From Henckelia pumila (taxonomy: Eukaryota > Streptophyta > Magnoliopsida > Lamiales > Gesneriaceae): a stretch of 64,000 bases of DNA. The stretch lies in contig NC_133123.1 in assembly GCF_033568475.1 (NCBI RefSeq), positions 159,479,753-159,543,752 of the forward strand. The letters are read 5' to 3'. A model generated the notes under the pieces. It saw nothing but the letters and a program-made list of their open reading frames with translations. It had not been told where the DNA came from and did no database searches. The position numbers and the translations under genes are program-made. Below, piece after piece: positions 1 through 64,000 of this stretch (position 1 is its first letter; every line of letters starts with the position of its first letter).

Positions 1-1430
1 TCGTATGGTATTTTATTTACTGCTTTAGTGTGGACGTTTTTTAACAACAATAGCGCCGTTTCAAGCGCGTAGCCCCTAAACGAAGGTGGGAGCTCAGTGA
101 AGCTCATCATGGATCGAACCATGTCCAACAAAGTTCGATTGCGACGCTCCGAAACACCATTAAGCTGAGGTGTCATAGGAGGAGTCCACTGTGAGAGAAT
201 CCCATTCTCTTTTAGATAGTCCAAAAACTCGGTACTTAAGTATTCTCCACCTCGATCCGATCGAAGTGCCTTAATACTTTTACCTAGTTTGTTTTCTACT
301 TCAGCCTTGAATTTTTTGAACCTTTCAAATGCTTCAGACTTATATTTCATTAAATATAAATACCCATACCTAGAATGATCATCAGTAAAGGTAATAAAGT
401 AGGTGTTGCCACATTTAGTACCAATCCTAAATGGACCGTAAACATCTGTATGGATCAAATCCAACAGATTTTGACTACGCTCAGGTTTCCCTTTGAAAGG
501 AGATTTAGTCATTTTTCCCTTTAGGCAGGACTCACAAGTAGGTAGAGAGTTAATATCAGACATATCAAACATGCCCTCTCCCACTAGCTTGTTCATCCTC
601 CTTGAGGAAATATGACCTAGCCTAGCATGCCAAAGGTTTGCCGGGTTTTGACTATCGTCCTTCCTTTTAATTGTTGTTACCGATTTATCAACATAATTAA
701 TTGGAACGTCTTTTAATTTTAGGCTATATAGATCATTTTCAAGTTGTCCATTTCCAATCAAACATTCATTCTTGTAAATATTGCAAATCCCATTTACAAA
801 ATTGCAAGAAAAACCATCTCTATCAAGCATAGAAATAGATATAATGTTTTTGATCAAATCCGGAACATATAAAACATCTCTGAAAAATAACTTAAAATTG
901 TTCTGTAAAACTAAATAAATGTCTCCTATAGCTTTGGCTTCGACTCTAGAACCATTCCCGAGCCTTAGCTGGGTCTCACCCATCCTTAGCTTACGACTTC
1001 TTTTCATTACCTGCAAATCATTGCAAATGTGAGATCCACATCCGGTATCCAATACCCAAGAAGAAGTATTAAGCAAAACATTTATTTCAATGTAAAACAT
1101 AACCTTTGCAGTTCGCAACTGTTCGAGGTATTCCTTGCAGTTACGTTTCCAATGACCGGGTTTCTTGCAGTAATGACAAACGTTTTCATCTTTTATCTCA
1201 ATTGAAGCCTTGACCTTTCCCTTCTTATTTGGTACAATATTCTTGGGCTGGGCAGAACGTTTCTTACCCTTTCCACTTGGTCCTTTCTTAGAGTTAGAAG
1301 AGGAGCCAACCAAGAGTACCGGTTTATCCTTCTTTAGTGTGGCTTCATAAGTCACAAGAATATTGATCATCTCTTCAAGGGTGGCCTCTATCTTGTTCAT
1401 ATTGAAGTTCATCACAAAACCGTCAAACGA
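1..1430 (-). CDS. Ty1/copia pol, partial (zinc knuckle, protease, integrase), runs off left edge
   Basis: Read on the minus strand from 1430 towards 1, this frame continues the gag frame after one in-frame TAG (1431-1433). In order it gives a basic Ser/Lys linker, a CCHC knuckle (CHYCKKPGHWKRNC), an aspartic protease core (LDTGCGSHIC), the GAG-pre-integrase motif (LWHARLGHIS), an integrase zinc site (CESCLKGK), and the integrase core with TDDHSRYGY and a downstream SDRGGEY. These are the copia-order protease and DDE integrase. RT and RNase H lie beyond the window edge. It is not tracked as a closed ORF because it has no end in the window. I see no stop by eye in the parts I translated. Confidence 0.85.
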
Positions 1431-1928
1431 CTAAGGAAGTGAAAGAAGCAACAAGTCCACGCTAAGTTCATGCTCCAAAGTCAAGTCGAGTGTTACCAAC
1501 TTTTCAATGAGCCCAATCATGCGCACCCCATGCTCACGGACCGAAGTCCCATCTCGCATGCGGCTCGTCTTGAGCTCTCTGACGGTGGAATACCTCTCTG
1601 ACCTTGACTGAGCTCCAAAGAGTTCCTTGAGGTTCTTGTGAATGTCAGCAGCATTCACGGCATCCTCGAATTTCCTTTGAAACTCATCAGACATCGAAGC
1701 CAGCATGTCGCATTTGGCCTTGATATCATGGTCCCACCATAAATCAAGTTTGGCCAACTCTTCCGGACTTGTATTAACCGGGGCTTCCTTCGGAGGCGGC
1801 TTTTCTAACACGTAGAAAGCTTTTTCCGAAGTAAGAATAATCTTTAACTTACGGAACCATTTCGTATAGTTTGCGCTAGTTAATTTATTTTGTTCGAGAA
1901 TTGAAAATAGTGGATTGCGTGGATTCAT
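1431..1928 (-). CDS. Ty1/copia gag (UBN2-type), N-terminal part
   Basis: A 165-residue reading frame starting MNPRNPLFSILEQNKL, the usual start of SIRE/Tork-like plant copia Gag, followed by the NYTKWFRKLKIIL and RYSTVRELKTSRM segments. Gag forms the virus-like particle. The frame ends at a TAG (1431-1433) after LLLLSLP. The same frame continues downstream as SFDGFVMNFN and into the zinc knuckle and protease, so the stop is a nonsense mutation in what was one gag-pol polyprotein. It belongs with the PBS at 3599 and the LTR at 3613-5494. Confidence 0.85.
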   Translation of the reverse strand: MNPRNPLFSILEQNKLTSANYTKWFRKLKIILTSEKAFYVLEKPPPKEAPVNTSPEELAKLDLWWDHDIKAKCDMLASMSDEFQRKFEDAVNAADIHKNLKELFGAQSRSERYSTVRELKTSRMRDGTSVREHGVRMIGLIEKLVTLDLTLEHELSVDLLLLSLP

Positions 1929-3598
1929 CGTAATATAATACTGAAAAGGAAACAGACAATAATCAGTAATTTGTTTAATTAATTTACTAAGACATAAAAT
2001 ATGGCGAATTTCATTTTATGAATTACACTCCCACTATTTTGACGATTTTACTACCCTCTAGTGAAAACGAGAAACATTTTCTTTAGTGGGAACATGGAGT
2101 CCAATTGACAAACTATGGTCCCGAATAATATCAGCCAACCATAATTTTCAAAAGGTAGAGCCCAATTGCTTCCAAAGCAACCTCCATGTTTTTACCTCAT
2201 GTCCAATAAGGGCCCAATAATATAACGTCGTTTATTGTGACATGTCAAGATGACCCATCAATATTAAGTTGTGATGGACGGTCGCCATGTGGATCCCCAA
2301 TAATATGAGCCAATCCCATGGGAGTTCCACCCAACTTACAACATGTGTCGATCCAATGTACAGCTTTCCGACGAACGGGCCCCCCCAATAATATGAGCCG
2401 GACCGTATCCGCGGGTAGCATCACATACATTGATCGTTGATGGAAGGTAGGAATATTTAAACAATATTTAAAATTCCCTTTTGTTTATCTTGATATCAAT
2501 TTTAAATCATATTTAAAATGAGGGATTTTATTTTAAAATTTGTCTCATCATGCAATTTATGTATGCTTGCGGGATTCATACAATTTATGTCTAAACATGC
2601 ATACATCAATAATATCATATATTATTAAAGGATGATCGATCCCATTAACTATTCGACCTGTGGTTGCCAATCACGAGTCTAAGTCCAATCCTAGGTGATA
2701 TGCAAGTATGCAATGCAATCCTATTACATTGTGCTTCCAATTTACATTTCTTCGGTCTTCATTGTCTGCTGGGCCCACCATTTCTTCAAATCTTTGTCTC
2801 CCACTAAGTCTAATAAATTTAAAATAAATTTCGATGACAAATATGGGATACATTTTTAGGGGTGGGAACGGGCCATAAGCCAGGCCCACTTTTATTACAT
2901 ATGACAATCATATTGGGCTATAAACCAAGCCCATTAATAAACACCAACAACAATAAGACAAATGTAAATCACCTAACATACACCTAAAACATTGGTCATG
3001 GCAATCGATCATCCTTTATCCATTAATTAATTCAATAATTAAATAATTGGATAAACATGCAATGGCATCATAATTTAAAAGATAAAATCATATTTTATCT
3101 TATCCATCCATAAGATCATATCTTATCATCAATTGTACCAAAATAATTAATTTTATAAAATTTAATTTAACGGATAAAATTTATGAATTTTCCAAAAATT
3201 CAAATTTATCCAAAAATCAATTTTAAAAATTTCGGACTCGAACAATTTGATCCGATGCCTCGTGATCTAATCAAAAACAATTTTCGATCGGATCAAACAC
3301 TCGAATTTCAAAAATTCAAAATTTTTAAAAAATTAAAATTTTAATTTTCCGGGTTGCCCGGGACAATCCCGGGCAGCCCGTGCCCCGACCGGGGCTCGGG
3401 CTGGGCAGCCCGTCGCTGCCCATTGGGCAGCGACGATCGCTGCCCTGGGCAGCGTCGTGCGCTGCCTTGGGCAGCGACAATCGCTGCCCGTGTTTCGCCC
3501 GTCAAAAATTTAATTTTAAAAAATTTGTTTTGTTTCAAAAACCGAGGCTTAAAAATTTTGTACAATCGATTAGTTTAATCGTTTGATTTGAGCAACCT
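1929..3598 (-). other. Long untranslated leader of the copia element (PBS to gag)
   Basis: About 1.67 kb of non-coding DNA separates the primer-binding site from gag. It carries four variants of CCAATAATATGAGCC (near 2134, 2213, 2294 and 2387) spaced about 80-90 bp, then AT-rich sequence, then a GC-rich block at 3350-3490 made of short self-complementary units of the type CGCTGCCC...GGGCAGCG. I see no credible gene. Short ORFs here are incidental. Confidence 0.6.
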
Positions 3599-3611
3599 GG
3601 CTTTGATACCA
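3599..3611 (-). other. Copia primer-binding site (tRNA-iMet)
   Basis: On the minus strand this reads TGGTATCAAAGCC, complementary to the 3' end of initiator tRNA-Met with one mismatch. It lies beside the inner end of the LTR that starts at 3613. Confidence 0.85.
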
Positions 3612-3612
3612 C

Positions 3613-5494
3613 TGGTGGAAAACGGTGTTCAGATCAATTAGAATTGATACCCGGTGCAGCGGAAGTTTAAAAATTTATTTTTATTAATATGGAACGATTC
3701 CATATCTGGGTATCAAAACTTTTACGATTAAATTCATACAAGTAAAACAAATAATCACAATTAATGTTTTACCTTAAATCTCGAAACGAGATTATGGACT
3801 CCAACAGAATTTAATCTGCTCTTCTTGTAAATCCCGGGAACCGATGGCGTCACGATCAATCACCGGAATAAGGTCCACAAACAGAAAACAGAAACCCTCT
3901 GATTGACTGAACTAGAAATCAATCAGAAGTTTTGCGTAGAGAATAAACAGATATGATCTGTTAATTCAGAATTGTAATTTTTCACAAAAATCACAATCCG
4001 AATTTTCTCAAAAGGAGCAAGGAATTTTCGAAAAATCCCTTAGAATTATTTATGCAGTGTTCGAAAATTATAAGACACAATGTGTGTGATTTTCGAACCC
4101 AACACCTCTATTTATAGATAATTTCTAGTTATAATTGTATCAGGACTCTAACTCCTTAAAGCCCACAATCCATAACTTAAGCCCAACAAGCCAAGCCCGT
4201 TGTTATAGAAATTAATATAAAATTCATCGTGACTCCGATTGATAAACTGATTTTACCAATGTGCACAGAAACCATTTCTGCATCTTTTAGAGTCAAGATA
4301 ATTTTTCTGAATCCGAATTCAGTGATTTCCAAAAATGCCCATCCCTATGTCATTTTAGAAAATCTCACTCCCTTTAGTTAAGAAGTCCAACTTCTCTTTC
4401 ATTAAATTTAACTCTTTAAATTTAACTATCTCTACGGGGTTTTAGTAATCCATTACTTGTGTAACCCTTAATGGTTCAGGAATACAGCTAGCCGTGGGCT
4501 CACAACTCCTTGTGACTCGGAACAACAATTTCTGACCTACCCATCGAATCATGGTAAGAGCGTCTAGCAACATCGCCCCATGATTCCCTAGGTATTACTG
4601 ATAGTGCCTGCAAGAACTAGTAGATTTTGGTTAGCGTACAGTACGGTCCCTTCATCCATATATCCCGATCGAATCAACAACCATTGGTATATCGAGAGTC
4701 GTTCGAGATTCGATAACTATGCATTACATCTTGAAGATCAAATAGTGACATCGCATGTGTTACTAGGATAACCAATTAAACTAAAACACATCATGTACTC
4801 TGGCCAGAGATTCGTCACACTTATATCTCCTCAGATCGCATAGGATATCCACACTCGCAAGTATGTGGTGAATCCTTGACAACAAAGCATCGACTCCTAT
4901 ATGTGTCGTAACTGTTCCCAATCCCGACACCTGATGACCCCAATAGAGTCGGTAAACGAGTCAAAGTAAAGTACTAGCATATAGAGTCTCAATGATGTTT
5001 CAAGTAATAAGGACTAATGGTGTACAACCAAAACCGCGGACTTTATCCACTCGATAAGTGATAATCACTTGGAATGTCCGAATAGGGTAGTTCGATCATT
5101 CATCATATGAATATCCATTTGCATGCTTTGAACATCTCTATGTTCCATACCAATGAAACATGGTACTCGGCATCGCAAATGCTAGTCTCAATCTCGAGCG
5201 ATCCTTATCCTTATTTGCGGACGGCTCAATTGACTAGGAACAGTTTAGAATATACAGTGACTATAAGATGTGTTTCATGATAGCCATCCCCATGTGCTAC
5301 CACATCTTACATACACTATAGTATATTCAAGGTCTTTATCAAAACAACAATAGTATATCATAATATAACAATATGAAGAAAGATAAAGTCAATACCATTA
5401 TAAAAGTGTAAATTATATTAGACAAAAGATTGTTTTACATAGAGTCATAAAAGCCCTTAGCCACAAGTTGGATAACCGGGCACCCACTCTTTCA
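3613..5494 (-). repeat. 5' LTR of the left-edge copia element (1.88 kb)
   Basis: On the minus strand the LTR begins TGAAAGAGTGGGTGCCCGG (outer end at 5494) and ends ...CCACCA next to the PBS, giving canonical TG...CA ends. The partner LTR lies outside the window, so the length rests on the two termini only. The 5 bp outside it are GACTA (5495-5499), the expected target duplication, which can be checked at the far end. The block has no coding content. Confidence 0.75.
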
Positions 5495-5750
5495 GACTAT
5501 CCCTCGCACTAGAGCTACTACCTAGATTAGTTCTTTTTATTCAGCATTGTTTTGATTTTTATTCAGCATGATTTTGATATCTTGGTAATTTTGAGACTTA
5601 GCTTGTTTTGTTCACCTTCATGATATTTTGGGAATCAATAAAATAACTTTTATTCCTTTGGAGTATTTATTGATTCATTTATTCCGCTATTTCCTTTCTT
5701 CTTTAAGTATCGTGTTTCGACAAACTCTTAGAACTCCTTTACTGTAGGAA

Positions 5751-6932
5751 ATGGCCGGGGAACCCCCAAGAACACGCAACAACAATCATGGGGATAATGC
5801 GAATCCACCTCCAGGAATCAGTCTTAGCAGAGAAGACCTTGCGGCTATCGCAACAATAGTGGCGACGACCCTCCAAGGGATGGGAAATACAAATGGCAAC
5901 GGCAAAGGAAATTGCAATCCGCCACCTCCTCCACCTGGTCAAAATGGAGTCAAATTCCATTATGAATCGCTCCGTAAGAACCGAATTGAAATGTTTAAGG
6001 GAGATGCTGACCCAGGACGAAATTGGATCAAGAAGATGGAGGACCAACTACGTTTACTTGAAGTCCCTGAAGCACTTAAAGTAGAGGTGTCGATACCTTT
6101 CCTCGAAGACAAAGCACGTAAGTGGTGGGAAGCTGTCTCACCAGCCATGTTAGCGGCGGGACCAATCACATGGCAACAGTTTCGTACTACGTTTTTGAAG
6201 CAGTACTTTCCAGCGGAGGTTCGAATACAGAAATTGAGCGAATTTGAAAATCTCATGCAATCTTCAGATATGACAGTGGTGGAGTACACCTCCAAGTTCA
6301 ATGAGCTCGGGTCTTACGCCCCAACTATTATGGGAGATGATGAGCTAAAGTTGCACCGGTTCAAGAAGGGGTTGAGCAGCAGAATCCAGTCTGCATTAGC
6401 GGTTTATCAACCTGCCAACTTTGCAGACTTTATGGGAGCAGCCATCCGAGCTGAATCGGATATCAAGCGTCGAGAAAATCAATTCAACAACAAACGACCT
6501 CTCTCTGGCCAATCTTCTTCGAACGGGCATGTGTCCAAGCGTCCAAACCATTCTGGTTAATTATCCAAGGACACCCTTTCTGCTCCAAATCATCCACACA
6601 TCAAGCTATGCCCCACCTGCCACCTCCGACATGAAGGGGAATGTCGTCGGAACAATGGCGCTTGTTTCAACTGTGGAAAAATGGGACACCGAATTGCTCA
6701 ATGTCCCGAACCCATGAAGTCAAAGACAGGACCAAATGCTAGTACTACTACTCAAGGCCAACCAAAGGAAAATAAACTCAGTGCTCGTGTCTATGCCATT
6801 ACTCAAGAAGAAGCAGGCGGTGCGAACAAAGTCTTGGCAGGTACCATTCTAATCAACAATGTGTCTACAAATGTTTCATTTGATTTTGGTGCCACACATT
6901 TGTTTACATCTAAGAGGTTCGTAAGAAGTTAG
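5751..6932 (+). pseudogene. Gypsy gag and protease start, broken
   Basis: The first 269 residues (5751-6560) are a Retrotrans_gag domain (KARKWWEAVS, TFLKQYFP, MTVVEYTSKFNEL). An in-frame TAA at 6558-6560 stops it. The same frame then continues through a CCHC knuckle (CFNCGKMGHRIAQC, about 6669-6710) to the protease start, read as FDFGATHLF where the family has D-S-G-A-T-H-S-F. A one-base shift after KRFV (near 6925) leads to TAG. Downstream bases in another frame still read KLGLIPEELTEL. Sequence then jumps to the PPT, so at least RT and integrase were deleted. Confidence 0.8.
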
Positions 6933-7033
6933 GGCTTATTCCTGAAGAACTGACGGAACTATGTAGATTAGCAAACCCTAATAGCAAGTTAACTCAAGTT
7001 TCGAGGACGAAACTTCTCATAAGGAGGGAGGGA

Positions 7034-8517
7034 TGTGAAAACCCAGAACTTGGCCTCCAAGTTTTTCTATTTAGGAATGATCTTCCAAACTTGGAAGAGG
7101 TAATCTTTCCTTTTCTTCGAGATTGAGTTTTTTTATACAAATCATTATATTTTCAGCAATTAAATAAAGTTAGTGTATTGTCAGATTTTCTTCCTCAATT
7201 TTCAAAATCAAGGCTGATTTAATTCTTTTAATTAGTGCAACAAATCATCCCATGTCAGCCGCAAATCTTGTCCAACCTCGCCTATATAAATGCATAAGAC
7301 CTCTCCAAAAATCCTATTACAATTCCTCTCTTAGTTCGAACGCCAAGACTCTAAATTTTGCTTAGAAATTTACCCACTTTTCACTCCTTATTTTCGAGAA
7401 AAACAAAGCGGGGCTAGCAATAGGGATTCAAAGGCTGCCAAATTTTTCCTCCCTAGTTTCGACAAGCAGGCCATCATTAGGATCTAAATTTTGTCCACTT
7501 TCTCTTGATTTCTCTTGATATCCACGTGGAGAAATATAAGGAATTAGGAAACAGAAAGTGCAAAGTTGGCTAAGTAGACACCAATTTCGAGAAAGGGCAA
7601 GGCTGACTTTCGAAAGTTTTTTTTGAATTTTGCTCTCGTAATTTTCAAGGTTGCAGTACCAATTCAAGTATTTAATTCACACGCAAACATCTACGGTAAG
7701 TGGGCTTTTGTATGTATATTTATTGACGTGATTTTAAAAATATTTATTGATGAGTCATGGTATTTTGGTTTCCAAAATTCGTTCGAGCATGTGTCTTTTA
7801 TTCGTGTCATGTTGGTTCATGTTTTGTCATGCATGTTGTCAAACACTGTTATGATTCGAATGGATATGGTAATGCTATGACCCTTATACGGTGGGATTGT
7901 AACCGTTGTATGGCCTCACTCCATAGAGGATTAACATATTGGACATGGTCTCGCTCCTTAGAGGATTAACATATAGGAGACATTAAATCATGGAAAGGAG
8001 GTGAATTTCAGTGCTTATGTTCATGTGTTGAAAGCTTATGTATCATGATGATGTTATGGCCGATGTCCTAAGTATTGAGTTATGTTTATGTTTATGTTCA
8101 TGATGTGTTGTGTTCCTATGATTATGCATATATTTGTTACATGTATCGAACGGCCCCCACTTGCTGAGTGTTTCCCAAATCACTCACCCCTTACTTTTCC
8201 CTCCCAGATGATGAAGATGATGATGTAGAAGTTCGTGAACAAGATATGTTTTGGGGATGGTGATAGATGATCAATAAGACTAAATTTCGTTATTTTTATT
8301 ATTGGGATTTTTGCATTAATATTTTGTTATTAAGTTTTTAGACGCTTCCGCAGTTGTTTTGTTATTTTGGATTTATCGAGTTGTAAAGACGATGTTTTGG
8401 AATTTATTTATGATAATAGACTGGTTTGGTTTATACTGTACTACGAGGCTGGTTGTTTTATAATTTGTGTGAATTTGAAACAACGCCGGTGGCATGTCTC
8501 GGTCTCGGGGCGTGACA
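7034..8517 (+). repeat. Gypsy 3' LTR (1.48 kb)
   Basis: It starts TGTGAAAACCCAG immediately after a purine tract (AAGGAGGGAGGGA, 7021-7033) and ends GGGGCGTGACA at 8517. Plant NLR sequence resumes at 8518. The ORFs inside are incidental. Confidence 0.75.
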
Positions 8518-8689
8518 GATGATGCTACAGCTTAGTGGAGATACCGTCCGGGTTGGGAGAAAGCATGACACTTACCAGAATTGGGTTGGATGAGTGTGAG
8601 GATTCTGTGTGGGTTTCAGCAAGCGAAATACGGAAGACGCAACTTAGCTATGGAAACGATGATTTTCAAGTTACTAATTTGCCTTCTGA

Positions 8690-9092
8690 CAAGAGGTATT
8701 TTATAGGGCTTGTGGATAGGCTTGTTAAAAAAAAGAGCTTATAAGTTGTTGGGATTTTATTTTATTTTTTTTTAAAAAAAGTGTTTTTTAAAATTCATTT
8801 TTAATAATTAAAAAAATGTTCATATATTTGATATTATAATATCTTTTTATTGTCAAAATTAATAGTTAATTTGTGGAGGATATGATGAGGATTTACGAAA
8901 ATATTAGAGGATATTTTAGAAAGATAAAATGTTAAAATAATAATTTTTTTCAAAAAAATAAGGACACACTTATAAGCCGTCGAACAACTTATTTTGATAG
9001 TTTATAAGCTGTTTGGAAAATTTTTTACCAAACAAAATTTAAGAACTAATAAGCTCCAAAACTAAGTTCAGTCAAACATCTTCTTAACCGTT
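8690..9092. mobile_element. AT-rich MITE-like insertion in the NLR0 relic
   Basis: About 400 bp absent from the homologous place in NLR2. It contains GCTTATAAG-type motifs near both ends and long A/T runs, and it has no coding capacity. Terminal repeats and target duplication could not be fixed by eye, so the class is uncertain. Confidence 0.4.
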
Positions 9093-9125
9093 TGTTTTTC
9101 CAAGCTTTCAGGTATAGATGACCCT

Positions 9126-9385
9126 ATCGAAGCAATTAATCGGGGAAATGTTTTTTTTTTCCTCTAATAAGTTGTCCATTTTTTTTTTGTACATTAACTT
9201 TTCAAATTTTGGTTTTGATACATAACTTTTAAATTTCATTGATTTTGGTTTAGTTGCTGACGTGGCGCTAGATACGTCAGCATTTTTAGGTGCCACATCA
9301 GTAATTGGACCAAAATACCCAAAAACTAAACGTTGGGGTACCAATACAAAAATATAAGTTAATGGACAATTTTTTTTTTCCAACT
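9126..9385. mobile_element. Fold-back MITE-like insertion in the NLR0 relic
   Basis: About 260 bp inserted in the NLR0 intron relative to NLR2. The ends are inverted (TTGTCCATTTTTT near 9171; AATGGACAATTTTTT near 9361), and the centre carries two TGACGTGGC/CACGTCAG-like inverted blocks. No coding capacity. Confidence 0.5.
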
Positions 9386-9640
9386 AATTTATAACTTTAA
9401 TGTGTCCTACATGAAATAATATCGTTTTCTGCTTTCGACAAATTTATTCTATTCCCGTGCCTGCTCGTAGGATCATGAAAGACGCATCAGATTAAAAAGG
9501 AAAATATGTCTTGGAATAAAAGACATAATTTCTACTTAATAATTTTCCTTCCATGAATTAATTTTTAATAATAAGTTTTGTCTTTCTTTGACTTAGTTTT
9601 TATACTTTGATTATATACATTGACATCTATATATATTATA

Positions 9641-10733
9641 TAGGCATGCTTAATGGTCCGGTTCGGCCCGAAACCGAATCAAACCCGACCAAATAAACCC
9701 GGAACCGGATCCGGTATGGAGGAACCGGACCCGGAACCGGGACCAATCCATTACTTAATGGATTGAACCGGTTCATATTCGTCCGGTTCCGGTTTCGGTT
9801 CCTGAACCGAATCCGGAAAAAACCGAATCCGACCCGGATCCGGAACCGGTCAAAAATTTTTTTTAAAAAAAAAAGAAAATTGCCAACTGGCTACAAATTG
9901 TAGCCGTTGGCAATTGTACCATCATGGTTTAATTGCACTTTGGGGGGCCAATTAAAAAAAATATATTTTTAAACCCTAAAATTAACTATAAATAGTAGAT
10001 AGTTTTTATCATTTTGACACAACAATTTGCTCTCAATTCTCTACTCTACTTGCTCTATAATTATATCTCAAATATATACTTATTTAAATTATTATAAAGA
10101 TATATACTTATTTAAATTATAATTTTTTTATAATTATATCTTAAATATATATTTATTTAAATTCTACTTTCTCTACAATTAATGACATCATCTTCAAACC
10201 GTGGTGGTGATCGTGGCGGTAAACGTGTCTTCGATTTTGGTCATGGCGTAAACCGATGATTTTGAAGAAGTGAGAACATAGATTTTCACGCCATGGCGTG
10301 ACTTTTCTTACGCCTAGGCGCGAGTCGTTGATTCAAAAAAGGGAAATTTTGGTCGATTAAGTGGGAAGAAAAGTTGAAATTCATGAACTCTTGGAGATAT
10401 ATAAGATATATAAGGATCGATTTTTAGGTTAGTAGGGGACTTTTGGCATATTGCTTGGCATCTGCAACATCACAAACAAGAGAGACGAAGCTGAAAGCGG
10501 GGGAGACGATTTAGAAACAAATATATATATTTTTTTTACAAAAATACAAACCGGACGGAACAGGTCCAGAACCGGCTGGAACCGGACAGGAACCGGCCTG
10601 GAACCCATAAAAATGGGTTCCGGTTCGAATTGGTTCCAAGCTAATCGGAACCGGACCGATTCATGACCGGTTCCGACCAGTTCCGGGACTGGACAGACCG
10701 GAACCGGACCGCCGGGACCGTTAAGAATGCCTA
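9641..10733 (+). mobile_element. Non-autonomous hAT-like element with CCGGTTC subterminal repeats
   Basis: Terminal inverted repeats read TAGGCATGCTTAATGGTCC on the left and, inverted, TAGGCATTCTTAACGGTCC on the right. Both subterminal regions are packed with CCGGAACCGG/CCGGTTC motifs, a hallmark of plant hAT elements. The interior has a TATAAATAG box (about 9988) and a 25-codon ORF (10182-10259, starting MTSSSNRGGDRGG) that could be the residual N-terminus of a transposase. An 8-bp target duplication was not convincing in the flanking AT-rich DNA. Confidence 0.65.
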
Positions 10734-11329
10734 TCTATATATATCATTTATTTTTACTAACACCCAATTAGTAATTTTCATTTCGTCAGGGTTCGATAAA
10801 AAAACATGATCGTTCTTATTTGGTGATAGAAGGGTCGTCTGACTCGAGCCCATTTTTTTTCTGGACCTATAATTTTAAATATATATTATATAAAAGTGTA
10901 TATGTATCCGATATAAAATTATTATTTTTGGGGTTTTTTCATTCATAAATCATAACACACAAAATTATTTTTTCTTGGCCTAATACCTAGTATAAACTTT
11001 TTTTATTATTTATGAGTCTATTGATAAATATATTTATGAAGTTTATTATTTCAAGGTCTCTTGATAATTTTTTTCCAATATAAATTTTTTTTTTTGCCCA
11101 ATATAAACAAAAAAAACCTTTTTTATTCACTAAATTTATTGAATAGTAGTGTAATTGAACAAATACAAATACATATTGTCTAACACATAGAGATTATTCT
11201 GATATTAAAGAGAACGATATATTTTTGAAGTTGACATTCTTGAAGTCCTAATTATCAAGAGAAACAAAATCAACAATTGATGTAGTGAATTACTTGAAAA
11301 AAATTAGATGGATATTTTTTAAATTCTCA

Positions 11330-11450
11330 CATGGCTTATAAAATCTTGTTGACTATACTTGTTAGAGTAGCAAGTGCAAAACAAAGTTTCTCAAATTTAA
11401 AGCTCATCAAAAAAAAATTTCAATAAACCATGCCATAAGAAATGATTTAA
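11330..11450 (+). pseudogene. hAT transposase C-terminal scrap
   Basis: In the frame starting at 11333 the sequence reads AYKILLTILVRVASAKQSFS then NLKLIKKKF. This resembles the conserved VASAERSFSKLKLIK block of the hAT dimerisation domain (ZMYM1/TTF-type transposases). Stops follow at once (TAA after KFQ). It is a short decayed remnant with no visible ends. Confidence 0.5.
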
Positions 11451-12384
11451 TGAATTGGTTATGTTATTATATAGTTGAGAAAAAAGATTACTAAACAATC
11501 TGATTAATATTGTTATCTCTAAACTGTCAGACAAGTTGTTATATATAGTGATCATTTTGTACATGTTTGATCTTATTACGCAATTAAAATAGAAATATTT
11601 TGACTATTGCGCATTTTAAATCGAAAATTTGTTATTAGTCTAAAAAAATATGAACACACATTCTGATTTAGGGGCCTCTTTTTAAAATTAGACTCAGACC
11701 CAAAAATTATTAAAATCGACCCTGATAAAAAGGAAAGAAATCAACAGGTTGCAAGTTGAAGAATGAAGCGTGAAGTATAAGAAGAAAAATATGTGTACAT
11801 GTGAAGGATGGAGAACAAGAGAGAATACATCATACATACAAAAAGACTCGGTGCAGCATTGATCAAGTGGTGGTGATTCACAGTGATTGAGAAACAAAGG
11901 AACACTACTTCATGTCAACTACTTCCAGAGGATCATTCTGGTTTTACTTGTTACTCTCTTACTTTACATCTTTGATTTTCCTATACTAATCTAATAGTAT
12001 TTCGGGTGTAGTTGTTATATCTCAACATATAGAGATCGATATTTGTTTATTTATTTTACACTATTTAGTTTTCGTATTCGATCTTGAATTGATTTTAGAG
12101 TGTTGCTAGTTTTTCTCATTGTGTTAAAGATATCTAACTTTGATAGATTTGATATGATTATTTTGTAATTAAATATTATCTTATCCTAGCAATAACTTTT
12201 GTCATAAGGGAACTTGTGCACAATATATAATTTTTTATTGCCTTATTTTAATTCCACTGCATATTTATTCGTAATTATTCATCTTAACATTTTGATAATT
12301 AAACTTACATGGTTCTTAAGACAGCCACTAAAAATTATTGTACCGAACTATTTTATTCGATGCTAGTAAATACCAGGGGTTTCC
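11451..12384. other. AT-rich intergenic spacer
   Basis: I see nothing assignable here. The only ORF of note (antisense, 11694-11897) lacks homology that I recognise. The stretch leads into the duplicated NLR upstream region at 12385. Confidence 0.5.
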
Positions 12385-12740
12385 CAAGAAGTCTCCTCCT
12401 ACGATTAAAAAAAGGAGCTGCCTTGCCTAAGTGTAAACGTTGAACGATTCCATAAAAGTGTACGAAACAAATGACAAAAATTAATGTCCAAACCAATTAA
12501 TATCATATAACACATTGAATTGTGTTGTGTATTGAAGCTTGAACCATAGAACCAAGCTTAACTCCATGCATTTTAATCCTGGTATGTATGTAACTAAAAG
12601 AAGATTTTGAGATGGCTCATGCTGCTATAATCTCACTTGAGCTAACTCTTGAGCAAATCCTCCTTCACCCTTATATATTCATCAGACCTCGTGAGAAGAA
12701 ACATATCGAATCCTTCCATGAAAAACTTGAATTCTTTTAG
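12385..12740 (+). pseudogene. 5' NLR relic: duplicate of the NLR2 upstream region and first 41 codons
   Basis: 12479-12736 is identical by eye to 22248-22505 (258 bp), covering the NLR2 proximal upstream region and the start of its CDS. The ATG is at 12612 and the frame (MAHAAIISLELTLEQILLHP...) hits TAG at 12738-12740 just after the homology ends. Further upstream (12385-12478) homology to 22050-22165 continues with an ~86-bp deletion. NLR1's own upstream region begins immediately after. It is a truncated gene copy left by unequal exchange or duplication. Confidence 0.85.
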
Positions 12741-12911
12741 TGTGTGTGGCTGCTTAAGTGTGAACGATGAACAATTTTCCATTTATTCACATTGAACGTG
12801 GAAAACTACTCACAACATGATAGCAACTTATGCTTTTATTGCATTGAAGCTTAAATCTTACGACCAGACTTCCATTTGTATCCTGGTATGTAACTGAAAG
12901 AAGCTCTTGAG
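12741..12911 (+). promoter_or_regulatory. NLR1 proximal upstream region / 5' leader
   Basis: It carries the module CTGCTTAAGTGTGAACGATG (also near 12420, 21265 and 22093) and, nearer the gene, ATTGAAGCTT plus TATCCTGGTATGTAACT followed by GAAAGAAG just before the ATG. The same order precedes NLR2. This is conservation between paralogues rather than a proven promoter. Confidence 0.5.
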
Positions 12912-15419
12912 ATGGCTTATGCTGCTATAAATTCTCTTAAGCTAACTCTTCAGCAAATCCTCCTTCACCCATGTATATTTTTCAGACCTCGTGAGAAGAA
13001 ACATATTGAATCCTTCCATGATAAACTAGAACTCTTGCAGGGGTTTTTGGAAGAACATCCATCCCATGCAAGCAATGAAAAAGTAACATTTCTGGAAAGA
13101 AGAATTCGAGATGCGGCATATGAAGCAGAAGATACCATGGATCTCCATTTAAGCAATCTGTGTACGGAGGAAATGATTTGGCAAATGGAAATCGAGCCTA
13201 TGATGAAGCAAGTTGATTCCTTAAGTGGAGAGGTGACTGAGATTAAGGAACACATGGAGTTGGAGATCAAAACTGTAAAACGTTCCTTAAAGGAAGCTGA
13301 GATAAAGACCTGTGAAGAACCTCCGAATGCTTTGCGTGAGGATTCATCAAGTTCTACCAAGAACTTAATGGTAGGATTTGGCGAGTACTTGATGCATATT
13401 AAGGATCAACTCATAGGGCAATCATCTGCACTCGAGGTCATCTCGATTGTTGGGATGGGAGGCATCGGTAAGACTACTTTGGCAACTCATGCTTATCATG
13501 ATCCATATGTTGTACATCAATTTGACGTTCACATTTGGGTCACTGTATCTCAATCATATAGTATAAGAGATATCATGTCAAGCATGCTGGCCTCGATGAA
13601 TATATTGCCTAAGAGTGCTCAACTAGGACTTGATGTGTACCAAAACTTGAAGGGTCGAAGGTACCTCATCATCATCGATGATATTTGGGATATTAGGGTC
13701 TTTGATGAATTGAAAAGGATGTTTCCAGATGACGAAACTGGAAGCCGAATCATGTTGACTACTCGGATTGCCAATGTGGCTGCGTATGCTAGTCCTTCTG
13801 GGACTCTTCATCAAATTTCTTTACTAAGTATTGTTCATAGTTGGGAGCTACTGTGTGCTAAGGTTTTTGGTGATGAACCTTGTCCTTCTAATTTACAAGA
13901 AATTGGGAAGACAGTCGCAAAAAATTGTCAAGGACTTCCCCTTTCAATTGTGGTCATTGGTGGATTACTCTCGAAGGTATTGAAAACGCCAATGGTGTGG
14001 CAATCCGTGGCCGACAATGTAACTTCACTCATGTTTTCAGGTGACGATCAATGCTCAGAGATACTAAGATTAAGCTACAACTATTTACCTAGATATTTGA
14101 AGGCTTGCTTCCTTTATATGGCAATTTTCCCAAAAGGTCATGAGATCCGCGTTTCCAAACTCGTAAAGATGTGGGTTGCTGAGGGTTTTCTGAGACAAGT
14201 TCATGGCCAAGTCGCAGAAGAGGTCGCAGAGAGATGTGTGGAAGAACTCCTTGACAGAAGTCTAATTTTAAGGTCTAAGAACTCAGAAGGAAAAATCAGG
14301 GCTTTCAGGATCCATGATCTCTTGTTAGACTTCTGTGTAAAAGAAGCAAAGCACGAGAAGTTTCTTCAAATAACAGAGAGCCCTACCGATCTATTTCCGA
14401 CAATTTTAGCAAGTGAGCGCCGTATAAGCATTCTTCGAGTAGAAAAGTTGGTGCATAGTCCGTTTCATTTTGACTCCATATCATCTACCAATTCCTACGT
14501 TCGCACCTTCGTTTCTGTGGATCAAAGCTATATTTACTTCAATTTGTTCTTAAGATTCAAACTTCTTAAGGTACTGGATGCTTCTCAAGTATGGTTTGGT
14601 TACTTTCCACCTCAAGTTTTGGAGCTTGTGAATTTACGCTACATGGCTTTGCTTTGTGATGGGGATATACCTGCATCAATAACAAAATTATGGAATCTCC
14701 AAACCTTAATTATTTTCCGAAGTTGTTATCAAAAGATTAGTGACTTACCAGCAGAAATCTGGATCATGACACATTTAAGGCATGTGAGGTGTGAAGGAAC
14801 TCAACTGCTCTGTCCGACCGCTGCTAAATTCGACTTTGTCAAAAAACATATATTTCTTGAAAACCTGCAGACTCTATCAGGGCTATGGAATTTGGAATTC
14901 AGCAAGGAAATGTTGCGGAGCATTCCGAACATCAAGAAAATCAGTGTTTTATATGATTTGAGCAGCTTGATAGGAAATGAATGGTCGGACTACCAACTCG
15001 AGAATCTTGGCAACCTAAATCAACTCGAAGCATTGAAGATATGCGTAATTCCAGAACTAACACGATATGTGAACTTGAAATATCGTTCAAAATTCAGGTT
15101 TCAGTTTCCGCGGTCGCTCAAGACTTTAACTCTGGGTGGGGTTAAAATAGCATGGCATGATTTGGCAATCGTAGGTTCATTACCCAATCTCGAAGTTCTC
15201 AAACTGAAGGATCTCGCTTGTGTAGGGACAGAGTGGGAACCAAATGAAAACGAGTTCCGTGAACTAAAAGTTTTGGTACTGGAAGAACTGGACTTGAAGC
15301 ATTGGAAAGCTGATTCCAACCACTTTCCAAGCCTCCAGCGCCTCATTATCCGATGGTGTCATGAATTGGTGGAGATACCATCTGGGATGGGAGAAAGCGC
15401 GACGCTTCTTGAATATTGA
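12912..15419 (+). CDS. NLR1: R1-type CC-NBS-LRR, 3' end cut by copia
   Basis: This 835-residue frame is an intracellular immune receptor of the late-blight R1-like CNL family. The order is: Rx-type coiled coil (about 1-150; MAYAAINSLKLTLQQILLHP, EAEDTMDLHL); NB-ARC with P-loop GMGGIGKTT (181-189, Lys187), kinase-2 IIIDDIW (Asp256/257), RNBS-B GSRIMLTTR (about 278), GLPL (about 341), RNBS-D YLKACFLYMAIFPKG, and IHD in the MHD position (467-469); then LRRs (about 520-830). The last three codons (LEY) and stop come from the copia LTR inserted at 15407. The original tail and small second exon survive at 20396-20695. The truncated receptor lacks about 68 C-terminal residues; whether it functions is unknown. 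Confidence 0.9.
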   Translation: MAYAAINSLKLTLQQILLHPCIFFRPREKKHIESFHDKLELLQGFLEEHPSHASNEKVTFLERRIRDAAYEAEDTMDLHLSNLCTEEMIWQMEIEPMMKQVDSLSGEVTEIKEHMELEIKTVKRSLKEAEIKTCEEPPNALREDSSSSTKNLMVGFGEYLMHIKDQLIGQSSALEVISIVGMGGIGKTTLATHAYHDPYVVHQFDVHIWVTVSQSYSIRDIMSSMLASMNILPKSAQLGLDVYQNLKGRRYLIIIDDIWDIRVFDELKRMFPDDETGSRIMLTTRIANVAAYASPSGTLHQISLLSIVHSWELLCAKVFGDEPCPSNLQEIGKTVAKNCQGLPLSIVVIGGLLSKVLKTPMVWQSVADNVTSLMFSGDDQCSEILRLSYNYLPRYLKACFLYMAIFPKGHEIRVSKLVKMWVAEGFLRQVHGQVAEEVAERCVEELLDRSLILRSKNSEGKIRAFRIHDLLLDFCVKEAKHEKFLQITESPTDLFPTILASERRISILRVEKLVHSPFHFDSISSTNSYVRTFVSVDQSYIYFNLFLRFKLLKVLDASQVWFGYFPPQVLELVNLRYMALLCDGDIPASITKLWNLQTLIIFRSCYQKISDLPAEIWIMTHLRHVRCEGTQLLCPTAAKFDFVKKHIFLENLQTLSGLWNLEFSKEMLRSIPNIKKISVLYDLSSLIGNEWSDYQLENLGNLNQLEALKICVIPELTRYVNLKYRSKFRFQFPRSLKTLTLGGVKIAWHDLAIVGSLPNLEVLKLKDLACVGTEWEPNENEFRELKVLVLEELDLKHWKADSNHFPSLQRLIIRWCHELVEIPSGMGESATLLEY
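15402..15406. repeat. Target-site duplication of the NLR1 copia, left
   Basis: ACGCT, exactly repeated at 20396-20400. Joining at this duplication restores the NLR reading frame seen in NLR2 (…TLTTIGL…). Confidence 0.9.
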
Positions 15420-15654
15420 CAAAAGAAGATAAATGGGCAAGCAACAAATGTTCGAACAAGATTATGCAGCAGAAGATGTCTATTCTTTTATTATCAATAT
15501 ATACATAAAGGAATGACTGGTAGACTAGATTTAAGGCTATTATGTCGCGATCCTCTTTTTGTGGGATTTGACATACACTAATTTAGGAATACAAATAAAG
15601 TAAATTCGTAAATATATATCTAATATAATATAAATCGACGGATATTTCGTAATA
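15407..15654 (-). repeat. Copia 3' LTR (248 bp)
   Basis: It matches 20136-20395 except for two deletions (GCAATAT and AATAT). The PPT (GAGGGGGAG on the minus strand) abuts it at 15655-15663. Confidence 0.92.
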
Positions 15655-15661
15655 CTCCCCC

Positions 15662-18600
15662 TCAAGTTGGAGAGTGAATGTCGTGAAGTCCCAACTTGTT
15701 GCGTAATTTCACAAACTGATCCCTTCCTAATGCCTTCGTAAATACATCAGCCAACTGCGAGTTTGAAGACACAAAGGATGGAGTAATCATTCCAGCTTGC
15801 ATTTTTTCTCGTACAATATGACAGTCTATTTCTATGTGCTTGGTGCGCTCATGAAAAACTGGATTCGCTGCAATGTACAAAGCTGCCTGATTGTCGCAGA
15901 ACAATGGTGTAGGAGTTGCTTGATCTACCTTTAAGTCATGCAGTATATAACGCAGCCAAGTTAACTCAAAAGTTGTGTTAGCCATGGCTCGATATTCGGC
16001 TTCTGCGGATGATCTAGAAACGGTGGCTTGCTTTTTTGATTTCCATGATATAATAGAATTTCCAAGGAAAATACAAGATCCTGTGACTGATCTTCTTGTA
16101 GTATGACACCCTCCCCAATCTGAATCACAAAAGGCTTTCAGCTCTAGGTTGTTTTTGGAAGAAAGTAGTAGTCCTTGTCCCGGTGTACCTTTGATGTATT
16201 TGAGGATTCGAATGGCAGCATTCCAGTGAGGTAGTTTAGGTTCCTGCATAAATTGGCTCAAAGTGCGAACAGAGTAAACAATGTCGGGCCTTGTCACTGT
16301 TAAATAAATCAATCGACCAACTAGTCTTCTATATTTTGTTGGATCATTTAGAGATGATCCATCAGTGGGTATAAGTTTTAAATTTTGCTCCATTGGAAAA
16401 TTTTCAGGACGTGCACCTAAGAGCCCTGAATCTTGCAAAATATCAAATGCATATTTTCTTTGAGACATAAAAATACCTTTTTTGGAGCGGGAGAATTCAA
16501 TACCTAGAAAATATTTCAAGTCTCCAAGGTCTTTAATGCGGAAGCGTTTGAGAAGGGAATCTTTGAGGCGTTTCATTTCATGTGCATCATTACCTGTGAG
16601 AAGTATATCATCTACATATATAAGAATTGATGTAAAAGATGTACCTTGAGCCTTAGTGAAAAATGAATAATCAGCTTTTGATTGTTGAAAACCAGCCTGT
16701 TGAACGATATTCGAAAATGTGGAAAACCAATTTCTTGAGGCTTGTTTGAGTCCATAAAGAGATTTGTTGAGCCGACACACTATGTTCTCCCCCTGTCGGC
16801 GAAGACCGGGTAGAGGTTGCATATAAACAACTTCATGTAAATCACCATGGAGGAAGGCATTTTGAACATCTAACTGATGGATATACCAGTCACGAGCTAC
16901 AGCGACGGCCAGAAGACAGCGAAGTGTCGTAAGCTTTGCGGTAGGTGAAAATGTCTCTTGATAGTCGATGCCTTCAATTTGATTGTACCCCTTAGCAACA
17001 AGACGAGCTTTGTAACGTTCGATGGTGCCATCGGCATTGTATTTTATTTTATAAACCCATTTACAACCGATTGGTTTATGTCCATCGGGCAAAGATACTA
17101 GGTTCCATGTGTTATTGAGTTCTAAAGCTTCTAATTCTGTTTTCATAGCTTGTCGCCAATGTGAATTAAGGGCAGCTTGACCGTAAGTTTTGGGTTCGAC
17201 ATGATCTGAGACAGTGGCTAAAAATATAGAATGCGAAGATGACAAACGTGAGTATGAAAGAAAATGAGAGAGTGGATATCGAGTACCTTCTTTAGGACTT
17301 GGTGGTGAGGCAGAGTGATTTGCTTGAGACGACATTAGAAAATCTCTATGCCATGCTGGGGTTTGCTTAGGTCGTGTGGACTGTCTTGTAGGTGGATTGG
17401 ATGGAGTAGGTTGTTCAAGAGTAATGGTTGATGTGTCTGAAATTGTGGATTTGTCTAGTGGAATAGAGGTAGTAATAGGGTCGAAATGAATAGGCGTCGT
17501 TTCGAGAAGTGGTGTGGTTGTGAGAGGCTGGTTGGTGCTGTCAGGAACAGTAGGGGTGATGGGTTGAGGAGTATGAGGTGTTTTTGTGGGTTGGTTCCAT
17601 GTTTCAGTAGGCTCAAAGATAAAGTTTGGTATTGCAAAATCAGAATCTGAAGGAGTTGGGGTAAGAAAAGGAAATGCAGTTTCATGAAACTTGACATCAC
17701 GACTGACAAAAATTTTCTTTGTTGCCATGTCATATAATTTGTAGCCTTTTTGTCCAGTCGGGTACCCAATGAAGACACAACGTGTTGCACGGGGTTCAAA
17801 TTTATGAATGGAGTGTACAACGGTTGCATAACTTAGACAACCAAAAACCTTAAGATGAACCAGAGATGGAGGACGATTATATAAAATTTCAAAAGGTTTT
17901 TTATTTGAGAGTAATGGAGATGGTAATCTATTAATAAGATAGACGGCGGTTAAGACACACTCACCCCAAAAATGTAAAGGTAAATGAGACTGAAAAAGTA
18001 ATGCGCGTGCTACAGTTAAAATGTGACGATGTTTTCTTTCAACAACTCCATTTTGTTGTGGAGTGTAGACACAAGTGTGTTGATACTCAATACCATGAAA
18101 TTTAAAATAATTTCTCAAAGAAAAAAATTCAGAGCCATTATCTACTCGGATTGCTTTGACGGAAGCTTGAAACTGGGTGCGAACAAAATGGATGAAGGAC
18201 TTCAAAATATTTTGAGTTTCAGATTTGTATTGCATAAGAAATATCCATGTGCATCGTGTAAAATCATCTACAATGGTGAGAAAAAATCGTGCTCTTGAGT
18301 GTGTGTGAACTTTGTGAGGACCCCATATATCACAATGCAATAAATCAAATGGAGCTTGAGTTGAGATAATACTTAATGGGAAAGGAAGTCTTGTTTGCTT
18401 TGCCAAAGGACAAACAGTGCATTTATTATCATAAGAGATATTATTTGTAGATAACAATGAAGAAGCTAATTTAAGACGAAATGGCGATGGGTGCCCAAGA
18501 CGCATGTGCCAAAGGCTAGAAGAGTGTGAAGTTTGGTTACAAGTTGGTGCTTTGTGTAGCGGAGGCATGTAATAGAGACCACCATGTTGTTTACTCGAGC

Positions 18601-19120
18601 CAATCATCTTCCCCGTAGCCAAGTCCTGTAAAATACAAAACTTAGGGAAAAAAATGGCACAACAATTCAGGGCAGTAGTAAGCTTAGCAATAGATATTAA
18701 ATTTAAGCGAAAACTAGGAACACATAGAACATTATCTAAGGTGATATCCGGGTTTAAAGATATAGTGCCAATCGAAGTGATCGAAGCTGTGGATCCCGTT
18801 GGTAAGTTAACAATGGGTACGAGTGTAGGTTGTGTCGTAGCGAAGAGTGAAGAATCAGAGGTGATATGATCAGTGGCACCACTGTCCAAAATCCATGGTT
18901 TAGTGAGAACAGAATTAATCGAAACATTAGAGAAAGGGGCCAGACCTGTTGCATTCGCATAAGAATCTTTATTACCAGTATTGTGGTCTGGATTCATCGT
19001 AGATAATGCTCGCGAGAGTTGCTGGAGTTGCTCGGTTGAAAAACCTGTGGCATTGGCAGTAGGAAAAGTGTTCTTGCGAGGTCCACGTTGTTGTTGTGAT
19101 TGGCCTTGTCGATTTCCCAC
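15662..19120 (-). CDS. Copia pol polyprotein (protease, integrase, RT, RNase H)
   Basis: The 1152-residue open frame has: a protease core LDSGATDHIT (about 77); GAG-pre-integrase LWHMRLGHPS (about 203); integrase zinc site CTVCPLAKQ; integrase core with DIWGPH, TIVDDFTR, RVDNGSEF and QQNGVVERKHR; RT starting LEALELNNTWNLVSLPDG (about 690) with catalytic YVDDILLTG; and RNase H with CDSDWGGC, SSAEAEYRAM and FCDNQAAL. These are the copia order and catalytic residues, apparently all intact. It is in the same frame as gag (19160-20053) and separated from it by one TGA at 19157-19159, so native gag-pol was one ORF. Confidence 0.93.
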   Translation of the reverse strand: MGNRQGQSQQQRGPRKNTFPTANATGFSTEQLQQLSRALSTMNPDHNTGNKDSYANATGLAPFSNVSINSVLTKPWILDSGATDHITSDSSLFATTQPTLVPIVNLPTGSTASITSIGTISLNPDITLDNVLCVPSFRLNLISIAKLTTALNCCAIFFPKFCILQDLATGKMIGSSKQHGGLYYMPPLHKAPTCNQTSHSSSLWHMRLGHPSPFRLKLASSLLSTNNISYDNKCTVCPLAKQTRLPFPLSIISTQAPFDLLHCDIWGPHKVHTHSRARFFLTIVDDFTRCTWIFLMQYKSETQNILKSFIHFVRTQFQASVKAIRVDNGSEFFSLRNYFKFHGIEYQHTCVYTPQQNGVVERKHRHILTVARALLFQSHLPLHFWGECVLTAVYLINRLPSPLLSNKKPFEILYNRPPSLVHLKVFGCLSYATVVHSIHKFEPRATRCVFIGYPTGQKGYKLYDMATKKIFVSRDVKFHETAFPFLTPTPSDSDFAIPNFIFEPTETWNQPTKTPHTPQPITPTVPDSTNQPLTTTPLLETTPIHFDPITTSIPLDKSTISDTSTITLEQPTPSNPPTRQSTRPKQTPAWHRDFLMSSQANHSASPPSPKEGTRYPLSHFLSYSRLSSSHSIFLATVSDHVEPKTYGQAALNSHWRQAMKTELEALELNNTWNLVSLPDGHKPIGCKWVYKIKYNADGTIERYKARLVAKGYNQIEGIDYQETFSPTAKLTTLRCLLAVAVARDWYIHQLDVQNAFLHGDLHEVVYMQPLPGLRRQGENIVCRLNKSLYGLKQASRNWFSTFSNIVQQAGFQQSKADYSFFTKAQGTSFTSILIYVDDILLTGNDAHEMKRLKDSLLKRFRIKDLGDLKYFLGIEFSRSKKGIFMSQRKYAFDILQDSGLLGARPENFPMEQNLKLIPTDGSSLNDPTKYRRLVGRLIYLTVTRPDIVYSVRTLSQFMQEPKLPHWNAAIRILKYIKGTPGQGLLLSSKNNLELKAFCDSDWGGCHTTRRSVTGSCIFLGNSIISWKSKKQATVSRSSAEAEYRAMANTTFELTWLRYILHDLKVDQATPTPLFCDNQAALYIAANPVFHERTKHIEIDCHIVREKMQAGMITPSFVSSNSQLADVFTKALGRDQFVKLRNKLGLHDIHSPT

Positions 19121-19156
19121 GATGTTGGGTGTCCATGTACCATTTTTGTATTTGCA

Positions 19157-20053
19157 TCAATCCTCTGTATGCCCTCTTTTATCACAGTGTTTGCAATAAT
19201 ACTTTAGAGTATGACAATTTTCAATGGTGTGGCCGTCTCGATCGCAATGTTCACAATACTTGCCTTTTGATTTATTTGAGAAGTTGTTCGGATGGTTCCG
19301 AACTGCAGCTGCAATAGAAAAGTTCTCGGTTGTTTCTGTAGTTACTTCCCTTTGTACCTCATCTTGAATGACCAATGAATAGGTCTGGCGAACATTCGGC
19401 AGTGGGGTTATCATGAGGATATTGCTACGAACACTACTGTAAGTGTCGTTTAAACCCATGAGAAACTGCATCATCCGATCCTCCTCCCTTTGTTCCATGT
19501 GCTCCTTCATCTGGTTGCAAGCAAAAATTGGCCGATATGTATCTAATTCGTCCCAGAGACTCTTGAGTTTTGTAAAGTAAACTGAAACTGTCATTGTGCC
19601 TTGTGAAAGAGAGGCAAGAGATTTCTGAATCTGATAAATTGCTGGTGCGTTTTTTTGTGAGAATTGGTCTTTGAAGTCTTCCCATACTTGACGAGCCGTT
19701 GTAGCGTGAATGACCCCCTTGGCTAGATCGGGTTCAACAGAGTGAGTGAACCATGATAAAATCATGCTGTTGCATTGATTCCAAAGTGCAAATTCCTTTG
19801 GATTCTCTGTTTCAGATGGTGATTCAATAGATCCATCAATAAAACCAATTTTATTCTTGGCTGTGAGGGCATGAATCATAGATTTGCTCCATGATGGATA
19901 ATTGGAGCCATTCAGTTTTGTTGGAACAAGGATGTGTCCAGGTTGGTCTGAATGATGAACTAAGTATGGGTTTGAGAGATCCATCGAAGAGTTGGTTTTT
20001 GAATGAATGTGAGGTGTTGTATGGGATGGTGATTTCTGATTTTCATCTGACAT
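19157..20053 (-). CDS. Copia gag with two CCHC knuckles
   Basis: Gag most plausibly starts at MSDENQKSPSHTTPHIHSKT (ATG ending at 20053). An upstream ATG at 20242 lies inside the LTR and would precede the PBS, so it is unlikely. Features are the UBN2-type segment LNGSNYPSWSKSMIHALTAK, then CEHCDRDGHTIENC, and a second knuckle CKHCDKRGHTED cut by TGA (19157-19159) exactly where the family has a residue before the final Cys. The frame continues CKYKNG and into pol, so this is a single nonsense change. Confidence 0.9.
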   Translation of the reverse strand: MSDENQKSPSHTTPHIHSKTNSSMDLSNPYLVHHSDQPGHILVPTKLNGSNYPSWSKSMIHALTAKNKIGFIDGSIESPSETENPKEFALWNQCNSMILSWFTHSVEPDLAKGVIHATTARQVWEDFKDQFSQKNAPAIYQIQKSLASLSQGTMTVSVYFTKLKSLWDELDTYRPIFACNQMKEHMEQREEDRMMQFLMGLNDTYSSVRSNILMITPLPNVRQTYSLVIQDEVQREVTTETTENFSIAAAVRNHPNNFSNKSKGKYCEHCDRDGHTIENCHTLKYYCKHCDKRGHTED

Positions 20054-20122
20054 TGTAATGATAAAGTAGTGGTGGTCGAATTTTTGAAAAAAAAATAAAA
20101 TTAGTAACCAGTCACCAGGATG

Positions 20123-20135
20123 GGCTTTGATACCA
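20123..20135 (-). other. Copia primer-binding site (tRNA-iMet)
   Basis: The minus strand reads TGGTATCAAAGCC directly adjoining the LTR end at 20136. Confidence 0.9.
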
Positions 20136-20395
20136 TCTTGAATATTGACAAAAGAAGATAAATGGGCAAGCAACAAATGTTCGAACAAGATTATGCAGCA
20201 GAAGATGTCTATTCTTTTATTATCAATATGCAATATATACATAAAGGAATGACTAATATGGTAGACTAGATTTAAGGCTATTATGTCGCGATCCTCTTTT
20301 TGTGGGATTTGACATACACTAATTTAGGAATACAAATAAAGTAAATTCGTAAATATATATCTAATATAATATAAATCGACGGATATTTCGTAATA
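20136..20395 (-). repeat. Copia 5' LTR (260 bp)
   Basis: It is identical by eye to the left LTR apart from two short extra segments. It is followed by the target duplication ACGCT (20396-20400). Confidence 0.92.
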
Positions 20396-20695
20396 ACGCT
20401 TACCACAATCGGGTTGTGTATGTGTAAAGCATCTGTGTTGGCTTCAGCAAATGAGATACTGGAGAAGCAACTGAGCTACGGAAATGATGATTTTCGAGTT
20501 ATTAATGTGGATCCTAAAATTAAGTGTCGTCCGTCTCTTTCCCTTGCAATTTTCAGGTGAGATAGATTCGTGTGTGCTACCTTATATATCATTTTCTAAA
20601 TTTAATAACGAATGAATTCTATATAATTTCGCCTGCTTTGTAGGTTCCACGAAGCATGGCTTGCAAGAAGCGATGTTGAGATGGATTATTTCTAG
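20396..20695 (+). pseudogene. Displaced 3' end of NLR1 (tail of exon 1 plus exon 2)
   Basis: From ACGCT (20396) the frame reads TLTTIGL, SVLASANEILEKQLSYGNDD and on to ...SLAIF, then a donor AG|GTGAGA at 20556/20557. An acceptor TTTGTAG precedes 20644, and the next exon reads FHEAWLARSDVEMDYF with TAG at 20693-20695. Phase and layout match NLR2 and NLR3. The copia separates it from 12912-15406 by about 5 kb. If the copia were spliced out or lost, the gene would be whole. Confidence 0.85.
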
Positions 20696-20956
20696 CTAAC
20701 AGGTATGATATTGTTCGTATAGACGATGCAATCGTGTTACGGTACACTGAAAATTGAGCTATCAAATAAGCTAACGTAGTATGGAAACTTGTTGAAATCT
20801 CCTTATTGTAATAAATTCTTTGAGGTGTTTGCACAAATCCGTGCGCGTGGTACTTGTGGAATATGATCTGGGTTTTTCCAGATCGTTTAACTTTTGTAAG
20901 AAGTTGTTGAATTTTTCTTGATGACTTTTGTAAAAAGATTTTTATTGTAATATTTA

Positions 20957-21058
20957 GGTAGTGTTTGAGAGAGATTTTAGGAAATACTTTTCAGCTTTTT
21001 CTTAACAAATTTTTTAAAATTTTATTAAAGAAAAGTTGAGAAGCACCCAAACACTACC
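20957..21058. mobile_element. Short MITE with GGTAGTGTTTG inverted ends
   Basis: About 102 bp bounded by GGTAGTGTTTG and CAAACACTACC, flanked by TA on both sides. The interior is TTTTCAGCTTTTTCTTAAC... with its partial inverse. No coding capacity. A related, more diverged copy lies at 21894-21998. Confidence 0.7.
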
Positions 21059-21259
21059 TAATATGTTACAACCTCCACCGATAAATAAAAATAAAACAAA
21101 CGATTTCTTTCTTGATAAAAGGAGAAAAATATTGCCCCACAAATCACAATATATCAAACCACCACTCTCTAAATTTTGGATGGTAAATGAGAGAACGAAG
21201 AACTAAAACACAATGGTTTTCTAATAAGTTCAATTTGGCAGACTTCTCCTTTGATTAAA

Positions 21260-21830
21260 AAATAGGCTGCTGAAGTGTGAACGATGAGCAATTTCCCATC
21301 TAAAGTGAATGAGACAAATGGCAAATTGTTTTCAAGCCAATTTTATGTTCATTTAATTTTGTCAGAATCACACTCAATTATTGCGATTATTTTAATCATG
21401 TCTACCTAAATTGCATGTCTACCTAAATTCAATAATTTCCTAACCAATTAAAATCATAATTTACGCCAATGAGGTCTTGGCCTAGTGGTCAAGACTAAGG
21501 TCCTGAGACCAATAGGTCTCAGGTTCGATTCCCGCTGACTGCGGGTTAGTTTCCTAATTTATTTAGGTTGATTTGGTTAGTTTCTTTGCTCGAGACAAGC
21601 ACGTCTCGAGTCCATGCTTAAGTCCCGTCGATTGTGTGCGGGCAATTTCTTTCTTTAGTGTTACAATTGAGATGTAATTTGATATTTGATGTACTTGTAC
21701 TCAAAAAAAAAAATCATAATTTACAACTATATATTTTTGAAATCTATTGTATTGAAGCTTGAATCTTCCAACCAAGCTTATAAACTCCATTTATATCCTG
21801 GTGTGTTACTAAAAGAAGATTTTTATCAGA
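21260..21830 (+). other. Orphan duplicate of the NLR upstream region
   Basis: 21262-21345 carries the GCTGAAGTGTGAACGATG module and 21745-21830 the ATTGAAGCTTGAA... TATCCTGGTGTGTTACT leader found before NLR1 and NLR2. The expected start codon region reads ATCAGAAGGCTTATGCTCACC instead of an NLR start, and the homology stops. A SINE (21465-21713) is inserted in it. It looks like the control region of a lost NLR. Confidence 0.65.
21465..21713 (+). mobile_element. tRNA-derived SINE
   Basis: Pol III box A TGGCCTAGTGG (21478-21488) and box B GGTTCGATTCC (21532-21542) lie at normal spacing. A tRNA-unrelated body follows and ends in a poly(A) run (about 21703-21713). Perfect 14-bp target duplications AAATCATAATTTAC flank it (21451-21464 and 21711-21724). 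It is a SINE and not a tRNA gene, because no cloverleaf or acceptor stem forms around the boxes. Confidence 0.9.
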
Positions 21831-21893
21831 AGGCTTATGCTCACCAAAACGGCCATTAAAAATTATTGTACCGAAATCAATTTAAGAAACTGA

Positions 21894-21998
21894 TGTAGTG
21901 TTTGGAAAAATTTCTAAGAATCAATTTTCAGCTTTTTCTTAACAAAATTTTGTGAAAAGCTGAGTAATGCTCTTTAAAAGCTCTCCTAAATACTATCT
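21894..21998. mobile_element. Diverged copy of the GTAGTGTTTG MITE
   Basis: It starts GTAGTGTTTGGAAAAA and ends AAATACTATC, sharing the inner TTTTCAGCTTTTTCTTAAC with 20957-21058. It lies in the NLR2 upstream region. Confidence 0.5.
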
Positions 21999-22049
21999 TC
22001 ATGAACTAATAAAACTCTAAATTGAAGTGAACTATTTTACTCGATGCTA

Positions 22050-22380
22050 GAAAACACAAGGGGTTTTCCAAGCAGTCTCCTCCTTCGATTGAAAAAGTAG
22101 CTGCCTAATTGTGAACGTTGAACGATTCCATAAAAGTGTACGAAACAAATGACAACTCCTTTTGAGGCAAATTTTATATTCATTTTGTCAGAATCATACT
22201 CCATTACTGCCATTATTTTAATCATGCATGCCTACCTAAAATACAATAATTAATGTCCAAACCAATTAATATCATATAACACATTGAATTGTGTTGTGTA
22301 TTGAAGCTTGAACCATAGAACCAAGCTTAACTCCATGCATTTTAATCCTGGTATGTATGTAACTAAAAGAAGATTTTGAG
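22050..22380 (+). promoter_or_regulatory. NLR2 upstream region
   Basis: It contains GCTGCCTAATTGTGAACGTTG (22093), a TGTATTGAAGCTTGAACC block and a leader ending AAAGAAGATTTTGAG before the ATG. It is shared with 12385-12611 (identical from 22248) and, less closely, with NLR1. No experimental promoter evidence is available. Confidence 0.5.
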
Positions 22381-25364
22381 ATGGCTCATGCTGCTATAAT
22401 CTCACTTGAGCTAACTCTTGAGCAAATCCTCCTTCACCCTTATATATTCATCAGACCTCGTGAGAAGAAACATATCGAATCCTTCCATGAAAAACTTGAA
22501 TTCTTGCAGCGGTTCTTGGAAGAACATCCCTCCCATGCAAGCAACGAAAACGCAACTTTTCTTGAAAGAAGAATCAGAGATGCAGCTTATGAAGCAGAAG
22601 ATTCCATGGATCTCCATTTGAACAATCTGTGTAATTCAGAGGAAATGATTTGGCAAATGGAGATTGAGCCTATGATGAAGCAAGTTGATTCCATAGTTGG
22701 AGAGGTGGCCGCAGAGATTAATGAACAAATGGGGTTGGAGAATATCAAACAAATAAGACTTTCCTCTAAGGAAAAGGAGATAAAGACACGCGAAGAACCT
22801 CCGAATGCTTTACGCAAGGATTCATGGAGTTCTACAAAAAACTTAATGGTGGGATTTGATGAGTACTTGATGCAGATTGTGGATCAACTTACAGGGGATT
22901 CATCTGCACTCGAGTTCATCTCGATTGTCGGGATGGGAGGTATCGGTAAGAGTACATTAGCAACTCATGCTTATAATGATCCATATGTTGTACATCACTT
23001 TGACATTCGTGCTTGGGTCACTGTATCTCAATCATATAACATAAGAGATATCATGTCAAGGATACTAGACTCGATGAATAAATCACCTAAGGGTAATCAA
23101 TTAGGACTTGATGTGTACCAAAACTTGAAGGGTCGAAGGTACCTCATCGTAATAGATGATATTTGGGATATTAAGGCCTGGGATGACCTGAAAAGGATGT
23201 TTCCAGATGACCAAACTGGAAGCCGAATCATGTTGACCACTCGGATAGCCGATGTGGCTGCGTATGCTAGTCCTTCTGGGGCTCTTCATCAAATTTCTTT
23301 ACTGAATAATGATCGTAGTTGGGAGTTGCTACGTGCTAAAGTTTTTGGTGATGAACCTTGCCCTCTCGATTTACAAGAAATCGGAAAGACAATTGCACAA
23401 AATTGTGGGGGACTTCCCCTCTCTGTTCTGGTAATTGGAGGATTCCTCTCGAAGTTAGAGATGACACAAGAGGTGTGGCGATCCGTTGCTGAAAATGTGA
23501 CTTCGTTTGTGTTTTCAAGTGACGACCGATGCTCGGCTATGCTAAGACTAAGCTACAACTACTTGCCTCAATATTTGAAGGCATGCTTCCTGTACACAGG
23601 AATTTTTCCCAGAAATCATGAGATTAGTGTTTCCAAACTCACCATGATGTGGGTTGCTGAGGGATTTCTGGGACAAGCTCATGGTCGAAGCTTAGAAGAG
23701 TCGGCAGAGAGGTGTGTGGAAGACCTCCTTGATAGAAGCCTGATTTTGAAGTCTCAGAACAACTCCGAAGGCAAAATCAAAGCTTTCAAGATCCATGACG
23801 TCTTATTCGACTTCTGCATAGAAGAAGCAAAGCATGAGAAGTTCCTTAAAATAATAGGAAGTCCTGCGCATCTACTTTCGACAAGTACAGTAAGTGAGCG
23901 TCGTCTAAGCATTCGAGTTGATGTACTGTTTGAGCACAGTCGGTTTAATATTGACTCCATGTCAACCACTTCATGTGTTCGCTCGCTTGTTTCTTTGGGA
24001 CGATGGCCACCTTCCTCAGATTTGTTCTTGAGATTCAAACTTCTTAGGGTACTACATGCTACTGAAGTAGCATTTTCTCAATTTCCATGTCAAGTTATGG
24101 AGCTTTTGAATCTACGCTACATGGCTTTGTGTTGTAATGGGGATATACCAGCATCAATAACTAAGCTGTGGAATCTCCAAACTTTAATAATGGTTCCAGA
24201 TTTCGATCTATTGGGGGAAAATTACTTACCTGTGGAAATCTGGGTCATGTCACATTTAAGGTATGTAAGGTGTTACGGAGCTAATTTTCTTGATCCTACC
24301 GCTGCCAAATTCGACATTTACAGAAAACATGTAGTTCTAGAAGACCTCCATACTCTCTCAGGGTTATGGAATTTTGAGTTTACAGAGGAAATGTTGCAGA
24401 GGATTCCAAACATCAAGAATATCGACGTTTTCTATGATTCTCGCTGTTTGGTAGAAAACGAATGGTCGTACTACCAGCTTGAGAATCTTGGCAACCTGCA
24501 TCAGCTTAAAGCATTGAAGATATTTGTAATTCCAGACCCAAGTTGCTCGGTAAATTCGAAGTTTACCGTTCATTTTCCAGCATCGCTTAAAACTTTAACT
24601 TTGGGTGGGGTTAGAATTCCATGGCATGAACTGACAATTATAGGCTCGTTACCCCATCTTGAAGTTCTCAAACTGAAGGATAATGCATGCGTAGGGACGG
24701 AGTGGGAACCAAATGAAGTAGAGTTCTGTCAACTAAAAGTTTTGGTACTTGAAAGTTTGGAGTTGGAGCATTGGAGAGCTGAGTCTGACCACTTCCCAAG
24801 CCTCCAGCGCCTCATCATTCGATGGTGCTACAGCTTAGTCGAGATACCGTCTGGGTTGGGAGAAAGCATGACACTTACCACAATTGGGTTGGATGAGTGT
24901 GAGGATTCTGTCTGGGATTCAGCAAACGAAATAAAGGAGACACAACTGAGCTATGGAAATGATGATTTTCAAGTTACTAATGTGTATTCTGCAGAGAGGC
25001 ATTCTAAGCGTATGTTTTTCCAAGCTTTCAGGTATGACCCTATTGTAGCAACTAATTTATAACTTTCATGTGTCCTACATGTAATAATATCATTTTCTGT
25101 GTTCGACTAATTTATTATATCATCGTGCCTGCTCGTAGGATCATGAAAGACGCACCAGATGACTCTGAATCATCACAGACAGGTACTAAACATTAAACCA
25201 TTTCAATTGCGTTTTGTAAGTGTTTATCCTCACACTAAAGAATATGCTGGAAATTGGTTCAGAAGTGCAATACACAACATATGACATGTTTGCAAATTGG
25301 ACTATTGTTAAAAAAAAAAAGTGATGATGTTTACCTTATTTTAATCACAGATGAGGATGAATGA
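22381..25364 (+). CDS. NLR2: R1-type CC-NBS-LRR, apparently intact
   Basis: Exon 1 gives about 883 residues of a CNL receptor close to NLR1. It has an Rx-type coiled coil (1-150), then NB-ARC with P-loop GMGGIGKST (184-192, Ser in place of the first Thr), kinase-2 IVIDDIW (about 259), GSRIMLTTR, GGLPLSVLVIGG, and IHD at 471-473, then LRRs to about 840 and the tail LSYGNDDFQVTN. An unspliced reading ends at 25062, but I infer splicing: donor CAG|GTATGA (25031/25032), exon 2 at 25139-25182 (reading IMKDAPDDSESSQ) and exon 3 at 25351-25364 (DEDE, stop TGA). NLR1 and NLR3 share the first-intron position and phase. This is the only NLR here without a visible lesion. Confidence 0.88.
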
Positions 25365-25382
25365 CCATGGAATGCTGCCATG

Positions 25383-25798
25383 AAAAGTTTTGGTACTTGA
25401 AATCGGAAGTGAAGCCGTTTCTTGAGCGCGATCATTATCCGATGGTGCATCAGCTTGGTTAGATACCATCTGGGATGGGAGAAAGCCCCACACTTACCAC
25501 AATTGAGTTGTAGAAGTGTAATGCTTCTGTCTTAGCTTCAGCAAATGAAACACTGGAGAAGCAACCGAGCTACGGAAATTATGATTTTCAAGTTATTAAT
25601 GCAGATACTTCTAAACCTATGATATTTAGGACTTCTATGCGTGCATTTATCAGGTGTGTGGTGCACAATTCTTTTGTCCTTCCTGAAATGTCATTTTTCT
25701 AAACTTAACGAAGTTAGTCTATAATTTTGTGTGCTTGTAGGCCGCGAGAAGTTCGAATTGGTGAAGGAGCGATTGAAAACACAAAGGATGATTCATAA
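25383..25798 (+). pseudogene. 3' NLR relic downstream of NLR2
   Basis: It contains NLR tail sequence (TTTTGGTACTTGAAAT, IPSGMGESPTLT, ANETLEKQ, SYGN, QVIN), a donor after TTTATCAG|GTGTGT (about 25650) and a small exon after CTTGTAG (25741) ending TAA at 25798. Several in-frame stops (e.g. TAG after the leucine of the IELZ-like position, TTAG near 25473) break it. The remainder of this gene is absent. Confidence 0.8.
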
Positions 25799-26049
25799 AT
25801 GGTATCAAATGATGAGTAATTTCAATTGAAATTCATGTTGGAAATTGGTGCGATGTAGCACATATGGCATGCTCACAATCACTCTTTGACTTCATTTTAG
25901 TGAGATGATCGAACTAGCTATACAAGAGAGGACTTCAAGATTAGGATTCCTCCAAGTCACATAATCATCAAACAACTATGACAAAAAATTTCATCGTGTT
26001 TCGGTTTCTTTTGAAGCTATATGCAATTCTTCGTTTTTCTGTAACATTA

Positions 26050-27746
26050 TATTGTCCGAGTATATATATCATGATCTTTAGTAATAAGGCGAAAAACATT
26101 GAAAAACAATATTGGATAATAGCGCACTGTAATTCTAGATTTATGACACACACACCTTTTCGATTATGTTATGTGCTACAACCGTTATTAGTTGTGAATA
26201 TCTAAATTTTTTCAATAAAAATATCTAAACTGCTCTTAAACGATTAACTGAACATTTTAATTAAAATATTAATACATTAACTTATATTTCTAATTAAGTT
26301 TATGTATGCCATTATTTAAATTAATTTAAATATTAAATTTTAATTAAAAAGTAATTAAACTTATTACTTAATTTAATATAATAATATAATTTATTATTAA
26401 AATATATTTCGCAAATGACTAATATTAAGATAAACTAATTATATATAATTTTCATAGTTATATGATTAAAAGTTGATTTTTTTCAATTAAATATATAATT
26501 ATAAAACAAAGTTAATTTAATTAATTATTTAAGTAAGGGCAATATTATCGTTTTTATTTTTATTTAAGTTAAGGTGTGTATGCTACAAATCTTCAATTAT
26601 ATGAGATTATTAGTTCAAAAAACTATCACAATGAGTTATTAGCAAATCTAGGATTTCATAATATTGCTAAAACCCTCTATAGTATTAATTCCTCGTGTTT
26701 TCAAATTCTGAACACATAATACTGAAAACACGTTCGGATTAAGGGTGTGCTCAAAATTTGAAAAAACAAAGGTACATGTAATCAATATTTGAAAACACAT
26801 AGAGTTAATAGACCATGTTTTTTTTCATAGGGAGTTTTTAGCAATAGCAAGATTTCACAAGATAAACTAATTATATATAATTTTCATAGTTATATGATTA
26901 AAAGTTGATTTTTTTCAATTAAATATATAATTATAAAACAAAGTTAATTTAATTAATTATTTAAGTAAGGGCAATATTATCGTTTTTATTTTTATTTAAG
27001 TTAAGGTGTGTATGCTACAAATCTTCAATTATATGAGATTATTAGTTCAAAAAACTGTCACAATGAGTTATTAGCAAATCTAGGATTTCATAATATTGCT
27101 AAAACCCTCTATAGTATTAATTCCTCGTGTTTTCAAATTCTGAACACATAATACTGAAAACACGTTCGGATTAAGGGTGTGCTCAAAATTTGAAAAAACA
27201 AAGGTACATGTAATCAATATTTGAAAACACATAGAGTTAATAGACCATGTTTTTTTTCATAGGGAGTTTTTAGCAATAGCAAGATTTCACAAGATAAACT
27301 AATTATATATAATTTTCATAGTTATATGATTAAAAGTTGATTTTTTTCAATTAAATATATAATTATAAAACAAAGTTAATTTAATTAATTATTTAAGTAA
27401 GGGCAATATTATCGTTTTTATTTTTATTTAAGTAAAGGTGTGTATGCTACAAATCTTCAATTATATGAGATTATTAGTTCAAAAAACTGTCACAATGAGT
27501 TATTAGCAAATCTAGGATTTCATAATATTGCTAAAACCCTCTATAGTATTAATTCCTCGTGTTTTCAAATTCTGAACACATAATACTGAAAACACGTTCG
27601 GATTAAGGGTGTGCTCAAAATTTGAAAAAACAAAGGTACATGTAATCAATATTTGAAAACACTTAGAGTTAATAGACCATGTTTTTTTTCATAGGGAGTT
27701 TTTAGCAATAACAAGATTTTACATGAGTTGTTTATGCAATTAACCC
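26050..27746. mobile_element. Mutator-like non-autonomous element carrying a tandem array
   Basis: The right end, read inverted, is GGGTTAATTGCATAAACAAC, a near match to the ends of the complete Mutator MITE at 32697-33020. On the left, 26100-26150 (TGTAATTCTAGATTTATGACACACACACC) matches that MITE's inner left arm. The exact left end and target duplication could not be fixed. The interior is dominated by three 432-bp repeats. No transposase. Confidence 0.55.
26429..27724. repeat. Three perfect-length 432-bp tandem repeats
   Basis: Units are 26429-26860, 26861-27292 and 27293-27724, each starting GATAAACTAATTATATATAA. I see only a few substitutions (e.g. ACTATCAC/ACTGTCAC, AGTTAAGG/AGTAAAGG, ACATAGAG/ACTTAGAG). 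The unit contains GTGTGTATGCTACAAATCTT and TTATTAGCAAATC, which are arm motifs of the Mutator MITE family. It is AT-rich with no ORF. Confidence 0.92.
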
Positions 27747-27912
27747 TATAATCATTGTTGTATAATTCATCCAAAATTTCAGTGATATCCAATTTGATTC
27801 CAAGTTTTCGATGTATCGCGTTAGATTCTTTTTACCAGAGTACGGATTATCATTTGTATAGGGCTCATTCTATACTGCACCGGATGAATTTCGCCTGGTG
27901 CAGCATCCATCG

Positions 27913-27955
27913 TTCATTGGCCCGGGCCCCTGGACGTGGGGCCCGGGCCAATGAA
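27913..27955. repeat. Perfect 18-bp GC-rich hairpin
   Basis: The arms are TTCATTGGCCCGGGCCCC and its exact reverse complement, with the 7-nt loop TGGACGT. It sits in the middle of a looser fold-back region (about 27860-28020) with GTATAGG/CCTATAC and GGATGAATTTC/GAAATTCATCC inverted pairs. Confidence 0.85.
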
Positions 27956-28020
27956 TGGCCCAGACCCATGGGATGAATTTCAACTGGATCATAGAAGCAC
28001 CTTTTGTATAGGCTATGGGT

Positions 28021-28482
28021 TGGTTCGATGCTTGCCCTGTGCCCATGTGTAAACATCAACGGCCCAGATCCAATATTTTTGGTCATATATCTTGACTGAA
28101 CAACATGCGACTATTGAAATAACGCGTAGTGTTTAAAACCAGTCCAAGCATTGAATAGATCAGAGAGTGACTGGTCAATTCAAATAATACATATTTTGAC
28201 TTTTGTTATACAAGAAAATAATCTCTCTAAATTATTAGACTCAGTTGTAAATATTTATTAATGAAACATGCATTTAACAAATAAAAAATTATTTCAAAAA
28301 GGGAACAAAGAAAAAAATTTAAAATAGTTCATTTGTTAATTCTTATTATTAGAACATAACATAACATAAACATCATGAGAGGGTTGCTTTAGCAACGCAC
28401 CCAAGTGAGAGGAGTCGAAAATGATCTAGCTAGCACAATATATACAGAGTGTATTCACCAAGTACAAACTACTTGATCAAGC
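28021..28482. other. Intergenic spacer
   Basis: AT-rich sequence between the hairpin region and the hAT-like MITE. I see no gene or defined repeat. Confidence 0.4.
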
Positions 28483-28910
28483 TAGGGGTGGGTGTTTTAA
28501 CATCGGGTATTGGGTACCACCCAACCAAAACCCCGATCGGGTCGGGTAATTTTATGAAAATATCGGGTTCGGGTAATTACCCGAACTCGATTAATTGTGT
28601 TCAGGTTGGTGTCGTGTCTACCCAAAATTAAATAGGGTACCCGATATATAAAATATATATATAATAATTATTATTATAGCATATATATATTATATTATAT
28701 TATAATTTACACATATATTATATTAAAACTCAAAAAGGTTTTTTAGGCTATAAATGTCGGGTACCCGAAACTACCCGACTTTTTTGGATAATTGAATGGT
28801 CGGGTTGCAAAATAAATTTCGGGCTCGGGTAGTAAAAATACTATTCGAAAGTTCGGGTATCCGACCCGAACTACTCGAACCTGACGAACCCGACCCGACG
28901 CCCACCCCTA
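28483..28910. mobile_element. hAT-like MITE with CGGGTA subterminal repeats
   Basis: Ends are TAGGGGTGGGTGT (28483) and ACGCCCACCCCTA (28910), the typical hAT TAGGG start. Both subterminal parts are rich in CGGGTA/TACCCG repeats around an AT-only core. 428 bp, non-coding. The 8-bp duplication is not preserved. Confidence 0.7.
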
Positions 28911-29169
28911 CCGACTAACCATGTGCTCGAAAGCCCTATAGACTCGACGAAACCAAAGACAGACAAAACTCGGTGCCGGCTCATGGCTTGGCTCAAATGG
29001 AAGGGTGGAGAAAAAAATGGGCGCCAATAAAATGGAGTACCCCATGGTGAAAGTACTGTAGAATAACATTCCAAGTTGCTTTCACATTTTGATGAACTTT
29101 TCATTGCATAGATTCTTAAATCCCACAATGAACAGGCTTTCATTTGTATCCTGAGACAGAGATTTAGTC
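28911..29169 (+). promoter_or_regulatory. NLR3 upstream region
   Basis: The final 40 bp (GGCTTTCATTTGTATCCTGAG...) resemble the NLR1/NLR2 leaders. The distal CTGCTTAAGTGTGAACGATG module is not seen, so this region has diverged or was replaced. Confidence 0.4.
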
Positions 29170-31182
29170 ATGGCCTATGCTGCTGTAATTACTCTTAAAC
29201 TAACTCTTCAGCAAATCCTCCTTCATCCTGATACATATTCCATACCTTGTGAGAAGAAGCATATTGAATCCTTTCACGAAAAGCTTGAATTCTTGCAGCA
29301 GTTCTTGGAAGAATACCCTTACAATAAAAGAAATGAAAAAGCTATCTCTGTAGAAACAAGAATCAGAGATACAGCATATGAAGCAGAAGATTTCATGGAT
29401 CTCCATTTAAACAACCTATCTGATTCGATGATGGGGCAAATCATTAGTATTGAGCTAATGATGGAGAAAGTTGATTCCATAATTGAAGAGGTGGCAAAGA
29501 TTAAAGAACAAATGGGGTTGGAGATCAAACAAGGAAGAGGTTCGCCCATGGAAGAAGACACCAAGACCTGCAAAGAACCTCCGAATGCTTTAAGTAAGGA
29601 TTCATCAAGTTCTGCGAAGAACTTGATCATGGTGGGATTTGATGAGTACTTGATGCAGATTAAGGATCAACTTACCGGGGAATCGTCTGCACTCGAGGTC
29701 ATCTCAATTGTAGGGATGGGCGGAATCGGTAAGACAACTTTGGCGACATATGCTTATAATGATCCATCTGTCCTATATAAATTTGATGTTCGTGCTTGGG
29801 CCACTCTATCTCAATCATATACTAGAGTACGAGATATCCTGTTAGCTATGCTAGATTCAATGAAAATATTGACCAAGGAAATGTATCAAGAGAGTGGTGA
29901 TCAATTGAGACTTCATGTGTATCATAACTTGAAGCATCGAAGGTACCTCATCACAATAGATGATATTTGGGATACTAATGCCTGGGATTACTTGAAAATG
30001 ATGTTTCCAGATGACAGAACCGGAAGCCGGATCTTGTTGACCACTCGGATTGCTGATGTGGCTGCATATGCTAGCCCACCCGAGGCTGTTCATCATATTT
30101 CTCTTTTAAGTGATGATCAAAGTTGGAAGCTACTATGTTCTAAAGTTTTCGGAGATGAATCCTGCCCTCTCAATTTACAAGAAATTGGGAAGACAATCGC
30201 GAAAAATTGTCGAGGACTTCCCCTTTCAGTTGTGGTAATTGGTGGATTACTCTCAAAGGTAGAAAAAACACAAATTGTGTGGCAATCAGTAGCTAAAAAC
30301 GTATCTTCCTTGGTGTTTTCAAGCGATGATCAATGCGCAGACATACTAAGATTAAGCTACAACTATTTACCTCAATATTTGAAGCCATGCTTCCTTTACA
30401 TGGGAGTGTTTCCAAAAGGTCATGAGATCCATGTTTCCAAACTCACCAAGCTGTTGGTTGCTGAGGGTTTTCTGAGACAAGGTGAAGGTCAATTCCCAGA
30501 AGAGGTGGCACAAAGCTGTGTGGAAGACCTCCTAGATCGAAGCTTACTTTTAATGTCCAAGAAGGATTATGAAGGCAAAATCAAAGCTTTCAAGATCCAC
30601 GACCTCTTGCTCGACTTCTGCGGAAAACAAGCAAAGGATGAGAAGTTCCTTCAAATAACAAAAAGTCCTGCCAATCTACATTTTCGAACAGTTTCAGAAA
30701 GTGAGCGTCGTATAAGCATTCATCGAGGGGAAAAGTTCGAGTTTGTATATTCTTGTTATGTGTTAGATGACTCTACTTCTCATGTTCGCTCCATTCTTTG
30801 TGTGGGTCAATGCAATATTTTCTCATATTTGCTCTTAAGATTCCAACTTCTTAAGGTACTGGATGCAACTCAAACACGGTTTCAATACTTTCCACCTCAA
30901 GTTTTGGAGCTTGTGAATTTACGCTACATCGCTTTGCTTTGTGATGGGGATATACCTGCATCAATAACAAAGCTATGTAATCTCCAGACATTAATTATTT
31001 CTGGAGATCGGTGGAGATATAGTAAAAATCGCTTACCTATGGAAATCTGGTTGATGGTGCATCTAAGGCATGTAAAGTTTGACAGAGTTTATTTGCTCGA
31101 TCCATGCAAAGCCAACTTCGATTTTTACAGTAAACATTTAGTTCTTAAAGACCTTCAAACTCTATCAGGTTATGGAATTTGA
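29170..31182 (+). pseudogene. NLR3, 5' part: CC-NB-ARC and first LRRs before a frameshift
   Basis: 670 residues of an R1-type CNL. It has an Rx-type coiled coil, P-loop GMGGIGKTT (182-190), kinase-2 ITIDDIW, GSRILLTTR, RGLPLSVVVIGG, YLKPCFLYMGVFPKG, and IHD at 476-478, then LRRs up to LQTLSGYGI and a stop. Where NLR1 and NLR2 read LQTLSGLWN (or LHTLSGLWN), NLR3 has lost one base near 31168-31171. Domains upstream look intact, so a truncated CC-NB-LRR protein could be made. A sequencing or assembly error is an alternative. Confidence 0.85.
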
Positions 31183-32268
31183 GATTCACCGAGGAAATGT
31201 TGCAGAGCATTCCGAACATCAAGGAAATCGATGTTTCCTACGATGCTCTCAGCTTGCTGGGAAAAGAATGGTCCTATTACCAAATTGACAATCTTGGCAA
31301 CCTACATCATCTCAAAGCATTGAAAATACGCGGCAGTCCAAACCGACATTGGTGTTTGAACTTGATTTCACCCTCATCAAGAATTAAGTTTCAGTTTCCG
31401 CCATCGCTTAAAACTTTAACATTGGGTGGGGTTGAAATTCTTTGGAATGATTTGGCAATCATAGGTTCATTACCCAATCTTGAAGTTCTCAAACTAAAGA
31501 ATCATGCTTGCGTAGGGACAGAGTGGGAACCGAACGAAGAGGAGTTCTGTCAACTAAAAGTTTTGGTACTGGAAAGTTTGGACTTGAAGAATTGGGAAGC
31601 TGATTCTTACCACTTTCCAAGCCTCAGGCGCCTCATTATCCGACGGTGCAACAACTTGGTGGAGATACCATCTGGGATCGGAGAAAGCCCGACACTCGAC
31701 ACCATCGAGTTGTACAACTGCAATGCTTCTGTCTCGGCTTCAGCAAATGAAATACTGGAGAAGCAGTTGAGCTACGGAAATGATGGCTTTCAAGTTATCA
31801 ATGGGGATGCTAAACCGAAGGGCTCGCGGCGTACTCGGCATTCACTTCTCAGGTGTGATCTTGTTGTAGAGGAGATAACCGAGGTGTAGTGCAAAATTCT
31901 CAAATGAAATGAATAATAATGCTAGCAACTAATTTGCTTTCGTTCCTTCATTCTAAATCAACAAATTCAAGTTGCTAGACATTATTATACGGTTCCAAAA
32001 TCTTTTACAACTTCCCTCTATGATTATCTTCTATCAAATGAATGTCAAGATTATGCATGTTGAGTTGACCTTTTTTAAAGTTATAAATGCTAGAAATTGA
32101 TTGTTCAATATAATTGACATGATCCAGTAATATAATGGTGAGATGGATTCGTTGTGTCCTACGTGAAATATCATTTTCTAAATTTAACGAAGTTATTCTA
32201 TGATTTTGCCTGCTTTCAGGTTCTTAAAATCAAAAGGAAAGGCTTTGAAGGAGAAGGATGATTCCTAA
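31179..32268 (+). pseudogene. NLR3, 3' part: remaining LRRs and small second exon
   Basis: The shifted frame continues FTEEMLQSIPNIKEIDVSYD through the C-terminal LRRs (LKTLTLGGVEILW, IGSLPNLEVLKLK, NNLVEIPSGIGES) and tail (QLSYGNDGFQVING). A donor TCTCAG|GTGTGA lies at 31852/31853 and an acceptor TTTCAG at 32219. Exon 2 (32220-32268) reads FLKSKGKALKEKDDS, stop TAA. An unspliced reading would end at 31889. The intact coding character after the frameshift suggests the lesion is recent. Confidence 0.82.
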
Positions 32269-32605
32269 CAGGTATTAAATGTTGAATATTTTCAAATGAA
32301 TTTCATTAAATATTTATCCTCACCCAAATATCTGTGGGAACTTTGATCAAACACTTTCCGATCCCAAAAACGATCTTCACGCCCACCGCCTCTGCCTCGG
32401 CCGCCCTAGACAACCCCATTTCCAGAAAATTTCTGAAAAACAATCATTTGAAATATATGTAATTATCCATTATAATTATATCCTAAAAAGGATTAAAAAA
32501 ATGGATAGTAGAAGGATTAATTAAATTTAAAACAAGCTAATGTAGTACAATTGTGATTGTTAATTTGTTTTTGAATTCCAAAAATATTAATTTTTGTTAT
32601 ATCTA
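32269..32605. other. Intergenic spacer after NLR3
   Basis: I see no gene here. A C-rich patch (32385-32420) is non-coding as far as I can tell. Confidence 0.4.
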
Positions 32606-32613
32606 ATTAGAAT

Positions 32614-33476
32614 TAGAGCCGTCAATTTGGGTTAGGTTCGTCGAGTCGCCCCTTCCCGCCACAAAGTTTAAGTGGGTTGGGTTGAAATTTTTTCAAGGGT
32701 AAATTGCATATATCACCCTTGTGAAATCCCGTGTTAGCTAATAACCCCCTGTGAAAAATTTTTAAGCTAATAATCCCCTGTGATTCTAGATTTGTAGCAT
32801 ACACACCCTTCTGGCTAAAAAATGACGAAAATGCCCTTGACTTTTATGAACTATTTAATTTATCATTTATTTTATGTAGGGGTATTTTCGTCATTTTTTA
32901 GCTGAAAAGGGTGTGTATGCTATAAATCTAGAATCACAGGGGGTTATTAGCTTAAAAAATTTTCACAGGAGGTTATTAGCTAACACGGGATTTCACAAAG
33001 GTGATATATGCAATTTTCCCTTTTTTTCAACCCAACTAAAGGTGGCGCCTAGGCGGATTGGTCCGCCACGGGCCTGAGTTGGCCCGCGAGCCTGGAGAAT
33101 TATTATTTTATTTTTATTTTTATTGTGATATATGTATTTTTAAATGAAAGTTGTGAATTTTTTTTATTAATTATTTTATATAAAATTTATACGTATGTAA
33201 TCAATAATTAAAATTTTTATTAATATGTTTCTATTAATATTTATTTATGAAATGAAATTTATAATTAATTATAATGATTTTTATTTATTTATATTTGTAG
33301 TAAACCAACTCGTAGGTCGGTTCGCCTAACCCGCAACCCACTTTGGGTTGGGTTGGGTTGGGTTGAGAATTTTCAGCCCGCCGGAATGATAGTCTGGTCC
33401 GCCCTCGACCAGTCAAAAGGTAGATTTTTGGTGGATCGGCCCGTTCCGTCATAAGTTGGTCAGTCTGACAGTTCTA
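32614..33476. mobile_element. hAT-like element with 8-bp target duplication
   Basis: Ends are TAGAGCCGTCAA (left) and, inverted, TAGAACTGTCAG (right), flanked by ATTAGAAT (32606-32613) and ATTAGCAT (33477-33484), 7 of 8 bp matching. Subterminal GGGTTGGGTTG repeats occur on both sides. No transposase. The Mutator MITE 32697-33020 is nested inside. Confidence 0.72.
32697..33020. mobile_element. Mutator-type MITE nested in the hAT element
   Basis: A 324-bp fold-back element whose arms of about 145 bp begin GGGTAAATTGCATATATCAC and end with the inverse, GTGATATATGCAATTTTCCC. Flanks are TTTTTTCAA (left) and TTTTTTTCAA (right), consistent with a 9-bp duplication with a one-T slip, as expected for Mutator. 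Related arm sequence occurs at 26050-27746. Confidence 0.85.
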
Positions 33477-33682
33477 ATTAGCATCTACCCTACCGATGAT
33501 ACGTATTTGACGTTAGTTTCGGAAAGTCAGATCCTACCATTTTAAATCATTGATCTACTTATTATTCATATCTTAAATCATGGTTATAAATTAAGGGCAA
33601 CTTATAGATAACTCCCTAAATCAAACATAACTTTCAATTTACTCCATATATTTGTCTTTCCGAAAATGCCCTTGTCATTATT

Positions 33683-35116
33683 TTAATCATTATTATTTCT
33701 TGAATTATCAAATGTGGAATCGGATTCAAAATCTGATTCACTTGATTCATCAAGATAATAAATATTTTCATCGTCGGATGAAAATTCAATTGTTTCTACG
33801 GGATAGAATCCAATAGTATATATTTCTTCAAGAAGTTTAATTTTATTTTTCTTTTCGTTTTGTTTTGGACATTCATTCGCATAATGTCCTTCTTCGTTGC
33901 ACAACCAACATGTGCAATTCTTTCCTTTACCCTTTGGGCAAGGTGGTTTTTTGTTATCAAACTTTTTATAAAATGTTCTTTTATAAGGTTTTCTGAAAAA
34001 ATTCTTTTTAAATTTCTTTTTCTTATAGGGAATAAATTTCTTATTAAAAGATTTATAAGGTTTATTAAATTTATTCTGTTTCTGTCGTTTTAAATATTTG
34101 TGTGACATGTTTGTTTTGCAACCGTATTCTTTTACCGTGAATTCCATTTTGTCACAACAAAGTTTATTGTTTTGTTTGTAGGATTTAGAGATTCTTTTAT
34201 TTAGTGTTACTTCATGACATTTCTTTGTTATTATGTCTTTGATGAATTTAATAGCTCCTCCTAAAGTTTTAGCATAAGGACTAGTTAAGAATTCATCTTT
34301 ACTGTGTATAGGTATATTAGGTATCTTATTAAAGATACTTAGTTTATAATGTTCCTTTTTATCAGCATCTATTAATTGATAATAGTTTGTTTCATAATCA
34401 CAAATAAATTCTTCTAAGTAACATAAATTGCATAATTTAATATTATCTAATATAAAGATTGCTCTATTTTGTTCTATATTCTTAGCTACCAAATTAGCAT
34501 CATTATTAGAAACTCCTAAAAATTCTTGGTACAAGGCATCAACAAATAGTTTGAAATATCGATGTCCTGTCATTCCTTGTGGTAGATTAGTAATTACTAG
34601 ATTTTCAGCCCAAGTTCTTACTGCTCCTACCAGTGTCATTTTTATCATCCCATGAGTTAAAACTTGAATATTCTCACTTTTGTCTAATAATGATGTTAAT
34701 TGAATTTGTACTGATAGTTCATTTGCCCAATGATCTATCTTTGATTTTCTTTCTTTGGCTGTTGAACAACCTAAATCTAAGATATTCTGTTTTACAAATC
34801 CTGATGTTTTTGATTCTCTAAAAATATCTCTAACATCTTTATAAGATCCAGAGTATTGGTCTCTGTTATTTTTAAATTCTTCATCTCTTCCATCACTACC
34901 TTCTACATTCGTTCGTAGATTTAATCGTGGTCTAGAATCATCTTCAGATTCAGATTCTGAAATATCCATATCTCTGTATTGTTCTGAGTCCTGATGTGAA
35001 TGATATAATTCTTCTGTATTTACTCCTATTTGTTCAAAATCAGATGAGTCGGTTTCACTAAACATCTCCATACTTATGTTTGCCATAACTAAGGGGATTT
35101 CTATACCATGATTCAA
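33683..35116 (-). CDS. Caulimovirid coat protein (copy 1), intact frame
   Basis: 477 residues. An acidic Ser/Glu/Asp-rich N-terminus is followed by a central capsid domain (WANELSVQIQ, TWAENLVITN). A very basic Lys/Phe/Tyr-rich stretch and one CCHC knuckle CWLCNEEGHYANEC (about 405-418) come next, then an acidic tail. That is the architecture of caulimovirid coat proteins. The ORF may instead start at the internal Met at 35086; the 35116 start overlaps the preceding ORF (35058-35351) by 59 nt, a typical compact viral arrangement. The frame ends 88 bp from the enclosing inverted repeat. Copy 2 at 53497-53794 preserves only its N-terminus. Confidence 0.85.
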   Translation of the reverse strand: MNHGIEIPLVMANISMEMFSETDSSDFEQIGVNTEELYHSHQDSEQYRDMDISESESEDDSRPRLNLRTNVEGSDGRDEEFKNNRDQYSGSYKDVRDIFRESKTSGFVKQNILDLGCSTAKERKSKIDHWANELSVQIQLTSLLDKSENIQVLTHGMIKMTLVGAVRTWAENLVITNLPQGMTGHRYFKLFVDALYQEFLGVSNNDANLVAKNIEQNRAIFILDNIKLCNLCYLEEFICDYETNYYQLIDADKKEHYKLSIFNKIPNIPIHSKDEFLTSPYAKTLGGAIKFIKDIITKKCHEVTLNKRISKSYKQNNKLCCDKMEFTVKEYGCKTNMSHKYLKRQKQNKFNKPYKSFNKKFIPYKKKKFKKNFFRKPYKRTFYKKFDNKKPPCPKGKGKNCTCWLCNEEGHYANECPKQNEKKNKIKLLEEIYTIGFYPVETIEFSSDDENIYYLDESSESDFESDSTFDNSRNNND

Positions 35117-35351
35117 TTTTGAATGGTGGTTCTTCCTTCATTTTTCTTTTTCCTTTATCTATTGGAAGAACTTTCTTAAGATAGTTTAATATTTCATTAC
35201 TATGTCTTTCTTGTTCAATTATTAATCTAGTCGTTGCTAAATCAATATATTCTTTGAAATTCTTCTCTAATTCTTGTATTGATAGATTGATCTTTTTAAT
35301 ATTATTTTCTAAATCTCTTAGATCTTTTTCTAATTTTATTAAGGACGTCAT
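35058..35351 (-). CDS. Caulimovirid small coiled-coil ORF (virion-associated-protein-like), copy 1
   Basis: 97 residues beginning MTSLIKLEKDLRDLENNIKK, a heptad-rich coiled coil over about 5-75, then a basic GKRKMKEE patch. Its place between movement protein and coat protein, its size and N-terminal coiled coil resemble the virion-associated protein (ORF III product) of caulimoviruses. I see no clear sequence motif beyond that. Its ATG overlaps the movement-protein stop (ATGA). Intact here; its copy 2 equivalent has a one-base loss just after the start. Confidence 0.65.
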   Translation of the reverse strand: MTSLIKLEKDLRDLENNIKKINLSIQELEKNFKEYIDLATTRLIIEQERHSNEILNYLKKVLPIDKGKRKMKEEPPFKIESWYRNPLSYGKHKYGDV

Positions 35352-35640
35352 TGCGATGAGGTTGACTCATTAACAATAGCTTGTTTAATTTTAAGAATAT
35401 TTTGATTCATGGTTCCAATCTTATCAAGAATATCTTCATCATTTCTAGCAAATGATAATGATCTTCTTGGTACAGACTGTTTTGTGATTTGGAGGTCATC
35501 TGAACTCCATCTTTTATAGGGATTTATTTCTTCAATAAATGCTTTTCGAGGGTGTTCAATTCTTGTAATATTTTCAAACATTCTTTCAACAGAAATAGTT
35601 GGTTTTGTTGAAATTATTTCTGCTTGAGAATTATTACTTA
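35348..35640 (-). pseudogene. Caulimovirid movement protein, C-terminal part (copy 1)
   Basis: About 97 residues (SNNSQ..., VERMFENITRIEH, RWSSDDLQITKQSVPRRSLS) that follow directly, in copy 2, the movement-protein core. In copy 1 the gene is split at this point by the gypsy inserted at 35646-42925. It ends in the TGA overlapping the next ORF. Confidence 0.8.
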
Positions 35641-35645
35641 TTGCT
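35641..35645. repeat. Target-site duplication of gypsy 35646-42925
   Basis: TTGCT, repeated exactly at 42926-42930. Confidence 0.95.
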
Positions 35646-36967
35646 TGTAGTGACCCTTATCCGGATCACCTACTAAACAGAACTTAGGCATGCAATTAAC
35701 TTAATTGAAACAGATATCAGAATAAAACTGCGGAAACCATAAACATTATACAATCCCAAGTAAAGGAATCTATAATTATCCAATAATATACAACCAAATC
35801 GAATAGCTATAAAAACCCCAAACAATCAGTAGTAAAACATAAGCGAAGCTCCAGCTGGCCAACCACTGACTAGCCCCTCCTGGATCCACCCTCCTCGTCC
35901 AATCGCAAACCTGCCCCATGGAATAGGGTGTCCAGAAAATACAGAGTACGAGACGTGAGCATAAAATGCTAAGTGCGAGAGTATGAGTATACATGCATGC
36001 AAAGTGAACTCCCTATAGACTCGAGGTCAAGGATCAGATAACAGAGACAGACCGGGCCCTGGTATGTAGCACGCTGTGCCGTCGCTTCAGGAGGTGGCTC
36101 CCATACCGAGATAACCGTGGAAACGCCGGACCCAAATCGATGAAAGTCCATCCACTAACAGGATAGGGTACAACCCTACTAACAGACATCTCGAAGGAGA
36201 TACAGCAAGATGCAAATGAATGCAGCATAATATTATGGCATATAAATCATGCAGTCACATAATACATGCATACTCAGTCAGGATATCTCGAACAGTACTT
36301 TCGTACCTCAATACAGTGCAAGCTCTACCAACTCTAGGTCCACGCCTATAGTCTGCTCTACACTGCCAAATGATACTACTATCATCAAAGTGCTCTAAAA
36401 GCCTTAACTAAGCTATTGCATACTCCTAAATATTTATAGGGAGCAAAAGCTATACCTTCGTTCGTCGTTAGCCCTTTGATGTCGATGCCTCCAGAACTTG
36501 GGCACAACTCCGCTACGACTACCGAACGCCTCTCCGACCTCCGGACCAAGCCTAAGAAGACTAGAACAGCTCCAAAAGGACTAGAAAGGAAAGGAGAACT
36601 CGGAATTGGCAAATGAAAGTGAAGTCTTGGCCTTCTATTTATAGACAACGATCAGAACTTCCGATCCTTGATCGGAACGTCCGAACCTCGATCGGAACGT
36701 CCGATCCTGTCATCGGAGCTTCCGAAGATCCTGATCTGCCACGTGTCAAAATATCACTTGATGACTCCGGATAGGGGTGATCGGAGCTTCCGGTCCTGAT
36801 CGGAGCTTCCGATCCAACCACACGTCATGCCTGACGTAATAACATCGGTGCCTCCGATCGCTCATCGGAGCTTCCGATCCTGTTCGGAGCTTCCGATCCG
36901 TCCGATACCTAATTCAATTAATTAGCATTAATCCTTTAATTACTCAATTAGGGCACGGGCTACTACA
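35646..36967 (-). repeat. Gypsy 3' LTR (1,322 bp)
   Basis: Plus-strand ends are TGTAGTGACCC and GGCTACTACA. The PPT (AAGTGGGGGAGA on the minus strand) lies at about 36969-36982. It lacks one 21-bp palindromic unit found in the other LTR. Confidence 0.95.
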
Positions 36968-37102
36968 TTCTCCCCCACTTAAGATATTTCGTCCTCGAAA
37001 TCAGATCTTAAGTACCGAATGCAAATACAGAAATCAGAAACATTCTTTATTCAAATCAAACGTTTACAGAGTTTGCAACTGAATACAACTTAAAGAATGA
37101 AA

Positions 37103-37597
37103 TCAAAACAACTCAGGATGGTCTTTACGCATCCTGTCCTCAAGCTCCCAAGTAGCTTCCTCAGTGCCTCGGCGCTGCCACTGAACTAAAACCAAAGGAA
37201 TGACTTTGTTCCGTAAAACCTTATCCTTATAATCCAGGATACGAAGAGGTTTCTCAACATAAGTCAAATCCTTGTCTACCTGAACCTCAGACCGCTGCAG
37301 AATATGAGATTCATCCGCCACATACCGTCGCAACAGAGATACGTGGAACACGTCGTGAATGCTGGATAGATGCGGTGGCAATGCTAGTCGATAAGCCAAA
37401 TCGCCAATACTCTCCAAGATCTCAAACGGACCGATAAATCTGGGAGACAACTTGCCCTTAAGGCCAAATCTGAGAATCTTGCGGAAAGGTGACACTCTCA
37501 GAAACACTTTCTCCCCGACCTCGAACTGCAAAGGCCTACGCTTGATATTAGCATAACTGGCCTGACGATCCTGGGCAGTCTTAATCCGTTTCTTGAT
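37103..37597 (-). CDS. Gypsy integrase C-terminus and chromodomain
   Basis: The frame resumes after a TAG (37598-37600) in the same frame as gag-pol. It reads the GPY/F-type segment (KGKLSPRFIGPFEI, LAYRLALPPHLS) and ends in a chromodomain-like LVLVQWQRRGTEEATWE. It was part of the gag-pol ORF; the first Met after the stop is at 37531. The chromodomain-like end places the element among plant chromoviruses (Tekay/Del-like). Confidence 0.88.
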   Translation of the reverse strand: MKKRIKTAQDRQASYANIKRRPLQFEVGEKVFLRVSPFRKILRFGLKGKLSPRFIGPFEILESIGDLAYRLALPPHLSSIHDVFHVSLLRRYVADESHILQRSEVQVDKDLTYVEKPLRILDYKDKVLRNKVIPLVLVQWQRRGTEEATWELEDRMRKDHPELF

Positions 37598-40500
37598 CTA
37601 ATCAACAATGTCTATCGCCTGCTGGATAAACTCCGGTCCTTCAGCCTGTCTCTCCCTCACTTCTTCCCAGAAGAGTGGAGTACGACAACGTCGCCCATAC
37701 AACGCCTCAAAAGGTGTCATCCCAATACTAGTGTGATAGCTGTTGTTGTAAGCGAACTCGATCAACGGCAAATGATCCTGCCAGGCTGAACCAAAATCCA
37801 AGACGCACGCTCTAAGCATATCTTCTAACGTACGGATAGTGCGCTCTGACTGACCATCAGTCTCCGGATGATAGGCTGTACTCAAACTGAGAGTAGTACC
37901 CATCGCACGCTGAACACTCCCCCAGAATCTAGAAGTAAACCTGGGGTCCCGATCGCTGACAATGCTCACAGGCACTCCATGAAGTCGGACGATCTCCTGA
38001 ATGTACATCCGTGCCATGCGATCCACAGAGTACTCTCGGCTATAGGCAATGAAATGCGCTGACTTGGTGAGTCGGTCCACCACCACCCAGATAGCATCAC
38101 AGTTCCTCGGGGATACCGGCAAATGGGTCACAAAGTCCATAGTGATAAACTCCCATTTCCATTCAGGAATAGGCAGACTGTGAAGCAATCCTCCAGGTCG
38201 TCGGTGCTCTGCTTTGACCTGTTGACACACCAAACATCTCGAAACAAACTGATAAACACTGTGTTTCATTCCCTTCCACCAGAAACGAGTACGTAGATCC
38301 TTGTACATCTTGTTGCTCCCAGGATGAATACTCAACTTAGTGCGATGCGCCTGAGACAAAATCTCCTCTCGCAACTCTTCATCCTGCGGAATCACAAGCC
38401 TACCAGACAAACACAGAAAGCCATCTGACTGATAATGAAATCCAGACGAGCTACCCTCGTTAGCTAGACGAGCTAAACGCTGAGTCTTTGAATCAGACAT
38501 CTGAGCATCTCGGATCCGCGAATACAAGGCTGGCTCAGATAATATCGCAAACATCTGGATACTCTGCATACCTTTCTTATGCTTGAAGGTAAAACCTGAA
38601 GTACAACAGTCACTAATCGCACTAGACATCGAACAAGTCTGAAGTGCGGATAGTCGCACCTTGCGACTCAAAGCATCAGCGGTGAGATTAGCAGCTCCCG
38701 GATGGTACTTAATCTCGCAATCATAGTCCTTAAGCAAGTCCATCCAACGTCTCTGTCTCATGTTCAATTCTGCCTGAGTGAACAAATACTTGAGACTCTT
38801 ATGGTCGGTGAAGATCTCAAATTTCTCGCCATACAGATAATGACGCCAGATCTTCAAAGCGAACACAATGGCTGCCAATTCCAAATCATGGACTGAGTAG
38901 TTGTCCTCGTGAAGCTTCAGCTGTCTAGAAGCGTATGCGATCACATGCCCATTCTGAGTCAGGACACAACCTAACCCCTGAAGAGAAGCATCCGTGTAAA
39001 CTACATACCCTCCAGATCCTGACGGTAATGCTAACACCGGCGCAGAAGTCAACCGCCGTCGAAGCTCACGGAAATTCTCCTCACACTCGGAGGACCACTC
39101 AAAATCCACACCCTTGCGGGTAAGCTGCGTCAACGGTCGAGCTAACTGAGAGAAGTTCAGAATGAAGAGACGATAATACCCTGCTAGACCCAGAAAACTA
39201 CGGATCTCAGCAACTGTCGTCTGACGCGACCAATTAAGTACCGCTTCAATCTTGCTTGGATCAACAGAAATCCCCTCCCTGGATATGATATGGCCAAGAA
39301 AAACCACTCTATCCATCCAGAACTCACACTTGCTCAGCTTGGCGTACAATTGCTCATCTCGAAGAGTCTGCAGTACCAACCGCAAGTGAGAAACATGCTC
39401 TTCCGTATTACGCGAATAAACCAGGATGTCGTCAATGAAGACCACGACAAACTTGTCCAAATACTCCCTGAAGACACGGTTCATCAAATCCATGAATATA
39501 GCCGGAGCATTGGTCAAACCAAATGGCATCACTAGGAACTCGTAATGCCCATAGCGAGTACGGAATGCAGTCTTGGCTACGTCCTGATCACGGACTCTCA
39601 ACTGATGATACCCAGATCTCAAGTCAATCTTGGAGTAAACTGACGTGCCCTGCAGCTGATCAAACAAGTCATCAATACGAGGCAACGGATACTTGTTCTT
39701 CACAGTGACTCGATTCAGCTGCCGATAGTCAATGCACAGCCGCATCGACCCATCCTTCTTCTTCACGAAGAGAACAGGAGCTCCCCAAGGAGATACACTA
39801 GGACGAATGTACCCCTTGTCCAAAAGATCATGTAGCTGATTCTTCAACTCACGCATCTCTGACGGAGCCAGACGATACGGTGCTCTAGAAATAGGCGAAG
39901 TACCCGGCATCAACTCTATGCCAAACTCGACATCCCTAGCAGGAGGAAAACCCGGAATCTCATCAGGAAACACATCTGGAAATTCATCCACAACAGGAAT
40001 GCTCTCTATCCCAATACTCTCAGCGGAAAAATCAACTGCATAGATAAGGTAGCCTTCCCCGCCAGACTCTAGAGCTCGACAGGCTCTCAAAGCTGATACC
40101 AAAGGCATCGGGGGTCGCGCTCCCTCACCATAGAAAAACCAACTCTCACTCCCTTCCGGATGAAAGCGTACTAATCTCTGATAGCAGTCCACTGAAGCTC
40201 GATAGGTAGTCAGCACATCTATTCCCAGAATGCAATCAAAGTCGTCCATCGCCAGGACCATGAGATTCGCCAACAGAACGTTCCCTTCGAACTCTAAAGG
40301 GCAACCCATCACTAGACGCTTAGCCAAAGCAGATTGGCCCATCGAAGTAGAAACAGACATCACTACGTCTAGTGCAATGCATGGTAACTTATGCCTCTTA
40401 ACAAAATGTGCAGAAATGAAGGAATGAGATGCACCAGTGTCAATAAGTACAAGAGCAGGTATACCATAAAGCAAAAATGTACCTGCGATGACTTTCTCAT

Positions 40501-41524
40501 TCTCCTCCACAGCCTGATCATGTCTCAGGGCAAACACCTGGCCAGAAGCTCGTGGCCTCAAATGAGAACTCCCAGCAGACTGTCCCTGTGACCTCTGCTG
40601 TACGGTGGCCTGAGAACCCGATCCTGAACCAGATCCAGAACCGACTCCCCCAGACAGTGGACAATCCCTCCGGATATGACCAGTCTCTCCACAACGGAAA
40701 CAAGCTCCAGAAGCTCTACGGCACTTGTCGGATGGATGGTTCTTCCCACAGTGATCACACTTGTCCTTCTTACCATAACGGACAATACCTCCAGAACCAG
40801 AGGAAGAAGAAGATCCAGACTTCTTGAAAGTTTGGGCACGGGGACCCAAAGAACTAGCAGGCCTCGATTGAGGGAAAGACCTGTTCCGCCGAATGCTATC
40901 CTCCGCCTGGTGACAACGGCTCACCAAACCCTCGTAGGACATGTCGTCGCCAACCGCCACACGGTCATGGATCTCAGGGTTAAGGCCCTGAAGGAACAGA
41001 TTATACTTCATCTCTGAGCTATCAGCAATCTCGGGGCAATAGGATAGCAGATCAAAGAACCTCTGCTGATACTCATCGATAGACATGGTTCCCTGTCGCA
41101 GACTCAGTAGCTCGCCTGCCTTCGACTGTCGGAGTGCAGGAGGAAAATACCGCTTTTGGAAAGCTGTGCGGAACTCGGCCCAGGTGGACACTTCTCTCGC
41201 CGCAACAAAAGGTGCAGAAGTAAACCTCCACCACCTGCGCGCACGCCCATCCAAAAGATAGCCAAGGGTCTCCACCTTCTGCTCCTCGGTGCATTGGAAA
41301 GTCTGAAAAGTCGTCTCCATGCGGTCTAACCAGTTCTCCGCATCCTCCGGAGACTCACCTCCAACTAAGGGCTTGGGACCCATAGCTAAGAATCGACGCA
41401 CAGTGAAACGCTCGTCGTCATGATGACGATGACGCCGTTCTCGACGAGGCTCCCGGTCGGCATCACCCCAACGCCCACCAATACTGCCATGAGAACTCTG
41501 GTCGTCACGATTTGACATATACAA
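37598..41524 (-). CDS. Gypsy gag-pol polyprotein
   Basis: A 1308-residue open frame. Retrotrans_gag (about 50-220; [19 protein letters not shown]), CCHC knuckle [14 protein letters not shown] (about 278-291), protease [12 protein letters not shown] (about 360), RT with [19 protein letters not shown] and catalytic FIDDIL (about 695), RNase H ([31 protein letters not shown]), integrase HHCC zinc site (…[11 protein letters not shown]) and DDE core ([34 protein letters not shown]). All catalytic residues seem present. It ends at a single TAG (Gln to stop by comparison with the sister element at the right edge). Confidence 0.95.
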
Positions 41525-41568
41525 AAATACCTCAAGATGAGACTAAAATCCCAAGAAATCTTTTGCAT

Positions 41569-41580
41569 GCTCTGATACCA
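41569..41580 (-). other. Gypsy primer-binding site (tRNA-iMet)
   Basis: The minus strand reads TGGTATCAGAGC, 4 bp from the 5' LTR end at 41585. Confidence 0.92.
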
Positions 41581-41584
41581 TAAA

Positions 41585-42925
41585 TGTAGTGACCCTTACC
41601 CGGATCACCTACTAAACAGAACTTAGGCATGCAATTAACTTAATTGAAACAGATATCAGAATAAAACTGCGGAAACCATAAACATTATACAATCCCAAGT
41701 AAAGGAATCTGTAATTATCCAATAATATACAACCAAATCGAATAGCTGTAAAAACCCCAAACAATCAGTAGTAAAACCTAAGCGAAGCTCCAGCTGGCCA
41801 ACCACTGACTAGCCCCTCCTGGATCCACCCTCCTCGTCCAATCGCAAACCTGCCCCATGGAATAGGGTGTCCAGAAAATACAGAGTACGAGACGTGAGCA
41901 TAAAATGCTCAGTGCGAGAGTATGAGTATACATGCATGCAAAGTGAACTCCCTATAGACTCGAGGTCAAGGATCAGATAACAGAGACAGACCGAGCCCTG
42001 GTATGTAGCACGCTGTGCCGTCGCTTCAGGAGGTGGCTCCCATACCGAGATAACCGTGGAAACGCCGGACCCAAATCGATGGAAGTCCATCCACTAACAG
42101 GATAGGGTACAACCCTACTAACAGACATCGAAGGAGATACAGCAAGATGCAAATGAATGCAGCATAATATTATGGCATATAAATCATGCAGTCACATAAT
42201 ACATGCATACTCAGTCAGGATATCTCGAACAGTACTTTCGTACCTCAATACAGTGCAAGCTCTACCAACTCTAGGTCCACGCCTATAGTCTGCTCTACAC
42301 TGCCAAATGATACTACTATCATCAAAGTGCTCTAAAAGCCTTAACTAAGCTATTGCATACTCCTAAATATTTATAGGGAGCAAAAGCTATACCTTCGTCC
42401 GTCGTTAGCCCTTTGATGTCGATGCCTCCAGAACTTGGGCACAACTCCGCTACGACTACCGAACGCCTCTCCGACCTCCGGACCAAGCCTAAGAAGACTA
42501 GAACAGCTCCAAAAGTACTAGAAAGGAAAGGAGAACTCGGAATTGGCAAATGAAAGTGAAGTCTTGGCCTTCTATTTATAGACAACGATCGGAACTTCCG
42601 ATCCTTGATCGGAACGTCCGAACCTCGATCGAAACGTCCGATCCTGTAATCGGAGCTTCCGAAGATCCTGATCTGCCACGTGTCAAAATATCACTTGATG
42701 ACTCCGGATAGGGGTGATCGGAGCTTCCGGTCCTGATCGGAGCTTCCGATCCAACCACACGTCATGCCTGACGTAATAACATCGGTGCCTCCGATCGCTC
42801 ATCGGAGCTTCCGATCCTGTTCGGAGCTTCCGATCGTGCCTTCGGAGCTTCCGATCCGTCCGATACCTAATTCAATTAATTAGCATTAATCCTTTAATTA
42901 CTCAATTAGGGCACGGGCTACTACA
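41585..42925 (-). repeat. Gypsy 5' LTR (1,341 bp)
   Basis: The partner of 35646-36967. The U3 part (42590-42870) is an array of short near-palindromes of the type GATCGGAGCTTCCGATC. Confidence 0.95.
42571..42580 (-). promoter_or_regulatory. Gypsy LTR TATA box
   Basis: The minus strand reads TATAAATAGA, just downstream of the palindrome array in U3. The homologous box in the other LTR is at about 36636-36645. Confidence 0.65.
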
Positions 42926-43583
42926 TTGCTAAACCGACAACATAGTTTATATTGATCGGATGGTTTTCTGTTAACATAAGATTATTTCTATAAAAGTAAT
43001 AATCTAATGTTAAAACGTCATTTATGTTTTTATCAAAAAGAGATATATTGTATTGTGGATAAATACAAAATTTCATCTTTTTGTAACATAAATTTTCTTC
43101 AATTTTTCCAAGGATAGAATCCTCGAAATTACGTATTCGTTTGTCACGAACTGTTATTTCAATTAGTGTATCTATTCCTTCTCGGTAGTGAGCTGATATT
43201 ATTATTTCAATTCCTCCGATATGAACATATTTCAGTTCAGATCGTTCTTTTTCACTGGCTTTTGCCATGATGGTATTAATATCTTGAGTTGTTAATAACT
43301 TCAGAGTATTAGACCTTGATTCGTTATTTATTTTACAAGATCGTTCTTTTGTACAAATCGAATAATAAATTAAATTTTTTCTGGGATTAATAAAATTTGA
43401 AATCTTACTTAGTATTCCTGGTTGGTCTATTAGATTTGTTTTTGAATTAGAAAACCCTGTTTTCTGTATTTCAGCAAACTTACTTTGATTGAATATAATA
43501 TTCAAATTATACTCTTGGTTTTCTTCAGATTCTTCAGATTCATCGACCAGGTTGTTTTGATTTGGAATGGTTACTTCTGTCAT
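42926..43583 (-). pseudogene. Caulimovirid movement protein, N-terminal and core part (copy 1)
   Basis: About 219 residues starting MTEVTIPNQNNLVDESEESE. The 30K-type movement protein core follows: IGGIEIIISAHYREGIDT, DKRIRNFEDSILGKIEENLC, FCIYPQYNISLFDKNINDVL and HPININYVVGLA. Movement proteins form tubules at plasmodesmata. The gypsy insertion (TSD TTGCT at 42926-42930) separates it from its C-terminus at 35348-35640. Reading through the LTR adds one foreign residue, then stop. Confidence 0.85.
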
Positions 43584-43862
43584 TTTAACAGATGATAGAA
43601 CTTCTTAATTTTCTTAAGGCTATTAAAAGCCTTTTTGTTGAATCTATCTGTTCTTATAAATTCTGAAAATCTTCGAAACTATCAATTGAAAATTGACAAT
43701 TTTTAAGATGTTTCAAATTGTTTTCACAATTTTCTATATCAAAATTTATATTTTGAGAATATAAATTAAAGATATTCATTTTTGTATTTTCATACATTTT
43801 TCATTTAGTAAAAATTGTTACTTTTATTATTTTGCTTTTGTTGATCGGATTTCGATAACAAA
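43569..43862 (-). pseudogene. Caulimovirid small ORF B (copy 1), broken
   Basis: It is homologous to the 97-residue ORF at 52037-52330 in copy 2, between small ORF A and the movement protein. In copy 1 at least two stops are visible: TGA replacing TGG near 43801 and TAA near 43650. The product is Asn/Lys-rich with no motif that I recognise. Confidence 0.6.
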
Positions 43863-43870
43863 GTTTGTTC

Positions 43871-44092
43871 TTATTCATAGCATATTGTTTTGTCTTCAAT
43901 TTCATCGTTTTCAGAAATTTGAATTATCATTTTCCAGTTGCTTGAAAAATGTTCTTTTTTATGATTTTTGAAATAAAAGGTTTGGAGATCTTTTATTTTA
44001 TTCCATAATTTATCTATTTGACGTAAATCTTTTAGTAAGATTATTTTATCAAATAAATTTTTAATCTCAATATCTAAAGTTAATCCAGGCAT
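43871..44092 (-). CDS. Caulimovirid small ORF A (copy 1)
   Basis: 73 residues (MPGLTLDIEIKNLFDKIILL...), almost identical to 51823-52044. It is the first ORF after the primer-binding site, the place occupied by small leader-proximal ORFs in other caulimovirids. Predicted helical, no motif recognised. Function unknown. Confidence 0.6.
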   Translation of the reverse strand: MPGLTLDIEIKNLFDKIILLKDLRQIDKLWNKIKDLQTFYFKNHKKEHFSSNWKMIIQISENDEIEDKTICYE

Positions 44093-44112
44093 TAATAATC
44101 TGCTTAATTTAA

Positions 44113-44124
44113 GCTCTGATACTA
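44113..44124 (-). other. Viral minus-strand primer site (tRNA-iMet), mutated
   Basis: It reads TAGTATCAGAGC. Copy 2 has the canonical TGGTATCAGAGC at 51791-51802. It marks nucleotide 1 of the viral genome by convention. Confidence 0.85.
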
Positions 44125-44923
44125 GGTTGCGAAATTCTTCAAATTCTTATGAATTTTCTTATTCATGGATTTACAGATCTGATTTATGGATTTACATATC
44201 TGATTCATTTATAACAGATAAATGTTTTCATATTAGTTTGGTTCCATTCATGGATTATTAATACAAATTTTAGTTGATAAATTGATTCAAATATGGTTAA
44301 ATCAGAAGTATTTAAACGATATTCACGAAATGTATCATATTCATGATCATCTTCTATTTCGAACCAGTTTTTTATTATTAATCTTCCATTTCTTATAAAG
44401 GATGATGATATGATTAATGTATTTTGACTATTTCTTTGAATTGAGGGCTGCAGGAGGTTTAGGAAGGTTACCTTGTTTGAATGAATCTTGGTTTTGAGCA
44501 GAGGCCAAATCCTTGCTTTCCCTTAACGATCACTTGATCAACTGGTACTTGCTTTATGGATCTTCAGGTTTACTCTTAACCATGAATATTCAATGATTGG
44601 TTTCCAACCTTATCCTCCTTACGCCCTGCTTGTTTAGTTATTAGCCATAAGGCTTATTTTGTTTCTGATTTTATGTTTCTTAGTTTTTGATAGTTTTCAT
44701 ACGTCTTGTATGAACCAGATTGTAAGAAACTTTTAGAAGAGAGAGATACTCAAACTTCACTTCTCTTTTACAGCACAAAACATCTCCTTTTATAGGCGTG
44801 GAGAAACGCATACATAATAAAAGAAAAAAGGGGGACCACCCGACACTACATAATGGAAACACCTCATTTTACATCTGAATGGATGCCTTTAACATGTGGT
44901 GTGGTCCACGATTTCATTTGTTT
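44125..44923 (-). promoter_or_regulatory. Caulimovirid intergenic region with pregenomic promoter (copy 1)
   Basis: It follows the putative transactivator ORF. It carries a TATA box CTATAAAAGG (44786-44795, minus strand) and then a long leader with direct repeats around AATCAGATCTGTAAATCCAT (44160-44215) up to the primer site. A 68-codon leader ORF is present (about 44215-44421), but its start codon reads ATA here. Its position matches the 35S-type promoter and leader of caulimovirids. Confidence 0.7.
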
Positions 44924-46135
44924 TTACATTGTGTCACTCTCTGAATCACTGGTGCATTCGGACCATTTCTTTATTGGTTTGTCTTCTTTGACAGCTGGTT
45001 TGTCCTCTTTGACATCTGCTTTTTCTGTCTGAATGGGTTGACAATGTCCACATTTGTGAGTGGAAATCATTGTTCTTAGTCTTTTACATAACATTTGTTG
45101 GGTTTCTCGGGTCATGTCAACTCTTGCTTCATAGATTGGAGCTTCGAATTGAGCTAACATGGCTTGTTCTTTCTTTTGGATTGTTTCCTTGTGTCCAGTG
45201 GTTAATAAAATTTTACTGGTTGCAAAATTTATTTTAACCTTTGAGTTTCCATCAATCTTTCCTGTCTTTGAGATCATATCAATCAATGTCTTTATTCTTA
45301 TCTCAGGAAGTGTTGAGATATCCATTACTGGTTTCTCTTCATTTGATCCTTCGAATAAGAACTTGTCTTTTTGTTTTCGACATTGAATATATACCATTGG
45401 TTGATAGAATTTGTTATCATCCCAATCTGGAAGGGTTGAGTGAATACTCAATGTTAATACTGGATCGTCCTTAAAGACTGCTTTCTTGAACTTGATGATA
45501 CTATTTCTCAACTGATATGGAAATAGTTCTATTTTTTTATTGTTGAGACTGACTTCCAATCCACTTAATAATCCATTTGAAAAGAATCTTGCGACTTCAT
45601 GCGCTGGAGCACCTTGCAGTGTTCTTGCTCTTGATATGCTCTGTGTGTCACAAGTTTGTAGCCAAGATTCTGCAGATGGTTTGGCTATTCTCAAATAGTT
45701 TAGTGTTTCAAAGAATTCAGTCTTGAGTTTTTCTGAAAAATTTGTTTTTTCAAAAATTGGTTTTTGTGGTCGCAGATTGACCATCTTTCTTTCTTTCTTT
45801 TCAAGGGCACTTTTAAACGTCCTTTCTTCTTTTTTATTTTTCTCGGTGCTGGCTGTGTCCACCGGTTCTTTTTTCTTTTCTTTTTCTTTGTCAGTGTTGG
45901 CTGTGACCACTGACTGTTTCTCTTTTATCTCCATTATTTTGTCAAATGGAGTTGCCATTTTGATTCGTGTTCTTGGTGAGGATGATGATGATGAAGTTAT
46001 CATCTTTTCTTCTGTCCTTTGAATTTTTCTACTCAAATTTCTTTCTTTTAGTTGAAGAATTTGAATTTCTTCCTGCAATTCAATCAATTGTTCTTTTAAT
46101 TGACTTAGTTGCTCCATCTTGATTATACTCTGCAC
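44924..46135 (-). CDS. Putative caulimovirid transactivator / inclusion-body protein (copy 1)
   Basis: 403 residues, intact. A coiled-coil N-terminus (LKEQLIELQEEIQILQLKER) is followed by a Lys/Glu-rich linker and a conserved-looking core (LNYLRIAKPSAESWLQTCDT, RARTLQGAPAHEVARFFSNG). A CxxC-containing acidic tail (CGHCQPIQ) closes it. I call it the P6-like translational transactivator mainly because it sits between pol and the intergenic promoter, the genomic slot of that gene, and because of its size. Direct motif evidence is weak. Copy 2 has lost it entirely. Confidence 0.6.
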   Translation of the reverse strand: MQSIIKMEQLSQLKEQLIELQEEIQILQLKERNLSRKIQRTEEKMITSSSSSSPRTRIKMATPFDKIMEIKEKQSVVTANTDKEKEKKKEPVDTASTEKNKKEERTFKSALEKKERKMVNLRPQKPIFEKTNFSEKLKTEFFETLNYLRIAKPSAESWLQTCDTQSISRARTLQGAPAHEVARFFSNGLLSGLEVSLNNKKIELFPYQLRNSIIKFKKAVFKDDPVLTLSIHSTLPDWDDNKFYQPMVYIQCRKQKDKFLFEGSNEEKPVMDISTLPEIRIKTLIDMISKTGKIDGNSKVKINFATSKILLTTGHKETIQKKEQAMLAQFEAPIYEARVDMTRETQQMLCKRLRTMISTHKCGHCQPIQTEKADVKEDKPAVKEDKPIKKWSECTSDSESDTM

Positions 46136-46281
46136 AAGAAAACATATTTATATATATAATGGTTAGTAAAATAACTCTTTTCGTGAGTAATTCGGATAGT
46201 TTTATTATGCGTATCATTGCATTTATAAATTCTTTTGCAAGAATTGAATCAATCTTAAATTGATTATTTTACTCAAAGAGT

Positions 46282-46461
46282 AATTTATGTTTCTGAATAT
46301 AAATCTCATTTCATTAATTTATATTCCCCATGCTTTTTGAGGCATGTTCGGATGACTGAAAGTCATAAAATAATTCATGTTTCTGAATATAAATCTCATT
46401 TCATCAATTTATATTCCCCATGCTTTTTGAGGCATGTTCGGATGACTCACAGTCATTTTCT
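46282..46461. repeat. Tandem 90-bp duplication at the 3' end of viral pol
   Basis: Two units (about 46282-46371 and 46372-46461), aligned on TTCTGAATATAAATCTCATT at 46291 and 46381. The unit at higher coordinates still encodes the last residues and stop of pol; the other lies just beyond the stop. Confidence 0.85.
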
Positions 46462-48430
46462 GGATCACTTAGGATCTCCTTTGTTATTCCGTTACTACGG
46501 ATAGTATAGTTTGGATGAAGTTCTCTGGTTAATGCGTCGGGTAATGAATTATCCGTTTCTTTGACATGTTGGATCTCGAACTGATAATGGTTCAATTCCA
46601 ATTGCCATCTAATTAGCCTTGCTGCATTTCTTGATATTTTCCTTGTCTTGAAATATGTTAAATTCATATTATCTGCTCTTACTAAAAACGGTTTAGAAAT
46701 AAGATAAATTTCATAAGTTCTAATTGTGAATATTAAAGCTAATAATTCTTTTTCATTCGAATGATAATTTAATTGTGCACCTTGAAAAGTTCCTGATGTA
46801 TAGTTGCATAATTCTTCATTATTTCTAGTAGCTGTTTTAGTAAGTTCTTCTAAATTTCTTTCTCCAGTATAAGCTTTTAAACATGCTCCCCAGTATTCAT
46901 CTGAAGCGTCTGTTTCAATTATTATTATAACTTTATTTGAAGGAAAATATAATTAAGGAAGATTACTAATTATTTTCTTTATAATTGTGTCTATGTAATT
47001 AGTATCTTCTTTCGACCATTTTCACTTATAGTCCTGTTTAAGTTTTACCTGAAGAGGTTTTCTGATTTCTGCAAGTTTCTTAATGTAATTTCCAGAATAA
47101 GTTAATAATCTTAAAAATCTTCTTAATTGATCTTTATCCTTGATTTCACTAGGAAAATCATGAATTTTCTTAAGTATATGCGGTTGTAAACAATGTTTTC
47201 CATCTTCTATTTGTAATCCTAAATAATTTATTTTTGTTTTGTATAATTGTGCTTTCTTTTCAGAAAGTATAATTCCATCTTTATGACAAATATCTAAAAC
47301 TGTCATGAGATCTTTATAATGTTGATCTAGTGTTTTTGAATAAATTAATATGTCATCTATATAAACACAACAAAAATCTATATATGATTTAAAAGATTCA
47401 TCCATATATCTTTGAAAGATACCTGGTGCTTGTTTAAGTCCGAAAGGTAATACAGTCCATTGATACTGTCCTTTTGGACAACTGAATGCTGTAAGTAATT
47501 GTGTTTGTGGTTCTAGTTGAATTTGCCAGAATCCTGATTTACAATCTAAACTGGAAAAATATTTCATTTCTCCTATATAAGATAGTAAATCATTCTTATT
47601 TGGGATATAATATTCATCCATAATTGTTGCTTTATTCATCTTTCGATAATCAATTACCATTCTTTTCTTATCAGTATCTTTCTTACTGACATAAAAGGCT
47701 GGTGAAGAGTGTGGACTTTTACTAGGGATGATTATCTTAAGTTTTAATAATTCTTGAACTTCTTTTTCAAATATTTTTACATCATCCATGTTACATCTTC
47801 TTGGTGCTTCACGGATTGTGATATTAGGGTCTTTGAGTTTTATTGAAGCAATGAATTGTTTTCTTTTCTTAATTTTGTCCTGAGGATTTTCAGAACATAT
47901 ATCATGAAATTTTCTCATGATTTCTTTTTCAGGATTAATCGTTAAAATATTTTCTATTTTTAGTTCTATTGGATTTGTATTTCGTTTATGAAAATTCTTT
48001 GTAAATCCTTCATTTCCTACGCGAAATGCTGTTCGTATTTTGGGAATGTAAATCATTGATGATCCTTTGTTTAAAGTTATGTGATCTTCAAATTGTGTAA
48101 AGGGAAGATATTCTCTTAAAAAGTTATTTCCTATTATAATGTCCATTCCTGATTCTATTTGATATATAATGGGTATTACAAATTTTGTTTCTTCTATTTC
48201 TATTTTTAATTTTTCCGCTACTGTATTAAGCATGATTATTGATCCATCTCCTATTCGAACTTTTAATCCTTTATCATATTTTTTCCAATAATGATTTGGA
48301 AGTATATGCTTGCTGCCTAAACACATACTTGCTCCTGTATCAACATAAGCATTTATATGATATGGTTTATGTTCTTTGATTTTAATTTGAATTTTTATAT
48401 ATATACTATTTGGATTAGTTTTGTTTTTAT
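46404..48430 (-). pseudogene. Caulimovirid pol: protease, RT, RNase H (copy 1)
   Basis: One frame from about 48430 to 46404, interrupted by two stops. It has aspartic protease VDTGASMCLGSKH (about 48315-48345), RT (MVIDYRKMNKATIMDEYYIP, FSSLDCKSGFWQIQLEP, LPFGLKQAPGIFQRYMDE, catalytic YIDDILIYSK) and RNase H (IIETDASDEYWGACL, NEKELLALIFTIRTYEIYLI, RWQLELNHYQFEIQ). A TGA at 47022-47024 replaces a Trp codon and a TAA lies near 46955 in place of Glu, both seen by comparison with copy 2. No ATG was found for the start; viral pol may have begun nearer the lost upstream junction with the coat protein gene. Confidence 0.88.
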
Positions 48431-48602
48431 TATCCGTTCTCTCATTTTTTATTTTTTTTTAAAGAGATAAGGGTAAAATTGATATTTAGAAACAAAAGTT
48501 TCTCTCTCCAGGGAGTTGAAAGTAAGTTTTATTTATGTAGGGATTTTTAAAATTAGTTATAAAGTGTTTTAGGGAGTGATTGGCAATTAACCCATAAATT
48601 GA

Positions 48603-49337
48603 TGTTATAGACTTGACGTAGTAACTAAAATGTCCTAGGCTACCGCTCGTTTTTGAAAACGCATTAAAATTAAAGTAATCGGACATGGAAGTACATGAAA
48701 CAAAATGCCACTTAAATTTACATCATTCATCTTTTTGATAAAAACAAATATATATGATAGTTACATATAAATTTTGTTTCATGGGATCAGATAATTTTAG
48801 GGTGAGCCAGGATTCAAAAATACTTAAGGTCGTATTAGACAATAATATGGATTAAAATTTAATTAAAATCGAACTGAACTTTAAAAAATCTAATTAAACG
48901 AAAAAAATTCCGATAAAACAAATTCATCGAACTTTACCATGAAAATAAAAAAAGAAAATCTATTATTTTGATCAGTATTAAATTTTTTTTAAAAAAATAG
49001 TTAAAAATTGAATTATATAAATTTAAATTTTATTTCTTAAAAAACTATGTTTTTAAGTTTAGTTCAATTGTCCAATAAAATTTTATTAAAATTTAAAAAT
49101 ATTAATTTTTTATATAAATTTTAGGTTTGTTCGGTAACAAAAGTACTATATTAAAATCCAAAAACGAATGGACCTAACCAATATTTTAAAAATCTAATAC
49201 CAAACTTCTGAATAAACTGAACTATTTTTCATATTAATTAAACTCGGAAGGTTATTTCGATTGAAATTGATAATTTCTGCTCACCCTAGACTGTAATTGA
49301 TGTATGCCTCTGATATGTCGATATCTGCTCTTTTGGT
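48603..49337. other. Spacer between the two head-to-head viral copies
   Basis: About 735 bp of AT-rich sequence with no gene or repeat that I recognise. It separates the 9-bp flank of copy 1 from the start of copy 2. Confidence 0.5.
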
Positions 49338-49499
49338 TTAAAATAAGGGTTAATTGTCAATCACTCCCTAAAACACTTTATAACTTATTTATAAATCCCT
49401 ACATAAATAAAACTTACTTTCAACTCCCTGGAGAGAGAAACTTTTGTTTCTAAATACCAATTTTACTCTTATCTCTTTAAAAAAAAAATGAGAGAATGG

Positions 49500-51144
49500 A
49501 TAATAAAAACAAAACTAATCCAAATAGTATATATATAAAAATTCAAATTAAAATCAAAGAACATAAACCATATCATATACATGCTTATGTTGATACAGGA
49601 GCAAGTATGTACTTCCAAATCATTATTGGAAGAAATATGATAAAGGATTAAAAGTTCGAATAGGAGATGGATCAATAATCATTCTTAATACAGTAGCGGA
49701 AAAATTAAAAATAGAAATAGAATAAACAAAATTTGTAATACCCATTATATATCAAATAGAATCAGGAATGGACATTATAATAGGAAATAACTTTTTAAGA
49801 AAATATCTTCCCTTTACACAATTTGAAGATCACATAACTTTAAACAAAGGATCATCAATGATTTACATTCCCAAAATACGAACAGCATTTCGCGTAGGAA
49901 ATGAAGGATTTACAAAGAATTTTCATAAACGAAATACAAATCCAATAGAACTAAAAATAGAAAATATTTTAACGATTAATCCCGAAAAAGAAATCATGAG
50001 GAAATTTCATGATATATGTTCTGAAAATCCTCAGAAAAAAATTAAGAAAAGAAAACAATTCATTGCTTCAATAAAACTCAAAGACCCTAATATCACAATC
50101 CGTGAAGCACCAAGAAGATGTAACATGGATGATGTAAAAATATTTGAAAAAGAAGTTCAAGAATTATTAAAACTTAAGATAATCATCCCTAGTAAAAGTC
50201 CACACTCTTCACCAGCCTTTTATGTCAGTAAGAAAGATACTGATAAGAAAAGAATGGTAATTGATTATCGAAAGATGAATAAATCAACAATTATGGATGG
50301 ATATTATATCCCAAATAAGAATGATTTACTATCTTATATAGGAAAAATGAAATATTTTTCCAGTTTAGATTGTAAATCAGGATTCTGGCAAATTCAACTA
50401 GAACCACAAACACAATTACTTACAACATTCAGTTGTCCAAAAGGACAGTATCAATGGACTGTATTACCTTTCGGACTTAAACAAGCACCAGATATCTTTC
50501 AAAGATATATGGATGAATCTTTTAAATCATATATAGATTTTAGTTGTGTTTATATAGATGCCATATTAATTTATTCAAAAACACTAGATCAACATTATAA
50601 AGATCTCATGACAGTTTTAGATATTTATCATAAATATGGAATTATACTTTCTGAAAAGAAAGAACAATTATTCAAAACAAAAATAAATTATTTAGGATTA
50701 CAAATAGAAGATGAAAAACATTGTTTACAACCGCATATACTTAAGAAAATTCATGATTTTCCTAGTGAAATCAAGGATAAAGATCAATTAAGAAGATTTT
50801 TAGGATTATTAACTTATTCTGGAAATTACATTAAGAAACTTGCAGAAATCAGAAAACCTTTTCAGGTAAAACTTAAACAGGACTATAAGTGGAAATGGTC
50901 GAAAGAAGATACTAATTACATAGACACAATTAAAAAGAAAATAATTAGTAATCTTCCTGAATTATATTTTTCTTCAAATAAAGATATAATAATAATTGAA
51001 ACAGACGCTTCAGATGAATACTGGGGAGCATGTTTAAAAACTTATACTGGAGAAAGAAATTTAGAAGAACTTACTAAAACAGCTACTAAAAATAATGAAG
51101 AATTATTCCGCAACCTGATACATCGTGGAGAAACGCATACATAA
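49500..51144 (+). pseudogene. Caulimovirid pol (copy 2), broken
   Basis: The protease (VDTGASM) is followed by a 19-bp loss near 49608 and a TAA near 49725. The open part 49768-51144 covers most of protease C-terminus, RT and the start of RNase H. The catalytic RT box reads YIDAIL instead of YIDDIL. After NNEEL the sequence departs from pol and joins leader DNA (GTGGAGAAACGCATAC), ending in a foreign tail and stop. Confidence 0.88.
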
Positions 51145-51790
51145 TAAAAAAAAAGTGAAGTTTGAGTATCTCTCTCTTCTAAAAGTTTCTTACAATCTGG
51201 TTCATACAAGACGTATGAAAACTATCAGAAACTAAGAAACATAAAATCAGAAACAAAATAAGTCTTATGGCTAATAACTAAACAAGCAGGGCGTAAGGAG
51301 GATAAATTTGAAAACCAATCATTGAATATTCATGGTTAAGAGTAAACCTGGAGATCCATAGAGCAAGTACCAGTTGATCAAGTGATCGTTAAGGAAAAGC
51401 AAGGATTTGTCCTCTGCTCAAAACCAAGATTCATTCAAACAAGGTAACCTTCCTAAACCTCCTGCAGCCCTTAATTCAAAGAAATAGTCAAAATACATTA
51501 ATCATGTCATCATCCTTTATAAGAAATGGAAGATTAATAATAAAAAACTGGTTCGAAATAGAAGATGATCATGAATATGATACATTTCGTGAATATCGTT
51601 TAAATACTTCTGATTTAACCATATTTGAATCAATTTATCAACTAAAATTTGTATTAATAATCCATGAATGGAACCAAACTAATATGAAAACATTTATCTG
51701 TTATAAATGAATCAGATCTGTAAATCCATAAATCAGATCTGTAAATCCATGAATAAGAAAATTCATAAGAATTTGAAGAATTCCGCAACC
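51145..51790 (+). promoter_or_regulatory. Viral leader (copy 2), TATA region deleted
   Basis: It is collinear with copy 1 leader 44125-44760, including the AATCAGATCTGTAAATCCAT direct repeats (51710-51760). The segment with the TATA box is missing. Confidence 0.7.
51504..51710 (+). CDS. 68-codon leader ORF of the caulimovirid (copy 2)
   Basis: Starts MSSSFIRNGRLIIKNWFEIE and ends TAA/TGA just before the repeats. The same codons survive in copy 1 (44215-44421) except that ATG has become ATA. No motif recognised. It lies upstream of the primer site, in the position of short leader ORFs, and could equally be a leader uORF without a stable product. Confidence 0.4.
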   Translation: MSSSFIRNGRLIIKNWFEIEDDHEYDTFREYRLNTSDLTIFESIYQLKFVLIIHEWNQTNMKTFICYK

Positions 51791-51802
51791 TGGTATCAGA
51801 GC
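51791..51802 (+). other. Viral primer site (tRNA-iMet), canonical
   Basis: TGGTATCAGAGC in the leader, 20 bp before ORF A. Confidence 0.9.
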
Positions 51803-51822
51803 TTAAATTAAGCAGATTATTA

Positions 51823-52044
51823 ATGTCTGGATTAACTTTAGATATTGAAATTAAAAATTTATTTGATAAAATAATCTTACTAAAAGATTTACGTCAAATA
51901 GATCAATTATGGAATAAAATAAAAGATCTCCAAACCTTTTATTTCAAAAATAATAAAAAAGAACATTTTTCAAGCAACTGGAAAATGATAATTCAAATTT
52001 CTGAAAACGATGAAATTGAAGACATAACAATATGTTATGAATAA
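51823..52044 (+). CDS. Caulimovirid small ORF A (copy 2)
   Basis: 73 residues, MSGLTLDIEIKNLFDKIILL..., differing from copy 1 at a handful of positions. Its stop overlaps the start of ORF B by 8 nt. Function unknown. Confidence 0.6.
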   Translation: MSGLTLDIEIKNLFDKIILLKDLRQIDQLWNKIKDLQTFYFKNNKKEHFSSNWKMIIQISENDEIEDITICYE

Positions 52045-52330
52045 GAACAAACTTTGTTATCGAAATCCGATCAACAAAAACAAAATAATAAAAGTAACAA
52101 TTTTTACTAAATGGAAAATGTATGAAAATACAAAAATGAATATCTTTAATTTATATTCTCAAAATATAAATTTTGATATAGAAAATTGTGAAAACAATTT
52201 GAAACATCTTAAAAATTGTCAATCTTCAATTGATAGTTTCAAAGATTTTAAGAATTTATTAGAACAGATAGATTCAACAAAAAGACTTTTAATAGCCTTA
52301 AGAAAATTAAGAAGTTCTATCACCTGTTAA
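52037..52330 (+). CDS. Caulimovirid small ORF B (copy 2), intact
   Basis: 97 residues, Asn/Lys-rich, with a helical second half (NCENNLKHLKNCQSSIDSF). It overlaps ORF A, and its TAA (52328-52330) is 1 nt before the movement-protein ATG (52332), so the three ORFs are tightly coupled as in polycistronic viral RNA. No homology recognised. Confidence 0.6.
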   Translation: MNKNKLCYRNPINKNKIIKVTIFTKWKMYENTKMNIFNLYSQNINFDIENCENNLKHLKNCQSSIDSFKDFKNLLEQIDSTKRLLIALRKLRSSITC

Positions 52331-52331
52331 A

Positions 52332-53266
52332 ATGACAGAAGTAATAATTCCAAATCAAAACAACCTGGTCGATGAATTTGAAGAATCTAAAGAAAACCAA
52401 GAGTACTAAATCAAAGTAAGTTTGCTGAAATACAGAAAACAGAGTTTTCTAATTCAAAAACAAATCTAATAGACCAACCAGGAATACTAAGTAAGATTTC
52501 AAATTTTATTAATCCCAGAAAAAATTTAATTTATTATTCGATTCGTACAAAAGAACGATCTTGTAAAATAAATAACGAATCAAGGTCTAATACTCTGAAG
52601 TTATTAACAACTCAATATATTAATACCATCATGGCAAAAGCCAGTGAAAAAGAACGATCTGAACTGAAATATGTTCATATCGGAGGAATTGAAATAATAA
52701 TATCAGCTCACTACCGAGAAGGAATAGATACACCAATTGAAATAACAGTTCATGACAAAAGAATACGTAATTTCGAGGATTCTATCCTTGGAAAAATTGA
52801 AGGAAATTTATGTTACAAAAAGATGAAATTTTGTATTTATCCACAATACAATATATCTCTTTTTGATAAAAACATAAATGACGTTTTAACATTAGATTAT
52901 TACTTTTATAGAAATAATCTTATGTTAACAGGAAACCATCCGATCAATATAAACTATGTTGTCGGTTTAGCAATAAGTAATAATTCTCAAACAGGAATAA
53001 TTTCAACAAAACCAACTATTTCTGTTGAAAGAATATTTGAAAATATTACAAGAATTGAACACCCTCGAAAAGCATTTATTGAAGAAATAAATCCCTATAA
53101 AAGATGGAGTTCAGATGACCTCCAAATCACAAAACAGTCTGTACCAAGAAGATCATTATCATTTGCTAAAAATGATGAAGATATTCTTGATAAGATTGGA
53201 ACCATGAATCAAAATATTCTTAAAATTAAACAAGCTATTGTTAATGAGTCAACCTCATCGCAATGA
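52332..53266 (+). pseudogene. Caulimovirid movement protein (copy 2), broken near N-terminus
   Basis: The ATG at 52332 reads MTEVIIPNQNNLVDE, then a short deletion leads to TAA near 52408. From the internal Met at 52631 the frame is open for 211 residues. It covers the 30K core (IGGIEIIISAHYREGIDTPI, FCIYPQYNISLFDKNINDVL) and continues uninterrupted into the C-terminus that copy 1 has lost to the gypsy, which confirms that the two pieces of copy 1 belong together. Confidence 0.85.
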
Positions 53267-53555
53267 CGTCCTTAAAAAATTAGAAAAAGATCTAGTAGAT
53301 TTAGAAAATAATATTAATAAGATCAATCTATCAATACAAGAATTAGAGAAAAATTTCAAAGAATATATTGATTTAGCAACGACTAGATTAATAATTGAAC
53401 AAGAAAGACATAGTAATGAAATATTAAACTATCTTAAGGAAGTTCTTCCAATAGATAAAGGAAAAAGAAAAATGGAGGAAGAACCACCATTCAAAATTGA
53501 ATCATGGTATAGAAATCCCCTTAGTTATGGCAAACATAAGTATAGAGATGTTTAG
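53262..53555 (+). pseudogene. Caulimovirid coiled-coil ORF (copy 2)
   Basis: It is homologous to 35058-35351. The expected ATG (53262, overlapping the movement-protein TGA) is followed by a one-base loss (53274-53280) giving an early TAG. The rest of the frame is open and can only be read from an unrelated ATG at 53238. Confidence 0.7.
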
Positions 53556-53794
53556 TGAAATCGACTCATCTGATTTTGAACAAATAGGAGTAAATACAGA
53601 AGAATTATATCATTCACATCAGGACTCAGAACAATACAGAGATATGGATATTTCAGAATCAGAATCTGAAGATGATTCTAGATCACGATTAAATCTACGA
53701 ACGAATGTAGAAGGTAGTGGTGAAAGAGATGATGAAGAATTTAAATATAACAGAGACCAATACTCTGGACCTTATAAATATGTTAGAGATATTC
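53497..53794 (+). pseudogene. Caulimovirid coat protein N-terminus (copy 2), cut by gypsy
   Basis: About 99 residues of the acidic coat protein N-terminus, ending in DI at the gypsy LTR boundary (53795). The capsid and zinc-knuckle parts are not in the window; they should lie beyond that gypsy. Confidence 0.85.
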
Positions 53795-54321
53795 TGTAAC
53801 GCCCGAAATTATTTAATTTTAATTCGAGAATATTTAATTTGGGAATATTTGGAGTTTTGATTTAAATTCTAATATTCTTAAATTATTTAGGATTGAAATT
53901 GAATGAAATGAGAAGCTGAGGACCAAATTGCAATTTTTGAATAGTTGAGGGGCTAAAGTGCAAATAGCTTGGACACTTGTGATTTTTAAACTTATTCATG
54001 TGTATTCCATCAGATGTATATCAAAAAGGTAAAGGAAGGAACCGAGTGAGAGCAAAAGAATTTCCAAGTTCAATCTTCATCTTCCAATTCACATATCTTG
54101 AGTTACGGGTATCCGTTTTCGATTCCGAAAGATGTTCTGGAATCCTTGCAACGAGACCTTTGATTTGATGTAAGTTTTCTCTTAGTTCATCATGCTTTGG
54201 GGAATTCGAAATTGACAGATATCATATTTGTGTATGGAATGGTGTGGATGAGCTTCTATCTTTTGTAATATTGAAGTTGGGTTGAGGATTGATTGTTGTA
54301 TCATGTTCTTATGATTTTTCA

Positions 54322-57201
54322 TGTAACACCCGATATTTTAAATACGTAAATCCGCATGCATAATTAGGATATTTAATTATTTAAATTTTAGATTTATGGG
54401 TTAAATAATTATGTGAATTATTTGTGCATGATTTAATTTATTTTTAAGCATTTAACCCATAATTAGTGATTTTTATGATTTATAGTATTTAATTGTTTTT
54501 GATCGCGTAGACGGGACCGTGGACGGACGAGATGACAACTTTCTATTCAAATTATTTTATGAGTCTTTTTAGAGCCCAAAAATATTATTTTGAGTTTTAT
54601 TTCCTCAAAATTCTTAGTATTTAATTTTATATAATTTTAGGAGTCCATTTTTATTCAAATTTAGCCATTTTAATGACTTTTAATTATTTTTAAAATTCCC
54701 TTAATTTGTAATTTCGGGATTTTTATATTTTTAAATTGAGTTATCAGATTTTAACTTTAATTTGAAAGATGAAGTTGTATATTTTTATATTTAAAACTTT
54801 TTTTCTATATTTAATTAACCTATATTTTAATTAAAACAAAAACCAAACCTAATCTACCCAAACCCCACGTTAATTTCCCATCAGCCGCCTCCCTCCCTAC
54901 TATCCACTCTCCTCCATCACCCTCTTCATCGTTTCCAGCAGCCTCCAAGGCTCCATAGCCGAGTTTGTTCGAAACTTCGAGTTGTTCGTCGTCCCGTCGT
55001 CCCGAAAACATCCTACGTCCGTCGATCTATCGATTTCTTCGGTGCAAGGCATGTGTAATTCTTTCTCAACACCATATAAGCTATTTAATGCACTGATGTC
55101 AGATATTTTTGATGTAACTCACGTTGGTTTTGTTTAGTTCTTGGTTAGAACATGGTAAACTCATGATTTTTGCCTTGTTTCATGCATAATCACACGTTTT
55201 ATGTCATGGGATTGGATCGGTCTGCTGGTTCAAGAGCCAAGGAGTGTGTGGGGGTCCTAGGAGTCGAGCCATGACCATGGTCAAGGCTGGAGCAGGGCTG
55301 GAAACCGAACTGCATCAGTTCTGGGGCCATGGGTTCGTAGGTTAGGGTTTCGGGGAAGGGAGCTTTGTTCTCCTTCCTCAGACCACGGCTTAGGGTAAGG
55401 TTGGTTGGGTTAGAACCCCCTTGATGTTTTCTAAGTTTTTGGAAGAGGTTTCATGGTCTTTAGTGGTCGGAGCATCGAGAACGAAGGGAAGTTCCGCAGC
55501 TGCTCGCGTCTGTGTGCTAGCTGCAGATGGGCTGGGTTGCAGAGCTTCGTTCTCACTCCATAGTCGATGGATTGGGCTGATTCTTGGCTTGATGGAAAGG
55601 TCTGGATGTGGGCTAGGTCCTAGGGGTGGCCCTCCGGCCGGTGGGTGGCCGGAGCGGGATGGTCGCTGGGCTTTCTTGCTGCTGCCCGCAGCAGAAGCGA
55701 GCAGGGCAAGGGGGGGGGGGTACGGGTTTGGGGCTGGGGTGGTCTGGGCCGGGTCTGAGGGGCTTGGGTCGGGTCAGTAGGTTAGGGGGTCGGGTTAAGT
55801 TGGTCCGGGTCCGGGTTTGGTGGGCCGGGCTCGAGTCTTTTTATTTTTAAAGTATTTTATGAATTAATTGGTTTTTGGGCCAATTAATTAGAAATAAAAT
55901 TATTTGGACTCCCAAATAATTTTATTTGGGCTTTTAAAATTTTAATTAAGTTAGTCCATTAATTTTATGGGCTTTTGAGCCATAAAATTTATTGGGCCAG
56001 TCTTTGGGCTTGTGGGCCCATTGGGCCAGAATGGGTTGTTAATGGGCTTGAATTATTTAATTGGGCTTAGAATAATTTTATTGGGCTTAAGTATGTTAAT
56101 GGGTCAGTCTCTGTGTTAATGGGCCAGATTTAAGTAAATGGGCTTGAGAGTTTAGGGCCAGCAGTCCAGTACAATCCATGAGAAATTTGCATGTGTCCTG
56201 ATTATATATTTAATTATTTTTATGCATTGAAGTTATTTTAATATTTATATGTTAGTAAGAAATTAAATTAAATATATATGAAGGACACACATTTTATTTA
56301 AGTACATGCATTCATGAAATAATTTTATGCATAATTAAACGTTTAAGGTTGAGCAATAATAAAATATTTTATGTTGAAAGTTGAAGTAGTGTGACAATTT
56401 AAGGGGGATTCATCCCCATATGTGAACTATTGAAGGGCAGTTTACTGCCAATTTAAGAGGTGATTCGTCACCGCCACATACGTTGGTTTTCACGCTGATC
56501 AGTATTTAATGTATGATTTAAGGTTACACTACGGATACAACCATGCGATGTTAGAAATTTAACTGCTCAACAATATTTATGTATTATGTTATTTAAGTTA
56601 ATTTAAGTTATGTTTATGTCATGATATTTTTAAGCATGCTCATTCATGTATATGTTATGTATTAGTATCAAAGTGATTTAAATTATTTTAAACCCTTTGT
56701 TATGTTAGCATGTTGGGCCTCTAGGCTCACTACACTTATATGGTGCAGGTGAGTACGTAGAGGAGGATGTAGCTCCTACCGGCGGCGAGAACATATGAGC
56801 GGACATGCAGTGACCCCGTGATCATGGTAGATGTCTGAGTCACATGGCATGTTTTTGATTATGTCAGCACGTTACACATTTTATATTATTTTTCAGTGGT
56901 TGTGGTTTTGAATATTTCATTTGAATATTTTCAGTGCATGCAAACCTTGATCATTTTACTTATGCAGTATTTTTAATTAAATGTTTGACTCAGATATTTA
57001 TTTTATTTAAAGGATGCAATTTTTGTTTAAGTTATTTATTTTAGTCATTTATTTAAGTTATTTATTTATTTATTTATTTTAAATCTTTTTATTTTGTGTG
57101 TATATGTATGGGCATATATGTACATATTTTATTTAATAAGTATAAAAAAAAAAAAAATTTCCGCATATTTATTTATTAATTATAGAGTTAGGGTCGTTTC
57201 A
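54322..57201 (+). repeat. Nested solo LTR (2.88 kb), gypsy type
   Basis: It begins TGTAACACCCGATA and ends GGGTCGTTTCA, flanked by TTTCA (54317-54321) and TTCCA (57202-57206), a 4-of-5 target duplication. No internal gag-pol domain is present. A short motif near 56750-56800 (GTGAGTACGTAGAGGAGG) recalls chromovirus LTRs. The GC-rich block 55400-55850 gives incidental ORFs only. Confidence 0.6.
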
Positions 57202-58593
57202 TTCCAGCTATGATTCGACTTTTATACCTGCTGATATGTTGGGTTTGAGTTGATATACAGCTGATATGAATGTTAGATTGGTTATAGATGTGTTCGGAAT
57301 CGCCGAGTTATACCGATATGCCGTCGAACTTATGATTTGAAGTGATTTGCTATTGTTCTTGGACTATGAAGTTGCTGAATTTTTAGCTGATGATTCCTTG
57401 CTTGTTATGCTGTGATTTCAGTGCATAAACAGGGCATTTCAACTCCATAATCTTGACTTTGAAACCGAAAGAAGAAAGCACAAGGTTGGTAGCGTTTTGC
57501 TTTGACGTTTGGGTTGAAACTTGAGCAGATTTTGAGATAGGTTTGGTGGTTAACTTGTACAGATTTGGACAAGCTAAAAGACATCCTAAACATCACATTT
57601 GAAAGGTAAAAGTGGACTACTATTTGATTGGGATTACAACTCGAGATGGTTTGTATCGAGTTCTCATAAATCACATACTTGTTTGCTTAATTGCTCTTAT
57701 GTGCTTTCCTTTGAGTTGTTGAATAAGTCTTGATGTTAATGAATGTGATTTGAATGATATATATTGCATTCATCTTGTAAGACTTGTTCTTTGATTTCGA
57801 AATGAACGAAAACGTTCGAATAGACGATTTGAGGGATTGTATATGTATGGCCTGGGTGGTTGTTTAGCCTAGCGTCTGATTTACATATATAATGGCTTCA
57901 AAGTCTAGAGAAGTGAGATAAGTAGCCCCACCTCGATCGGGAGAGTCGGTGGATTAGTTATGATATCTACTTCTCAGGATCCCAACCGACGAATGAAGAG
58001 ATGAACCTTGTTTTAAAACATGCATTGAAGTTATGTTCTTTATATCATGATCTTGATATATGTTTGTATGCATGTTTAGTTGCTTTTACTGGGAAATCTA
58101 TTTCTCACCGGAGTTATCCGGCTATTGTTTTGTTGTATGTGTCATTGCAATAGGAGGGAGTGGAACCGGGCAAAAGCAAACGTGAAGAACAAGAGATAAG
58201 AAGATAGCGTGATGATCCGAGTCTAGATGGTTGTGTGAGCTGTCATGATATTGTTGAGTCATGAGCATGTTAGAGCTACTTGTTCCAAGACTTCTTGATG
58301 AATAAGTTGTGGTCTTGTGATGAATATAGGATTTGAAATGATATGTAAATCCTTGAGACATTATAATGTAGTTTGATCTTGAATGTATAATATTGCTCCT
58401 TGTATGTTTATGAGCTTTTATTGTTATGATTTTAAAGTCTTGTGATGATCTCTTCCCATCAATTATATCATGTTAGAATGCATGTTAGATGTGGCTATGG
58501 AATAAATCATGCATGACCTGAAGCTAGATGAAAATACTTGAATGATCTTAGTTTGACAGCAAAATGCAGTTTCTGTTCTGCTTCTGAACCTGT

Positions 58594-58777
58594 GCTCGCT
58601 CGATCGGGCAATTTTTACCGATCGAGCGAGGCTGTTAAATCAGGAACAGAACACTTGAAGGAAGTGGCTCGCTCGATCGGTCATTTGTTGCAGATCGAGC
58701 GAGGCCACCACTCGCTGCATCCGAGAGTTTGAGCATTGTGCTCGCTCGATCGGTAGATTTTTACCGATCGAGCGAGG
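58594..58777. repeat. Three stem-loops at 73-bp spacing
   Basis: Each is GCTCGCTCGATCGG, a short loop, then (CC)GATCGAGCGAGG, starting at 58594, 58667 and 58740. They are separated by unrelated-looking spacer and lie near the 3' end of the LTR. Confidence 0.85.
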
Positions 58778-58883
58778 TGCTCCCATTTAAATTTTTTTTT
58801 TTTTTTGTTTAGATATTGATTATTGTCTATTCTTTTTGATGATTTGATTATTGAGAGATTAGAACTCGGGTCGTCACAACAGG

Positions 58884-58895
58884 TGGTATCAGAGC
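58884..58895 (+). other. Gypsy primer-binding site (tRNA-iMet)
   Basis: TGGTATCAGAGC, 5 bp after the LTR end. Confidence 0.92.
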
Positions 58896-59316
58896 AAGAA
58901 AATTCTGGACTTAGATAGACTGTGAGTGGGGTAGATCGAGTCTTCTGCCTTACTTATTTATGGATTCATGCTATGATTTAATTACATGATTGAATTACAT
59001 GTTGTAAATGCTAGCATGATTTACTTTCAAGTATGTATTACAAGATGTTGTATTTATTTTATTTGAAAGTATGATTTACGATGATTAAGATGCATGCTTA
59101 GTGGAATATCTGAACCGATAGAGGCATGTATTCTGATGATTTATGACATGCTACCTGATTCTCTGAATTGATTGGAAGCATGTTTTATCTGAAGAATGTG
59201 ATTATTTATTTATTTAAGATTGAATCAGAACCGAGTCTTGATCAGAGGTAAGATGATCAGAGGAGGACTGAGATAGAATTGATGATTTGGTATTCTAACC
59301 ATTTTGATAATCAGAT

Positions 59317-60348
59317 ATGTCTCGAAGACCAGGACGACCTCCTCTTAGACCACGGGCTCCTACTCCGATGCCATAACAGACAGTTCCTATACATCTGCCA
59401 GAACAGACAGTGGTAACACCGATTGTGCCTCAAGCTACAGTCCCGAGTAACGAACAGGGAAGTACTTCAAGAGACATGACCGATATGACTGCGACTCCAA
59501 TGAAAACACTACTGAAAAGATTTCAATCCTACAAGCCGCCAACCCTGAAAGGTACCGAGAATGCAGTTGAATGTGAAGGATGGCTTGATGATATGGAGAT
59601 GTTATTTGATTCACTTGATTACGGTGATGAGCGGAGAGTCAGACTTATTGGTCATCAGTTGCATGAAGTTGCAAAAAGCTGGTGGTTGACAACAAAGAAA
59701 TCTCTGGAGCGTAGAGGAACTGTTCTGACCTGGAATGTCTTCAAAACTGAGTTTTACCAACGCTTCTTTCCAGTGTCTTATCGTAAAGACAAGGGTGCCG
59801 AATTTGCTAATCTGAAGCAGGGAAACTTGAATATTGAAGACTATGTTGCTAAATTCTCTACATTGCTACGTTTTGCTCCACACGTTGCTGATAGTGACGA
59901 GGCTATGGCTGATCAGTTCATTAATGGACTGAATCCTGATGTTTTTACATTGGTAAACACAAGGCGACCGAATAATTTTGCTGATGCCTTGAACAGTGCC
60001 AAAGGAGCGGAAGCTGGCTTGATACAGCAGCGAGGAGCTTCGTATGTTGCTCAGCCTCCGAGACAGTCACAACCTTCAGCTCCAACTCTGCAACAGTCTC
60101 CTCGATTTGAAAGTGGTGGCAGCAGCAGTGGTAAGAAAGGATATTTGCAAGCTCGAGAAAAACAGTTTAAGAAGTCTGGGAGTAGTTCTTCGAGTTCCAG
60201 TGGCACGAAACCGAAGTCGGGAGTGTTTTGTAACAATTGTGGTGGAGGACATCCAACCGATCAGTGTCGAGGGATATCTGGGAGGTCCCATATATGCCAT
60301 CAGACTGGTCATTTTGCGAGGGTGTGTCCTCAGAGAGGTTCTGGATAG
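59317..60348 (+). pseudogene. Gypsy gag (right-edge element)
   Basis: The native start is probably 59317 (MSRRPGRPPLRPRAPTPMP), closed by a TAA at 59374-59376, probably from CAA. The frame is open from 59410 to 60348 with Retrotrans_gag (AKSWWLTTKK, EFYQRFFPV, NIEDYVAKFSTLL) and two Cys/His-rich sites. In the final knuckle the first Cys has become Ser (SHICHQTGHFARVC). It ends in an in-frame TAG before the protease part. Confidence 0.85.
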
Positions 60349-61121
60349 TCAAGAGGTGGAGAGTCATCACGATCAGTGGCTCAACCTGGAAGGCAAGCCT
60401 CTTCTGTTCATTCCTTCCAACCCGCACATCCACAGCAACAGACTCGACCAGGAGGAAGTCAGACAAGCAGTCAGCCCCAGAGACAGCAGGCTCATGTCTT
60501 TGCATTGACAGAAGAACAGGCACAGGGAGCACCAGATGACGTGATTGCAGGTAACTGTTCTCTTTATGGTTATCCTGCATATGTATTGATTGATACAGGT
60601 GCATCCCATACCTTTATCTCTGCACGATTTGCTTCATTGCATGCTTTGCCTGTCGAAACATTACCTGTTGTAGTATCTGTTTCTTCTCCTTTGGGGAAAG
60701 GTCTTATATCGATTCAAACAGTTAAGAATTGTGTACTATAGTATGATGATAATGAGATTGAGATAGATTTTTTTGTACTTGGTATGTCTGATTTTGACTG
60801 TATTATTGGGATTGATATGCTGAATAAGTATAGAGCTACCGTAGACTGTTTCCAAAAGGTAGTGAGATTCAGACCCGAGATGGCTGGAGAATGGAAATTC
60901 TATGGTAAGGGTTCACGTGCTAAGATTCCTCTTATTTCTGTATTAGCTATGACCCGACTTTTGCAGAAAGGAGTGGAGGGATTTCTTGTATATGCAGTTG
61001 ATGTTTTGAAAACTAGCCCGAACCTGGCTGATTTGCCAGTGGTTAGTGAATTTGCGGACGTTTTTCCTGATGAGATTCCAGGATTACCTCCGTATCGTGA
61101 GATTATTTCAACATCGAACTG
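60349..61121 (+). pseudogene. Gypsy protease region
   Basis: The frame continues from gag through a Gln-rich linker to the protease [12 protein letters not shown] (about 60586-60621). A TAG at about 60739 interrupts it, and MSDFDCIIGIDMLNKYRATV follows. A frameshift near 61100 (after PGLPPYREI) separates it from RT. Confidence 0.85.
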
Positions 61122-62486
61122 ATGCCAGGAACTGCACCGATTTCGAAAGCACCTTATCGAATGGCACCAGTTGAACTGAAAGAGTTGAAAGAACAGTTAG
61201 AAGATTTACTGGCCAAGGGATACATTCGACCAAGTGTTTCTCCTTGGGGAGCTCCAGTACTATTTGTTAGAAAGAAAGACGGTTCAATGAGATTGTGCAT
61301 CGACTACCGGCAACTGAACAAGGCAACGGTAAAGAACAAATATCCTTTGCCTCGTATTGATGATTTATTTGACCAGTTGCAAGGTTTTTCAGTGTATTCC
61401 AAGATCGATCTGAGATCTGGATACCATCAGCTGAGAGTTAGGGATTCTGATATTCCTAAGACTGCGTTTAGAACCAGGTATGGCCGTTATGAGTTTATAG
61501 TTATGCCGTTTGGTTTGACAAATGCTCCGGCTGTATTCATGGCTTTGATGAACCGTGTGTTTCAGAAATATCTTGATGACTTCGTGATTATTTTTATTAA
61601 TGATATTCTGATATATTCGAAGAATTTGATTGATCATTCTGAACATCTGAGAACAGTATTCAAGACTTTAAGAGCCGAGAAACTGTATGCTAAACTGTCG
61701 AAATGTGAGTTTTGGCTGAAATAGGTTGTCTTTCTTGGACATATCATATCTGGAAATGGTATTTCTGTTGATCCAAGCAAATTCGAGGCAGTGATCAGTT
61801 GGTCGAGACCAACATCTGTTCCTAAGATTCGTAGTTTCATGGGTTTGGCTGGGTATTATCGTCGATTTATTAAAGATTTTTCTAGTATTGCAAAGCCGAT
61901 TACTCAGTTAACTTAGAAGAATACTCCATTTGTCTGGTCTGATGCTTGTGAATCAAGTTTTCTGGAGTTGAAGAAACGACTGACCAGTGCACCAGTCTTG
62001 ACGATCCCTTCAGGTACTGGTGGTTTCACTATTTATTGTGATGCATCTCATCGAGGTTTAGGTTGTGTTTTAATGCAGCGAGGGCATGTAATTGCTTATG
62101 CCTCAAGACAGTTGAAGTCTCACGAGACCAGATATCCGATTCATGATCTTGAATTGGCCGCTATTGTATTTTCTTTGAAGATTTGGCGACATTATCTGTA
62201 CGGGGAACAGTTTGAGATTTATTCTGATCACAAGAGTCTGAAATATCTGTTTTCACAGTCAGAATTGAATATGAGACAGCAACGATGGCTTGATTTGCTG
62301 AAAGATTTTGATTGTGAAATTAATTACTATCCGGGGAAATCGAATGCAGCAGCTGATGCATTGATTCGAAAGGTATGTTCCTTATCCTTATCGACGATTG
62401 GTGTATCGAATTTGATTGAAAGCTGTTGTCTATCTGGATTAGTATTTGATACGAATTATCAGCCTCTGCGACTTTATCAAATTTAA
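61122..62486 (+). pseudogene. Gypsy reverse transcriptase and RNase H
   Basis: RT from 61122 ([39 protein letters not shown]). The catalytic box reads FINDIL instead of FIDDIL, which should abolish polymerase activity. TAG stops follow at 61722-61724 and about 61915. RNase H ([37 protein letters not shown]) is readable to 62486, where another stop lies. Confidence 0.9.
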
Positions 62487-63919
62487 GTTGAACCAGTATT
62501 GTTGTTGCGAATTAGAGATGCTCAGAAAAATGATCAGAATGTGCAGAACTCGATTGAGAAAGTCCGATCAGGGCATGTATCTGAAAACCGAGTTCGAGAT
62601 GATCTTATTTACGTTCACAATCGCCTGGTAGTGCCTGATATTTCTGATGTACATCAACTACTGAAAGAGGCGCATTGTAGTCGTTACAGTATTCATCCTG
62701 GTGGTAGGAATATGTACAATGATCTGAAGACTCATTATTGGTGGAAACAGATGAAGTCAGATATCACCGATTTTGTGTCTTGATGTCTTAATTGCCAGCA
62801 GGTGAAGGCTGAAAGGAAGAGACCGCCTGGTTTATTACAGAGTTTATCCGTGCTTGAATGGAAATGGGATCATATTTCTATGGATTTCGTGACAAGATTA
62901 CCTCGATCTTCTAGAGGCTGTGATGCTATCTGGGTGATTATTGACAGATTGATGAAATCAGCGTGTTTCATTCCTTATCGCATGACATATAGACACGACC
63001 AGATGGCAGAGATTTATGTTCAAGAAGTTGTTAGATTGCACGGAGTGCCGAAATCCATCGTATCAGATCGTGATCCTCGATTTACATCACATTTTTGGCA
63101 CAGCTTACAGAGTGCTTTGGGTACTCAGTTACACTTGAGTACAGCCTATCATCCACAGACTGACGGACAGTCTGAGCGTACTATTCAGACTTTGGAGGAC
63201 ATGTTGAGAGCTGTAGTGCTTGATTTTGGCACTAGTTGGCAAGAATCACTACCTCTTTGTGAATTCTCGTACAAAACAGCTATCAATCGAGTATTGGAAT
63301 GGCTCCTTTTGAAGCTTTATACGGAAGAAAGTGTCGATCTCCTCTGTACTGGGATGATATCTCTGAAGTACCTGACACTGGCCCTGATATGATACGTGAT
63401 ATGAATGAACAGGTGAAGCTTATTCAGAGAAGAATGAAGACAGCTCAAGATAGACAAGCAAAGTATGCCAATGTTCGACGTCGACCTTTGTCGTTTGAAC
63501 AGGGGGATATGGTGTTTCTGAAGATTTCTCCATTCAGAGGCACTTTCAGATTTGGCAAGCGAGGGAAATTGTCTCCACGATATATCGGTCCTTATGAAAT
63601 TCTGGAGAAAATAGGCAATCTCGCCTATCGATTAGCTCTTCCTCCATCTTTATCTGGAATACATGATGTCTTTTTTGTATCGATGCTTCGAAAATATCTG
63701 GCTGATGAATCTCATGTGCTTCAATCTGATGAGGCTGAACTCAACGAGACTTTGAGTTATTTTGAAAAGCCAATTCAGATTCTTGATCGAAAAGAGAAGC
63801 AACTACGAACGAAGACTATTCCACTTGTGAAAGTTCAGTGGAGTCGTCATGGTATTGAAGAAGCAACTTGGGAGACTGAATCAGATATGATGCAACGATT
63901 TCCAGAGATGTTTCATTGA
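62487..63919 (+). pseudogene. Gypsy integrase and chromodomain
   Basis: The zinc-binding region (SIHPGGRNMYNDLKTHYWW) and CLNCQQVKAE are split by a TGA at 62781-62783. The DDE core ([42 protein letters not shown]) follows. A frameshift near 63280-63300 then precedes the GPY/F segment (RYIGPYEILEKIGNLAYRLA) and the chromodomain-like VKVQWSRHGIEEATWE ending at 63919. Confidence 0.9.
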
Positions 63920-64000
63920 TGTGAGTCTCCTTTAGTTTTCTGTTATCTGATATCTGTTATATAATCTGTGGATACTACTTGAGATTTCGAGGACGAAATC

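What the first reader, a model, noticed from the sequence alone, without database searches (positions are those of the whole stretch)
33586..48602. A nearly complete pararetrovirus genome packaged between Mutator-like ends
Seen: arms starting GGGCAACTT (33595) and, inverted, GGGTTAATTG (48593) share an ordered set of blocks (ACTCCCTAAA, ATAACT, TTTCAA, CCCTTRTC) and are bounded by ATAAATTAA/ATAAATTGA, 8 of 9 bp alike. Known: 9-bp duplications and GGG... ends are typical of Mutator-like elements, and the same window has a textbook MITE of this type (32697-33020). Inferred: a Mutator-like element captured, or was the landing site of, a whole caulimovirid genome and then carried it as cargo. Pack-MULE capture normally involves host gene fragments; a whole viral genome would be unusual.
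Basis: partly seen in the sequence, partly recalled or inferred. Interest (0 to 1): 0.9.

Follow-up and report, generated by a model that had tools for sequence, protein, structure and literature searches.

The report
Plant virus turned jumping gene
In the herb Henckelia pumila an entire plant virus genome sits between the ends of a DNA transposon and has been pasted into what looks like well over a hundred places in the chromosomes, which points to a way by which a virus without an integrase can spread inside a genome.

Summary
Copy A (33595-48593) is a caulimovirid genome opened between coat-protein and protease-RT genes, bounded by two transposon-like arms and a 9-bp duplication (8/9). A nested Gypsy element (35646-42925) makes it 15 kb; the rest is 7.7 kb. 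Copy B (from 49347, head to head) begins at the same terminus with other flanks. The host is Henckelia pumila. In its 885-Mb genome the RT-side end gave 567 candidate places and the CP-side end 529, 40 scored each. All 30 RT-end loci fetched begin at this terminus, one of them altered. Of 30 copies, 25 have both ends found: 9-bp flanks identical in 20, 8/9 in 3, 7/9 in 1, 4/9 in 1; crossed between copies, 9/9 in 4 of 600 pairs. So this is a transposon family whose body is a pararetrovirus. TSD size and resemblance to local MITE ends suggest a Mutator-like element moved in trans; no transposase was linked to it. The copies form a star, and changes look mostly neutral. Whether they moved chromosome to chromosome or came from episomal virus is open.

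The parts
33586..33594 (.). left 9-bp flank ATAAATTAA (target site duplication of copy A)
   Evidence: 8/9 with 48594-48602
33595..33682 (+). arm 1, CP-side transposon end (GGGCAACTT...CGAAAATGCCCTTG...)
   Evidence: outer 40 bases matched at 28-40 of 40 in 24 other copies; 529 candidate places for arm 1 with the CP end, 40 scored; 14-mer shared with MITE 32697-33020
33683..35116 (-). coat protein gene, complete to its stop, with zinc knuckle
   Evidence: Pfam Caulimovir_coat_dom E 2.7e-5 (24.9 bits, cut-off 27), zf-CCHC above its cut-off; 16 homologues incl. Physostegia virginiana caulimovirus 2
35058..35351 (-). small ORF of 97 aa between MP and CP (position of a caulimovirus ORF II/III)
   Evidence: ORF listing; function by position only
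35352..35640 (-). 3' part of the movement protein gene (approximate), cut off by the Gypsy insertion
   Evidence: DNA match to copy B 52969-53793; MP ORF of B 52631-53266 has the MP domain
35646..42925 (-). nested Ty3/Gypsy LTR retrotransposon (gag-pol with chromodomain), TSD TTGCT at 35641-35645 and 42926-42930; not part of the element
   Evidence: LTR pair, Pfam
42931..43583 (-). 5' part of the movement protein gene
   Evidence: Pfam MP E 3.2e-33
43871..44092 (-). small ORF of 73 aa just after the primer-like site (position of ORF VII)
   Evidence: ORF listing; position only
44113..44124 (-). tRNA-Met primer-binding-like site (one mismatch to the motif, which is recalled); intact motif in copy B at 51791-51802
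44924..46135 (-). 403-aa ORF in the place of ORF VI (transactivator); no Pfam match
   Evidence: by position
46509..48437 (-). protease-RT-RNase H gene, full length, two in-frame stops in copy A
   Evidence: Pfam Peptidase_A3, RVT_1; tblastn with P0018 over residues 9-671; stops; start position
48438..48593 (-). arm 2, RT-side transposon end (GGGTTAATTG...CCCTTATC...)
   Evidence: 30 of 30 loci begin here, one altered; 160 exact 26-base termini in the genome, reversed control 0
48594..48602 (.). right 9-bp flank ATAAATTGA
49338..49346 (.). 9-bp flank TTAAAATAA of copy B; found again, 9/9, at its far end outside the window
   Evidence: L012/L050, 18,118 bp from end to end
49347..53794 (+). copy B: arm 2, RT gene (RNase H and ORF VI region deleted near 51124), leader, MP and start of CP; interrupted at 53795 by another LTR retrotransposon

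Best explanation
A complete caulimovirid genome, opened between its coat-protein and protease-RT genes, has become the body of a non-autonomous DNA transposon. Shown: two fixed ends, 9-bp duplications of AT-rich targets, 160 exact copies of one terminus and 529-567 candidate places in the genome, the same arm-virus junctions in the copies scored. Inferred: a Mutator-like transposase encoded elsewhere recognises the two arms and inserts the 7.7-kb unit; the unit spread in one short burst from a near-identical source; copies then decayed in place without clear coding constraint, by point changes, deletions and nested LTR elements. I think most of the spread was chromosome-to-chromosome transposition, like a Pack-MULE with viral cargo.
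For: 30 of 30 RT-end loci fetched start at the same terminus, 29 with intact GGG, with different flanks. 25 of 30 copies have both ends found; flanks 9/9 in 20, 8/9 in 3 (A included); 600 cross pairs give 9/9 in 4 and 8/9 in 16. 567 and 529 candidate places for the two ends, 40 scored each; 160 exact termini against 0 in the control. Arms resemble local MITEs: motif GGGTWAATTGC with one mismatch 9 times against 2.07 expected, 0 of 100 shuffles; arm 1 shares a 14-mer with the MITE, 0 of 500 shuffles and 0 of 118 viral pieces. Star tree, terminal 0.505 against internal 0.031. Changes near neutral: A/B 46 N to 7 S, p 0.30; singletons in 30 copies pN/pS 1.08, variants in 3 or more copies 0.97. MULEs have TSDs of 9-11 bp (PMC3310237, passages).
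Against: The two arms are alike only at the tip (18/26; weak beyond), whereas MULE TIRs typically have 100-500 bp. Arm 2's longest match to the MITE is not remarkable (31 of 500 shuffles). No transposase was linked to the ends (PF10551 search unanswered). No empty version was seen. Five of 30 copies showed no second end (L003, L010, L021 within 19.5 kb; L026, L030 within 9.5 kb), and L014 has 4/9 flanks. Variants shared by exactly two copies have pN/pS 0.52. Stops shared by copies do not mark clades, so nothing shows that broken copies were themselves copied. The fetched copies are the best-scoring ones, which favours intact ends.
Confidence: 0.6

Rival explanations
1. Virus with a transposon door: the arms sat in a circular, replicating virus (end to end between CP and RT), and MULE transposase inserted unit-length genomes from this episomal pool many times during infection. 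Viral replication gave the copies, transposase the integration.
For: The arms lie in the gap between the CP stop (33683) and the RT start (48437), so that no viral gene is cut; in the two viruses I read about, this junction is a 38-nt overlap (CaMV, PMC5902531) and a 91-nt spacer (SVBV, PMC5052798). The tree is a star with almost no inner branches, as expected if each copy came from one source pool. No arm-1 or CP sequence lies in the outside flanks (about 1.5 kb) of the 30 RT ends, so no tandem arrangement was seen there.
Against: No clear purifying selection in shared variants (0.97 for three or more copies, 0.52 for exactly two). Rapid chromosomal bursts also give stars. No circular form or exogenous relative with arms was seen (four viral-contig scans gave no relative at all).
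Confidence: 0.27
2. The ends belong to another cut-and-paste superfamily with 9-bp duplications, or to an unknown integrase, and the MITE-like look is convergence.
For: Long matching TIRs, a usual MULE trait, are absent; no transposase was linked.
Against: 9-bp AT-rich duplications and the shared termini with local MITEs.
Confidence: 0.1
3. Ordinary endogenous caulimovirid spread by end joining, segmental duplication or LTR-element help, with the ends a coincidence.
For: End joining and retrotransposon help are the standing hypotheses for caulimovirid integration (PMC10377300, section 3.1).
Against: Fixed ends in 30 of 30 loci with different flanks, and 9-bp flanks matching at 8/9 or better in 23 of 25.
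Confidence: 0.02

Closest known systems
Pack-MULEs / non-autonomous Mutator-like elements
   Same: 9-bp duplications, defined ends, foreign cargo, many copies with distinct TSDs, no transposase among the larger ORFs of copy A
   Different: cargo is a whole viral genome rather than host gene fragments; the two ends are dissimilar beyond the tip
Teratorn (piggyBac-herpesvirus fusion of fish)
   Same: a complete virus genome carried as a DNA transposon (abstract and outline of PMC5601938; passages of PMC10175614)
   Different: other virus (reverse-transcribing plant virus), other transposon type, 7.7 kb instead of 180 kb, no transposase found inside the element
Endogenous caulimovirids (florendoviruses, banana streak and petunia vein clearing proviruses)
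   Same: caulimovirid DNA in plant chromosomes in many copies
   Different: those are described as often flanked by TA repeats and frequently in tandem or rearranged arrays; here single units with fixed ends and 9-bp duplications
Genus Caulimovirus (cauliflower mosaic virus and relatives)
   Same: gene order leader-MP-CP-RT-ORF VI-like, size, RT identity about 40-47% to named relatives
   Different: in the RT tree the element groups with P0018 (JGI, 8029-bp contig) outside the named Caulimovirus and Soymovirus rows (100/100, midpoint root); only a 97-aa ORF between MP and CP

Membership tests
Mutator-like element (MULE) | 9-11 bp target site duplication, at most 2 mismatches | tested here: met
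   24 of 25 copies with both ends at 7/9 or better, 20 at 9/9 (A included); 5 of 30 copies without a second end could not be scored
Mutator-like element (MULE) | long similar terminal inverted repeats (100-500 bp) | tested here: not met
   18/26 at the tip, weak beyond; MULEs with dissimilar ends exist (recalled), so I call it MULE-like and do not file it as a TIR-MULE
Mutator-like element (MULE) | MULE transposase in the element or in a partner with the same ends | not tested
   none among the 6 ORFs of 120 aa or more in the span of copy A (2 of them Gypsy); genome search for PF10551 unanswered five times
Pack-MULE | non-transposon cargo between transposon ends, moved as a unit | tested here: met
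   viral genes between the ends; same arm-virus junctions at many places with own TSDs; that the ends are MULE ends is inferred
Caulimoviridae | MP, zinc-knuckle CP, A3 protease-RT-RNase H, tRNA-Met primer site, no integrase | tested here: met
   primer-like site (motif recalled); the only integrase among the ORFs scanned belongs to the nested Gypsy
Genus Caulimovirus | RT falls within the named members of the genus | tested here: not met
   sister to P0018 outside them; tree of the element and 27 of the 120 listed relatives
Teratorn-like transposon-virus fusion | whole virus genome mobilised as a DNA transposon | tested here: met
   ends and TSDs; present activity not testable here

The most novel reading that the evidence does not exclude
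An integrating pararetrovirus: a caulimovirid that took on MULE ends in the gap between two genes lived in two forms, an episomal circle multiplied by reverse transcription and a chromosomal unit inserted (and perhaps excised) by the host's MULE transposase, so that a virus family without an integrase gained a proviral stage.
Probability: 0.27. Interest if true: 0.95.

Novelty: new variant of a known kind. Interest (0 to 1): 0.86.

Why it matters
[quoted passage not shown] This family gives a concrete and testable route: a DNA transposon's ends. It would be a plant counterpart to Teratorn, which a 2023 review calls the first example of fusion between a cut-and-paste transposon and a DNA virus (PMC10175614, passages). 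In eight searches of the held paper library I saw no listed paper on a caulimovirid between DNA transposon ends; I read the listings and opened passages of only a few of the papers, and most subscription journals are not held.

Tried and rejected
Arms as ordinary viral spacer: not favoured, as homology to relatives ends inside the genes and the arms share sequence with local MITEs. Each arm as a complete MITE inserted in the virus, or a two-MITE macrotransposon (a Teratorn-type origin): considered by eye; the viral bases next to the inner ends do not form a 9-bp repeat and the arms differ, so not favoured; no tool test. Shared stop codons as proof of copying of broken copies: rejected, since copies sharing a stop are on the whole no closer to each other than to the rest. 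Methylation decay: no CG excess between A and B (CG 5/190, CHG 7/358, CHH 55/1854) nor among singletons of 30 copies (CG 5/628, CHG 9/1349, CHH 79/8762). The MP C-terminal row was dropped: my frame was wrong (13 stops). Viral contigs gave no caulimovirid. One search read minus-strand loci in the wrong orientation; replace it. One search timed out; one search replaces it. Note 1 gives a wrong Gypsy TSD; one search corrects it.
Full report
What is in the window. On the minus strand of 33595-48593 lie, in order, protease-RT-RNase H (48437-46509), a 403-aa ORF in the place of ORF VI (46135-44924), a leader region with a primer-like site (44124-44113), a 73-aa ORF, the movement protein gene, a 97-aa ORF and the coat protein gene (35116-33683). 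This is a whole caulimovirid gene set, opened between CP and RT. Its 15 kb contain a Gypsy element at 35646-42925 in the MP gene, with LTRs differing at 12 of 1320 sites and TTGCT duplications; the rest is 7714 bp.

The ends. Both outer ends begin with GGG, agree at 18 of the first 26 bases and are flanked by 9-mers alike at 8 of 9. No other pair of the 53,808 GGG...CCC pairs tested in the window does this. Longer alignment of the arms is weak. The arms look like the ends of local MITEs: the motif GGGTWAATTGC (one mismatch allowed) occurs 9 times against 2.07 expected, 0 of 100 shuffles reaching 9; its three exact occurrences are at 27746 (the apparent end of a MITE-like array), 32697 (the MITE) and 48593 (arm 2). 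Arm 1 shares a 14-mer with the MITE at 32697-33020, reached by 0 of 500 shuffles and by 0 of 118 pieces of viral body; arm 2's longest match, 11, is not remarkable (31 of 500 shuffles).

A second copy. From 49347, in the opposite direction, copy B begins at the same terminus with unrelated flanking sequence. A and B differ at 101 of 4427 aligned sites; over 836 RT, MP and CP codons the differences are 46 nonsynonymous and 7 synonymous, as expected without constraint (p 0.30). B lost the RNase H and ORF VI region and is interrupted at 53795 by an LTR element. Its far end, beyond the window, has arm 1 and the flank TTAAAATAA, 9/9 with the near end.

The host. The NLR at 22381-25062 is 100% identical over 91% of its length to a protein of Henckelia pumila on a contig of 233,505,333 bp; the window lies on contig C4 of the same length in G000. 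H. pumila is a Gesneriaceae of the Lamiales.

The family. After many unanswered requests the genome search ran. The RT-side end with arm 2 gave 567 candidate places; 40 were scored and all match at 92-100%. The CP-side end with arm 1 gave 529 candidates, 40 scored, all at 97-100%. The exact 26-base arm-2 terminus occurs 160 times, its reversed control never. Candidates of the first look are not verified copies, and the scored ones are the most similar, so a bias to good ends must be kept in mind.

Fixed ends and duplications. All 30 loci taken begin at the terminus, 29 with intact GGG, L014 altered; of 435 pairs of 200-bp outside flanks 2 score above 60 in local alignment, the best 72. Second ends were sought for the 29 loci other than A: 20, 9 more plus 5 extensions. 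24 were found. With copy A that makes 25 of 30: 9/9 in 20, 8/9 in 3 (A among them), 7/9 in 1 (a slip in a T run) and 4/9 in 1 (L014). Not found: L003, L010, L021 (to 19.5 kb) and L026, L030 (to 9.5 kb). Crossing flanks of different copies gives 9/9 in 4 of 600 and 8/9 in 16 of 600. The duplications are 94% A+T. Of the 25 end-to-end lengths most lie near 7.6-7.8 kb; shorter ones are 6445, 7089 and 7266, longer ones 8054, 11,690, 15,677, B with 18,118 and A with 14,999 (window coordinates); the causes were looked at only in A and B. Pairing listed places by coordinates on C1-C3 joined 11 of 27 arm-1 places, six of them at 7.71-7.77 kb, none under 6.4 kb; it used 27 of the 40 arm-1 places, the 100 listed of 160 places and 7, so misses are expected and it is no test for empty units.

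History. In a 1326-nt piece of the RT gene 30 copies differ by 1.1-3.9%, median 2.4%; the tree is a star (terminal 0.505, internal 0.031). With a substitution rate of 1.3e-8 per site and year (recalled) this is about one million years. Singletons have pN/pS 1.08 (166 N, 22 stops, 41 S), variants in exactly two copies 0.52 (29 N, 2 stops, 14 S), in three or more 0.97 (35 N, 2 stops, 9 S): mostly decay without constraint. 20 of 30 copies have an in-frame stop and 18 an indel in the piece; stops shared by copies look recurrent. That the source had an open RT gene in this piece is inferred from the star and the lack of a lesion common to the copies.

How it works. Shown: a unit of fixed ends, duplicating 9 bp, spread to many places, with a viral genome as body. 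Inferred: transposition in trans by a Mutator-like enzyme, by TSD length (PMC3310237, passages), target composition and end motifs. Two routes fit the star: chromosomal transposition from one or few sources, or repeated insertion from an episomal virus that carried the arms. I prefer the first since it needs no extra step. The second is favoured by the position of the arms in the gap between two genes, which leaves all genes whole; caulimoviruses read consecutive genes from one RNA by reinitiation (PMC5902531, passages), and the CP-RT junction ranges from a 38-nt overlap (CaMV) to a 91-nt spacer (SVBV, PMC5052798, passages), so a spacer of some 240 nt might be borne. That an episomal circle would join the arms end to end is inference; circular Mu forms in maize are recalled, not read.

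Placement. RT neighbours are named caulimovirids at about 40-47% and an unnamed JGI protein at 53% (414 hits, 120 listed). In a midpoint-rooted tree of the element and 27 of the listed relatives it joins that protein with full support, outside the named Caulimovirus and Soymovirus rows. Standing hypotheses for caulimovirid integration are break repair and LTR-element help, with a mention of a hijacked transposon-derived integrase (PMC10377300, section 3.1 read). In eight searches of the held library I saw no listed paper on a caulimovirid between DNA transposon ends.

Noticed in passing
26427-27746: A 432-bp unit repeated three times in tandem (99% matches) made of MITE-like sequence, followed by GCAATTAACCC, the same terminus as arm 2.
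   Followed up: partly
   Followed up: yes
42925-48596 with 33595-35645, against 49344-53793: Differences between copies A and B are strand-biased: 45 G/A against 22 C/T transitions on the viral coding strand at similar G and C content (p 0.0055), mostly in CHH context; unexplained.
   Followed up: partly
46273-46456: A 94-bp tandem duplication (93% alike) between the RT gene and the ORF VI-like gene of copy A.
   Followed up: no
53795-64000: LTR-type element starting TGTAACGCCC that splits copy B, itself seeming to hold an inserted TGTAACACCC...GTTTCA stretch near 54324-57200, and running past the window end (read by eye).
   Followed up: partly
12912-15419, 22381-25062, 29170-31889: Cluster of R1A-like NLR resistance genes or pieces; the viral transposon pair sits beside it. 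Two head-to-head VANDAL21 elements in an NLR pseudogene region of Arabidopsis are a similar arrangement (PMC12312487, passages).
   Followed up: no
15662-20242: Copia retrotransposon in two ORFs.
   Followed up: no
L002-L030, arm 2: Recurring end variants (CTAAAACAC and CTAAACCAC; TTGCC and TTGTC) run through the copies, hinting at subfamilies despite the star tree.
   Followed up: no
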